A stretch of DNA of 64,000 nt, from positions 86,834,945 through 86,898,944 of the forward strand of contig CM038216.1 in the NCBI GenBank assembly GCA_021442155.1, in the 5' to 3' direction. This DNA comes from Cymbidium sinense (lineage: Eukaryota; Streptophyta; Magnoliopsida; Asparagales; Orchidaceae). This document shows, in pieces, positions 1-64,000 of the stretch. Below the pieces are notes generated by a model. The model was not told the DNA's origin. It worked only from the letters and a program-made list of their open reading frames with translations, and searched no databases. Both the position numbers and the translations under genes were made by a program. Every line of letters starts with the position of its first letter. Positions within the stretch are counted from its first letter, which is position 1.

Positions 1-251
1 CTACTTGTTGTTCCTTGCTTTCTTAAAGGAATCATGAACTGCTGCTGACTCAACCTTTTTCTGTTTTCATGCTTCATTTTGTTTTCTTTGTCATTTTTTC
101 TCTCATGCTTTTTTAGTTCTTGTTTTGGTCTTTTGCTTTCTTTTCTTCTTCTAATGTACTTAGATGAGGTTTAGCTCTTTGGGTTTCTTGCTCAGCTTTG
201 GGACATGTCTTTTCCTTTTTTTGTGGTGATTTCTAACTTTTCCACAAAAAA
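1..251 (+). pseudogene. Unassigned transcript 3' end with short poly(A) tail
   Basis: A pyrimidine-rich, non-telomeric stretch with no usable reading frame ends in a run of As at about 245-251 that passes directly into CCCTAAACC. This is the same architecture as the GR-RBP, P0 and LINE insertions elsewhere in the window, so I read it as the 3' end of another poly(A) retrocopy or LINE whose body lies left of the window. I could not match it to the 3' ends of the two LINE families seen here. The parent is not identified. Confidence 0.4.
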
Positions 252-1020
252 CCCTAAACCATACACTAATCCTAACTAAACCCTAAACCCCAACCCTACA
301 CTAAATCTAAACCATAAACTAACTAAATCCTACTATTACCTAAATCCTCCTAACCCTATAACACTGACCACTTCTTACCCACTCCTGGACCAAGATGCCT
401 ACCCACCCTAAATAAAGACCCTGGGCTAAACCCAAGACCCTGGGCCCTGGGCTCTAAACCTGAGCCCAGGCTCCTGGGCACTGGGCCAAAACCCTGAGCC
501 AGGCTTACAGCCAGACCTGGGCCACTGGTGACCCCTGAGCCCTAAGGCCTAAACCAGGATCCTGAAGCCAGCCCTGCTGAGCCCCCACAAGACCCTGGGC
601 CCTGGCCCAGCCCTGGGTAGGCCCTAACCACTAAGGCCCTGGGCACTGAATACAAAACTGGGCCTAAAATGACCACTGGGCACATAACCTAAAATAATAA
701 AAATAAGATAAATAAAACTTACCTAAATAATAAATGAATAAATAAAACTCTAACCTACTAAAAAAATATAAACTAATAAAATAATAATAAATAAATAAAC
801 TAAAATAAAATAATATAAACCTAAACTAAATTAAAAAAATAAACCTAAATAAAACTTAAATAAAATAAAATAAAAATAATAAAATAAAACCAAAAAAAAA
901 AATAAAATAAAGTAAAAAACTAAATAAAACCAAAACCTAAAAATAAACCTAAAATAAACCTAAAATAAATAAAAATAAAACCCCAAACCCTAATAAACCT
1001 AAAACATAAACCTAAACCAA
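252..1020. repeat. Degenerate CCCTAAA telomere-like array with CCCTGGG/CCCTGAGCC variant block
   Basis: CCCTAAA-related heptamers dominate 252-410. From about 411 to 672 the repeat changes to GC-rich variants built on CCCTGGG, CCCTGAGCC and GGCCCTGG. It then becomes an AAATAAAATAAACCTAAA type array to 1020. No gene is present. The CCCTGGG block could be true sequence drift or a base-calling or consensus artefact known for telomeric repeats in long-read data. Confidence 0.85.
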
Positions 1021-1420
1021 AATGGGGTCAGTAGGCTTGTCTAGATCGGTGGGTCGAGGTGGATTATCAGATGGTGGTGGTGGATCTGGAGTCTTGGTGG
1101 ATATGGAGGTGGTGGTCATATGGTGGTTATGGAAGTGGGAGGAGTGAGGTTACATCCATCTTTGGTGGTAGGGAGAGATCAGGTGGATGCTACTCAGGAG
1201 GCAGGGGTTGATGGGAATAGAAGAAAGCGAGAATGGAGCCCGATCATTGCTTATGGGCTGTGTCTTTAAAGTGATATATTCTAGTTATCTAGGGTTTTTT
1301 TTTGCTCTATGTGTCATTTTTATCTATGTTGTCCTTGTGTCTTATAAAACTTGGTGTGTTACTTGGTTGATTAAATCAAAGAAGAAATGTTGAATTTGAA
1401 TTTATTCTCTATTAAAAAAA
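1021..1420 (+). pseudogene. GR-RBP 3' fragment retrocopy, copy 1
   Basis: Decayed 3' end of a glycine-rich RNA-binding protein mRNA. The region around 1060-1180 still reads GGTGGATATGGAGGTGGTGGT-type codons (Gly/Tyr rich), followed by a 3' UTR (TTATCTAGGGTTTT, CTATGTCATC-like, TTGTGTCTTATAAAACTTGGTGTGTTACTTGG) shared with the other copies, and a poly(A) run at 1414-1420. The conserved start of the coding part (the NGQNLDGR region) is badly eroded, and the RRM is absent as in every copy. Frameshifts destroy the frame, so no product is expected. Confidence 0.8.
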
Positions 1421-1936
1421 TAACAAACTCTAAACTAAACTAAACCTAAACCCTAAACCTAAAACCTAATCACAACCTAAACCATAAAATCCCTAAACCT
1501 AAAACCAAAACCTAAACCTAAACCTAAACCTAAACCTAAACCCCAAACCCTAAAACTAAACCTAAACCCTCCCTACTAAACCTAAACTAAACCTAAACTA
1601 AACTAAATAAATAAAATAAAATAAATAAATAAACCTAATAAATTAAAATAAAATAATAAAATAAGATCATAAACTAAACCTAAAACTCCTAAAATAAAAT
1701 AAAATAAAATAACTAAACTAAAATAATAAATAAATAAACTATGAATAAAACCTAAATAAAATAAAACTAAACCTAAAGTAAAATAAAATAACCCTAAACT
1801 AAACCTAAACCTAAACCTAATAAATAAATAAATAAAAATAAAATAAAATAAAAAATAAAGATAAAATAAAATTTAAAATTTAAAAATTTAAAAAACTAAA
1901 AAAACTAAAACTAAATAAAAATTAAAATAACATAAA
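1421..1936. repeat. CCCTAAA-like then AAATAAA-like array
   Basis: About 170 bp of fairly regular CCTAAA/CCCTAAA units is followed by AAATAAAATAAA and TTTAAAATTTAAAA blocks with sparse CCTAAA. It separates GR-RBP copy 1 from the ORF1-only LINE. No gene is seen. Confidence 0.85.
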
Positions 1937-4900
1937 ACCCCCCCTTATCTGCGATTTTGAGATTCATGTGTGGTTGTCCCTATGGCTTCTTGGTGAGTGT
2001 TCATTTTCTCTCTTGGATTCCCTTTATATTATTGGCCTTGGGATCTCGACTATTTTGGTCCGCGGCCATGACTCATGGCGTCGACTTCTCCCAATCCATG
2101 GATCCATGTCGACAGTCAGCTAGGGCATCGAGTTTTGGGTAATTGTACCTCTAGATTACTATTACTAAATCTTTCAAAGATGCTTTTAGTAAGAACTCCT
2201 CCACTAAGCCTCTCTGAATTTAATTCATATGATGTTTAAAGGTACTCAGATTATGATTTTGGATCGATATTGAAAGATTGAGCCTTTTATTTTTTCTTTG
2301 ATTGGAAAGTTTTCCTCCAAAGCGACCATGATGGAAGATATTCATTCTTTTTTTTCACGACTTAAATTTATTTGGTTCTTCTTCTTCTATTAGGATTGAT
2401 TGAGGCATGTTCTAAATTTTTCTAATGATCTTGATTACGGAAGAATTTTTCTAGGCATTCTTACTATATTTTTAAATGTCAAATGTGTATTTTGAAGTGG
2501 ACGATATGTTTGATGTTAATGAAGAGTCTCTTATTGTTCCCATTTGGATTTCTTTTCTAACTCATGGATTCATCTATTTAATCATCGATTCTTTATGTTA
2601 TTGGGTCAAATTTTGGTGACCTTTGCAAGTTGATCATCAAACTACTTCTTCTAAATGGTGCTAGAATTATTGTAGAGATTGATATTACTAAAAATATCGA
2701 AAGAAATTTGGTTGGGTTGAATTGCGTTATTTTTAGAAAGTTATTTTTGAGAACTTTCCCATTTTTGTAATCATTGTAAGATTCATGGGCATGACATTTA
2801 CGAATGCTTTTATTCACTCTCTTAGGAAGAAAATCACCAATAAGAATTCAATTGTTAAAAAAACTAATGATTCTCTCAAGTTGGATAAAGGGAAATCTAC
2901 TTTTCAAAATTCTAATATTTTGCAAAACTAGATTTCTAAATCTTCTAAAAATTTTTTACCTATTAATGATTTTTTCTAATGCATTAAATAATTTTGATGT
3001 TTCTAAAAAGTTTTAACTAATAATCATGCTCTAAATGTTTCTTGATGATTATTAAGGGAAGCCTTTTAGAGGTTAATGATTCTATTAGTTTGGATGTTGT
3101 GCATAAGTCCTTTCATGATGATGGTTTGAATATTATTAATGCTAACACCATTTCTTCCAATCAATTGGATGTTGTTTCTCTTTCTTCTATGCTTTAGATC
3201 ATGGGAAAGAGATTATTTCTTTTTATTTGATTAAGAATGGTGAAAAGAATGTTCTTATTTCTAATATTTTAACTTTTGGACCTGATAATCTTGTTAATAT
3301 TCGCGATCCTTTTTTAAAAAATAAGATTTAGATACCTACGATAATTCTCTCATTGTGAATAGTTTTATTTTGGTTCAAAATGATGGTTTTCTATGGTGGT
3401 AATTATTCAAAATTTTGGTAATATCTTATATGTGTTTCTAAGGGATTTGAATCTTATTTTAATCCCTTACATGAAGTTTGTACTAAAATCTAGATTTTTT
3501 CTTCTCTTGATTTTTTTGAATGAAAGGCAGGAGGATACTCTTGATTTTGTTGGAAGGTGAAAATATTGATAATTGCCTTCTAAATAAAGCTCTTTCTGCT
3601 CCTTCTTTCACTTCTGATTCTGAAATGCATACTATTTTTTATTCTCCTTTGTCTAATGCTGTGGATGTTTCTAAATGCTCTTCTTTGAATTTGATAGCAT
3701 CTGTTGATCTCCATGCCTTTTATAATAACACTGATTCATTTTTGCATGGAGATTTTTTTTTTAAAGGGCATGGTTATAAAAGCTTTACAAGAAGAAAAGG
3801 AAAAAAAGTGTTTGATTTATGCCTCCTCACTTGCTTAGGGTTACTAATTACAAAGCTTTTTGAAAATAATCTCTCTTGTCCTTGGGAGGTGTTTTCTTTT
3901 GGCCAATTTTATCTATGTTGGTTGAGCTTTTGCTATGTGATTTCTTGCTAGCTGAAGTATTGGCTGCTTGGCTAATTTTTCTTCTTTTGGCTTGGTGTTT
4001 TTGGCTTCCTGTTCACTAGTTTTTTTTGTGTCCTTTGGTTGGTTGGTTTCTTCTTTTCTCTATTTTTTTTGTGTTGGTGGCTTTGTTCCTCTTGGCTTGC
4101 CTCTCTTTGGTTGGTGCTTTTGCTCTCTTTGTTGGTGGTAGGTTGGGCTTTTTTTCCTTGGCGTGTGGTTTGTCCCTTGGTTGGTTGTTTCTCTAGCTTT
4201 TTATTTTAGCTATTGACGCCCTTTTTTCTATTGGTTGGTCTGCTTTCTTGCTCTTTCCTGGGCTATTTTTCTTGGGTGCTCTGTTGTGTGGTGCTCTGTT
4301 AGCTGTTTCCATTCTTTGGTTGGTGCTTTGTTGGCTTTGATTGGTGTTGTTGTGGGTTCTATTGGCTTTGTCTTTGTGGGCTCTTTTCTTTTTTTTAGGG
4401 TGTGAGTTTCTTTTCTCCCACTTTTTAAGAGGTGTTCATATTTGGTTTTGTTGGGAATGCCTTATGTTAATTTTTTCTGTTGCTTTCCTCTCTCTTTCTA
4501 TTTCCTTAGCTTCACTTTTTCTTTAGTTGGGTGGCTATTATGATAGGTTTGTATTCTTCTTTGGCTGGGATGGCTATGATAATATGATGGATTTTTTTTC
4601 CTTTAATAATTTTATGGTTGGTGACTTTTCTATTTTAACCCATCGTTGAAGGATACACTTAGGATTTGATGCCTCTCATTATTGTGATTATCCTTCTTTC
4701 CTCATATCTGAGTTTTTCTCTTTATGTTTTTTTCGATGTGAGATTTTGTTGCAAGTTGTAGATTCTCATTTTCAGTTGGTCTCTTCTTCTTCTTGGAGGA
4801 GCTAGAGTCTTCTTGATGGTCTCTCTTTCTTAGATGGAGTTGTCTTGATTGGGTTTCATTTTCCTTTGGTTCTTCATCTCTTTGGAGGTTCTTTTTGGAG

Positions 4901-5114
4901 CTCATGGATTCTTCCCCTTTGGTGCCTTTGCTTAGCTTTTTTTTTTCCTTTTTTTTTCTTTATTGCTCTTTAATGTATTAGTTTAGGGACTAAACTCTTT
5001 AAGATTCTCACTCATTTGTGAGTATTTTTTTTCTTTTGAGTTTAGTCTCTAATAAGGACTCTTGTTTCTTTTTTTTTTCCTTTATGAGCAATAAATTCTT
5101 TTTAGTTAAAAAAA
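1937..5114 (+). mobile_element. L1-type LINE, ORF1 only, with 3' UTR and poly(A)
   Basis: Starts abruptly after telomere-like DNA and ends in a poly(A) run (about 5108-5114) joined to CCCTAACC. The left half encodes a decayed plant L1 ORF1 (see separate entry). The right half (about 3970-5107) is a T/G-rich 3' UTR with many TTGGTTGG motifs and a terminal GCAATAAATTC before the tail. No endonuclease or reverse transcriptase is recognisable, and at 3.2 kb there is no room for a normal 3.5-4 kb ORF2. It is therefore an internally deleted or genuinely ORF1-only element. A second, 5'-truncated copy of its 3' UTR sits inverted at 40323-41286. Confidence 0.7.
2290..3951 (+). pseudogene. Plant LINE ORF1 remnant (DUF4283 plus CCHC zinc knuckle)
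   Basis: Nucleic-acid-binding ORF1 protein of plant L1-like LINEs, which coats the element RNA. Seen across frames: a GKFSS-like DUF4283 start near 2305, FEVDDMFDVNEESLIVPIWI near 2490-2550, ARIIVEIDITKN near 2660-2695, and a perfect zinc knuckle C-x2-C-x4-H-x4-C at 2763-2807 (FCNHCKIHGHDIYEC). Stop codons and frameshifts interrupt it. The last stretch, 3520-3951, is open for 143 codons, has a basic patch (TRRKGKK), and may be the ORF1 C-terminus. The family assignment rests on the DUF4283-CCHC order typical of these proteins. It is not functional as read. Confidence 0.7.
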
Positions 5115-7455
5115 CCCTAACCACTACTTAAGCTAAAGGCTAAAAAATAAAATAAACCCTAAATAAAGAATAAAATAAATAAATAAAGAGCCTGCTATGA
5201 GCCTAAAATAAAATAAGAAATAAAAAAGAAAATCCAAGACTAAAGTAAATATAAAATAAATAAAGAAAAAAGACAAGAACTAAATGAAAGATAAAATTAA
5301 AATAAACTAAATAAAAAATAAAAAATAAAATAAACATAAAAATAAAATAAAATAAAACTAAATAAAACCTAAAATAAATAAATAAATAAAATAAAAAAAA
5401 TAAACCATAAAAAAAACTAAACTATAAAAAATTAATAAACCTAAATTAAAAAACTAAACTAAAATAAATAAAACCTAAAAGATAATAAACTAAACCTAAA
5501 CCCTAAACTAAAAAATAAAATAAACCAAAATAAACTAAACTAAAAAATAAAACCTAAAATAAACCTAAAAATAAAACCTAAACCTACTAAAATAAAATAA
5601 AACCTAAAACCTAATAAAATAAAAAATAAAATAAAATAAAAATAAAAAACTACAAAAAAATATACTAAACCTAAATAAATAAACAAAATAAATTAACTAA
5701 ATAAATAAATAAATAAAAAATAAATAAATACTAAAGATAAATAAAAAAATACTAAATAAATAAACTAAATGGTTTTGTTATTTAAAATAACTAAAACTTA
5801 AACCTACCAGATCCTGAGCCACAAACTCTACCATAAACCAATGATCCTGGGCTTGCAGGCCCTAAACCCTGAAACTAAGATAAAGATAAAAGAGAGCCCT
5901 GACCCAGGCCTAAACAAAAACCAGACTACAAGGCCATCTTAAACCCTCTAGGCTGAGCCCAGGCCACTGAACCCAACCCAGCCCTAAACCAGCCCTCTAA
6001 CCCTGAGCCTACACAAACCCAAACCCAAACCTAAACCCTAGCCACACAAAATTACCTGTGCCACAACCCTACCCAAAAAGTGAGCAAACCTAAATAAAAT
6101 AAAACCTAAAATAAAATAAATAAAAAACTAATAAAATAAATAAAATATAAAATAAAAACATAAACATACACAAAAGAAAAATAAAATAAAGAAATAAAAC
6201 AAAAATAAATTAAATTAAATAACTAAACTAAAATAAAAAAACCAAAATAAAATAAAACTAAACCTAAAATAAAATAAATCAAATAAAATAAAATAAAATA
6301 AAAAACTAAATAAAACCTAAAAATAAAAATAAAAAATAAAATATAAAATAAAATAAAATAAAAAATAAAAAAAATAAATAAATACCTAAAACTGGTTCTT
6401 ATTAAAAAAAAAAACCCTAACCCCAAATAGTAACCTTAAACAAACCACAACTAACCTAACCACAACCTGACAACTAAACCACAAAACCACTAAAACCCTA
6501 GGCAAAACCTAAAATAAACCTAAACCTAAACCACAAACTAAAAACCATACCCCAAACCCTAAATCCTAAAAAATCTAAACCTAAACTAAATAAAACTAAA
6601 TAAATTAAATAAAAAACCTAAACTAAAAGAAAATAAAATAAAAATAAAATAAAAAATAAAACATCTAAAACTAAATAAAAAAAGAAAATAAAATAAATAA
6701 ATAAATAAAAAAAATAAATAAAATAAAGTAAACTAAACTAAAAATAAAATAAAAAAAAAAACTTAAATAAAACAAAACTCAATAAAATAAAAATAAAATA
6801 AACTTAAAATAAAATAAAATAAAACTAAATAAAACCTAAACCTAAAATAAACCTAAAAAATAAACCTAAAAAAAATAAAAATAAAACCTAAATAAATTAA
6901 AGAACCTAAAATAAAATAAACAAAATAAAATAAACTTAAAAAAAATAAAATAAACTAAACTAAAATATAAAACCTAAATTAAACTAAAATAAATAAACCT
7001 AATTAAATAAATAAAAAACAAACTAAAAGTAAACCTAAAACCTAAATAAAATAAAAATAAAAAAACCTAAAATAAAAAAATAAGCTAAAAAATAAAATAA
7101 AACCTAATAAACTAAAATAAATAAACTTAAAACTAAAAATAAAATAAAAAATACCTAAAATCAAACTAAATAAATAAACTAAAATAAATAAACAAAATAA
7201 ATAAGCTAAACTAAATAAATAAAATAAACCAATAAAATAAAATAAAGTAAACTAAAATAAATAAAATAAACTAAATATACTAAATAAACCTAAACCTCTG
7301 ATTCTTAATTAAAAAATCATAAACCCAAAACCCTAAAACACCTAGCATAAACCACAAACCCCCAAACCCTAAAACCTAAACTAAAAACCTAGTAACTAAA
7401 TAAATTAAAAATAAACTAAACCAAAACCCTAAACCAAAACTAAACCTAAACCCCA
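5115..7455. repeat. Composite telomere-like satellite, C-strand orientation
   Basis: Alternating blocks: AAATAAA/AAACCTAAA arrays (5150-5767, 6075-6390, 6590-7295) and CCCTAAA-type blocks (5790-6070, 6411-6560, 7318-7455). The 5810-6060 block has GC-rich CCTGAGCC/CCTGGGC variants. AT-rich to CCCTAAA boundaries carry the junction motif described separately (5771, 6394, 7301). The AGTAACTAAATAAATT flank lies at about 7391. No genes. Confidence 0.85.
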
Positions 7456-7878
7456 GAATGTGAGAACCTTGACGGAACATCACCATCGGCTGATCCCAGA
7501 TCTGCGTGGAGGAGAAGGCAGGACGGCGATATCATAGTGGTGGTGGGGGATAGATCTTGGTGGATATGGAGGTGGTGGTCGGAGTAGGGGTGGTTATGGA
7601 GGGGGAGGAGCCGAAGGTTACATCCATAATGGTGGCGGAGGAGAGATTAGGATATGAGATCCCTACTGAGAGTGGTTTTGATGGGGCTGGCGAAGAATGG
7701 TTGATCCATTCCTGCTTATGGCTGTCTTTATAGTAGATATGATTCTAGTTATCTAGGGTTTTAATTTGCTCTGTGTTCATTTTTTATCTATGTCCTCTTG
7801 TCTTAGAAAACTTGTGTTTCTTGGTTGATGAAATCAAAAGAAGAAATGTTGAATCTAAATTTTTCTCTAAAAAAAAAA
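7456..7878 (+). pseudogene. GR-RBP 3' fragment retrocopy, copy 2
   Basis: Begins with the remnant of the NGQNLDGRNIT coding start (AATGTGAGAACCTTGACGG, ACATCACCATC), runs through a Gly/Tyr-rich tract (GGTGGATATGGAGG, GGTGGTTATGGAGG at about 7555-7600), then a degraded C-terminus and the shared 3' UTR, ending in about ten As at 7869-7878. There is no RRM and no intron. Indels in the first 60 bp and later break the frame. It is part of a near-1.4-kb tandem unit with copies 3 and 4. Confidence 0.85.
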
Positions 7879-8945
7879 CTAAAACCCACAAACCTAAACT
7901 AAACCATAAACTAACCATCCATAACCATAAACCCACTAAACCTAAAACCCAAACCATAACTACAACCCCAAAACCCTAAACCAAAAACCCTACTAAAACT
8001 TAACCTACCCTAGGCTACTAAACCAAACCAAACCTACTGAGCGTTAAACTCTGAGCCTAAACCACTATGACCCTACCACTAAACCTAAACCAAAAAAAAA
8101 ATATAAACTAAACTGATAAACTAAATAAAACCTAAAATAAAATAAATAAAACTTGAGCTAAATAATAAATAAATAAAATAAAATAAATAAACTACATATA
8201 TAATTAATTGGTTAAAATGAATAAAAACCTAAACTAAACTAAAAAAATAATAAACCTAAAATAAAACTTAAATAAATAAATAAAAAATAAAAATAAAATA
8301 TAATACTAAATAAAACTAAACCTAAAATAAACTAAATATAAACCTATAAAAATAAAAAAAATGAGCCAAAATATAAAATAAAATAAAATAACTAAACCTA
8401 AACAAAATAAACTAAACTAAAATAAATAAAACATAAACTTAAATAAAACCTAAACTATAAAATAAAATAAATATAAAATAAACCTAAATAAACTAAAAAA
8501 ATAAAAACCTAAAATAAACCTAAAATAAACTAAAACCTACCAAAAAATAAAATAAAAAACTAAAACCTAAAAAAAATAAAATAAAACCTAAAAACTAAAA
8601 ATAAATAAAGCAAAAATAAAATAAAAACTAAACTAAAATTAATAAACCTAAATAAATAAACTAAACTAGATAAAAATAAAATAAATGATAAAATAAAATA
8701 AATAAAAATAATCTAAATTTACTAAATAAACCTAAACCTACTAGTTTGCTTAATTTAAAAAAACAAATCCTAAACCTAAAACTAAATCTAACCAATCTTA
8801 AACCATAAACCCCACCCTAACCACCCTAAGCATAAACCTTAAATCCTAAACCCTAACCAAAACCTAAACTCAAACCTAAACTAAACCTAAAAATAAATTA
8901 ATTAAAATAAACCTAAACCCTAACACTAAGAAACTAAATGTAAAC
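7879..8945. repeat. Composite telomere-like satellite unit
   Basis: Short CCCTAAA-type tract with some GAGCC variants (7879-8090), AAATAAAATAAA array (8091-8740), junction motif at 8745-8760, then CCCTAAA-type block to 8945 with AAATAAATTAATT near 8892. No gene. Confidence 0.85.
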
Positions 8946-9363
8946 CCCAGAATGGGGAACATGGTAGGAACATCACCATCAACCGTCGATCTAGATCATG
9001 AGGGAGGCGAAGGTGGGTTATAGTATGGTGGTGGCTCAAGATGGTGGATATAGAGGTGTGGTTGGGCGTTGTGGTTATGGAGGAGGAGTGATGGAGGTTA
9101 CAGTGGTGGTGGAGAGAGAGGGGGATATGATGGTGGATCTTGCTAGAGAGTGGTTGATGAGGCGGGAAACTAAAGGATGGCCGTCGATCTGCTACTTATG
9201 AATGCCTTTATAGTAGAGTGGTTCTAGTATCTAGGTTTTTATCTATGTGGGCTCTGTTTTGATCTATGTCATCATTTGTGTCTTATAAAACTTAGTGGGT
9301 TACTTGGTTAATAAAATCGATTAGAAAAAATGTTGAATCTAAATTTGTTTTCTATTGAAAAAA
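8946..9363 (+). pseudogene. GR-RBP 3' fragment retrocopy, copy 3
   Basis: Same boundaries as copy 2: starts at the degraded NGQN..GRNIT segment (AATGGGGAACATGGTAGGAACATC), keeps a Gly/Tyr/Val-drifted glycine tract (9010-9130), and ends in the shared 3' UTR with poly(A) at about 9358-9363. A 67-codon open frame at 8998-9201 is out of the original frame and is not considered real. No RRM. Confidence 0.82.
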
Positions 9364-10363
9364 TAATAAACCCTAAACTAAAACCTGAACCCTTAACCCA
9401 AAACCTAAACCCTAAACCATAAACCATATATAATAAAACCTAAACCTAAAAAACTAAATTAAACCTAAACTTAAACCAACATTAAACCTAAACAAAACTA
9501 AACCTAAAAAACTAAAAACCTAAACCTAAACTAAATAAAACCTAAAAAATAAATCAAAATATAAATCAAAATAAAATAAATAAAAACATAAACTAAAACC
9601 TAAACATAAAATAAAATAAAATAAAAATAATAAAATAAATAAAACTTGAACTAAACTAAAAATAAAAAAATAAAATAAAATGAAAATAAAATAAAAATAA
9701 AATAAAATAAATAAAATAAAATAAAACTAAATAAAATAAAACCTAAAATAAACCTAAAAATAATATAAAATAAAACTAAATCTTAAAACAAAAAACTAAA
9801 CCTAAAATAAAATAAAATAAAACAAAACCAAAACTAAATAAAATAAACTAAAATAAAGAAAACCTAAAACCTAAACTAAATAAAATAAATAAAATAAAAT
9901 AAACTAAAATAAAACCTAAATAAACTAAAATAAACCTAAAAATAAAACCAAAACTAAACTAAAATAAAATAAAACCTAAACCTAATAAAATAAAATAAAA
10001 CCTAAACCTAAAAAATAAAGAAAATAAACTAAACTAAAAATAAACTTAAACCTAAACTACCAAAATAAATTAAAATATAAACTAAAATAAATAAACCAAT
10101 TTAAATAATAATAAAAATAAACTAAATAAACCTAAACATAATAGTTTACTTAATTTTAAAAAAAAATAAAAAAATAAAAAGCTAACCTAACACACAAAAC
10201 CCTAAAACCTAAACCCTAATACCACTAAATCATAAACCCCAAAAACCTAACCCCAAACACTAAACCCCAAACCCTAAACCTAAACCTAAAGTAACTAAAT
10301 AAATTTAAAAGTGAACCAAAACCCTAAAACCTAATAAACCTTAAACTAAACCTAAACCTAAAG
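9364..10363. repeat. Composite telomere-like satellite unit
   Basis: CCCTAAA-type tract (9370-9540), AAATAAA array (9541-10140), a perfect junction motif TTTACTTAATTTTAAAA at 10145-10161, CCCTAAA block with AGTAACTAAATAAATT near 10290, up to the next GR-RBP fragment. No gene. Confidence 0.87.
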
Positions 10364-10814
10364 ATTGAGAAAAACCTTGACGGTAGGAACTTCACCATCA
10401 ATTAGGCTCAGTCTAGATCTTGGATGGAGGCAAGGTGGAGCGGCCGTTATCGTGGTGGTGGGGATCGGAGGTGTTGGATATGGAGGTGGTGGTAGTAGTG
10501 GTGGTTATGGAGGTGGGAGGAGCTGAAGGTTACCATCATGGTTGGTTGTGAGGAGGAGATCGAGGCTATGATGGTGGACCCCACTACTGAGAGGGGGCAT
10601 TCATGGGAACTAGAACGAAGAACGATCGATCGATTCTTTGCTTATGGAACTGTCTTTATAGTAGAGATGATTTTAGTTATCTATTATTTTTTGATTTGCT
10701 CTATGCATGCTCATTTTTTATCTATTGTCAAACTTGTATCTTAGAAAACTTGATGTGTTACTTTGTTGATGAAATCAAAGAAAGAAATCTGAATTGTTAT
10801 CTATTAATAAAAAA
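10364..10814 (+). pseudogene. GR-RBP 3' fragment retrocopy, copy 4
   Basis: Starts with the NGQNLDGRNIT remnant (ACCTTGACGGTAGGAAC), followed by GGTGGTGGGGATCGGAGG and GGATATGGAGGTGGTGG tracts, a C-terminal part reading TATGATGGTGGA, and the conserved 3' UTR (CTGTCTTTATAGTAGAGATG, TTAGTTATCTA) ending in As at about 10809-10814. Indels disrupt the frame. It is the innermost plus-strand copy before the strand orientation of the satellite flips. Confidence 0.85.
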
Positions 10815-12311
10815 CTCTAAACTCACAAAACCCTAAAACCACAAACCCAACCACAAACCCCAAATCCTAAACCCTAAAAAGCTAAAAACATAATCCTAAA
10901 CTAAAAAAAACTTAAACATAAAATAATTAAATAAAACCTAAACCAAAATATAATTAAAAATATACTAAAACTAAAACAAAACCTAAACCTAAATAAAAAA
11001 CCAAAAAAGAAAATAAAATAAAAAATCAAAACTAATCTAAAATAAAATAAATAAAAACCTAAATAAAATAAAAACTAAACATATAATAAAAATAAAAGAA
11101 ACCTAAAATAAAATAAAGTAAAAACTAAATAAAAACCTAAACCTAAAAATAAACCTTAAAATAAATAAAAAATAAAACTTAAACCTAAAAAACCTAATAA
11201 AATAAAATAAACTAAACCTATTAAATAAATAAAAAAATAAATAAAACCTAATCTTAAACCTCAAATAAACTAAACCTAATACCAACTATATAAATAAAAT
11301 AAACTAAAAATAAACCTAAACTAAAATAAATAAAAATGCAGATATAAAACCAAACCAAAATAAAATAATATAAACCTAAACATAAAAGATAAACCTAAAC
11401 CTATGAAAAAACTAAACTAAAATAAAAACTAAATATAAATAAACTAAATAAAATAAAACTTAAAATAAAATAAACTAAATAAACATAAACTATGGTTTTC
11501 TTAATTTTAAAAGATAAAATAAATAATTAATATATAAACCCAAATATGCTAGGCCCTAAACTGGCCCTAAACTACCTCTAACCTAGCCCTAGGCCCAAAT
11601 AAAACCCAGGCCACAACCCAGGCCCTGAGCCCTGAGCACTAAACTAAACTAAACAGGCCTAGCAAACTAAACTGAGCCCTAAATAAACCTAAACCACCCA
11701 TGGACCTGACCCTAAACCACAAGGGCAATCCCTGACTCTAAAAACCTAACCTAAACTAAATAAACCTAAAATGAAATAAATAAGAAAACCTAAAACCTAA
11801 AATAAAATAAAATAAAATAAAAAACCAAATAAAACCTAAAACTTAAAAATAAAAAAATAAAAAAAATAAAACTAAATTAAAATAAAATAAATTAAAAATA
11901 AACATAAATAAAATAAAATAAAAATAAAACCAAAAAAATATTAAAGAAACTATGTAAAATAATTAAAATAAACCTCAAATAAAATAAAATTCTAATTAAA
12001 TAAACTATAAATAAACTTAAAATAAAATAAATAAAATAAATAAATAAAATAAACAAAATAAAATAAACCTAAATAATAAATAAAACCTAAACCTAAGCTA
12101 AATAAATAAACTAAACTATAAAATAAAAAAACTAAATAAACCTAAACCTAAACTAAAAATAAAACCTAAAATAAACCAAAATAAAACCTAAAAAAAAATA
12201 AAATAAAACCTAAACCTAAACCTAAAATATAAAATAAAACCTAAACTTGAAATATATAATAAAAAATAAAACTAAACTAAAAATCAACATAAACTTAAAC
12301 CTAAACCTAAA
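10815..12311. repeat. Composite telomere-like satellite without a GR-RBP fragment
   Basis: CCCTAAA-type start, AAATAAA array (10905-11490), junction motif TTTTCTTAATTTTAAAA at 11496-11512, then a GC-rich variant block (11540-11745; CCCAGGCC, CCCTGAGCC, GGCCCTAAAC), then a second AAATAAA array to 12311. After the 11.5-kb junction the usual GR-RBP fragment is missing. No gene. Confidence 0.85.
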
Positions 12312-12329
12312 AAATAGAAGTTGATGTAG

Positions 12330-15300
12330 AACTTGATGATGATTCATATAAAGATTTAATAGAATTACCTTTTGATTGATACTTGCCTTATTTTCATAAT
12401 TTAGGAAAGAAAGGGTTAATCCACATACTTGGTCAAAGCATTGGGTTACTTCAAAGAATATGTAAGAACAAATGCAAAAGCTCTCAATCAAGATGGGACT
12501 AAGATTTGTGCGTGGGTCAGTCGATGATGATGATTACGTCATCACCAATCATTTGGAATTAATAGGTTCTTTTCAAATCACATTAACTTATATGAGGAGC
12601 TGTGTTTAGAAACTTCAGATGATCTAGATGATTTTGAGGTGAAAGATGCATCGCCAGAGTTTAAAGAAGAGATCAAGTCAACCATTGATGAGCTCAAGGA
12701 AATCAACTTAGGAATTGAAGAGGATCCATGCCAGACATACATCAGTTCTTTGTTGAATGAAATTGAAACCAATGACTTAGTTAAGCTATTGATTGAGCTT
12801 AAGGACCACTTTCCATGGAGTTATGAAGAGATGCCTGAATTGGCTTCTAATGTAGCAGTCCATAAACTAGTAATAGAGCCAATTGCTAACCCTATCAAGC
12901 AAGCTCCTAGATGCATATGATTAGACATAGAACAATAGGTCATTTCTAAAGTCAAGAAATTAATCAATGTTGGCTTCGTCCAGGAAGAAAAATACCTACC
13001 TAGTTAGCCAACATCATCCCAATTAAGAAAAAAAAGGTCAAATTCACCTATGCATTGATTTTAGGAATTTAAATAAGGCATGTCCAAAGATGAATTTTCT
13101 ACCAATCCCAGCGATGGTGGACATTGCCTCATCTCATGTAGTCTTCTCTTTCATGTATGGCTCATATGGATATAACCAAATAAAGATGGTTCCTGTAGAT
13201 GAAAGAAACACTACCTTTAGAACCCTGATCAGAATCTATTGCTATAAAGTCATGCCTTTCATCCTTAAAACTGCTGATGCTACATACCAGTGGGCTATGA
13301 CTCAAATCTTTGGTGAACTCATTCTTTCATCATGTTGATTATCAAAAGTAGAGAAAAGGAGGACCATCTCTTTTACTTAAGAGTAGTTTTTGAACAACTA
13401 AGACAATTTAACCTCAAAATGAACTCCATGAAGTGTGCATTCAAAGTAGCTTTAGGAAAATTCCTTGGGTTTGTTGCCTGACACTAAGGAATTAAAATTA
13501 ATCTGGAGAAGATTAAGGCAATATTAGAAATGCCACCCCCTAAAAGTTTAACTCAACTTAAATCATTCCAAGGTAGTTGGCATATCTAAGATGCTTTATA
13601 TCCAACCTATCAAGAAGATGTCAGCCATTCTCAGCACTTAACAAAAAGGATGACAAGTGTGAACATGCCTTCAAAGAAACATTGCCTTCAAAGACATCAA
13701 GCTGCTCATACTTTACACCGTTGTGTTAGATGACTCCCTTGGTGCTTTGTTGGCCCAAAGCAATAATGAAGGGATGGAAAATGCACCCTACTACCTCAGT
13801 CATCATCCAATCTCTACTTAGGCTAATTATCCACCCATTGAGAAGCATTGCCTAGCTTTAATCTTTGCATCCCAAAGCTACAGCACTACATGCTTCCTCA
13901 TAAGGTGAACTTAATCTCTAGGATCAATCCACTATAGTATCTCATGACACGATCAATGCTATCCTGATGGTTGACATGACATTCCGTGATCCTCTTATAG
14001 TTTGACATTACCTTCATACCCCTCCATGCGATGAAAGGATAAGCGCTAGCGATTTTAAGAAAGACACCCACTTCCTACTCTCCTCTTGATGATCTCCGAT
14101 GAACAAATCATGAACTAAGGGATACTAGCATTCACCATTGGGAGATGTACTTTGATGGGTGGCTTCTTCTTAAAGAGGAGAATAACCATAATCTATTCCA
14201 AGAAAGGTAGAATAGTTCTCTTAACTCCAGACATGATGTGATGAGATTCTCTTATCATCTATCCAATCCTTACACCAACAATGAAGCCAAATATGTGGCT
14301 CTAATTATCGATCTGGAGTTAGTTATTACTCCAAGCAACCAGAACATCAACATCTTTAAGGATTTTCAACTAGTTATCAACTAAATAGCTGGGTCATATA
14401 AGGTTATAAAGCCCATGCTCCATCACTACCATAAGTACACCATGGAGTTGTTGGCCCAAATCCTAGAGGTTACCATTTATAAGATTCCTCGATGAGAGAA
14501 TTTTGTAGTGTATGCTTTAGCCAAGCTTGCTAAAAAGTTGGCATATCCAAAGGATGAGTCCATATCAATAAAGGTCCAAAATAGATAAGTCTTATCCCAT
14601 ATTGATATTAAACTCATCAAAAAGTACTCTCTTGAAGGGGAGGTTGCCATTGCCAAGAAGGACAATGTGTTAGATTGAAGGCAACCATTCATGGATTACC
14701 TAAATAAAGGAAAACCATCTCAAGAGCCCATTAGATGAAGCAGAGAGCACTTTCCTACATTCTTGGGGATGGTGCCTTATATTGGCGATCTTTCGATCTT
14801 ATGTGGTTACATTGTTTATACTAGCATAAAGCTTGTAAGATTATTACTGAGGTACACTCAGGATTATGTGGAGCCAACAAATCATGTCTAAAGATGAAAG
14901 CCATATGAAGATACAAGGATACTACTGGACATCGAAGATCAAAGATTGCACGGATATGGCTAGGCAATGCCACCAATGTCAAGTACACATTATGGTCCTA
15001 CACTAATTGCCCAACATTATACATCCTACATTGGCCTCATGGCCATTCGAGTGTTGGGGTATTGACATAGTGGGTTTGATTGATCCTCCTTCTTTCAAGG
15101 GTCATCAATTCATCTTAGCTGCTATTGACTACTTTTCCAAATGGGCGAAGGCGATTCCGCTCAAAGAGGTCACATCTCAGCATGTGCTCTAATTTTTTAA
15201 AAACCATATTGTATATAGGTTTAGAGTGCCTCGAGAAATTATATTTGATAATGGTATTGCATTTAAGAGCACCAAGATCAACAACTTTTTCTGGAGTCAC

Positions 15301-15960
15301 AACATATATTGGAGATATTCTACCATCAACAGCCTAAGGGAAAACGGCTTAGCAGAAGCCTTCAATAAAACTCTCATCCAAATACTGAAGAAGACACTTA
15401 ACAACTACAAGCAATAGTGCCATTAGCAGTTAGTTGAAACCCTATGGGCCTACTGCACTACATATAGAACTCCAACTAAGTCTACTCCTTTTTCTTTAGT
15501 GTATGGGTCCGAAGTCGTTCTACCATTATAAGTCCAACTCCCATCACTAAGGATAGTTATGGGTAGTAAGATCATAATAGAGCAGAACACCAAGTTGCGG
15601 TTAGAAGAGATCAAAAGGTTGGAGGAGAGATTCATATGGGCATGCCAAAATCTCAAGTTGTACAAAGCTAAAATGATTCAAGCTCAGAACAAGTTGGTCC
15701 ATACTAATGCTTTTCAAGTAGGGGAGCTTATTTTAGTTTTGATAAGACTGATTGTTGCTCGTCATAAGATGGGAGGCAAGTTTGAACCCACTTGGGAAGG
15801 CCCTTTTTCCATAGAGAAGGCCTAGCAAGGAGGATTTTATCAGCTTATTAATCATAAGGGAGAGTGCCCAATGCTTCCAATCAACGGGCTCTACTTAAAG
15901 AAATATTATAAATCATGTTTGAAAATAATTATCATCAAGAAAATTCCATTTCAAATTTAA
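12330..15960 (+). pseudogene. gypsy pol pseudogene (RT, RNase H, aRNH, integrase)
   Basis: Domains are read across frames. Linker at 12639-12920 includes LIELKDHFPWSYEEMPEL and KLVIEPIANPIKQAPR. RT at about 12925-13560 has its first catalytic motif altered (FMYG where FMDG is usual) and its second reduced to HVDYQ near 13331-13345 instead of YVDD. RNase H lies at about 13690-13960. The second RNase H-like region, 14140-14560, has MYFDG, NNEAKY, LVIN and LAKLAKK. Integrase: zinc-binding CHQC at 14968-14979, DDE residues kept in WGIDIVG, FDNG and LAEAFNK (15055-15360). The GPF/ING tail runs to about 15910. There are many stops and frameshifts, so pol is dead. Confidence 0.88.
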
Positions 15961-16999
15961 TCTCTTCTATGTTGAAAGTATTCTTGTTTGTGAATCCTCC
16001 ATTGTGTTTAGGTAGTAATGAACTCGAGGGTCCTATCCTTCATCAATAACAAATAAAACACAAACTATACACAAACATATAAAACAAACACATATCTTTT
16101 GTCTCGCTACTCTAGAGATAACACCCAAATGACACTCACTCAAGATACCTAGGTTGATGTCTAGTGTGTGTCACCCTAATGGTCTTCTTACTTCGGAGGA
16201 TGTAAACCTACTACACTTTTCTTCCTTACTTGGCCACTACACACCGATGAGTGCCTTGTTAGTTTGGTAGGCCTTACTGCATGGCCAATAAGCTACCTCT
16301 TGTTGGCTTCATTTAAGAGCATGTGAGTCTGCTATGCTTTCTTCTTGGATTAGCCTTCATGCACTGACTGGGTTGAGTATATTTGAGGTTTAGGATAAGT
16401 CCAATAACAGCTCCTACCCTCCTGACTACTTCAAGTCTGGGTCCAGTCCTTCCTCAGGGTTCCCTACTTAGTAGTCACTCTAGGTCAAATATTATATGTC
16501 CCACCGATGATAGACTATACAGATGTTCAGTTTCGCTTGGAAAGTTGTAAGGCTACATGCTTTCTTTCCAGATTGATCATTGCACACTCATGGGAACCTT
16601 AGGTTGGTTGGTTCTGCTAACAGATACAGCACTCATGCAGATAAATACACCTTAGGTTGGTTAGTTCTCGCACCTTAGGATATACCACTCATATGCTTTT
16701 TCCTTGAGTTGGCCAATGTACACCTATATGCTTTCTTTTCTAGAGCTTAGGTAATGCCCATAGTAGCACCTCCCCTATCGGTACTATATTTGGATCACAT
16801 CCTTTGCGACCATATTTAGACACTACCTAGGTTACTATCAGATTGGACTATTTCTCTTTCCTTATAATCACCTCTGTGTTTAGAGAATCTATCTTGTGGA
16901 GGAGTAGATTCTCCCTTAGTCCAATAAATCTAAGATAGGTCAAGACCGACATACCCCCTTCTCAGTGTGGTCCCTCGCACACTAATAGGGTCCATGTAG

Positions 17000-17042
<43 letters not shown>

Positions 17043-18330
17043 CTTGTGGATTAGGAGGACACTCCTAGCTGTACCTTTTCCCAAGCAAGCATCTTATCTC
17101 AGAAGAAAACACCCCATAGATATCTAGAATCACGATTACTCTTGAGTTGATATAAGTCCCCAACGAAATTCACTAAGTAGTCTCCCCTAAGTTTGGTTCC
17201 ATTTGTTGTGCTACCAACAGGTCACCCTAGAGGTTTTTCCCTACTTTAGAAGTTGTAAGTCTAATATGCCTTCTTCCTAGCACAGTCATTGCATAGGCAA
17301 AGGAAACCCCTTAGGTTGGCTAGCACTACCCCACGCCCAGTAGACTGTCCCTTTGGATTTATAAATCTGAGATAGGGTAAGTCCGATATAGCTCCTTCTT
17401 AGTGGGTCCATCGAACATCGACTTGGTCCATAAATAACTCTATAAAATTTGATTGAGCTCACATCCCCAGCTGATAAGCCCTTAATTTGAAATCAAACTA
17501 AACCAAATAAATCATACCAAATCACATGAAATTAAGATAAAATTAATCCTGACTACTTTTGAGTTCCCCAACAACATTCACTCAGTAATCAGCTTGGCTT
17601 AAGTTTGATTTGTTGTGCATCCAACAGGTCACCCCAACGGTTGTTCCTCATTTTGGAAGATGTAAGTCTGCTATGCCTTTTCTCTAGCACAGTCATTGGA
17701 CATCGAAAGGCAACCCCTTAGGTTGGCTAGCTCTACCTCATAGTTAGTAGACTATCCTATTGGATTTGTAAACCTGAGGTAGGTCAAGGCTAATATGACT
17801 TTTTCTCAGTGGATCCATCACACATTGATAGGATCCATACATTAACTTAAATTAAATTAAACGTAATCTATTTTTTTCTAGTGAAGTTAAATCTTACCCT
17901 TCTCCCCAGTAAAGCCCAAAATCATATATAAATAAGTCAAGCAAACAAATCAAATTCAAAACCAACCTTCCCAGTGGAGCCAAATTAAATCAACTCCCCT
18001 AATGGAGTCTAAATCAAAGAAATCCAACCAAATTATTATTCTTAGTGGATACATCCCCAAACAAATCTATGAAATTAAACTCAAATCCCAATCCCCTGTA
18101 CATAGCCCAAACCTGCTTCTCTAGTGGAAGGTTCATATACCCGATCCCCAGCAGACTCGAGCCCTAGTAGATGTGCCTCTACATCAATTAAAATAAAATA
18201 AATTAAAGTTGATTCAAGCTTAATCCATGGTGGATTATAGATTCTTTTCCCCAGTGTATCTTCTTTCCATAAATCATATAATCAAATCAAATTAAAACCT
18301 TATCCCCAATAGATTTCCTTCTTATATGCC
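15961..18330 (+). repeat. Tandem-repeat 3' region of the gypsy element
   Basis: Non-coding DNA after integrase with degenerate repeats. The clearest pair is CCAACAGGTCACCC at about 17214 and 17621 (period about 407 bp), each followed by a TGTAAGTCT..ATGCCTT..TAGCACAGTCATTG block and CCCCTTAGGTTGGCTAG. A related copy begins near 16165. From 17870 to 18310 short CCCCAGTGGA-like motifs recur every 25-60 bp. Tat/Ogre elements are known for hypervariable tandem repeats in the region between pol and the 3' LTR. The same repeat family appears inverted at 48360-50580. Confidence 0.75.
17004..17039. repeat. (AT)18 dinucleotide microsatellite
   Basis: An uninterrupted AT run of about 36 bp within the gypsy 3' region. 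Confidence 0.97.
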
Positions 18331-18529
18331 CTCGACAGACCCTCACATGTCATGTCCAATGCATGTGTGATCCCCCTGATCTCCCTCCATGTCCTTGACA
18401 TGAAATTCTCATCAAATCTTATTTCTTCTCTTATGCACACCTTTAATTCTTCACCCAAAACTAACAATGTATTCCTTCAAATTACATCATCTTAACATTA
18501 TAATCAACATTTTATGATTTGTGATGGTG

Positions 18530-19880
18530 CAAGCTCAAACTAACTATACAATATCATGCTAAACATATTAGTGTGAATTAACACACTATATTATATTATA
18601 TATATGATGTTATATTACAATTTGCTATAATATAATATATTTTCTAACATTACACCTCATTAGAATCACTTAAAAGTAACAAATAACAAAGTTTTCTCAA
18701 AAATATGAATATTGTTCATTTTAGATGTACAATTATTTATTTTCTATTAGAAATGGTACAAAATAGCATAATTTTGGTGTTGTTTCTCATTGTGTGCGAT
18801 GAATTTGGCCAAATTCTTCCATCTTAACCTTCAAAATTAACATTTTTGTGAGTTTTGACCTAATGTATTATAACAAAGTAAAACATACTAAAATGTATAA
18901 TAACATTTAGTAACACACCACCACATTCATATATATGTGAAGTTATATTGTATACATTATATTTTAATATGCTTTCATATAATATATTATCTTACATTAC
19001 ACCTTAAAATGAATCACATTAGAAAAAAAATTATAAAATTTGTTTGAAAAATGAATATTTATTTTGGATGCAAAATTCCATTCTTTTGATTAAATGACAC
19101 AACATAGCACACCCCAATGATGTTCCTAAAGCTTACCTTAAATTTGGCCAAATCCATCATCTCGACTTATAAATTAGTATTTTTATAAATTATACTAGTA
19201 CAAATCTACTACATCATACTATAACAAACTAAAATATGCTAAACAAAAAGTAGTAATACACAATAGTATGCTATAATGCATGATGCTTATACTATGTTAT
19301 GGCATCCTATATTATAATACACTATAACATATTATATTATATTATATTGCATATCACATCAAAGATTGCTTAAGGTAAAAATCATAAAATTAGTCTAAAC
19401 AATAAAAAACTATATATTTTAGTTGTATCATTTACATATTTTAAATTAAAATAATATATTATGATGCCATGCTCTATCTATTATGAATTTGACCAAATTC
19501 CACCATTTTAAAGTTTAAATCAACATTTTTATAAATAATGCTTGTGTAGGCTCAATTTGCATGATTGTAAAATACTAAAAGAATTTAAAATGCAGAGAAT
19601 ATGATATATGATGTTATACTATGCTACAACATATAATATTTATTTTGAACATAAAATCTTACTTTTATAAGTGGATAACACACCTCTATTATAACTAATT
19701 CCCACTTCAAATTTAACAAATTTCATCATCTCATTTATTAAATCAATATTTTTATGATTTATATTAATATAAACTAACAAAACCATAATATACTAAAACA
19801 TTTCAAAACATCTTATAACATCCAAAAACACATCACTACATGCTCAAATATATGATGCTACATTATACTATAATATATGG
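18530..19880. repeat. AT-rich tandem satellite, period about 340 bp
   Basis: Four degenerate copies, recognised by AAATTTGGCCAAATTC-type segments at about 18804, 19140, 19484 and 19707 (spacings about 336, 344 and 223). Each copy also has an ACATTTTTAT/ATTTTTATAAAT block and an (ATATT)n-rich part that reads TATATGATGTTATATT. The last copy is shortened. There are no reading frames. It may be part of the gypsy element's distal end or an independent satellite; I cannot tell which. Confidence 0.75.
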
Positions 19881-20367
19881 TATTATAATATGATTTAGGA
19901 TTAGGGTTTAGGTATTCAAATCTCTCAATAGTCAGGAAAGTCTCTTGAAGGCATTTTCTTTAGCTACCATAACTATGTTAGGATTAGGTCTTTCTTTAGA
20001 TCTACTCCCAATGATATTTTTATTTAAGGTTTAGGGTTTGGTTAGTTTAGGGTTGGTTTAGGGTTTAGGGTTTAGATTTAGGGTTTAGAGTTTAGGGGTT
20101 TAGGTTTAGGGTTTATTTAGGGTTTGGGGTATAGGGTTTAGTTTTAGGTTATAGGGTTTTTAGAGTTTTAGGGTTTAGGGTTTAGGGTTTAGGATTTTAG
20201 GGTTTTAGGTTTTAGGGTTTAGAGTTTATGGTTTAGGGTTTAGGGTTTAGGGTTTAGGGTTTAGGTTTTAGTGTTTAGGGTTTAAGGTTTAGGGTTTTAG
20301 TGTTTAGGGTTTTGGTTTAGAGTTTAAGTTTTAGTTTAAGATTTAGGGTTAGGTTTAGGGTTTAAGG
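19881..20367. repeat. TTTAGGG telomere-like array, G-strand orientation
   Basis: First array with TTTAGGG on the top strand. It begins after ATTTAGGATTAGGGTTTAGG, is interrupted by about 110 bp of non-repeat sequence (19915-20025), then gives TTTAGGG units with TTTTAGGG, TTTAGAG and TTTAAGG variants. It marks the inverted orientation compared with 252-12311. Confidence 0.9.
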
Positions 20368-20783
20368 TTTTTTTTAACAGAGAATATATTAAAATTAAAC
20401 ATTTTTATTTTAAATTTTATCAACCAAGTCGCACCCCAAGTTTTCTAAGACACAAGTGATGGCATAGATAAAAAATGAGCACCCATAGAGCAAATTTAAA
20501 ACCTAAGATAAGTAGAACCGTCTTTACCATAAATAGTTCATAAGCGGTATCAATCAATTCTTGGTTTCTATCCCAGAGATTTGAGTAGCGGATAAGCCAT
20601 CATATATAATTATCCACCACCAAGTCCTCAGTGCTCCTCCTCCATAACCAGCTCGACCACCACCTCTATTCCACCAACACCTAGGATCCCCACACCATTA
20701 TGATAAGGCTCCACCTTTGCCTCCAGCTAGATCTAGCCAAGTTGATGGTGATGTTCCAGCTATCAATGTTCTGCCCATTCTTT
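20368..20783 (-). pseudogene. GR-RBP 3' fragment retrocopy, copy 5 (minus)
   Basis: Read on the minus strand it starts near 20783 at the NGQN.. segment (reverse complement GGGCAGAACATTGATAGCTGG), has a glycine tract, the shared 3' UTR (reverse complement of ATAAATAGTTCATAAGC, AGATAACTAG-like sequence) and a poly(A) run at 20368-20375 on the TTTAGGG side. The frame is broken by deletions. It is the first inverted copy. Confidence 0.82.
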
Positions 20784-21385
20784 GGGTTTAGGGTTTAGGG
20801 TTTAGAGTTAGTTTAGGGTTTAAGGTTTAGGGTTATAGGTTTTAGGGTTTAGGGTTTAGGGTTCTAGGGTTTAAGGTTTAGAGTTTATGCTTTTAGAGTT
20901 TAGGGTTTAAGGATTAGAGTTTATGATTTAGAGTTTAGAGTTTAAGGTTTAGGGTTTAGAGTTTAGGATTTAGGGTTTTGAGTTTAGGGTTTTAGGGTTT
21001 TTTATTTAGGGTTTAGGTTTTATGGTTTTATAGGGTTTTATTTAGGTTTAGGGTTTTTTTAAAATATTTTACCGTAGTTTAGGTTTATTTAGTTTATTTC
21101 TATTTATTTGAGTTTATTTTATTTTCCATTTTATTTTTTATTTTATTTTTTTATTTAGTTATTTTATTTATTTTAGGTTTTTTCTATTTTAGTTTAGGTT
21201 TTTTTTTGTTTATCTTTAGGTTTAGGTTTATTTTTTAGTTTTATTTTTATTTTATTTTTTTGGGTTTATTTTATTTTATTTTAGGTTTATGTTTAGGTTT
21301 TATTTTATTTTAGGTTTAGGTTTTAGGTTTATTTTATTTAGGTTTATTTTTAGTTTAGGTTTAGTTATTTTAGTTTATTATTTTT
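20784..21385. repeat. TTTAGGG array passing into TTTTATTTTAGG array
   Basis: TTTAGGG/TTTAAGG units to about 21050, a weak junction element (TTTTTTTAAAATATTTTACCG), then TTTATTTTATTTTAGGTTTAGG-type sequence up to the LINE 3' end. Confidence 0.87.
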
Positions 21386-21389
21386 TTGG

Positions 21390-24300
21390 GAAACCCCATA
21401 TGGGAATTTTATTACAAAAAAGGGTTAGAAGTCCTTAAAGGGGATAAACTCCTTATGCTCAAAGAGCTACAATCAACCTAGAGAGTAAATCCCTATCTAA
21501 ATACAACTAAAAGCAAAATAAAGAGTAAGGAAAGCAAAAGATACAAATTGATTAACAAGATAAGCCAATGGAATGGAAGGGGAAAGCTCTTGATGAGAGA
21601 ATGCATGACACTATGGAGCAAACCCAGAGAACAAGAAAATTGCACCTACAAAATTGTAGAAAAAAGAAATTAGAAGTTAAGGGTATCTGAAGAGTGAAAA
21701 ATGAAAGCGACATAAACAAAAGATAATAAGAAGTGTGATGGAGAAGGCTTAGCTCATCACAAGTTGAGGATGCAAATATGAGCATCCATACTTAGAGGTT
21801 ACATCACAAGAGACTACCAAACCAAAAGAGTGAAATCATCACGACCATCATAGCCAATAAACATGCAACCATTTCTTGAAAGTCTTTTGAGCCTTAGTAC
21901 ACACCAAAAAAAGCAAAACCTATCTGAATAGAAGAAAGCGACAAAGAGAAGAATGGGTAAGGGATCCCATGCAGAGTAAATGTCATATTAGGCACCATGT
22001 ATGAGAATCCCAACACAAATGAAAGTGAATCATCATTGTCAAGTCTACCATATTTTTCGTCCAAGGGTTTAATTAGATAAGCATGAAGACCCACCAGAAA
22101 AAACAGAAAAGGCTAAGGTAAGAAGCATAAAAGACCAATAAAGACTACTAAAATCCAACAAGGCAAATAAAATAGCATCCATCCCAAACATATGGGACAA
22201 ATATTAAACAAACATCTGGTAAATAGGTAGAGGATATACCCTAGAAAAGAAGTGCAATGAAAGAAAGCAATGCAGAAGTTAACAACCTCCGTGTTACAAG
22301 TTAGTAACCGACAAGTGTAAGGCAAGACATATCCCAAGCCCAAGTTACCATAGGGGACAAAGTCTAGAGAGGAGATGGGAATGCACCAGATTAGATGAAC
22401 CATAAGGCATGGTAAAATTCTCCCCATAACAACTCCAAGTAAAGAAAGATAATCAGGTCGGCGAAAACTCGATCGGTTAAGATAGTAATAGCAACAAGCC
22501 ATAAATCCACCCATTGAGTAAACAATGCATAGGTTAAAATCAAATTAGGCAAAAGCATAATCTCGATTGATGCATAATCTAATAGAACCAAGAGGAAGAA
22601 AATAGAGAGGTTAAGTAGATCTCAAACATCGTGATCGATGCTGACATGCAATCAACAAAAACATTCAGAAAAGCAGTAGGCAACAAATAGCCAACAACCA
22701 CAAAGACAGCCTGCTGGACATAGGACAATAATACAATTATTGCACCCACCATATGATAAGCCAGTGAAAAGCAGAGATGCAAAAAAGAAACAAAAGGGCT
22801 TCAAAAGATAGTCAACATTGAAATCCTTCAAAGTAAAGATGAGCTTGCTAAACCAAAATCCTTAGGAAAAGCAGACTGGAAAGAAACCATAAAGTAAGAC
22901 CAATCCTGCAAAGATAATAAAAATAACAAAAAATTATATTTCTCTCTTCAGGTTGGGAAGATGGGGTTAGCAAAATCAATCAAAACAAAATAACTCCAAA
23001 ACCACCTGAGCATGATAGATAGCAGAGTGACTTGTTGGGCATAAAACCCAATGATCAGTTAGCCAACAACCAAGATAGGAAAAAATAGCAAGTTGGCCAT
23101 AAAACCACCCATTCAAAATAAATGCATAAGATAAATTCAGGTAGATAATGAAGTGGTCAAGTCTACGAACAAGATGGAAAAAAATAGCGAGTTTAGATGG
23201 CCTCAAACATGTGATGATCTCTGCTATTGCAACAACAATAATAAGCAGAAAAACAAAAGCCACCATGCAGCTAAAAACCTCAAAAGAGGCCAGCTGGTGA
23301 TAAGAACCCAAAAACCCAGAAGCATCTTATTGAGCATTAATCCAGTTCAATAACCAAGAGTAACTACCAACAAAGGCCAAAATCCACCCATTCGAGTATT
23401 GCATATGTTAATATCAATTAGGCAATAGCATAATCATTTATGCACAATTCTAAAACCAATAGGAAAAAATAGCAATAGATTAAGTAGACTTCAAATATCG
23501 TGATCATAGTTGCAAACAACAAAATAGTGGGGACAAATAGGAAAGCAATTCCAATCTGTAGAAATAATCAAAAAAACAACAAACAACCACACCACAAAGG
23601 CGACTGATAATGGACCATAATCCAACCAACAAATAAAACATCACTACAATTATTGCACCAACCATAAGATAAGCCAAAAAAGAATAGTGAGGCAACATAG
23701 CCACAAAAAGGGTTCAAAAGTAAACCATCAATGAAATCCTTCAAGACAAAGGAGAGTAGGTTAGCAGCTGAACTACCATCCTAAAAAAAACATACTGAAA
23801 GGAAATCATTAAGTAAGTCCAATCCTGCAAAGAGACAATAATAATAACAAGGGTATTGCAGTTTCTCTCCTTACAGGTTGGGGAGATGAGGTTAGCAAAT
23901 ACAATCAGCAAACCAACCCCAAGAGCGACAGGACAAAGGCCAGAAATCCACATTAAAAACATCAAATAGATATTGCACCCACCATAAGAAAAGCCGGTAA
24001 ATAATGGTACAACATCGTTATAAAGTGGTCCAAAGGAAAGCCATCTTTAAGATCCATCAAGACACATAATATCAGAAGCTAATCCCATAGCATCAATAAT
24101 AACAGACTGGATGGAAATCAGGAAATAATTCCAAACCTACAGAAAAGAAGTTATAATAGCAAAGATATTGCAATTTCTCTCTCCTTATAGGTTGTGGAGG
24201 TAAGGTTATGGAACATAGGAGGCCACAACCATAATAAGGAGAAGAATAGATAAATTAGGGGCCACCATAAGGTTACAGTATAGCATTTAAACATTGAGAT

Positions 24301-24737
24301 AAGTGCCCAATATAATTCCAAAAGAGAAAAAGGAGGAAGAACACACTTTAATCATAAAATGAGAAACAAAATAGTAGGATCCATAATCAAAATATGGATG
24401 GCAAGAGGTTTGTCCTGTTGATCAAAAATAAAGCGAGAAAATAAAGCATAAAGTAATACATCTCCCTCCAAAAAAGAAACACCTTACCATTAAAAGTGGA
24501 AGCAGAAGCGAGGCCACATTTAAGGTTGGGAGAGTTAAACCAACAAAGATGCCAGAGATCAAAATAACCAAGGGGCATTAGGATGCATCAACAAATTCAA
24601 ATGAACATCAACACATTAACGGTAGGAACAGAAGCGGTAAAATTAAAAGGGTAATTAAACCAACAACAAGGGATATCAGGATGATGCATGTAAATTCCCA
24701 AGAAATAAGCACTAAATAGAAAATGATCATGCGTTAA
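21390..24737 (-). repeat. LINE 3' UTR with internal tandem repeats
   Basis: Unusually long non-coding tail. Diverged copies of one segment (TTGCACCCACCATA..AAGCC.., followed by TTTCTCTC..CAGGTTGGGGAGATG..GTTAGCAAA) occur at about 22740-22975, 23660-23900 and 23975-24215. Another segment (CCACCCATT..GCATA..) recurs near 22508, 23107 and 23390. Minus-strand open frames here (133 codons at 22113-22514; 111 codons at 22976-23311) are hydrophobic from base composition and match nothing I know, so I do not call them genes. Confidence 0.65.
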
Positions 24738-27480
24738 TCAGTAATATAGCGAAGGTTGGATTAATTTTGAGATAAGGAGTCCAATATTGTCCAGATTCAC
24801 CAATCCATGCAAATGTTTAGGAAGAGTAAGTTGATCAAAGAATTTTACCATCAATCTAGCTCCTAGATTGGCAAGGTAATCGACACATGCATTACCCTCA
24901 CCATACATGAGAGATTTTAAAATAGAGTTGAGAAAGAGAGCTCTAGTCTCTTGAGAAGATAATATAATTACTACCCATTTTGGTGGAAGTCAAAAGATCA
25001 ATCAGTGAGGCATCCACCTCAATCAAATATTGAGCCAACCTTTTGAAGGCAAATCTCAAGAGCTTTGTACCGCCATTAGCTCGACAAAGAAAGGAACAGA
25101 GCAAGTATTAAGGGGGTAAGCAAAAGCACATAGGACTTTACCATTAGGGTTTTTGAAAATGCCGTCATAGCCAGAAGCATTTTGAGAGACAGAGCCATCA
25201 GTGTTAATTTTAATAGTATTAACATGAGGTTTAACCCAATAAATAATCTTGTCATCTTTACAGTTGGGTTGATCCGGCAAGTTAAACCCAATTTATTGGC
25301 CATAAATTTACAACCTTTGAAATGTTTGTAGTTAATTAAATTGGCATTGAACAAAGTCATGATTTTATTTTTAATTCTAGCAATTATCCTCATGTGGTTC
25401 ATAGGAATCCCATGATGTTTTGCATCATTTCTGTCCATCCATATGAACCAAATAAGAGTGATAGCAGTTATGACTTTAATGTGACCTTTAGTAGTGTTAT
25501 CAAAATAAACTTCAAGAAGCTGGTATAAAGTTAAGGAATGAATTTACAATGTTAAGAGATCATCATACCAAATCCAAAGTTTGGAAGCAATGGCTCCATT
25601 AACAAAACATGATTTACATTCTCAATGTGAAAGCGCGTGGCATTTTGAAGGTAAGTGAAAACCTTTCACATCAAGGAGTCAATAGGGATGAAGTTTTTCA
25701 AAATACAAGTAAGAATAGAAAAAGTAGGAATAGTGTTATTCCAAAGTTTGAAAAAATACATTGGAAAAATCATGAGCTTCTTTAATATGAATCCAAACAT
25801 TTTAAAGTTGAAATCACCATTTTGAGAAAGCTTAAAAGGATCATGATTGCTAGGTATGATAGGAATAGTAGTAAGCTTGCTTAAAAGAGAGGAAGGAATA
25901 TAATCAAGTAAGCTATTGTTCCATATTATCATAAAGAGTTCACTTTAATAGCAGGTGGAATGGGTACAAAGTAAATCATCAATGGACCCACCTCAGTCAG
26001 TTATCTTGCCAAAAGAAAGAGGTGCGAGTTAATCCCCATAATGATTGACATCCCATTTAATGGAATAAAGTCTTTTCCAAATAGGAGAGTCTCCCACTTT
26101 ATAGGGGCAAATGAGAGGTGCTTACCGCAATATTTAGCATAATGAAATTAGCCCAAAGACTATTGTTACTCTAAAATTCCACCAAATTTTATAGGAAAAA
26201 GTAGTGATAGCTTCCTTGATAGGCTTACATCCAAGACCAACCTTCAGAGTGCCACAACTTTTATACCAAGAGGTCCATGCATTCTTTTAGAGGAATTGTT
26301 AGAACCCAAAAAATTTGTTAAGGAGACGCTCAATTTAATTAATGTATTGGCACAATGGTTTGAATGAGATATAAAGGCATGGAGTTAATGGTGCTCTTAA
26401 TCAAAGTGAGCCTACCACCAAAATGAGTAAATGAAATTCCCAAGCAGAAATTTTATTAGAGATTTTTTGGATTAACTCATCAAAAAGATGAGATCTTTTA
26501 TGACCTTTAAAAGGTGGAGCACCAAGATATTTAATAGGAAGTTATTGTTGTTGAAATTAGTAATTCTCAGATTTGGTTGATCCTATTACTAGGGATTTTA
26601 GAGGAAGTAATGAAACAACTTTTGCCTTCATTAAGAAAAGACTTTCATTGCCAAATTTATTTAAAAGATTCTTAATAGTTTTAATGTGAAGAATAGAGGC
26701 ATTGCAAAAGATTATAAAGTCATCGCAAAACTAAGATGAGAGAGGAAGACCACCTTGAGTTCTAAAAACATGCTAGGGTTATTATAGAAAAGATCATTTA
26801 GGCTCCTCAAAGATATTCAATAATAATAATAATAAAGAGAGGTGAAAGGGGATCACCTTGTCTCAAGCCATGCATCAAGGGAAAAACCAAGGGACTCACC
26901 ATTCATGATAGGAGAACCAAACATTGGAAATACAATTTTTTGATGAGGATAAAATTATCAAAAGCAAATGAAGAATTTGAAAGAAATCCCAAGAGAGGTT
27001 GTCAAAAGCTTTAGAGATGTCCAGTTTGAAAAGGATGTTGCCACCTCTGATAGGAACATCAATGTCATGAATCAGCTCTTGGGCTAGAAGTATGTTATCA
27101 GATATAACTCTACCTTTAATGAAGCGAGTTTGGTTGGGGGAAATAATTTTAGCGGCGGACTAATTATAATATCAATTAATTTAGCAATGAGTTTATGAAA
27201 GAAGGTGCAAAGGTGATAGTAAAATCACCCCGATTTAGGATTATTAATTTTGGGAATGAGAACAATGGAAGTGCTAGAAAATATCTAGGTAAGGGGTTTC
27301 CATCAAAAAATCAACAACTGCATCAACAAGGTCGGACTTAATAATAGGCCAAATAGTGCTTGAAAGGTGAGTCGTGTAGCCTTAAGCGATCATGTTCATG
27401 CTTGTGAGAATACTATCTCGTTTTTAGGATGCAAATTAAGCAGTGGTTGTCATCATTAGTAATGTTGAGGAGGCTCAGTG
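24738..27480 (-). pseudogene. LINE ORF2 pseudogene (RT, zf-RVT, RNase H)
   Basis: Sense order from high to low coordinates. RT: STSIVLIPKINNPKS (about 27275), IISPNQTRFIKGRVISDN (about 27135), LFKLDISKAFDNLSWDF (about 27040-26990), GLRQGDPLSPL (about 26870-26840), and an altered catalytic box FCDDFIIF (about 26725; FADD is usual). Then YLGAPPFKGHKRSHLFDELI (about 26530) and GGRLTLIKSTINSMPLYL. A zf-RVT-like region lies near 25930-25600 and IWFIWMDRNDAKHHGIPM near 25440. RNase H: IKINTDGS, ELMA, then a YGEGNACVDYLANLGA tail and LPKHLHGLVNLDNIGL, ending at a stop at 24738-24740. Frameshifts and stops occur throughout. The endonuclease is not seen. Confidence 0.87.
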
Positions 27481-27487
27481 TGTGTTG

Positions 27488-27587
27488 NNNNNNNNNNNNN
27501 NNNNNNNNNNNNNNNNNNNNNNNNNNNNNNNNNNNNNNNNNNNNNNNNNNNNNNNNNNNNNNNNNNNNNNNNNNNNNNNNNNNNNNN
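27488..27587. other. Assembly gap, 100 N
   Basis: Exactly 100 Ns, the conventional size for a gap of unknown length. LINE sequence lies on the left and TTTAGTTTAGG array on the right, so unknown sequence, including the LINE 5' part, is missing. Distances across it should not be trusted. Confidence 0.99.
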
Positions 27588-29367
27588 TTTTTAGTTTAGG
27601 TATATGTTTATTTTTAGTATATTTTATTTTATTTAGTTTAGGGTTTAGGTTTAGTTTATTTTAGGTTTAGGTTTAGGTTTTATTTATTTTAGTTTAGTTT
27701 ATTTTAGTTTAGGTTTAGGTTTATTTTATTTTGTTTATTTTAGGTTTAGGTTTTTTTAGTTTAGGGTTTAGGTTTTATTTTTTATTTATTTTTAGGTTTA
27801 TTTTTAGGTTTATTTTTAGTTTAGTTTTTATTTAATTTTATTTTATTTTATTTTAGGTTTATTTTATTTTTATTTTATGTTTAGTTTGTATTTTATTTAG
27901 GTGTTTTATTTTTTAGTTTAGTTTAGGTTTTTATTTATTTTATTTCAGTTTACTTTTTATTTTTTATTTTTTATTTTAGGTTTAGGTTTATGTTTTAGTT
28001 TAGGCTTTTTATTTTATTTTATTTTATTTATTTTATTTTGGTTTAGGTTTTTTATTTATATTATTTTTAGGTTTTATTTAGTTTAGGTTTAGGTTTCAAG
28101 CTTTTTAGGGTTTAGGGTTTAGGGTTATTTGAGGGTTTAGGGTTTGGGGTATTAGGGTTTAGGTTTTAGGGTTTAGGGTTTAGGGTTTAGGGGTATTAGG
28201 GTTTAGGGTTTAGGGTTTAGGGTATTAGGGTATTAGGGTTTAGGGTTTAGGGTGTAGGGTTTTAAGGGTTAAGGTTTAGGGCTTAGGGTTTTGGTTTTAG
28301 GGTTTAGGGTTTTGTGTTAGTTTTACAGTTTAGGGTTTAGGGTTTAGGATTTAGGGTTTAGAGTTTAGGGTTTAGGGTTTAAAGTTTATTTTAAAATTAT
28401 GTAAATAGTAGGTTTAGGTTTATTTAGTTTATTTTATTTTATTATTTAAGTTTATTTTTTTATTTAGTTTAGTTTATTTATTTTAGGTTTATTTATTTTG
28501 GTTTAGCTTTTTTATTTTAGTTTATTTTTTAGGTTTAGGTTTAGGTTTATGTTTATTTTTAGTTTAATTTTATTTTTTATTTTATTTTCAAGTTTAGGTT
28601 TAATTTTTGATTTTTAGGTTTAGGTTGGGGTTTTATTTTTGGTTTATTTTTAGGTTTTATTTTTTAGTTTAGGTTTAGGTTTATTTTTAGTTTATTTTAT
28701 TTTATTTAGTTTAGGGTTTAGGTTTAGTTTATTTTAGGTTTATGTTTAGGTTTTATTTATTTTAGTTTAGTTTATTTTAGCTTATGTTTAGGTTTATTTT
28801 ATTTTGTTTATTTTAAGTTTAGTTTTTTTTTTTAAGGTTTTAGGTTTAGGTTTTTCTTTCAGGTTTAGCTTTTTATTTTATTTTATATTAAGTTTTTTTA
28901 TTTTTATTTTATGTTTAGTTTTTTATTTTGTTTAGGTGTTTTATTTTTAAATTTAGTTTAGGCTTTTATTATTTTATTTTAATTTAGTTTGTATTTATTA
29001 TTATTATTATTATTTTAGGTTTTGGTTTAGGTTTAGGTTTAAGTTCAGGTGTTAGTTTAGGTTTTATTTTATTTTATTACTTTATTTTATTATGGTTTAT
29101 GTTTATTTATTTATTATATTTTTAGGTTTTATTTAGTTTATGTTTAGGTTTTTAACTTTATCAGGTTTAGGGTTTAGGGTTATTTGATGGTTTAGGGTTT
29201 AGGGTTTATGGTTTAGGGTTTAGGGTCTAGGATTTAGAGTTTAGGGTTTAGGGTTTAGGGGTTAGGATTTTTTAATTTAGGGTTTAGGCTTTAGGGTTTT
29301 TAGAGTTTAGGGTTTAGGGATTGGGGTTTAGGTTTTAGGTATGGGGTTCAAGTTTTAGGTTCTCTAG
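27588..29367. repeat. Composite telomere-like satellite, G-strand orientation
   Basis: Alternation of TTTATTTTAGGTTTAGG arrays (27588-28104, 28406-29160) and TTTAGGG-type blocks (28105-28388, 29161-29367). Perfect TTTAGGG runs occur around 28170-28250. The junction motif TTTTAAAATTATGTAAA is at 28389-28405. No gene. Confidence 0.88.
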
Positions 29368-29449
29368 TTTTTTTAAATAGAGAACAAATTCAGATTCAAT
29401 ATTTCTTCTTTTTAGTTTTTTATTTAGGGTCAAGTTCTACTCATTCTTA
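29368..29449 (-). pseudogene. Internally deleted GR-RBP fragment remnant
   Basis: Only the two ends of the usual fragment survive. At 29368-29418 are the poly(T) plus AGAGAACAAATTCAGATTC and ATATTTCTTCTTTT, which is the 3' UTR end. At 29431-29449 is CAAGTTCTACTCATTCTTA, the degraded coding start (normally GTTCTGCCCATTCTTA in this orientation). The AATTTATTTAGTTACTTT flank follows at 29510. About 400 bp of the fragment has been lost. Confidence 0.8.
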
Positions 29450-31905
29450 GGGTTTAGGTTTAGGTTTAGGTTTATTAGGTTTTAGGGTTTAGGTTTATTT
29501 TTTAATTTATTTAGTTACTTTAGGTTTAGGTTTAAGGTTTGGGGTTTAGTGTTTAGGGTTTAGGGTTTAGGGTTAGGGTTTAGGGTTTACGATTAGGCTT
29601 TAGGGTTAGGGTTTAGGGTTTACGATTAGGATTTAGGGTTTAGGGTTTATTAATTAGGGTTTAGTGTTTTAGGGTTTATGCTTTTAAGGGTTATGATTTA
29701 GGATTAGAGTTTAGGGTTTAGGGTCTTGGGTTTAGGGTTTTTAGGGTTTAGTGTATATGGTTGTAGGTTTAGGGTTGTAGGTTCAGGGTTAAAGGTTTAG
29801 TGTTAGTTTTAAGGTTTAGTTTAGGGTTTAGGGTATTTTGTTAAATTAATTAAACTAGTAGGTTTAGGTTTATTTACTTTATTTTTTATTTATTTTAGTT
29901 AATTTTAATTTTTATGTATATGTAAGTTTATTTTTGATTTTTATTTAGTTTAGTTTATTTATTTTAGTTTATGTTTTTAATTGTAGTTTATTTTTTAGGT
30001 TTAGGTTTTGTTTTTTATTTTTAGGTTTAGGTTTAGATTTTTATTATATTTTTTTAGGTTTAAGTTTTATATTTTTATTTTAGGTTTATTTTTAAGTTTT
30101 AATTTTTAGTTTAGGTTTAGGTTTATTTTTAGTTTATTTTATTTTATTTAGTTTAGGTTTAGGTTTAGGTTTAGTTTATTTTAGGTTTAGGTTTAGGCTT
30201 AATTTATTTTAGTTTAGATTTAGGTTTATTTTATTTTGTTTACTTTATTTTTATTTTAGGTTTAGGGTTTAGGTTTTATTTTTTATTTATTTTTAGGTAT
30301 TTTTTTAGGTTCATCTTATTTTAGGTTTATTTTATTTTTATTTTACATTTAGTTTTAAATTTATTAAGATTTTTTATTCTTAGGTTTATTTTTTTAGTTG
30401 TGTTTAGGTTTTTCTTTATTTTTATTTTTTATTTTATCTTATTTTTACGTTTAGGTTTAGGTTTTAGTTTAGCTTTTTTTAATTTTCTTTTTTTATCTTA
30501 TTTAGGTTTAAGTTTATTTTTTTTATTTTAAGGTTTTATTTAGTTTAGGTTTAGGTTTTTAGGGTTTTAAGTTTTGGGTTTAGGGTTTTAGGGTTTAGAG
30601 TTTAGGGTTTAGGGTTACGATTAGGTTTAGGGTTTATAGTTTAGGGTTAGGGTTTAGGGTTTAGGGTTTAGGGTTTAGGGTTTAGGGTTTAGGGTTTTAG
30701 GGTTTATGCTTTTAGGGATTACAGTTTAAGGTTTTTTAAGGTTTAAGGTTTAGGGTTTAGGGTTTAGGGTTGTAGGTTTAGTGTTGTAGGTTTAGGGTTT
30801 AGGGTTAGTTTTAGGGTTTGGGATTAGGCTTTGAGGTTTAGGGTTTTAGGGTTTTGGGTTTATGGTTTAGGATTAGTTTAGGCTTTAGGGTTTCAGGTTT
30901 TAAGGTTTAGGGATTAGAGTTTAAGGTTACAGTTAGCGTTTATGGTTTAGGGTTTAGGGTTTAAGGTTAATTTAGGGTTTAGTGTTTAGCATTTTTTTTT
31001 AGGGTTTAGGGTTGTAGGTTTAGGGTTCAAGGTTTTAGGTTTATTTATTTTAGTTTATTTTTTAGGTTTAGGTTTAGGTTTATGTTTTTTTAGCTTAGTT
31101 TTATTTTTATTTTATTTTTTAGGTTAGGTTTTTTTTTAGGTTTAGGTTTAGGTTTTCATTTTATTTTTTTAGGTTTAGGTTTTTGGTTTTATTTCTTAAT
31201 TTAGGTTTAGGTTTATTTTTAGTTTATTTTATTTTATTTAGTTTAGGGTTTAGGTTTAGTTTAGTTTAGGTTTAGGTTTAAGTTTTATTTATTTTAGTTT
31301 AGTTTATTTTAGTTTAGGTTTAGGTTTTTATTTAGTTTCTAGTTTTTTTATTTTAGGTTTATTTTATTTATTTTTCATTTAGTTTTTATTTTATTTAAGT
31401 TTTTTATTTTTAGGTTTATTTTATTTTTTAGTTTACTTTAGGTTTTTATTTATTTATTTAGTTTAGTTTTATTTATTTTATTTTATTTTATTTTTAGCTT
31501 TAGGTTTAGGTTTAGGTTTTAGCTTATGTTCTTATTATATTACATTTTTTATTTTATTCAAGTTTAGGGTTTTCTATTTATTTTATTTTTAGGTTTTATT
31601 GAGTTTAGGTTTTTAGCGTTTATGGTTTAGTATTTAGGGTTTAAGGTTTGGGGTTGAAGGTTCAAGGTTTAGAGTTGTAGGTTTTTGAATTTAGAGTTTA
31701 GGGTTTAGGGTTTAGGTTTTGGGTTTTAGGGTTTAGGGTTTAGGGTTTAGGATTTCAAGGTTTAGGGTTTAGGGTTTAGGGTTTAATGTTTTAGGGTTTA
31801 GGGTTTTAGGTTTAAGGTTTTAGGTTTAGGGATTAGGGTTAGTTTTACGGCTTAGGGTTCAGGGTTAGAGTTTTTTAATTTTTTATTTATTTTTAGGGTT
31901 TATGG
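29450..31905. repeat. Composite telomere-like satellite
   Basis: TTTAGGG block with the second flank motif (29510-29528), junction motif at 29838-29854, TTTATTTTAGG array (29860-30545), TTTAGGG block (30546-31040), a second AT-rich array (31041-31600) and another TTTAGGG block to 31905. No gene or retrocopy between GR-RBP remnants. Confidence 0.87.
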
Positions 31906-32382
31906 TTTTTTTTAACTGAGAACAAATTCAGATTCAATATTTCTTCTTCTCGATTTCATCAACCAAGTAACACACCAAGTTTTCTAAGACACAAGCGATG
32001 ACATAGATAAAAATTGAGCATGCATAGAGCAAATCAAAGCTGCCTAGAACCGTCTCTTATAAAGACAGTTCCATATCGTGTCGGATCGGTCATTCTCTTC
32101 AGTTCTCCGGTTCCCATCAGAACCACCATGACATCTCGAATATAGGGATCCACCATCATATCCTCGATTTCTCCCTCTGCCACCACTAGGGCGGTAACCT
32201 CCGTTGCTTCTCCAGCCTCCATAACGACCACTTCTACGACTACCACCTCCATATCCACCAACATCTCCAAAGCCCCCACCACCACTGTGATAACCACCGC
32301 CTCTGCCTTTGCCTCCACCGCCAGATTTAGAGTGAGCCTGGTTGGCAGTGATGTTCCTGCCATCACGGTTTTGTCCATTCTT
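31906..32382 (-). pseudogene. GR-RBP 3' fragment retrocopy, copy 6, long open frame
   Basis: One of the best preserved copies. On the minus strand the frame beginning NGQNRDGRNITANQAHSKSG (about 32380) is open for 112 codons to a TAG at 32044-32046. It runs through Gly-rich segments such as GGGYHSGGGG, GGYGGGSRRSG and GRNRGYDGGS. A 1-bp deletion near 32099 removes the normal end (GGSDGNWRN then stop) and extends the frame into 3' UTR. It has no in-frame ATG upstream and no RRM, so it is probably not translated. The poly(A) is at 31906-31913 on the TTTAGGG side. The valine-rich frame at 32034-32378 is an out-of-phase shadow of the glycine codons. Confidence 0.88.
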
Positions 32383-32783
32383 AGGGTTTAGGTTTAGGTT
32401 TATTAGTTTTAGGGTTTATGTTTACTTTTTAATTTATTTAGTTACTTTAAGTTTTGGTTTATGGTTTTGAGTTTAGGGTTAAGGGTTTAGGGTTACGGTT
32501 TAGGGTTTAGGGTTTAGGGTGTTAGGGTTTATGCTTTTAGGGTTTAGGGTTTTATGGTTTTTGGTTTTGGGTTTTGGGTTTTGGGTTTAGGATTTTAGTG
32601 TTTAGGGTTTAAGGTTTAGGGTTGTAGGTTTAGGGTTTAGAGTTTAGGGTTGTAGGTTTAGGGTTTGGGTTTAGGGTTAGTTCTAGGGTTTAGGGTTTTT
32701 TATATTTTTTTTATTTTTAGGGTTTATGGTTTACAATTTAGGTTTAGGGTTCAGGTTTTAATTTAGGGTTTAAGTTTTTTTGG
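32383..32783. repeat. TTTAGGG-type array
   Basis: Short TTTAGGG/TTTTGGG block between two GR-RBP copies, with the AATTTATTTAGTTACTTT flank at about 32430-32447. The AT-rich array and junction motif are absent here, so this unit is shorter (about 870 bp) than its neighbours. Confidence 0.88.
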
Positions 32784-33247
32784 TTTTTTTAATAGATAAT
32801 AAATTAAAATTTAACATTTCTTCTTCTCGATTTCAACAACCAAGCAATACACCAAGTTTTCTAAGAGACAAGTGACGACATAGCTCAAAAATGAGCATGC
32901 ATAGAGAAAATTAAAAACTCCTGATAACTAGAACCATCTCTACTGTAAAGACAAAGTTCCATAAGTAGCAGATCAGATCGGCCTTTCTTCAATTTCTCGA
33001 GTCCCTACCAGAACCACCCAGCCTCTCGAGTAGAGGGATCCACCATCATATCCCCAATCTCTACCTCTGCCACCACCATGCCTCCTCAGCTCCTCCTCGA
33101 TAACCACCATCTAACCATCACCTCCATATCCACTAGCACCTCAGATCCCCACCACCACTTGCGTCACCTCGCCTTCACCTCCACCACCAAATCTAGACTG
33201 AGTCTGGTTGATGGTGATGTTCCTGCTATCAAGGTTCTGCCCATTCT
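32784..33247 (-). pseudogene. GR-RBP 3' fragment retrocopy, copy 7
   Basis: Minus strand. The coding start reads NGQNLDSRNITINQTQSRFG-like from about 33245, followed by a glycine tract with several indels, a degraded C-terminus and the shared 3' UTR, with poly(A) at about 32784-32790. No RRM. The frame is broken. Confidence 0.83.
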
Positions 33248-34675
33248 TAGAGTTTAGGTTTAGGTCGATTAGGTTTTAGGGTTTAGGTTTTTTTTTAATT
33301 TATTTAGTTACTTTAGGTTTAGGTTTAGGGTTTGGGGTTTAGGGTTTAGGTGGTTTGGGGTTTAGGGTTTAGGGTTTAGGGTTCAGGGTTTAGGTTTTAG
33401 GGTTTATGCTTTAAGGTTTAAGGTTTAGGGTTAGGGATTATGGTTTAGGGTTTTGTGTTTAGGGTTTAGGGTTTTTAAGGTTTAGAGTACGGTTGTAGGT
33501 TTAAGGTTTAGGGCTCAGGGTTAGTTTTAGGGTTTAGGGTTTAAAGTTTTTTTTAAAATTAAGTAAACCAATTGTTTAGGTTTATTTAGTTTACTTAGTT
33601 TATTTTATTTTTTTTATTTTTTACTTTTTATTTAGTTTAGTTTATTTATTTTAGGTTTATTTATTTTGGTTTAGGTTTTTTATTTTAGTTCATTTTTTAG
33701 GTTTAAGTTTAGGTTTAGATTTATTTTTTAGTTGAGTTTTATTTTTATTTTATTTTTTAGGTTTAGGTTTTATTTTTTGTTTAAAGGTTTATGTTTATCT
33801 TTTTATTTTATTTTTTAAGGTTTAGGTTTTAGGTTATTATTTTAAATTTATTTTTAGGTTTTATTTTTTAGTTTAGGTTTAGGTTTAGTTTTCAGTTTTT
33901 TATTTTATTTAGGTTAGGATTAGGTTTAGTTTATTTTAGGTTTAAGTTCAGGTTTTATTTATTTTTATCTAGTTTATTTTAGTTTAGGTTAAGGTTTATT
34001 TTATTTTGTTTCTTTATTTTTATTTTAGGTTTAGTTTTTTTTAGTTTAGGGTTTACATTTTATTTTTTTATTTATTTTAAGTTTATTTTGTTTTTATTTT
34101 ATTTTATTTTAGATTTATTTTATTTTTATTTTACAGTTAGTTTTTATTTTATTTAGGTTTTTTACTCTTAGGTTTACTTTAATTTTTTTGTTTGGTTTAT
34201 GTTTTTATTTATTAAATTTTAATTTTTGTTAATTTTTATTTTATTTAATTTTTAGGTTTAGGTTTATTTTTTGTTTTAGGTTTTTATTTTATTTTATTAT
34301 TTTATTTTATTTAGGTTTTAATTTATTTTATTTCTCGATTTTATTTAGTTTAGGTTTAGGTTTTTAGGCTTTTTGGGTTTAGGGTTTAGGGTTTAGGGTT
34401 TTAGGATTTAGGGTTTAGGGTTTTAGGGTTTAGGGTTTAGGGTTTAGGGTTTAAGTTTAGGGTTTAGGGTTTAGGGTTTTAGGGTTTAGGGTTTAGGGTT
34501 TAGGATTTAAGATTATAGGTTTAGGATTAATTTTTGGGTTTAGGGTTTAGGGTTTAGTGTTAAGTTTTTTTTATTTATTTTTTATTTTTTTATATTTTTA
34601 GGGTTTAAGGTTTAGAGTTTAGAGTATAGTTTTAAGGTTTAAGGTTAAGGTTATAGTTTCAGGTTTAGGATTTTG
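33248..34675. repeat. Composite telomere-like satellite unit
   Basis: TTTAGGG block with AATTTATTTAGTTACTTT at 33297-33314, exact junction motif (TTTTAAAATTAAGTAAA) at 33551-33567, TTTATTTTAGG array (33575-34370), and a TTTAGGG block with long perfect runs (34376-34510). No gene. Confidence 0.9.
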
Positions 34676-35162
34676 TTTTTTTAACAAAGAACAAATTCAG
34701 ATTCAACATTTCTTCATTCTGATTTCATCAACCAAGTAACACACCAAGTTTTCTAAGACACGAGCGATGACATAGATAAAAAATGAGCACACATAGAGCA
34801 AATTAAAAACCCTAGATAACTAGAACCGTCTCAACTATAAAACCACAGTTCCATAAGCAGTAGATCGGATCGACCGTTCTTTAGTTTCTCCAGTTCCCAT
34901 AGAACTACCCGGCCTCTCGAGTAGCAGGATCCACCATCATATCCATGATCTCTCCCTCCGCCACCACCATGGCGGTAACCTCCATCGCTCCTCTCACCTC
35001 CATAATCACCACTGATCTGACCACCACCTTCATATCCACCAGCACCTCTTGATCCCCCAACACCACTGCGATAACCGCCGCCACCGCCTTCACCTCTACC
35101 GCCAGATCTAGACTGAGCTTGGTTGAAGGTGATGTTCCTACCAGCAAGGTTCTACCCATTCT
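34676..35162 (-). pseudogene. GR-RBP 3' fragment retrocopy, copy 8
   Basis: Minus strand, well preserved. It reads NG-stop-NLAGRNITFNQAQSRSG near 35158-35095, then GGGGGYRSGVGGSRGAGG, DYGGERSDGGYRHGGGGG and RDHGYDGGSCYSRGR. A 1-bp indel near 34905 then shifts the normal GGSDGNWRN end out of frame. There is a stop in place of Gln at the third codon. The 3' UTR is nearly full and ends with poly(A) at about 34676-34682. It supports the GR-RBP identity through the conserved segment after the RRM. Confidence 0.87.
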
Positions 35163-35430
35163 TAGGGTTTTTGTTTAGGTTTAGGTTTATTAGGTTATAG
35201 GGTTTAGGTTTATTTTATAATTTATTTACTTACTTTTGGTTTAGGTTTAGGGATTCATGTATAGGGTTCAGGGTTTATGGTTTACGGTTTAGGGTTTAGG
35301 GTTTTGGGTTTTGGGTTTGGGGTTTAGGGTATTAGGGTTAAGGGTTTAGGGTTAGGTTTTTTTTTCTATTTTTAGGGTTTAGGGAATAGGTTTTAGGTTT
35401 AAGGTTCAGGTTTTAGTTTAGGGTTTTTGG
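35163..35430. repeat. TTTAGGG-type array
   Basis: Short telomere-like block with the flank motif variant AATTTATTTACTTACTTT at about 35218-35236, between copy 8 and the GR-RBP/P0 chimera. Confidence 0.87.
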
Positions 35431-35860
35431 TTTTTTTTTAACAGAGAACAAATTCATATTCAATATTTCCTCTTTCTTATTTTATCAACCAAGTAACACA
35501 CCAAGTTTTCTAAGACACATGCGATGACATAAATAAATAATTAGCACGCAAAGGGCAAATCAAAAGCCCAAAATAACTAGAACCTTCTCTACTATAAAGA
35601 CACGGTTCCAAAAGTAGTAGATTGGATCAGTCATTCTTCAGTTTCTCCAGTTCCCATCAGAACCACCCCGAGCTCTCGAGTAGCATGATCAATAATCATA
35701 TCCCGATCTCACACTCCACCACCACCACGGCTGTAACCTCTGTCGCTCCTCCTGCCTCCATAACCACCACTGCTCTGACCACCATGTCCATATCCACCAG
35801 CACCTCCAGATCCCCCACCACCACTATGATTACTATTGCATCCGCCTTCACTTCCAAATT
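35431..35860 (-). pseudogene. GR-RBP part of a GR-RBP/P0 chimeric retrocopy
   Basis: Minus strand. Normal poly(A) end (35431-35439), 3' UTR and glycine tract, but at about 35860, just inside the start of the glycine-rich part, the sequence changes without a spacer into ribosomal protein P0 in the same orientation. The NGQNLDGRNIT segment present in all other long copies is therefore missing. The fusion makes a minus-strand frame of 133 codons at 35696-36097 in which P0 residues are followed by out-of-phase glycine-tract translation (valine rich). It is not expected to be functional. Confidence 0.85.
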
Positions 35861-36322
35861 GTAAGCGTTGATGAACTTATGGGGTGCTACAGCAAGGGTG
35901 GGATAAGAGAGGGTCAATGAGGGAGAAGTGATCATTAAAAGGCTTATCGAAAACTTCTCGATGAGATCACCTTTAGTGAGGTCAAGCACCTCAGGACTGA
36001 ACACCGAACCATCATAATACACAGACTGGATGATAAGGCCATAAAATAATGGCCTAATCCCCAGCTCAATGAGAAGAGCATTCTCTGAGGATCCCACCTT
36101 TTTTAATCAGCTTAATCGGGGTGATAATTTCAATAGTACCCTTATTTATCTTAGTTGGGATGTTGAGAACCTAGAAGAAAGAAGTTTGTGAAGGATCCAG
36201 ACCAGTGTTGCCTGGAAGAACCACAACATTATTAGGTGCAACAAGACCAACATGAACAGGAGCACCAACTTTGTATTTTGCAACCTCTTCGCTGACATCT
36301 TTAAGATCTCCTTTCATAAAAA
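35861..36322 (-). pseudogene. Ribosomal stalk protein P0 retrocopy fragment (middle part)
   Basis: Encodes a piece of the 60S acidic ribosomal protein P0, which anchors the P1/P2 stalk. On the minus strand: [18 protein letters not shown] near 36315, [21 protein letters not shown] then a stop (Q codon CAG changed to TAG), [20 protein letters not shown], and in another frame [35 protein letters not shown] and PHKFINAY at the fusion point. It covers roughly residues 105-255 of a 320-residue protein and has no introns, so it is mRNA-derived. Its 5' end abuts TTTAGGG. Confidence 0.92.
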
Positions 36323-37718
36323 TTTAGGGTTTAGGGTTTAGGGATTTAGTGTTTAAGCTTTTAGGGTTTAGGATTTAGGGTTAGGGTTTAGGGTTTAGGG
36401 TTTAGGGTTTAAGGTTTAGGGTTTAGGGTTTAGGGTTTAGGGTTTAGGGTTTAGGGTTTAGGGTTAGTTTTAGGGTTTAGAGTTTTTTTTTAAAAAAAAA
36501 TTAAAGCTATGTTTATATTTATTTAGTTTACTTAGTTTATTTTTTATTTATTTTAGTTTATTTTATTTTTTATTTTTACTTAGGTTTATTTTATTTTAAT
36601 TTATTTTATTTTTTATTTTTATTTAAGTATATTTTTTATTTTTATTTAGTTTAGTTTATTTATTTTAAGTTTTTTATTTTATTTTATTTTATTTTTTTAG
36701 GTGTAGGTTTATGTTTATGTTTATTTTGTTGAGTTTATTTTTTATTTTATTTTTAGGTTTAAGTTTTATTTTTATTTTTAGGATTAGGTTTAGGTTTTTT
36801 TATTTTTTTTAGCTTTAGGTTTTAGGTTTTTATTTTAGGTTTATTTTGAGGTTTTTTTTTAGTTTAAGTTTATGTTTATTATTAGTTTATTTTATTTTAT
36901 TTAGTTTAGGTTTAGGTTTAGGTTTAGGTTTAGTTTATTTTAGGTTTAGGTTTTGGTTTTATTAATTTTTGTTTAGTTTATTTTAGTTTAGGTTTAGGTT
37001 TAGGTTTATTTTAATTTGTCTATTTTATTTTTATTTTAGGTTTAGTTTTTCTTAGTTTAGGGTTTAGGTTTTATTTTTATTTATTTTTAGATTTATCTTT
37101 TTAGGTTTAGGTTTTTATTTAGTTTTATTTTAGGTTTATTTTATTTTTATTTTATGTTTAGTTTTTATTTTATTTAGGTTTTTTATTTATGTTTATTTTA
37201 TTTTTTAGTTTAGATTAGGTTTTTATTTATTTTATTTTAGTTTATTTTTACTTTTATTTTATTAATTTTTAAGTTTAGGTTTATTTTTTGGTTAAACTTT
37301 TTATTTTAATTTATTTTTTTATTTTATTTAGGTTTAGGTTTTTTTATTTATTTTCTTTTTAGGTTTTATTTGGTTTAGGTTTAGGTTTTTAGGGTTTAGG
37401 GTTTAGGGTTTAGGGCTTAAGGTTTAGTGTTTAGGATTTAGGGTTTTTGGGTTTAGGGTTTAGGGTTAGGGTTTAGGATTTAGGGTTTAGGGTTTAGGGT
37501 TTAGGGTTTTAGGGCTTTTAGGGTTTAGGGTTTAGGGTTTAGGATTTATGGTGTAAGGTTTTGGGTTTGGGGTTTAGGGTTTTAGTGTTTAGGGTTTAGG
37601 GTTTAGGGTTTTAGGTTTAGTGTTTAGGGTTAGTTTTAGGATTTATCGTTTAGTGTTAAGATTTTTTTTATTTTTTTTTAATTTTAAGGTTTAGGGTTTA
37701 GGGTTTTTGTTTTTTTTC
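36323..37718. repeat. Composite telomere-like satellite unit
   Basis: Perfect TTTAGGG runs (36375-36470), a degraded junction motif (36484-36510), TTTATTTTAGG array (36515-37390), then TTTAGGG block (37391-37718). No gene. Confidence 0.88.
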
Positions 37719-38205
37719 TTTTTAATAAGAGCAAATTCAGATTCAACATTTCTTCTTTTCAATTTCATCTACCAAGTAACACACTAAGTTTTCTAAGACA
37801 CAAGCAATGACATAGATAAAAAATGAGAATGCATAGATCAAATTAGAAACCCTATATAACTAGACCGTCTCTACTATAAAGACCCAATTCCATAAGCAGC
37901 AAATCATATCGGCCATTCTTCAATTTCTCCAGTTCCCATCAGAACCACCCCGGCCTCTCGAGTAGCAGGATCCACCATCTTATCCTCGATCTATTCCTCC
38001 ACCACCACCATCGTTGTAACCTCTATCGTTCCTCCCGCCTACATAACCACCACTACTCAGACCACCACCTGTATATCCACCAACACCTCCAGATCCCTCA
38101 CCACCATTGTGATAATCACTGCCTTCGCCTTTGCCTCCACTGCCAGATCTAGACTAAGCCTGGTTGATAGTGATGTTCTTGCCATCAAGGTTCTGCCTAT
38201 TCTCA
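37719..38205 (-). pseudogene. GR-RBP 3' fragment retrocopy, copy 9
   Basis: Minus strand. Starts with NRQNLDGKNITINQA-stop-SRSG (about 38204-38140), followed by a glycine tract (GYTGGGLSSGGYVGGR-like), YSRGR, a GGSDGNW end and the shared 3' UTR, with poly(A) at about 37719-37723. Stops and indels break it. It lies 150 bp from the second P0 retrocopy. Confidence 0.85.
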
Positions 38206-38348
38206 GGGTTTAAGTTCAATTTTAGGTTTATTAGATTTTAGGTTTTAGGTTTATTTTATAATTTATTTACTTACTTTAGGTTTAGGATTAAAGTTTGGGG
38301 TTTAGGGTTTAGGGTTTAGGGTTAGGATTTAGGGTTTAGGGTTTAGGG
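38206..38348. repeat. Short TTTAGGG-type array
   Basis: Telomere-like spacer with the flank motif AATTTATTTACTTACTTT at about 38260-38277. It separates a GR-RBP copy from the P0 retrocopy. Confidence 0.87.
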
Positions 38349-39223
38349 TTTTTTTAAAGCTCAAATGATTCCAAAACAAACAAGAAATTACCAAATAAAA
38401 TAAGACTTTATCCTCTAACAACTAATAAAATAATATAAAATAAATTTAAATTCAAAAATTTACAAAAAGAGTATTTCACAAAAATGATTTAACTCCGAGA
38501 GACAAAAAAATTTGATTTTATAGAAGTCCAACAAACTTTGTTGAACAAGCTGAAACCTATTTCATCATGAGATTCCTCAGCAAGGGCTTCCTTTTTATTT
38601 TCCATTACTAGCGGTAGCACCAGAGTAGTAGAAACATCGGATCAATAAGCACATCAAATTTACTAGGATCCTTCAAATACTCCTTAACCTTCTCATCCTG
38701 AGGGTATGTGTAATCAGTAGCAATCGTGATGATGAGGACATTCTTGTAAGCATTGATGAACATGTGGGGCATTGTTGTAAGGGTGGAATAAGAGAGGGCC
38801 AGTGAGAGTGAAGTGATCATTGAAAGGCCTGTCGAAAACTTCCCTATGAGATCATTATTAGTGAGGTCAAGCACCTCAGGACTGAATGCTGAACCATCAT
38901 CATACACATACTGGATGACAAGGCCATAAAAGAACGGCCTAATCTCGAGCTTAACGAGAAGAGCATCCTTTGAGGACCCCACCTTATCACCTTTTTAATC
39001 AATCGGGTTGATAATTTCAACAGTACCATTGTTGATCTTAGTTGGGATGTTGAGAACCTGGAAGAAAGAAGTCTATGAAGGATCCAGACTAGTGTTTCAT
39101 GGAGGAACCATAACATCAATAGGTGCAACAAGACCAATATGGGCAAGAGCACTAACTTTGTATTTTGCAACCTCTTTGCTGACTTCTTTAACAGCACCTT
39201 TCTTAAAAAATAGCTCAACCATG
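38349..39223 (-). pseudogene. Ribosomal protein P0 retrocopy with 3' UTR and poly(A)
   Basis: Minus strand, from about 39215: [31 protein letters not shown] then stop, [20 protein letters not shown]. Then a 124-codon open frame (38608-38982) reads [49 protein letters not shown] and [16 protein letters not shown]. The acidic tail appears in another frame as ALAEESHDEIGFSLFN near 38590-38545. A 3' UTR and poly(A) (about 38349-38355) follow. The Ala-rich hinge is mostly lost. It has no introns and is truncated at nearly the same 5' point as the other P0 copy. It is a non-functional processed pseudogene. Confidence 0.93.
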
Positions 39224-40322
39224 GTTTAGGGTTTAGGGTTCTAGGGTTTATGCTTTTAGGGATTAGGATTTAGGGTTAGGGTTTGAGGTTTAGGGTTTTG
39301 GGTTTTGGGTTTTGGGTTTAAGGTTTTGGGATTTTAAGGGTTTAGAGGTTAGGGTTTAGGGTTGTAGGTTTAGTGTTATAGGCTTAGGGTTTAGGGTTTA
39401 GGGTTTAGGTATTTTTTTTTAAATTAAGTAAATTGAAAAGTTCAGGTTTATTTAGTTTATTTTTTATTTATTTTATTTTATTTTATTTTTTATTTTTCTT
39501 TAGGTTTATTTTTTTTTTATTTAGTTTATTTATTTAGGCTAATTTATTTTTAATTTATGATTTTATTTTAGTTTATTTTTTGGTTTAGGTTAAGGTTTAG
39601 GTTTATTTTATAGTTGAGTTTTACTATTTATTTTATTTTTTAGGTTTAGGTTTTATTTTTTATTTTTAGGTTTAGCTTTAGGTTATATGTTTTTATTTTA
39701 GGTTTATTTTTAGGTTTTATTTTTAAGTTTAGATTTATTTTTAGTTTATTTTGTTTTATTTAGTTTAGGTTTAGGTTTAGGGTTAGTTTATTTTAGGTTT
39801 AGGTTTAGGTTTTATTTATTTTAGTTTATTTTATTTTAGTTTAGGTTTATTTTATTTTGTTTATTTTATTTTTATTTTATGCTTAGTTTTTTTTTAGTTT
39901 AGGGTTTATGTTTTATTTTTAGATTTATTTTTTAGTTTTAAGTTTTTATTTAGTTTTTATTTTATTTTATTTTAGGTTTATTTTATTTTTATTTTACATT
40001 TAGTTTTAATTTTATTTAAGTTTTTATTCTTAGGTTTATTTTATTTTTTTAGTTTAGTTTAGCTTTATTTATTTATATTTTAGTTTATTTTAACTTTTTA
40101 TTTAATTTTATTTTTAGGTTTAGGTTTAGGTTTTAGTTTAGGTTTTTAATTTTTTTAGGTTTATGTTTTTTTATTTATTTTCTTTTTAGGTTTTATTTAG
40201 TTTAAGTTTAGTTTTTTAGGTTTTTAGGGTTTAGGGTTTAGGGTTTAGGGTTTAGGGTTTAGGGTTTAGGGTTTTAGGATTTAGGGTTTTAAGGTTTTTA
40301 GTGTTTGGGGTTTAAGGTTCTT
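39224..40322. repeat. Composite telomere-like satellite unit
   Basis: TTTAGGG block (39224-39412), junction motif (about 39416-39432, TTAAATTAAGTAAA), TTTATTTTAGG array (39445-40220), TTTAGGG block to 40322. No gene. Confidence 0.88.
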
Positions 40323-41286
40323 TTTTTAACTAAAAGGAATTTATTGTTCAGAAAAATTGGTACAAGAAGACCGTATTAGAGACTAAACTCAAAAAGAAAA
40401 AAAACTACTACTCAAATGAGCTACATGAATCATAGTTTAGTGCCTAAACTAACAGATCAAAGAGCAATAAAAAAAAAAGAAAGAAAAATTAAAAAAAGCG
40501 ACAAAGGCGGAACAAAACTAAGAATCCATGGAGCTCAAAGAACCTCCAAAGAGATGAAGATCCATAAGAAAAGGAAACGCAACACAATTGAAGATAACTC
40601 TAGCCATCTAAGAAAAAGAGACCATCAAGTAAGACTCCGCTCCTCAAGAAGAAGAGACCAACTAAAAAAGAGAACCTGCAACATACAAGAAATCTCAACT
40701 AGAAGGAAATCAGAAAACCAAAAAAGAAAAAACTCAGGCTCAAATATGAGGAAAAAAGGATAATCACAATAAAGAGGGGCATCAAATCCTAAGTGTATCC
40801 AACTTCAAAGGAGGGTTACAAATAGGAAAAGTCACCAGCCACCAAAATATCAAGGAAAAAATCCATCATATCATCATAGCCATCCGAACTAAAGAAAAAT
40901 ACAAACTATCATAATAGCCACCCAACCAAAGAAAAAGTGAAGCTAAGGAAACAAAAAGAGAGAGGAGAAGAACATTTAAAATTAATATAAGGTAATCCCA
41001 ACAAAATAAAATATGAACACCTTTTAAAAAATAGGGAGAAAAGAAGCTCACGACTAAAAAAAAAAAAGAAAAGAGCCTCAAAAGACAAAGAGCCCACAAC
41101 AACACCAATCCAAAGCCAACAAGGCACCAAGCCAATGGAGCCTAAAACAACACCAATCCAAAGCCACCAAGGCACCAACCAAAGAAAAGGAAATAGCCAA
41201 CAAAGCAGCCACACAATAGAGCACCCACAAAAAATATCCCAAGAAAGAGCAAGAGAACCAAACCAACCAAAAAAAAGAAGAAGGCA
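40323..41286 (-). mobile_element. 3' part of the ORF1-only LINE family (inverted copy)
   Basis: Reverse complement of the 3' UTR at about 4220-5114: same terminal GAATTTATTG (sense CAATAAATTC) and poly(A) at 40323-40329, same GAGACTAAACTC pair, and the same TTGGTTGGTG-type stretch. It is 5'-truncated exactly where the LTR block begins (41287), a position equivalent to about 4220 in the other copy. Lys/Arg-rich open frames on the plus strand here (115 codons at 40416-40763) are antisense to the 3' UTR and not considered genes. Confidence 0.8.
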
Positions 41287-44200
41287 TGTGGTGTTTATTT
41301 TGTGTTGAAAGTTGTTATTATTAAGTGTGTTTATGTGAGGGGACACCACGTAGATCTTATGTACTCATTAGGGGTGATCGTACAACATTAAAGAATAATG
41401 TACTATCTCAAGAGATAGAAGTCATTATCCTATAATGGACCTAATCACCTAAATGAGGACTCTAAGGCATGATGGGTCTTGAATGTAGAGATCTTTTCCC
41501 TACTTTACATGGAAAAGTAAAGTAGGGTTTATTTTAAGTAGTTCATGAAGTTCCCATGGAGGCAAGCCCCATAGTTAATTACATCTAAGGAATGATATTC
41601 CTTAGAAATACTCTTGATTAAGTAAATGATCATTGTCTGTCTCCAAAGATTTCAAAGATAGGACTATCAACCAATTGGTTATTTTTGGAAAATCAAGTGG
41701 GATTGATCATAAGGGAAGAGTTCTTATTGAAATCAAAGGAGATGAGTAATTAATGCTCATGAAACTAGGAAAGTGAGCATCCCAAATTATCCTATGGTTG
41801 GGCTTTATATTTTTTAAGTTGAAGATAATTATCTATTTGAGTTGGATTTTCATTAGAAATCTAGGGCTTACAATTCCACAATACAAGATTGATGCCTAAG
41901 AGGTGAGGATTTATGCTTGTAGCCCATAAAGGAAACAACAATCTCGGATCCTAAATCTAGGGAGCTTTAGCAAGGGCGAGCATGACCTAAATCTAAGGCA
42001 AAATGGGTATATAGTTTTCCTCCACAAGAGAGTAAACCACCTTTACGTTGGGCTTACAACCACAGGGTGTAACTAACTCCTCCTACGATTTAAAAAAAAA
42101 CATGCAGGTAAGTCTTATGCTTTGCAAGATGGCTAGGGTTGTTTATTTAGAAAGAGACTAACTCCTTAAATTCACTCTTGAAGGGACTAGATCATGAAGG
42201 GCAAGATTATTGACCTAGAACTAATGTAAATTTTTCAAATTTTAGTTTGATTTTTAGACATTTTATTTGACACAGCTATGGGATTTTTATATGCCTAATG
42301 CATGAGAAAATTAGTTATGGACTAAAAATAGAAAGAAGAAGGAGGTGTGTTTCCCCATGGCTCTTAAAGGTCAAGCCATTTTCTCTAGCAAAGGTGGAAG
42401 CCCTCCATTAGCGAGTGAGATTATATGATTTATGCATGATTTGAGATATACAACATCCATAAGGGGTTGCTAAATCTTTTATTATCTTGATTTATTCCCT
42501 AGGCTTTAAGTGAGATTATAAATTATTTAATTTAATTTTGTGTTGATTAATTGGATAGAAAATTTATTTTTTCCTAAGAGCTTAATCACATCCAGGCCAT
42601 TCAATAACCATCAAATAATTAAGAAAATAGGAAAATCATGTCATAATTGTGCAATAATAAACACAACATCAATCAATTCATAAAATTAGCGCAAAAGAAT
42701 AAGAGGATGATGTGGTTGGGTTCCACCTCACAACCCGAAAAGAAATGTGGGTAGCCGAGCTTTAACTTTATACAACCCATACAACAAATAAATAATTACA
42801 ATTATAAAATGATAAGTGTTATGGGGGTCTTCATTCTTCATCCTCCATTCTTCACTCCTTGTCCTTCATTCCTTCACCTTAATTTGCTCCATTTCTTTCT
42901 TTGGTTTGGCTTGGGATGTGGTTTACTCCAGTCCAAATACTAACCAATTTTATTAAATTGCAAAATTTACATCAAAATGGAAAAACACTTACAAACAGAT
43001 TAGCCATACAAATTATTTTTACCCAAGTTAGTACTTTAATAAATTCTTAGGGTGACCCACAACAAAAGTATATATATATTCTTAGCACCAGCACAACCTA
43101 TTAGATTAAGCTAATTAGACATTCAAGTTCTCACACATCATCCGATCTACACATCATCTAAAATAATACATAAAACATTCATCACACCTGGCTAGAAATG
43201 GTAACTTAAGTTTGTGTTATTTTGTGCTTTAAGTCTTATGTGGCTTTAATTTTCTCTAAGTGTGAAAGATTCAATTTAAATGGTGGTTTTCTTTCAAGTG
43301 ATTTAGTTGACTTGTCAATTTTAGTTGGTGATTTAATTTAGTTTGAACGGGACATTTAGTGACTAAATGTTATGAAGAGAAGAAAAGAGAAGAGAACTCT
43401 CTTTCATCCTTACCTTAAAACATTCTAAAGGTAGATTGATTAATGAATTTCCTTTAGTGAATGGTTTATTATGTGTTTTAATTATTCCTATGTTTGGGTT
43501 CTCCTTAAATAGTCTTATTTAATAAGAAACGCATCTTAGGATCAGTTAGGGTGGATTACTATCACATAACACACATCCCTTCATTTCTTTCCACCATGTA
43601 TACCATGCATATGAATAATCCTAAACATACTTGTACATGCAGTGCAAATCTTAGTACACTTTGATGATGAATGCAAAGAGATGTGATTTGAAAATTTGGA
43701 TATTCCATGTGTTAATTGGATCATTGATGCATGTCTTTATTATGTAGAAAAGAGAGATTTCTCATCCATGAACTAAATGCACATCCACATGTATAAAAGT
43801 TATAAGTGAGCATGACCCCATTGTTTTCTACACCAAGGGCATAAGGTACAAGTCCTACTAAGGGCTACTTAAAGCCTCACAGCCCCGGGATGTCCAGACT
43901 GATGCACCACTTTTCTTAGATACATGTAAATGTACAAAAAGAACCAAATGGATAATGAATCATGCAAAAGATTGTGTTTGGTTTGGTTGTATAATTTACA
44001 TGTATAATATGAAGATCCTTCTTAAGTCATAACATAAAATGCATAGGAATAGATTTAAATAAGTGTTGTGTTCTTTTCAAATGAACTATACACTTGCAAA
44101 TCCTAAATTCATATTAAGAGAAGGAAAGAAAACTTCATAATACACATCTTATGCTATAATCACATGCAAGCCTATAAATATTTATAACAAGTATCACTTC

Positions 44201-47200
44201 ATTCATAATCTTTGATTTATAGGTTTTGAAAATAATTTTTGGTTTTAATAGTGATAATATCCACTCAAATTATTAATTTTAGCCAACACATACAATATGA
44301 CATAAAGGAAACATTTCATTTAATTTAATTTTTAAAAGAAATGAATGCATGATTTCATATGGCAAGCAATATTTAGCATGATTGGAAAGAAATGAAAAGG
44401 ATGCAATTACATAACTTCATTCACCTAATTAACTCCTAAGGATAATCATATAGAATAAGATTATTTAAAATGAATCAAAAATTCTTTAAAGAGATTTTTA
44501 TCTTTGAATTTGATTTGATTTAGGAAATATGAAAAGGGTTTGCTGGTTCTAACCTATTCCCCTCCCATGTATGAATTGATTTGGTTTAATTTAGGACAAT
44601 TAGGTTGATTTTATATTTTAATTAGGTTAAGGTATGAATTAAATCCATTAAATACCCTTACCTATACCACTTTAGTTATAGTAATTATGAGCCAACATAT
44701 ATATACAACCACATGTAAATTAAATTAGAAATGCACCTAGAAATAAAGGGGCCTAATGCAATTGGCTCACAATTATTGATTAATTAAGCTAAAGGGTTTG
44801 ATTAGTACTTTTATAATCCCCCACATGTAGTTTGATTATAATTTTCTTTGGAATTCTCTTAGGTTATTGAACACCTAAGAATCTACCTAAGAATTGAATG
44901 ATTAAGTTCTAGAATGATTCGATTTTGAATTTGATTAATTAAACTATTTAATGAAGTAATTGGGTCATTAATTGCAAGTTGACTAAGTGTTTATCCAAAT
45001 GAAATAAACTTAGGAGAAAGACTGGAAAAGAGGTCATAATCTCATTTCCTATGTCCATTCACTATTTCATGATGATTAACAAGTTTAATTAATAGATTTA
45101 TCACTGTTTAACATGTTAATTAATCATTTAATTAATTAAGAGAGTGATTAAGAATGAGATAAGAAATTCCCCTAATTAATCAGGTAATAAATTCCAAGAA
45201 AATCATGGGAGGTAGAGGTCATCCCATTGATTAATCTCAAATTTTTTTAATTAATTGCTAGAGTAATTAGGGAGTAATTAGCTTAATTACATTTTTCAAT
45301 AAAACCTAAATTAAGTAAAAATTACTACTCAAAATTAATTGATTTTAATTTTATATTATCCTCCTTTGAATTATGTTTAAAATATATGTTTATTTATATT
45401 TTTTGGATTTTTCTACAATTAGTTATGAATTTTGGAAGTTCCACCATTAAAATCAGATTAATTAAGCCTAATTAAATACCTAATCACATCGGGATGGTGG
45501 CTAATCGGGCAGCTTTCCATGTGCGCGATGGGATTGATTATTTAAGTTTTCATATTTAAGTCAACGGCGGTGGACACTTTTCTCTGGGCCATCCGATCAG
45601 ATCGGATGGGTGATTAATCTGCAATTTAAGCTTATAATCACGGATTGGATCTAGCATTGATCGATCCGGCGTTCATTCAATCATGTGAAACAGGATGGTG
45701 ATCTATCTCCTCTGAGTGGTGAGATGTCATCGATTGTCGATGATCCGACCTCACGAGCTCAAAGAAGCTCAAACTCATCCACACCTTGAGAAGCACAAGC
45801 AATTCATAATAGTAGAGATCACATGACTTGACAATTTCCTTATAAAGACCAAGCAAAATTTATCCTATGGTTGGTTTTCAATGGCATACCTCACAGGCCG
45901 ATGCTTCCAACGAGGAAGTAGCTTAGTAGTAGCCTGTTGAAGGAATTGGCTTTGATTTGAAGTAGATGGCTCAGTTAACCAAGGTCCCCTTCAATGGTGA
46001 TTGGACTTGATCAAAGTAGTGCTTCCCATGGTTTGGAGGCCTGGGAAATGTCTTGATCGAGCTCGATGAGGTCCAAGGATGATGTGTTCAAGGTTAATTT
46101 GATTTTGGTTGAGAATTGGATGTGTTAAGCTCGGGATTGATCTACCCTATTTCAGCTTTGAGTAAAACCAAAAATGAAAATTAAGGGAGCATGGGAATGG
46201 CTTGAAAAAGCTTGGGGAGGTTTCAATTGAATCTCCTTAGCTCTAAGGAAATGATTATATATGGTTTGAGTGAGAATGAGGGGGAGTATATCTCCCCCTC
46301 TTTGGATCAGATGGAGAGAGGTTGTTTTGCCATTTTTTATCATTGGCTTGGATTGGAGGCACAGTTTGAGATGCAAAACAGCCGACATGGGTCATTTTGG
46401 GTAGTGGAGTGAAGGAGAGTAGATGCCCATGTGCTAGGTGAGTCATTTGGAGTTCCAAGTGTTCAAATGCCATTAGGGAGGTCATTTTGGCCTTGCCTTG
46501 GGTGGTTGACCCAAGCTCATTGGGTAATGTTCACCTCCCTTAGTTCCCATGTGGACTAATAAAAGGATGCCAAGTGGCCTTGAGATAGAAATGGCAAAAT
46601 TATAAGTGAATTTGGTCATAGGATACCCTTTGACCTACGGGCAAAATGGTCATTCAGCCATGAGTTTGATTTAGGAAGATTTGAAATGATTTGAAAATGG
46701 GTTGGGCCAAATTTCAAGTGATTTGGAGTTCATTTGATTTCATTTAGCTCAATTTGACCCATTTAGGTCAAGTTGGGTCAAGTTCAATTAGGTTGACCAA
46801 TTGGTGCAGGTCAAACCATAGGTTAGGTCAAATTTAAATGATCATTTGGAGCCTATGGGTGTCATTGGTTTGGTTTAATTTGGTTTAGATTTAATTTTGG
46901 CTCATTTAGGTTCATTTGGGTCAAATGGGTCAAGCTGACCAATTTGACCCATTTGACCCAATTGGGCTAGGTCATGGGTTGGTTTAGGCTTTGTTGATCA
47001 TTTGAAATGTATTGCAAGCTTTAGTTTCAATCAATTTTAATTTGGTTTAATTTCAAGTTGATTTGGCCTTTAGGTCAAGCTGGGTTCATGGTCAATTGAG
47101 CTAGGTTGGGTCTAATTAGTCAATTGAAGCTTTGGTCAAGTTCAACAATCAATTTAGAATGAATTTGACCCATTGGTTGCAACTAATTTGGCTTATATCA

Positions 47201-48355
47201 AGATTTGAGCCATTTTAGCTTTTCAGGTCAATTTGGGTCAATTTAGGTCAAGTGGCCAATTAGGCTTGGTTTGGCTCAATTGATGGCTTAGTCATGTTCA
47301 ATCATTGATTATGAATGAGTTTGAGTCAATGGTTTTAATCAATTTGGCATATGGTTGGTTTTGTCTAGTTTAGGTTTCTTTTATACTAAGTGTTGACTTG
47401 GTCAAAGGCTTGGTTTGACTTGGTTTGACCCAATTTGAGTGATTGATCATTCTAAGATGATTGTTGATCATAATGTGAGGCTTAGATTGGCTTAGTTCAA
47501 TCCAATTTGGGTTGGATTAGAATTTGGCTCAAAAAGGTCCTTTAGGTCACCTTGGGTCAGGTGAGCTTAAATTGATCAAATGGCTTGATCAAGACTTTAT
47601 TCAAGTTTGGTTGAACTTTCATATGGACTTATGATGGAAATATAAATTTAATTGCAAGTGGTTTGGAGTTAAATGGGTTTTGGTTCATTTGAAAATTTTA
47701 AGTCAAAAGGATGAACATAGGTTTGACTTGGGTTGATTTTGATTTGGTGATTGGTGATTTATGTTTATATTTGGACTTGTGGTTGAAGGGTGATTGTTTG
47801 AAGAGAAAATCCAAGGGTTGGGATTGATTTGAGAATGATTTGGATAAATCAAGAAATTGGCTTAAAGGATATATGTTGGGTTTGGATTTGAGTCTTGAAT
47901 TTATATTGATTTGATTTTTCATTTGAATTTATATTTCATTTATATTTGTGAATATAAATGAGAATATAAATGATCAAGTATGTGAATTAGTAGTGAATTG
48001 ATTGTGAATTTGGCTAAGATAGGTCAAAAAGTTTGAAAAAGGGGTTTTGATTTGGTTTGATTTATATTCATTTGATTTGAATGACTTGGATGCCAATTTC
48101 ATTTATAATTGTGAATACAAATGATGGAATATGTGATTTATAAAGGACTCATCTAGCTTTGGGTTGATTTGAAGGGTTTGGTTAAGCATATGGATGTGAT
48201 TCATAAGGCTTAGGAAGGTTTTGGATTTGGAATTGATCATGGGTTTCAATCATTTAATTTGGAATTGATTCATTATTTGGATTTTGGAATTTGGATTTGA
48301 ATTTGGTTTTGAATTTGAGGTTTGATTTGAAAGAAGGAAGCAAATATTGGGTTCA
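41287..48355 (-). repeat. 3' LTR-side block of the second LTR element
   Basis: The first 1.5 kb (41287-42785) is a proven direct repeat with 54320-55853, so at least this much is LTR. The block continues collinearly with the third copy at about 57780-64000 as far as the window allows, so the inner LTR edge is not resolved: the LTR could be 1.5 kb or up to about 7 kb. The inner part (about 46650-48350) is a minisatellite of GGTCAA/TTGGGTCAA words. No TG/CA inner border with a polypurine tract was found. No host gene. Confidence 0.6.
46650..48350. repeat. GGTCAANTTGGGTCAA minisatellite
   Basis: Dense, irregular repeats of TTTGGGTCAA, GGTCAAGTTGG, TTGACCCATTTG and ATTTGGTTTGATTT. It contains an 18-bp perfect inverted repeat, 46916-46933 and 46944-46961 (TTGGGTCAAATGGGTCAA and its complement), with a 10-nt loop. 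A diverged version occupies 62540-64000. Open frames inside (for example 47698-47922) are compositional. Confidence 0.75.
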
Positions 48356-50580
48356 AGCTATACGGTAGGCAAGTCCATTTAAACCCCTAAAGCATAACTT
48401 ATTCCTATGGCTAACTCTTCTAAGTCTCTAGGGTTAGGTTAATTGTTCACCTAATCACTAGAAGTGTCTCAATACTAAGGAACTCTTAGTGTCTAGAGGA
48501 GTCTTATGTCTAAGATGGAGAAGTTGAGAACTTACTCCAAAAGTGAGGTCAACAAAGGGCGTCCAATAGGTATGGTGTGACTGACAAGGTATACCGCACA
48601 TATTGGTGTTGATTGAGATGATCAACAATGTTCGAGCGATCATAAGAACTAACAGAAATGATCTACTCTTAAACTCAAAGTGTAGAAGGAATCAATATCT
48701 CAGTGCAATGCAACTCTACTTATGTCAAAGAGAGAGTGAGGGAGAAATCACTAGATTGAGTATGTGAGCCTTCCTCTAGGGAAAAGGTTCAAGCCACTTG
48801 GGGAGGTTGTGAAATCCACGGGATTAGAATCTTGAATCCACTAGGGATAAAAGGTGTGAACCTTTACCTAGGGGAGCATGTTCAGGTTGGATTGAATTGA
48901 CTCCATTGGGGAGGTTGGAAAGATTTGCATCTTACTAAGGAGAAGCTGATCAATTTGATGTTTAATTTACTCACTTAAAGGTTGGTTGATTTTGTTTGAT
49001 TTTTAAATTTTGAGATGTCATTTTATTATGGATCACACTAAGTAGGGCCATGTCGGCCTTGGCATACTTCAGATTTACCAATCCAAATAAGTAGTCTACC
49101 AACTACATAGTAAGACTATTCAGCCAAATGGGTTGCCTTTCAGTGTGCCTTGGCTATACTAGGAAGAAAGCATAGCACACATATTTCAAATAGGGATCAC
49201 GGGTGATGTTGGCAAACAATGGATTAAACTCAACCTTAGGTTGACAACTGAGTGAATGCCGTTGGGAGGCTTAAATCAGCTTAAAGATAGTCAAAATTAA
49301 TTTCATTTTAATTGAATTGCATTTTGTTTTAATTTCAATTATTTTACTTTGATGGATCTCTTTGGTTTGTCATGGATCCACTAAGAAGGGGCTAATATCA
49401 AACTATCTGATTCATTAAACCAAAGGGATAGTCTACCGGTTGTGGGATAGAACTAACCAACCAGAGGGGTGCCTTTCGGTTTGCAATGCTCAAGTTAGGA
49501 AGAAAGCATGGGGACTCACATATTCCACTACAAAAGACCACTGCGGTGATGTATTAGCAAGGTAATATGTCAACCCGACCAAGGGTTTCCCGTGAGTTTG
49601 TGATAGTCATGCTAGAAAGAATGCATTGTAGACTTATATCTTCCAGAGCGAAATGACCACCAGGGTAACCTGTTTGTGGAAAAATAGATGGGACGACCAG
49701 GGTGACCTGAGAGAGTGCCAACACGGGGACTTATCTTAACTCAAGTGTAGTGTAATTCATAGGAGCTAAGATAGGATGCTTGCTTGGGAAAGGGGACACT
49801 ATGGGCTTGAATTCCTAATCCATAAGCGAATAAATTTATTTATTTTGTTTGTTTATCATAGAACCTTTTGTGAGGGATCTGCTAGAAGGAACTTATATCA
49901 CTAGACCTATTTGATTCTTGGTCGAATCTATGCATCGGCTGAACAAATTCTCCAATCACAGGGGTGGCTACTAGAAATGGGGGACTATCCAATCCAAGAG
50001 TAGCCCGGGTAGTGTCTAAATGGGGGAATAAAGGATGTAATCCAAGTAGAGTGCCTGCAGTGGAGGGGCTACTAAGGGATTTATCCAAAACCCTGAAGAA
50101 GATAATGTCTATAGGTATTCAGTGGCCAACTCAAGGAGAAAGCATGAGGACTCATATCTGCGAAGAGTGGTGTATCCACCAGGTGGGTCGCTGTCAGCAT
50201 AGCGAACATCAACCAACCTAAGGTGCCCATCGGTTCATGATAATCAGCCTAATAAAAAAGCATCGGATCCTCACATCCTCATATAACAGAACTTATTGCC
50301 AGGATAGTCTATCTTCGGCTCGATAGGCGCTTTCGACCTAGGGTGACTACTGAGTGAATGCACTGGGGAACTTAAATCAGCTCAAAAGTAGTCGAGAGGG
50401 ATGGAGCTACTGGGGGACTTATCCTAAGACCCATAGTCCTTAAGAGTCCTTAGTCAGGTGATTAGGTCCATTGTAGGCTGGTGACTTCTATCTTTTGAGA
50501 TAGTACACCTCTCCTCAATGTCATACCTGATCACCCTAATATGAACATCTATGGATCTATGTGGTGTCCTAACTAAAGGC
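48356..50580 (-). repeat. Inverted copy of the gypsy 3'-region tandem repeats
   Basis: The reverse complement of this stretch resembles 15985-18300. Units carry AGGAAGAAAGCAT..ACTCACAT (sense ATGTAAGT..ATGCTTTCTTCC) at about 49161, 49497, 49613, 50136 and 50256, next to CTAACCAACCNNAGGGGTGCCTTTCGG segments (sense CCTTAGGTTGGTTAG). CCACTAGGG motifs near 48780-48900 match the CCCCAGTGGA words of the other copy. This links the two LTR elements to one family despite opposite orientation. No genes. Confidence 0.7.
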
Positions 50581-50749
50581 GTACATTTCTATTTTTATTT
50601 ATTTTATTTTAAAAGATAGATGAAGGCAGAAATATTTCACCACAGATATCTTTTTCTTGTATGGAGGTACTGTCCACTACCTTCCTATACTAGTTACCCC
50701 TTCTGGAGGTGAACTCTTGGGTTGATCCAAGACATGCAATAAATCAAAA

Positions 50750-52400
50750 CTAGTCTCCACATTGGTAGGGGTGTCGGAGCTTGATTAGAAGTGTTAGAAC
50801 TGTCGGTAGCAAATCTTCAAGTCTCTTTCCCATCTTATCAATCTGCTCATCTTTCTGTTTGAGTTGTTGAAGGAGGTGTTGGGTTGAATAAGCTGTATCA
50901 TTTTGTTTGGGCACAACACCTTCCGAACTCTGGTGATCCTGGATGAGAGAACCTCTAGTATTAACCATATGTATCTTTGCTGAGTCTTCAAACAAATCAT
51001 CTTTGTTAGAGTCAAAGCTAACCTTCTCCTCTTCGAGGTTAGACCAATCATACCCTAGGATTTTTTTCTTTTTAGTAAAATATTATGCTAAGATGTTATT
51101 CAAGGAGAGGTCTAATTGTGTAGGCATAAATGCTCATAGCTGACTGGTGGTGGGATCATGCTCATGAACAGAGATACATTTGACCTCCCCTGCTCCTGGA
51201 GTGCTAACCTTGTGAGGGTTATGCTCACTGGAAGACAAATGCTCATGATCTCTATGGGTGAAGTGCCCCAGGGAATATACTATCATGGGGATAATAGAAC
51301 TGTCTCCTTCTCCCTCTACTGCTGCTATATACATGATCAACTGAGGTGATGGTAGTGATGGCATAACTACAATGCTACAAGGTCGCCACTCGCTCTTCAC
51401 CATAACTAAAGTGGGAGGTCAAGCAGGAGAGCTCGCCCTCACCTTAGTCAGCGGTGTATATGAAGTGGGATCCCATCGCGGATCACTAGTGGGGCTTTCT
51501 TCTCCCCGATCTTTGCTCTCATGGGTGTAACTATAGAAGATTGAACTTGGCGATAGTGGACCTAGTATAGTGGTGTGGTGGAGACAACGACTCCCTGTGG
51601 GCTCTCCACCCATGATGAGTGGTACCATGTCAATATGCTCGGTGTGATCGATTAGGGAAATCTATGAGGCGAGCGACTACTTGATATCTTTGCCTCTCTC
51701 TAGTAATGTGAACTGATTTCTCAAGCCTCTGCCCTCTCTCGAGACTTGCTCATCTACACTACGAGGAATAACTAACTATAAATCAAACTGGGAACTAGAC
51801 TCTGACAGTCCATAAGCCCTGCCAACATGGCATAAATTTGTCCTGAGGATAGCATATGACCTCCTCCTATCTCTAGCAAATGTCTCATAATGAACCAGAA
51901 GTGGAGGTGATACTATAATTCCCTTGACATCATTCTCTCCTTCAGAACCAGAAAGGGGATGAAACTTATTCTGAGTAAGAAAAAGAGAAACTACCCTAGG
52001 TGACCCCTCTTCTATAACATGAGATACTACCTACTCCTTGGAAATGTGCGTGGTGCCACTTGATCTTGTGGCTCTATTTATCTTGTGTTTGGCTAGGTGG
52101 AGTAGTGCAGAGCTAGACCCTACCTCAAGGTAGGGAGACTATCCCTAAAGCTAGTGTAGTCTTCCCCTTAGAGCTAATGAGTGGGTATTAGCAGGGGATG
52201 ATGAGAACAAGATTGCATGGGCACTAGGGAGAATCTGCGGAACCTCTACCACCTTCCTCTTTAGTGAGGGAAATTCAAAATCTGAGGGCATCTCAATATG
52301 GATGACTAGCTTCTGCCCAGCCATGACATTCTTACTGACAGTGGTGAGAGTTGACCTCACAAGTAATTCTAGCTCCCTCGAATCATCGGCCAAAATATAT
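50750..52400 (-). pseudogene. gag-like / ORF1-like remnant of the second LTR element
   Basis: Minus-strand coding-like stretch with frameshifts. The upstream frame (52151-52393, 80 codons) starts MADDSRELELLVRSTLTTVS. Further frames at 51419-51628 and 51134-51403 follow. The last (50750-50995, 81 codons) has MVNTRGS, then a Gln/Lys-rich helix (LLQQLKQKDEQIDKMGKRLE) like the N-terminus of many plant gypsy Gag proteins. Sequence then passes directly into the 3' repeats, without capsid, zinc knuckle or pol. Tat/Ogre elements often have an extra ORF before gag, and the upstream part may be that. The assignment of the upstream frames is inference. Confidence 0.5.
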
Positions 52401-54291
52401 CAAATGGGCGAAATCAGTTTGGGATAGGCTGGCCCGATCCAAGGCCAAATCCATCCTAAAGGGGAAGGTGAACACATACTTTTGTGGATCTATTTATATT
52501 GTACTATTCTGAGAAATTTGACCAGACTGAGGTGAAACTGAAATGGAACTCTGTAATTGTTGAAAATAAACTCAAATCATATTTTCTGCCTTGGTATTCT
52601 ATTGACTTTTTAGATTTGATTTAGAGTTTGAACATACACTCAACAATTTGAATATGTAAAGTGGGGCTCATTGAATTTGAGAGAGATTTTAAATAAATTG
52701 GAGGAGAGATTTTGAGTTCATTTGAGTTTAGACACCACATTCAACAAATTTGTGTATGTTGAATGGGTTCTAGTATTTTGGAGAGACTTTTGATGTTTGC
52801 ATTGGTTCAAGTTTGAATTTGATTTTATATTTTGGGGACCATATATTTAACAAATTTGAGTATGTTAAATAAAGGGTCAATAGATTTTGTTTGGGATTAC
52901 TCATTTAGCCAATTTGGATATGCTAAATGAGATGTTTGAAAACAATTTTCTTCTTTTGGTTGTTTGCCCGTGATGTGTATCATATGTGAGTTTAGAAATT
53001 GAATCTGTATTAAGCAAATTTTTGTATGCTAAATAAAACCCAATTTTAATTTTTCATTTTTTTTTAAATGGGATCTTTTACTTACCAAATTTTTGTATGC
53101 TAAAAAAAGTCCAAATGTGTTTGATTTTTGTTTAGATTTGTGTTATTTTTGAAAAGGGGGATTTCTATTTAACAAATATGGTGTGTTAAATACAATCTAA
53201 TTTATTTTCAATTTTCTCCATGAAAAATAAAACTTTCATTTGACAAATTTGGGTATGTCAAATAGAATTCCAATGTATTTTGATTTTCATGATTTTTTAA
53301 AAGGAGATTTTCATTTAACAAATTTTGGTATGTAAAATGGAAGGCAATCATATTATATTTTTCAAAGATAAAATTTTATTGTGTGGTTATTGCTTTTTGA
53401 AAATAAGAAAATTCCAACTTAACACATGTGGAATGTGTAAGTGGAGTTTCAAATGGTGTGATTTTATTTGAAAATGAAACCTCCATTCAATAATTTTGGA
53501 TATGTTGAATGAAGATGCTTATTTCCAAATTTGTGCTTTTTGAAAGAGGAAAGAAACTCCAACTCTAATATATATGGAATATATTGGGTGGAGTTTCAAT
53601 CTTATGATATGATTTTATTTGGAAATGAAATCTTCATTCAATAAATTTGAGTATATTGAATGAGGATTCTCATTTTCAAATATGTTCTTTGAAAAGAAAG
53701 AAACCCCAACTTCAACTTATGTGAGATATTAGTGGGTTTCAATTTTATAAAATAAATTATTTTGGAAATGAAACCTTCATTCAATAAATCTGGTATGTTG
53801 AATGAAGATGTTCATTTTAAATATGTGCTTTTGAAAGATGATTTTGATTTTGGTTTTGAAAAGGAATTACATGTAACAATCCTAAGGATTGTTAGATGGG
53901 TTGAGTTATATATATATTTTTGTGAAAATTTTTTTTAAAGTATGTTATTATGTGAAGTTTGAGAAAGTGCTTTTAGAAAGTGACATTTTTAAGGATATAT
54001 TTTCTTCTATTTGTGGAAAGAACCTTACTTTACCATAGAGAGTAAGGAGGTTCAAAAAACTTTAGTCATCCCTTTTAGTTAAATTTTATTTTCACCTATT
54101 GGGGACCTAATAGGGTTTTAAGACCTACATGGAGTGAGGTCCTAAAACCTAAAGGATGTTGGTTAGCTTAGCTTAAGAATGAAATGCGCTAAGTGCCAAT
54201 GAAAAAGAAGGATAATCTCGGACTATGAAATATGAATTCACTATCGATACTTAGAGATAATGATCATTTACTAAGGATGGAGATGGAAACC
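52401..54291 (-). other. Leader (5' UTR) of the second LTR element with hairpin repeats
   Basis: AT-rich non-coding region between the primer-binding site and the first coding-like frame. It holds about 13 tandem imperfect hairpins at 52637-53807 (see separate entry). From 53820 to 54290 no repeated structure is obvious, except a short AACAATCC/GGATTGTT inverted repeat near 53875. Confidence 0.6.
52637..53807. repeat. Tandem hairpin array with co-varying arms
   Basis: Units of 27-33 nt spaced about 60-160 bp apart, each with an 8-12 bp stem and a loop close to AATTTGNGTA. Perfect or near-perfect examples: 52738-52765 (CATTCAACA/TGTTGAATG), 52844-52871 (TATTTAACA/TGTTAAATA), 52901-52930 (TCATTTAGC/GCTAAATGA), 53166-53192, 53237-53264 (ATTTGACA/TGTCAAAT), 53634-53663 (TCATTCAATA/TATTGAATGA), 53775-53807 (12 bp with one G-T). 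Weaker units lie at 52637, 53008, 53312, 53413 and 53484. Substitutions in one arm are matched in the other. Confidence 0.85.
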
Positions 54292-54311
54292 TTTCCCAGC
54301 GAAAGGCGCCA
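54292..54311 (-). other. Primer-binding-site candidate
   Basis: On the minus strand the sequence TGGCGCCTTTCGCTGGGAAA begins 8 nt inside the LTR end (CACCACA at 54320). TGGCGCC followed by a G-rich stretch is the usual form of a tRNA 3'-end complement in plant gypsy elements. It fixes the element's orientation as minus. The matching tRNA was not checked, and the 8-nt spacing is longer than usual. Confidence 0.6.
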
Positions 54312-54319
54312 CAAAAATC

Positions 54320-55853
54320 TGTGGTGTTTATTTTTGTGTTGAATGTTATTGTTATTAGGTGTTTGTTTTATGTGAGGGGACACCATGCAGATCCACAGAT
54401 GTACTCATTAGGATGATCAAGTACAATATTAAGGAATAATGTACTATCTCAAGAGATAGAAGTCATTATCCTATAATGGACCTAATTACCTAAATGAGGA
54501 CTCCTAAGGCATGTTGGGTCTTCGAATGTACCAGCGATCTTTCCTCTACTTTATATGAAAAAGTAAAGTAGGGTTTATTTTAAGCTGGGTTCGTTAAGTT
54601 CCCTATGGAGGCAAGCCCCCATAGTTAATTACATCCTAAGGAATGGGATTTCTTAGAATACTCTTGATTAAGGTAAATGATCATTTTCTCCAAAGATTTC
54701 AAAGATAGGACTATCAACTAATTGGAAATTTTTGGAAAATCAAGTGAGATTGATCAAAAGGGAGGAGTTCTTATTGAAACCAAAGGAGATAAATAATGAA
54801 TGCTCATGATACTAGGAAACCTAGTGAGCATCCCAAATTATTCTATGGTTGGGCTTTATATTTTTGAAGTTGAAGAGAATTATCTATTTGAGTTGAATTT
54901 TTATTCAAAATTTAGGGCTTACAATTCCACAATACAAGGTTGTAGAAATGCCTAAGAGGTTAGGATTTATGCTTGTATCCTGCAAAGGAAAACAGAAACC
55001 TCAGATTCTAAATCTAGGGAGCTTTGGCAAGGGCCAGAGCATGACATAAATCTAAGGCAAAAATGGGTATATGGTTTACCTCCACAAGAGAGAGTAAACC
55101 ACCTGACTATTGAGCTTACAACCGACTGGTGGCCACCAACTAATTCCTCCTATGATTTAAAAAAAATGTATGCAAGTCTTATGCTTTGCAAGATGACTAG
55201 CCTGTTGTTTATTTAGAAAGAGGCTAAGTCCTTAAACTCACTCCCTAATGGACTAGATCATGAAGGGCATGAATAATGACCTAGATCTAATGCAAATTTT
55301 TTAAAATTTTATTTTTATATTTGGACATTTTTATTTGACAAGAGCTATGGGATTTTATATGCCTAATGCATGAGAAAATTAGTTATCGGAAAAAATCAGA
55401 AAGAAGGAGGGGTGCTTCCACCATGGCTCTCAAAGGTCAAGCCATTTTCTCTAGCAAATGTGGAAGCCCTCCACTAGCGAGAGTGAGATAATATGATTTA
55501 TGCATGATATGAGACATACAACATCCAGCTAAGGGTTTGCTAAATCTTTTATTATCTTGATTTATGCCTTACACTTTAAGTGAGATTATGAATTATTTAA
55601 TTTAATTTTGAGTTGACTAATTGGATATAAAATTTATTTTTCTCTAAGAGCTTAATCGCTTCCAGGCCATTCAACAACCATCAAACAATTAAGAAACTAG
55701 GAAAGTCATGTCATCTTAATTCTATAATCATAAACATAACATCAATCAATTTATAAAATTAGTGCAAAAGAATAAGAGGCTGATGTGGTTAGGTTCCACT
55801 ACACAACCCGAAAAGAATTATGGGTAGCCGAGCTCTACCCTTATACAACTCGT
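54320..55853 (-). repeat. 5' LTR (partial) of the second LTR element
   Basis: Direct repeat of 41287-42785: same TGTGGTGTTTATTT border, GAGGGGACACCA, AATGTACTATCTCAAGAGATAG, CCTAAATCTAAGG and TCTACCCTTATACAAC segments, with scattered substitutions and indels. It ends abruptly at TACAACTCG, where TTTAGG array begins, while the other copy continues, so its outer (5') end is lost. No target-site duplication can be tested. Confidence 0.8.
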
Positions 55854-56098
55854 ATTTAGGATTTGGGGTTTAGGGTGAGTTTAGAGTTTGGGGTTTAGAG
55901 TTTGGGGTTTAGGGTTTAGAGTTTAAGGTTTAGGGTTTATGATTTATAGTTTAGGGTTTAAGTTTTTGGATTTAGAGTTTAGAGTTTACGGTTTTAGTTT
56001 TTAAGGTTTAGGTTTTAGGGTTTATAGTTTTTAGGGTTAAGGGTTTAGGTTTTAGGTTTAAGGTTTAGGTTTTAGTTTAGGGTTTAGGGTTTTTGATT
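55854..56098. repeat. TTTAGGG-type array
   Basis: Telomere-like block (TTTAGGG, TTTGGGG, TTTAGAG variants) between the broken LTR and the last GR-RBP fragment, in the same orientation as the arrays left of the LTR element. Confidence 0.88.
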
Positions 56099-56576
56099 GT
56101 TTTTTAACACAAAATAAATTCAAATTCAACATTTCTTCTTTTTGATTTCATCAACCAAGTAACACATCAAGTTTTGAAAGACATAAGAGACAACATAGAT
56201 AAAAAATGAGCACGCATTGAGCAAATCAAAAATCTTAGATAACTAGAATCATCTCTATTGTAAAGACACAATTCCATAAATTGCCATTCTTCAGTTTCTT
56301 CAATTCCCATCAGAACCACCAAAGCCTCTTGAGTAGCGGGATCCACCATCAGATCCCCGATCGTTTCCTATGCCACCACCACAATTGTAACCTTCGTCGT
56401 TCCACCTACCTCCATAACCACCACTGCTCCGACCACCACCTCCATATCCACCAACTCCTCCAAATCCCCCAACACCACTATAGTAACTATCGCCTCCACC
56501 TTCGCCGCCACTAATAGATCTTGACTGAGCCTGGTTGACGGTGATGTTCCTGCCATCAAGGTTCTGCCCATTCTTA
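56099..56576 (-). pseudogene. GR-RBP 3' fragment retrocopy, copy 10 (best preserved)
   Basis: The clearest copy. The minus-strand frame is open for 100 codons (56602 to 56300) and reads KNGQNLDGRNITVNQAQSRS, then GGEGGGDSYYSGVGGFGG, GGYGGGGRSSGGYGG, NRGS-like and SRYSRGFGGSDGN, ending at TGA in place of the Trp codon of the GGSDGNWRN terminus. The segment after the RRM plus a Gly/Tyr/Arg tail identifies a class of small nuclear/cytoplasmic RNA chaperones (GRP7/GRP8-like). The RRM is missing: the fragment starts about 10 codons before the glycine domain. The ATG at 56602 lies in telomere-like sequence, so the first ten residues are translated satellite. 3' UTR and poly(A) run to 56099. Confidence 0.9.
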
Positions 56577-57345
56577 AGGTTTATGTTTATGTTTAGGTTC
56601 ATTAGGTTTTAGGGTTTAGGTTTATTTTTAAATTTATTTAGTAACTTTATGTTTAGGATTAGGGTTTGGGGTTTAAGGTTTAGGATTTATGGTTTAGATA
56701 GTTTTGTTTAGGGTTTAGGATTTAGTTGAGGTTTAGGTTTAGTTATGGTTTAGGGTTTAGGGTTGGGTTTATTTTATCTTTTATATGGTTTAGGATTTAG
56801 GTTGGTTAGGGTTTAGGTTTTAGGTTTAGGGTTTAGGTTTTAATTTAAGTATAGGGTTTAAGGTTTTTTAGGGTTTAGGGTTTTGGGTTTAGGGTTCAGC
56901 ATTTAGGGTTTAGGGTTTAGGGTTTATGCTTTTAGGGTTTTTTAAGGTTTAGGGTTTAGGGTTTAGGGTTTAGGATTTATGGTTTATGGTTTAGGGTTTA
57001 AGATTTAGTTTTTATTTTAAAATTAAGTAAATGGTAGGTTTAGGTTTATTTAGTATATTTTTTATTAATTTTATATGATTTGATTTTTTTAGGCTTATTT
57101 TTTATTTAATTAATTAATTTATTTTAGTTTATGTTTTTAATTTATTTTATTTATTTTATTTTATTTTGGTTTAGGTTTATTTATTTATTTTATTTTTAGG
57201 TTTTATTTAGTTTAGGTTTAGGTTTTTAGCTTTTTAGAGTTTAAGGTTTAGGGTTTTGGGTTTAGGGTTTAGGTTTTTGGGTTTAGGATTATTTTTTTGG
57301 GTTTAGGGTTTAGGTTTTAGGTTTTAGGGTTTGGGGTTTAGGGTT
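56577..57345. repeat. Composite telomere-like satellite, last block
   Basis: TTTAGGG-type sequence with the flank motif (AAATTTATTTAGTAACTTT at 56628-56647), exact junction motif TTTTAAAATTAAGTAAA at 57015-57031, a short TTTATTTTAGG array, and a final TTTAGGG block to 57345, where the third LTR-related block begins. No gene. Confidence 0.88.
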
Positions 57346-60300
57346 CACCTCTAAAGATTGACTTGGAAGGAGAGGATCCATAGGAGAAGCTCAGGTATGC
57401 TGATGAGAAGGTAGAACTTTAGCTCATTATTCCAAAAGTCATTGAAGTCAACTTAAGTGGCAAAGTTCTACCTCTGGGGTAACACCTTGGGATAAGGGTA
57501 GCAATTTCACCGTGAGCAAATAGCCCCTCCATGGGATGCTCCACCCATGGATATGCTTGTGGAGGACCAAGCGAGTTGATTACATGTCTAGCTCACATTA
57601 GAAAGTTTTAAGCTAAGTTAAGCATACTTGTCTTATCTAAAGAGATGGGAATCTCTAATCAAGGCCTTGATCTAGAGATATGCTCAAGCGATCACTATTA
57701 AAAGGAGGCATGCCACTTGAAGGACATCTTAGGAGTTAAATTGTGATGAAGACTTACTCAGGGACATTTTCTTTACATTATATGTTTTAAGTTGAAATTT
57801 AATTAGATTACTAGGGCTTATAATCCACTAGCATAAGGTTGTGGGAATGCCTAAGAGGTAAGAATTTATGCTCATAGCCTGAAGTAAATAGCTACCTCGA
57901 ATCCTAAATCTAGGGAGCTTTAGTATGAGCTAAAACATGACCTAAATCTAAGCGACTGGTGGACATATGGGTTTACCTTCATAAGAGAGAATAAATTTTT
58001 TAACTTTTGGACTTATAACTGCTTGGAGTGGCAGTCAGCTAACTCTTCCTATAATTTTAAAACCATGTAGTCTGGTCTTATGAATTGTAAGATAGCTAGG
58101 GTAGTAATTGAATTAGAAAGAGACTAAAGTCCTAAACACACTTCCTAAGAGACTAGAGCATGAGTGGAATGAGATATGACTTAATCTATTGATGCAAAAT
58201 CTTTTCAAATTTTATTTCATTTTAGACACATCATTTTGACAGAGGCTTTAGGATTTATTATGCCTAAATGCATGATTAAATAGGTTATGGTTAAAATCAA
58301 CTAGACAAAGGTGTTCCCCACCACAAGGGAAGCCCTCACAAGTTAAGTATTCCTTTATCGTGCAAAGATGGAGATCATTCATGTTCAAGGTAGAAAGAAT
58401 ATGCATGCATGATGTAAAACATATAACCATATAGCTAAGGGGTTGCTAAATCTTTTAATTATCTTATTTATGTCTTAGGCTTTATGATGAGGTTATGAGT
58501 TGTTTAAAATTTAGTTATGAGTGATTAGTTGGGTAGAAGAGTTATTTTTATCCTAAGAGCCTAATCGTATCCAAGCCACACATTAAAGCATCAATCATTT
58601 AAGAAACTATGAAAGGCATGTCATCCTAATGCATAATGTAAACATAACATTAAACAATTATATAAACTATTTTAAAAGAATAAAAGTATGATGTGGTGGT
58701 CTGCAAACCCCAAAGAGAAAATATGGGTGGCGAGCTCTACCCTATATAAACTAGAATATGAAAGAATAATTATAATTATATTAAATGCTATGGGGTCTTT
58801 TTCATCACATCTCAATTTTGATTTGGTTCCTCTTTAATTTGGATGGTGCTTGCTTTAAAGGCATGGGCACCCTAGGATAAAGCTAATCTCCAACACTAAT
58901 CCTAATTCCTATTGCAAAATTACATTTATGTGGGAAAAGTAAATCTAACTACTGCAAAATAGAGGTTAGCTAAATATACATATAATCCCAAGTAGTTGTA
59001 TTTATAATTTGGACTTAACACACATGTAACTAAGCCCACCTATCCTAACATGGATTATGCTTAAAGATTTAAGTAACAAAAGAGCATTCATTTATTTATT
59101 TTAAAGCATTCCCTCAGAAAATAAGATTAGGCTAATATTGGCCTATCATCTAGTCTACTGCATACACCTAACATCCAATCTAAAATAATACATCATAAAA
59201 CAAAACATACATCACATCATACACCATCCTAACTTAGAGCTAGAAGTGATGACTTCATTCTAATGTGTGTATTAGGCTTGTGTGGTAAGTCTTCTTAGGC
59301 ATTAGTGTTGTATTTTCTAAGTGTAGAATGATTCAATTTAACATGAAAGGTTGATCTCACTTGAAGTAGTTTTAATTGATTTTAAAATTTTAATGTGTTT
59401 TCCTTTCATTCATTAGATTACACTTAGCAACTAATTTTATAATGAGAGAAAAAAGGATTTCCCTCTTTCATCCCATCCTTAAGTCACTTTCTAAAGTATA
59501 TTAATTTTGATTTAGTTCTCTTTAGTGAATGGCTTATTAAATGATTTAATTAATCCTAAGTTTAGGTTAACTTTAAATAATCCTATTCAAAATGAAAGGC
59601 ATCTTAAGATTAATTTAATTGAATTAATTCCACATGACATATATTAAATCATTCCTTTTCATCACATGTAACATGCATATGATTTAATCTTTGTATCTAT
59701 ACATGCAACATATAATTTAATATGTATGTATAATGAAATATTTATAATTTATATTTATACATATTAAAAAATTAATCATATTTTTAAAAAGGACATAATA
59801 ATACATAATTAATATAGGTATGTGGTTGTTAAATGGGAATAGGTAATCAAATGACCTTAAGCTAAAAAATTATTCTTGGGATGTCTACATATGCATTTTT
59901 TGCATTGTAACATACATAAATGAGGAAAGAAAACTAAAAGATTTATATTTTGGCTAATTATTTAATTTATAATATGAATTAATAATAAATTAATGTTTAA
60001 TACATACATAATAAACAAATGTAAATGTATTTGTTAAACCGGAAGGTAATCAAATGACCTCCTTGGGTAACTAAAGCTTCATATTCTGGGATGTCCATAT
60101 ATACTTGCTTCTTACACACATGTATATAAATGAGGAAAGAGAAAATAATCAAATTATTGATGATATTTTTATGATTCATAACTAATCTTATATTATTATT
60201 CATTTATGTTTTTTGAAAAATACATTTGGTTTAATACTTGATGTAATAAACCCACAAAATATTAAAAAAGATGGATTTTATTTTTACTTGATTTTGAAAA

Positions 60301-63300
60301 CATGGATGCATGAATTGAAATGACATGCAAATTTCATGATTGGAAGAACTATCAAATATAAGCATATTCATGCAATAAACTAGTTCTTAAGACAATCAAA
60401 TCAAATAAGATTATTTAAGTAAAAAATTCTTTGGTTTATTTAATTTGAAAGAGGAGAAGAGAAATCATCACTTGTTGTTTTAAACCCATTCCAACATTTA
60501 TGATTTGATTTAATTTAATGAAATGTAATTAAGTTGATTTTATGGGATAATTAAGTTAAAACCTTAATTGAATTAATTACCCTTAATGTCACCTTAAAGT
60601 AATTACTAAAATTAATGAGCCAACATGATATGCAGAAAATAAATTTGCAATGATCAGGAAATAAAGGGGATGCATGGCTCATGACTAATAGTTAATTTGA
60701 TTAGGGACTTAATTAATAATTATTCTTATGGTTTTCCACACATGTGGACTAACCATAATTTCATTAAACTCCTTTTGGTTATTAAATACCTAAAGATCTA
60801 CCCCATGATTTAATTAATTGGGTCTTATTGATTATGATTTCAATTTGGTTAAGTGATTTAATTAAATCATTAAATCTTAATTAATTTCATTTTATAAAAG
60901 GGTGAAATGAACTTGGTGAAAGGGGTCCCAACCTTATTTTTTAGTTCACTTACTATTGAACATGATTAATAAATTTAATTAACCAATTTATTACTATTCA
61001 TGGGATTAATTGAACATTAATTAACTTAAAAGAGTAGTTAAGGTTTAATTCATCAATATTCCTAATTAAATGAGAAATAAATCCCAAGAAAATTATGGAG
61101 GTCATGTTAGATTAACCCACAAATTTTGGGATTAATTGCTCAGTAATTAAGAGTAATTAAGCTAATAAATTTTGTAGTTAAACTTTAATTACTATTCAAA
61201 ATTATTTAAGATCATTTTTAATTAATTCTCCTTTGAAATACCTTTAGAATGAGTATTTATTTGCAATTTTCTTATTTCTCTATGGATTTTTATGATTCTT
61301 ATAAGTTTTAGCCATTAAAAATAATTAATTAAGCCTAATTAAAGCCTAATCCTACTGGCACCACATGGCGCGCTAACGCGATGCACTTTCCACATGGCGT
61401 CATGAGATTGGCTACTTAAAACTTATCTGACTCAATGCCTATATGGCGCCGACGGAAGTGCTTCCTTGTTCACCGTTCGATCTAAGATCAGATGACTACG
61501 ATTAATCCCATAGCTTAATAGGATTAAATCAGATTGATCTAGTGGATTTAATCACAACCGTCCATTTTGATCACATGGAATGGATGGTGTGTGATCTAAC
61601 ATCATGCGAATGATGGAGAATGTAGTTTGTCCACCATTTCTTACTTGATCCAAGCTTACCCGAGCTCAGATCAACTCTGAAAGGATCCCACACCTTCATG
61701 ACATTAATCAGAGGGGATCCAATGATCATGATCACACGAGATGGAAGTTCTCTTCAAAAAACTCCAACTCATTTTTGACTTAGGATCGATTTTGGAAGCA
61801 TACCTCATTGGTGCTCAAGACCAGTAGCTTAAACGATTGATGAAGCTTCATCTAGTAGAGACGAAGCCTTGTTGAGAAGCAATTGGATCAATTCCTCAAT
61901 GTTTGCTCTGAAGGCCACGAACTGATGATTTGGTGCTTAGCTTTTATCAAAATCCCACCTTCAGTGCTCGGAAGCTTGGTAGATGATTCATTCTTGCTCG
62001 ATGAGGCCTAGGGAAGGTGCGTGCTAAGTTAATTTGAGTTTGATGGAGAAATGGGAGAGTTAGGTCAAAAATGGGAGTGTCCTATTTCAAGATGGATGGG
62101 AATGACATTTTTTGATCGAGGAATGAGCTTGGGAGCTTAGGGAATGGCTCTAGTTGCTCGTCATAGGTAGGATTAGAAATGATTTTTTATGTGTGTTTGG
62201 AAATGGAAATAAGGGGTGTACCTTCATCTGTCGATTGGTGGGATGGGGTTTGTTCGATGGTTCTGTGGAGGTGGGTGGCAAGGCAAAATCATGGGTGTCC
62301 TATGGGTTTCAAATGCTCCAATGGGGAGCATGAGGTGATTTCACCTCCCATGGGTCATGATCGACCCAACCACCCCTTGGGTCAAGTTGGGCAATGTCCT
62401 AGGTGCTTAGGTGGACCATTAGGAGAGCACCAAGTGGCCAAGGAATGGAAATGACCACTTACATGGGTGATTTGTCTCACATGATGCCCGTGACCTAAGA
62501 GTAGAATAATCATTTAGCATTGGATTAGATTTGGGAAGATTTGAAATGAGCCAAAAGTGGGTTAGCCCAAATTTCAAGTCAATTGGAGTTGATTGGTTAG
62601 GCTTGGCTCAATTTGACTCATTTAGGTGAAATTGGGTTAGGTTGGCTCAAGTAGACCAATTGGTCAAATTGGATCAAACCAAGCATTAGGTCAAGTTCAT
62701 ATGATCATTTGGGATGTTATGGTTAAATTGGTTTGGTTTAGTTTGGCTAAGATTTTATTTTGGCTCATTTGAATTCATTTGGGTCAAATGGGTTAAGTTG
62801 ACCAATTTGACTAAATTTGCCAAATTATCTTGGTTGAGTGTTGTTTGGGTTTGGGTTTTAGTGAAGATGAAGATTTGGCTTTGGTTTCAATTAATTTGGA
62901 TTTGGTTTGATTTAGGCCAACTTGAACCTTTAGGTCAATTTGGGCTAAGTAGGTAAATTGGATTCAATTGGGTCCAATCATGGCTTTGGTCAAGTTCAAC
63001 AATCAATTTGGAATGAACTTGAGCCATTGGTTGTAATCAATTTGGTTTATATTTTGATTTGACCCAATTTGGTCTTTTAGTTTAATTTAGGTCAACTTGG
63101 GTCAAGAGGGCCAATTGGGTTTGGTTGTAATTTGGCTAGTTTGGGTACATATGGGTTTAGGGATTGACTTGGTTTGACCCAATTTGTGACAATTGATCAA
63201 CCTAGGGTTATCAACAATCATGATGCGAGATTTTGATGGGCTTAGTTCAATCCAATTTGGGCAAGATTAAAACTTGGCTCAAATAGGTCAAATTGGCCAC

Positions 63301-64000
63301 TATGGGTCAAGTGGACCAATTGGGTTTAGTTGGCTTTATTTTGGGTTCAGTTTGATTTAGTTGAATTTATATATGGATTTGGGATTGATATATAAATTCA
63401 ATTGCAATTAGCTTGGGTTCAAATAGGTTTTGGTTCATTTGAACATTTCAAGTCAAAAAGTTTAAGTTGAGTTTGACTTGGGTTGATTTTGGTTTGGCTT
63501 GATGATTGTAGATTTCATTTATATTTATAAATATGATTGAAGGTATGATTGATTCATGAGAAAATCAATTAAATTTGTGTTTTGGAATGAAGGAATTTGG
63601 CTAAGTTCATGGAGTAGGTTCATGAGGCTTATGTTTTGATTTTGATTTGGTTTGATTTAGTTTTGATGATTTAAATGTATATTTCATTTAAATTTGTGAT
63701 GATTGAAAGTATGATTGATATGTGAGAAAATAAAACATTACGTTTGACTTGATTTGGAGTAAGATTTGGCTAAATCCATGCGATAGGTCATATGACTTAG
63801 GAAGGGTTTCAATTAAATTTGATTTGGTTTGATTTAGTTTTGATCATTTGAGTGTAGATTTGATTTATATTTAGGAAGATGATTGAAGATATAAATTTAT
63901 TATGTGAAAATCAATTGATTTTGGATTGATTTTTTATTAAGATTTGGCTAAGTGGATGGGATAGGTCATATAGCTTAGGAAGGGTTTCAAGTTTGGATTT
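57346..64000 (-). mobile_element. Diverged relative of the LTR-side block of the second LTR element
   Basis: From about 57780 the sequence is collinear with 41815-48300: CTAGGGCTTA..AATTCCAC-like, GCCTAAGAGGT, CTAAATCTAGGGAGCTTTAG, GTCAAGCC..-like, a GATTAATTAAGC-rich middle, a GC-richer segment at 61350-61700, and the GGTCAA minisatellite from 62540 to the window end. 57346-57780 is only loosely related to the LTR start. It carries a private duplication of about 190 bp near 59815-60160 (GGTAATCAAATGACCT twice). The element continues beyond the window, so orientation (by analogy minus) and completeness are unknown. A 91-codon frame at 62179-62454 has no recognisable domain. Confidence 0.65.

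Follow-up and report, generated by a model that had tools for sequence, protein, structure and literature searches.

A dispersed composite satellite in Cymbidium sinense, probably formed by L1-type retrocopies in telomere-like DNA and subsequent block amplification

How the 3′ end of an ordinary mRNA came to alternate with telomere-like repeats away from the chromosome ends is the question raised by this locus of Cymbidium sinense, here analyzed as a window of 64,000 nucleotides located at 86.8 Mb of a 223-Mb contig. A sequence-only reading of positions 5771 to 12311 had described a recurrent order of AAATAAA array, junction motif (J), CCCTAAA block, AGTAACTAAATAAATT-like flank (F), GR-RBP 3′ piece with an A-run, and CCCTAAA; this order was recovered upon re-analysis, as were the GR-RBP starts at 7456, 8946, and 10364. 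The proposed period of 1.35 to 1.5 kb agrees with the monomer spacings of 1,490 and 1,418 bp in this interval, beyond which spacing ranges from about 0.8 to 1.9 kb. Junctions had been placed at 7301, 8745, 10145, and 11496, the last three of which were moved to 8743, 10142, and 11494 by a stricter scan; the first was missed by the scan, yet is readable. F was located by the stricter scan at 7389 and 10288 and is degenerate before the GR-RBP unit at 8946, while F calls at 5691 and 6592, which fall within AAATAAA arrays and are followed by no GR-RBP piece, were taken as false. The AAATAAA-rich modules measure approximately 0.5 to 0.85 kb and end in J, mostly with oligo(A), and tandem-repeat periods in the window (TRF, period limit of 500) extend to 214 among those listed. 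The corresponding features are as follows:

6575..7295, plus strand, AAATAAA module (TRF, module alignment)
8105..8735, plus strand, AAATAAA module (TRF, module alignment)
9533..10130, plus strand, AAATAAA module (TRF, module alignment)
10890..11495, plus strand, AAATAAA module (TRF, module alignment)
7301..7320, plus strand, degenerate J motif with oligo(A) (direct reading)
8743..8767, plus strand, J motif with oligo(A) (reading, stricter scan)
10142..10168, plus strand, J motif with oligo(A) (reading, stricter scan)
11494..11512, plus strand, J motif (reading, stricter scan)
7389..7407, plus strand, F flank 5′ of GR1 (stricter scan)
10288..10306, plus strand, F flank 5′ of GR3 (stricter scan)

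Of 55 pairs of AAATAAA modules from different units, 54 gave an alignment superior to all eight controls made by word shuffling. An origin of these arrays through decay of CCCTAAA was set aside, because it would require C-to-A change and the modules keep positional homology; the GR-RBP copies decay mainly through C-to-T and G-to-A change, at rates of 26.8% (CG), 23.5% (CHG), and 6.8% (CHH) in 24 low-deletion copies. A nanopore origin of AAATAAA was also set aside, the published miscalls, as given in the text available, being TTAAAA, CTTCTT, and CCCTGG. Sequence resembling the last of these stands in place of CCCTAAA after J in two stretches (approximate coordinates):

5790..6080, plus strand, CCCTGG-like stretch, probably a miscalled CCCTAAA block (sequence; artefact as published in the text available)
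11540..11730, plus strand, CCCTGG-like stretch, probably a miscalled CCCTAAA block (same basis)

These stretches and the many small deletions, which cluster by locus (595 deletions versus 78 insertions in 44 GR-RBP copies, those covering fewer than 380 mRNA positions having been dropped), look like nanopore errors, and the C. sinense assembly was built from nanopore reads. That collapsed or miscalled reads generated the alternation itself is nonetheless very improbable, given that the identical order recurs over many loci, that positional homology between modules is kept, and that the CG- and CHG-biased decay fits methylated old DNA and not random error.

The GR-RBP pieces represent 5′-truncated, poly(A)-tailed copies of a parent gene on contig C13. 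They begin in exon 2, 3′ of the sole intron found in that gene, and their A-run stands where the genomic sequence of the parent continues. Twelve pieces are present in the window (four on the plus strand and eight on the minus strand). The other copies match the one at 7456 with E-values of 4.8e-74 to 6.7e-9, of which the weakest belongs to a remnant of 47 bp; as these values are low and all copies trace to the gene, the similarity is not a product of chance.

1065..1420, plus strand, GR-RBP retrocopy GR0, 5′ part altered (sequence match)
7456..7880, plus strand, GR-RBP 3′ retrocopy GR1 with A-run (95.7% to the monomer in the same position on contig C5)
8946..9370, plus strand, GR-RBP 3′ retrocopy GR2 (94.4% to C5 counterpart)
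10364..10815, plus strand, GR-RBP 3′ retrocopy GR3 (95.5% to C5 counterpart)
20368..20780, minus strand, GR-RBP retrocopy (match to 7456 copy)
29366..29412, minus strand, GR-RBP remnant, 3′ end only (match to 7456 copy)
31906..32380, minus strand, GR-RBP retrocopy (match to 7456 copy)
32783..33246, minus strand, GR-RBP retrocopy (match to 7456 copy)
34675..35161, minus strand, GR-RBP retrocopy (match to 7456 copy)
35430..35830, minus strand, GR-RBP retrocopy joined to P0 remnant (match to 7456 copy)
37719..38202, minus strand, GR-RBP retrocopy downstream of P0 (match and order scan)
56097..56573, minus strand, GR-RBP retrocopy (match to 7456 copy)

It had been suggested that all full-length copies share one start and descend from one founding truncated retrocopy amplified within the telomere-like satellite. 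Among the 73 GR-RBP matches (of 100 examined) whose first base lies no further in than mRNA position 265 and which possess 150 bp of flank, 69 begin at mRNA base 245-246. Eleven of the other 27 are cut by a locus edge, and in 16 the match sets in deeper within the mRNA. Inspection by eye shows the common start, followed by small deletions, in 13 of the 16; the last three are GR0 with its altered 5′ part, a fusion with P0, and one spurious match of 54 bp. Furthermore, two gaps relative to the parent gene, of 6 nt and 3 nt, recur in each of the 24 low-deletion copies that were aligned, and the single founder is thus well supported by common start and shared gaps. The suggestion also depended on GR-RBP fragments keeping telomere-like surroundings, and such DNA was observed 5′ of 71 of 73 copies and 3′ of 78 of 78, with a LINE at the junction in both 5′ exceptions; in a copy outside these counts (L040, 6723-7012), the 3′ end enters other DNA. 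Duplicate loci (L001, L002, L008, and L043) and the parent locus (L009; flank, tree, and junction analyses) had been dropped before counting. The loci sampled are the best-scoring matches, and within-group divergences are therefore probably too low.

While the earlier description of a composite was borne out, it lacked the ribosomal P0 (RPP0) retrocopy that the units also hold, together with the LINE modules, the larger block, and the one-way orientation detailed below. In the P0 retrocopy, exons 2, 3, and 4 are joined and the parent introns of 3,622 and 81 bp are absent; A-runs, putatively poly(A) tails, terminate the P0 copies.

38349..39222, minus strand, RPP0 3′ retrocopy ending in an A-run, with exons 2, 3, and 4 joined (sequence; genome search 38375-39222)
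35859..36322, minus strand, truncated second RPP0 copy in fusion with GR-RBP (hand-read piece matches RL10P_insert, E 1.8e-18)

Of 40 P0 loci scored, the best 30, among them that of the window itself, were aligned and have the P0 start in common. In a tree of the 63 GR-RBP copies that cover at least 430 positions, those linked to P0 of the first group fall into a single clade (12/12, support of 0.999). Gene capture at the DNA level by a Helitron- or MULE-like element would be compatible with dispersal over many contigs, but is rendered most unlikely by the missing P0 introns and by the A-runs in which both GR-RBP and P0 pieces end.

On several contigs, the order LINE-A, J, P0, F, GR-RBP recurs, LINE-A being a fixed LINE piece whose 5′ edge occupies an identical place in both copies where it was seen. 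LINE-A heads the first P0 group in 18 of 19 loci, and its 3′ ends elsewhere lead into telomere-like DNA in all 20 cases fetched. The orientation of LINE-B relative to the repeat is fixed in the six insertions seen (6/6, L034 being judged by its 5′ flank only); an 87-aa LINE-B piece matched RVT_1 with an E-value of 3.9e-6 and 27.1 bits, the cut-off being 29.6. The label "gypsy" assigned previously to positions 12312-20022 was not confirmed, as the one 128-aa open reading frame tested yielded only a Mo25 match below threshold.

1938..5112, plus strand, LINE-A module with a 3′ A-run followed by CCCTAA (sequence matches)
40323..41280, minus strand, 3′ part of LINE-A, opening the LINE-J-RPP0-F-GR order (computed from match)
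21381..27540, minus strand, region taken as LINE-B, L1-type, with A-run on the array side and ending at an N gap (sequence)
691..12085, plus strand, block shared with C5 95648076-95660492, holding GR0, LINE-A, GR1-GR3, and telomere-like arrays (BLASTN)

The last of these features establishes copying at the block level between two contigs. Window positions 691-12085 and C5 are joined by one BLASTN match of 12,765 columns (91.9% over ungapped columns), whereas control matches against a different array region of the window extend to 1.7-2.0 kb at best. The diverged monomers GR1-GR2-GR3 stand in tandem both in the window and on C5, and in this one pair of blocks (C3/C5) monomers in the same position are 94.4-95.7% alike and others 83.5-90.0%. 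Divergence among copies is in general inflated by local deletion errors. The formerly proposed 1.4-kb unit accordingly holds as a monomer, but not as the whole structure, since it lies within a block that spans at least 11.4 kb and contains several A-runs.

Such a block bears on how the modules spread. It is possible, if unlikely, that LINE-A read-through RNAs (3′ transduction) carried array, P0, and GR-RBP into other CCCTAAA arrays, in which case the tandem-looking arrays would be nested insertions; in favor of this, the modules all lie sense to LINE-A, each with a terminal A-run, LINE-A begins the first P0 group in nearly every locus, and telomere-like DNA follows its 3′ ends. Repeated retrotransposition, however, predicts varied 5′ truncation, so that the fixed GR-RBP and P0 starts and the constant LINE-A 5′ edge (two copies) count against it, as does the extent of the C3/C5 block with its internal A-runs.

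A further property of the array is its polarity, as each insert observed lies in sense orientation with its poly(A) toward the CCCTAAA side, across the separate events represented by GR-RBP, P0, LINE-A, and six LINE-B insertions. Among scanned junctions, which are copies of few events and exclude non-array control loci, an A-run of at least 6 was present at 112 of 139 3′ junctions and absent from 27, and a T-run occurred at 14 of 113 5′ junctions, in each case as part of the P0 exon sequence. TTT^A sites number 145.4/kb on the T-rich strand versus 0.9/kb on the other, and this abundance on one strand and scarcity on the other may account for a single priming strand and uniform insert orientation. 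Only one target-site duplication is visible (11/12 bases, at the L007 LINE), because duplications are unrecognisable within CCCTAAA repeats, those of GR-RBP and P0 included. The poly(A)-CCCTAAA polarity would also be expected of priming from a TTTAGGG 3′ end, and hence of a scheme in which the 3′ overhang of the telomere primed the cDNA, telomerase buried it, and fusions or translocations brought it inward. Such addition at chromosome ends is considered distinctly unlikely, given that the L007 duplication lies at an internal GR-RBP junction and that the best-scoring copies (97 protein-class matches) are scattered along contig C1. No canonical telomere was seen at any of 12 contig ends (250 bp each), which therefore offer no reference for proximity to an end.

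It is, on balance, proposed that the locus belongs to a dispersed composite satellite, probably generated by L1-type retrocopies in telomere-like DNA and by subsequent amplification of blocks at the DNA level. The substrate would have been degenerate telomere-like DNA, consisting of CCCTAAA blocks and an AAATAAA-rich module ending in J, into which polyadenylated RNAs (GR-RBP mRNA, ribosomal P0 mRNA, and LINE RNAs) may have been reverse-transcribed by L1-type machinery following an L1 endonuclease nick, with priming on the T-rich strand (TTTAGGG/TTTATTT), rich in TTT^A-like sites. Single founder insertions of GR-RBP, P0, and LINE-A, presumably in that temporal order, would later have been amplified across many contigs as DNA rather than as RNA, in units ranging from monomers of approximately 0.8-1.9 kb to the block of at least 11.4 kb. 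More tentatively, and with slightly less than even expectation, the telomere-like satellite may be viewed as a one-way L1 landing strip, one strand of which would form a tandem series of L1-endonuclease-like sites that trap mRNA and LINE copies in one orientation; amplified along with the satellite, these would make up a heritable archive of expressed mRNAs, laid down in waves, first GR-RBP, then P0, and then LINE-A. Human L1 endonuclease cuts the strands of TTAGGG repeats in vitro to 90% and 50%, respectively, in 10 min, the share of the G-rich strand not being evident from the text available (PMC10887698); because both telomeric strands are cut, nick-site asymmetry need not yield strict one-way insertion.

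The locus illustrates how ordinary genes come to contribute the ends of their mRNAs to satellite DNA, and it suggests a simple account, open to testing, of one-way insertion into telomere-type repeats. Its layers, founder insertions followed by block copying, allow satellite growth and dispersal to be traced. In practical terms, GR-RBP and ribosomal P0 probes and annotations in this genome will meet many pseudo-copies, and nanopore miscalls distort arrays of such telomere-like repeats.

No comparable satellite was encountered in the titles and abstract beginnings of the open-access literature searched. Processed retrocopies mediated by L1 share poly(A), 5′ truncation, and intron loss (P0) with the present modules, but are usually dispersed as single copies, whereas the orchid has one founder per gene, incorporated in an amplified repeat. 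Higher-order repeats of satellites likewise comprise diverged monomers within larger, more alike blocks, though the orchid monomers, whose blocks were compared between two contigs, hold gene- and LINE-derived pieces. The interstitial telomeric repeats of seed plants, for which satellite-like amplification is one proposed origin and among which the orchid genus Dendrobium is cited, are also degenerate CCCTAAA/TTTAGGG DNA far from chromosome ends (PMC8621592, text available); the orchid array differs in being a composite, in which captured ends of mRNAs and a LINE follow a constant order and copying involves blocks of several kb. Finally, SART/TRAS, Zepp, MoTeR, and GilM/GilT, as described in the text available (PMC10088271), are LINE-type insertions in telomere-type repeats with family-typical orientation. 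These elements are described in telomeres, whereas the orchid arrays are interstitial, have also received mRNAs other than those of LINEs, and have taken up the inserts as satellite modules.

The module order that the sequence-only reading had described left of position 12311, namely, an AAATAAA array, a J motif (which ends the AAATAAA-rich module, mostly with oligo(A)), a CCCTAAA block, a 5′ flank (F), a GR-RBP piece with poly(A), and further CCCTAAA, was confirmed on reading of the window sequence and by scans. The window carries 12 such pieces of a glycine-rich RNA-binding protein (GR-RBP) retrocopy, 4 on the plus strand (left of 12311) and 8 on the minus strand (further right). The parent gene, located near 36.95 Mb on contig C13 and lacking telomere-like flanks, has a first exon separated by a short intron from exon 2, which contains the glycine-rich part, the stop, and the 3′ UTR; its product harbors an RRM_1 domain (E 3.4e-22) and has its nearest relatives in Dendrobium (94%) and Phalaenopsis (92%), each over approximately half of the query. 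The amplified piece begins within exon 2, 3′ of the intron, and extends to the 3′ end of the mRNA; at that point, an A-run stands in place of the parent's genomic continuation.

GR-RBP copies were compared across 100 matches from the window and fetched loci, without duplicates and the parent. Among these, 73 have 150 bp of sequence upstream and start no later than mRNA position 265, the start being position 245 in 60 copies, 246 in 9, 255 in 2, and 249 and 265 in 1 each. A further 11 are truncated by the locus edge, and 16 start further in, of which 13 show, by eye, the same start combined with small deletions, the other 3 being the altered copy at 1065-1420, one fusion to ribosomal protein P0 sequence, and one spurious match. 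Of the 73 copies, 71 are preceded by telomere-like DNA, and a LINE takes this place in L007 and L014. Telomere-like sequence also follows all 78 copies that extend to mRNA position 700 and have 150 bp readable beyond it; a shorter copy, L040 6723-7012, continues into other DNA. Relative to the parent, a 6-nt gap and a 3-nt gap are common to all 24 low-deletion copies, and a further 3-nt gap is present in 23 of them. The common start, flanks, and gaps support the proposal that a single founding truncated retrocopy was amplified within a telomere-like satellite.

Window positions 691-12085 (the window being C3:86834945-86898944) and C5:95648076-95660492 form one match of 12,765 columns with 91.9% identity over ungapped columns, while the best matches of this block to another array region of the window, used as a control, extend over only 1.7 to 2.0 kb. 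GR-RBP monomers in corresponding positions of the window and C5 are 95.7, 94.4, and 95.5% identical (other pairs, 83.5 to 90.0%), and the 5′ edge of the LINE module LINE-A (1938-5112, plus strand) occupies the same position in both. Taken together, these sequence comparisons show that the unit of copying is blocks far larger than the 1.4-kb repeat previously described.

A second captured mRNA in the window is the 3′ piece of ribosomal protein P0 (RPP0):

38349-39222, minus strand, P0 3′ piece (window sequence)

A second, truncated P0 piece in the window is fused to GR-RBP. The P0 parent gene on C4 contains introns of 3,622 and 81 bp, both of which are absent from the retrocopy. First-look candidates across the genome searched (3.526 Gb, 2,174 contigs) numbered 9,343 for GR-RBP, 2,716 for P0, and 1,520 for LINE-A, figures which are not copy counts and from which only the best 40 were scored for each. 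The P0 comparison covered the best 30 of these 40, all with the same start by eye (L065 with changes). In the first group, L043 (the window's own copy) to L061, LINE-A lies upstream of P0 in 18 of 19 loci, L060 being without it, and the scan misses a J, F, or GR-RBP match in a few; in the second, L062 to L072, GR-RBP usually comes after P0, frequently with a second GR-RBP behind it. P0 copies differ pairwise by 9.0% within the first group and by 12.1% within the second; between the groups, the value is 16.9%. The 63 GR-RBP copies placed in a tree show a deep, nearly star-like radiation. Within it, all copies linked to first-group P0 group as a single clade (12/12; support, 0.999), and those linked to second-group P0 are scattered. 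For these loci, which are best-scoring matches only, the P0 grouping and the GR-RBP tree are consistent with successive waves.

LINE-A shows an A-run followed by telomere-like DNA at all 20 further 3′ ends picked from its 40 scored matches, most with closely similar downstream sequence by eye. It may be non-autonomous; the window copy has no obvious reverse transcriptase by eye. Six insertions of the L1-type LINE-B (L007, L014, L034, L035, L041, and window 21381-27540) are identically oriented, with the A-run toward the array, the orientation in L034, which stops in the A-run, being read from its 5′ flank. Where the 5′ edge can be seen (L007, L034, L035, and L041), it differs between copies; the match of the window copy to RVT_1 falls slightly under the Pfam cut-off. 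In L007, the junction with GR-RBP bears a target-site duplication, with 11 of 12 bases alike. Window 1-247 holds a T-rich island with a terminal A-run, then CCCTAAA, which matched neither LINE-A nor LINE-B at the settings used.

An A-run of at least 5 follows J in 49 of 64 places, and the AAATAAA module may therefore perhaps itself be RNA-derived, which is put forward as a suggestion only. Three J-J pairs have no detected module: that on the window's minus strand contains a GR-RBP remnant, that in L060 contains an N gap, and the 1,005-bp pair in L030 is a possible empty unit. One J motif (L042 2865-2974, reverse orientation) contains an AT-rich microsatellite that has expanded within it.

A density scan was run on both strands, and all junctions that it found were counted; they represent copies of a few events, about nine separate insertions. 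An A-run of at least 6 is present at 112 of 139 3′ junctions, and among the other 27 are N gaps, miscalled blocks, A-runs that have decayed, joins between inverted arrays, and the borders of other elements. The 113 5′ and 139 3′ junctions scanned gave no sign of an antisense insertion, as the T-runs of at least 6 at 14 of the 5′ junctions all belong to P0 exon sequence. Inverted array junctions in L026 (near 401) and L035 (near 477) read TTTATTTTAGG, then CCCTAAA, and L034 has a similar array switch near 537. TTT^A sites per kb number 145.4 on the T-rich strand versus 0.9 on the other strand of AAATAAA modules, 113.1 versus 0.6 in CCCTAAA blocks, and 15.6 versus 10.3 in six control loci. Based on the polarity, this asymmetry, and the one target-site duplication, it is proposed that the array would act as a trap for L1-type copies. 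On TTAGGG repeats in vitro, the human L1 endonuclease is reported to cut 90% of one strand versus 50% of the other within 10 min (PMC10887698), a strand preference which is a bias rather than an exclusive choice.

The 24 low-deletion GR-RBP copies differ from their consensus by a mean of 12.0%, with C→T or G→A changes at 26.8% of CG (214/798), 23.5% of CHG (231/985), and 6.8% of CHH (239/3,536) sites, a context bias which, judged from the aligned copies, marks them as old methylated DNA. In a set of 44 copies, 595 deletions were counted versus 78 insertions; deletions range from 3 to 35 by locus and substitutions are steady (11.6 to 19.3%), and this uneven excess of deletions resembles residual long-read error. 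CCCTGG-like stretches occupying expected CCCTAAA positions (window 361-690, 5800-6080, and 11540-11730; L038 1-264; L096) are probably nanopore miscalls of CCCTAAA blocks. Miscalls of this kind, also affecting Arabidopsis telomeres, are described in PMC9414165. For Cymbidium sinense, PMC11697506 gives an assembly from nanopore reads, with 20 pseudochromosomes and 3.45 Gb.

Best-scoring matches occur along the 377-Mb C1, in excess there: 43 of 97 protein-class matches lie on it (10.4 expected), as do 12 of the best 40 DNA matches for GR-RBP and 16 of 40 for P0 (4.3 expected for each). The start of C1 lies within an AAATAAA array and that of C9 within degenerate TTTAGGG-like DNA, and a canonical telomere was found at none of the 12 contig ends examined (250 bp each). 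The satellite is best classified as interstitial and telomere-like, copied as large blocks, and containing L1-type retrocopies captured in a single orientation.
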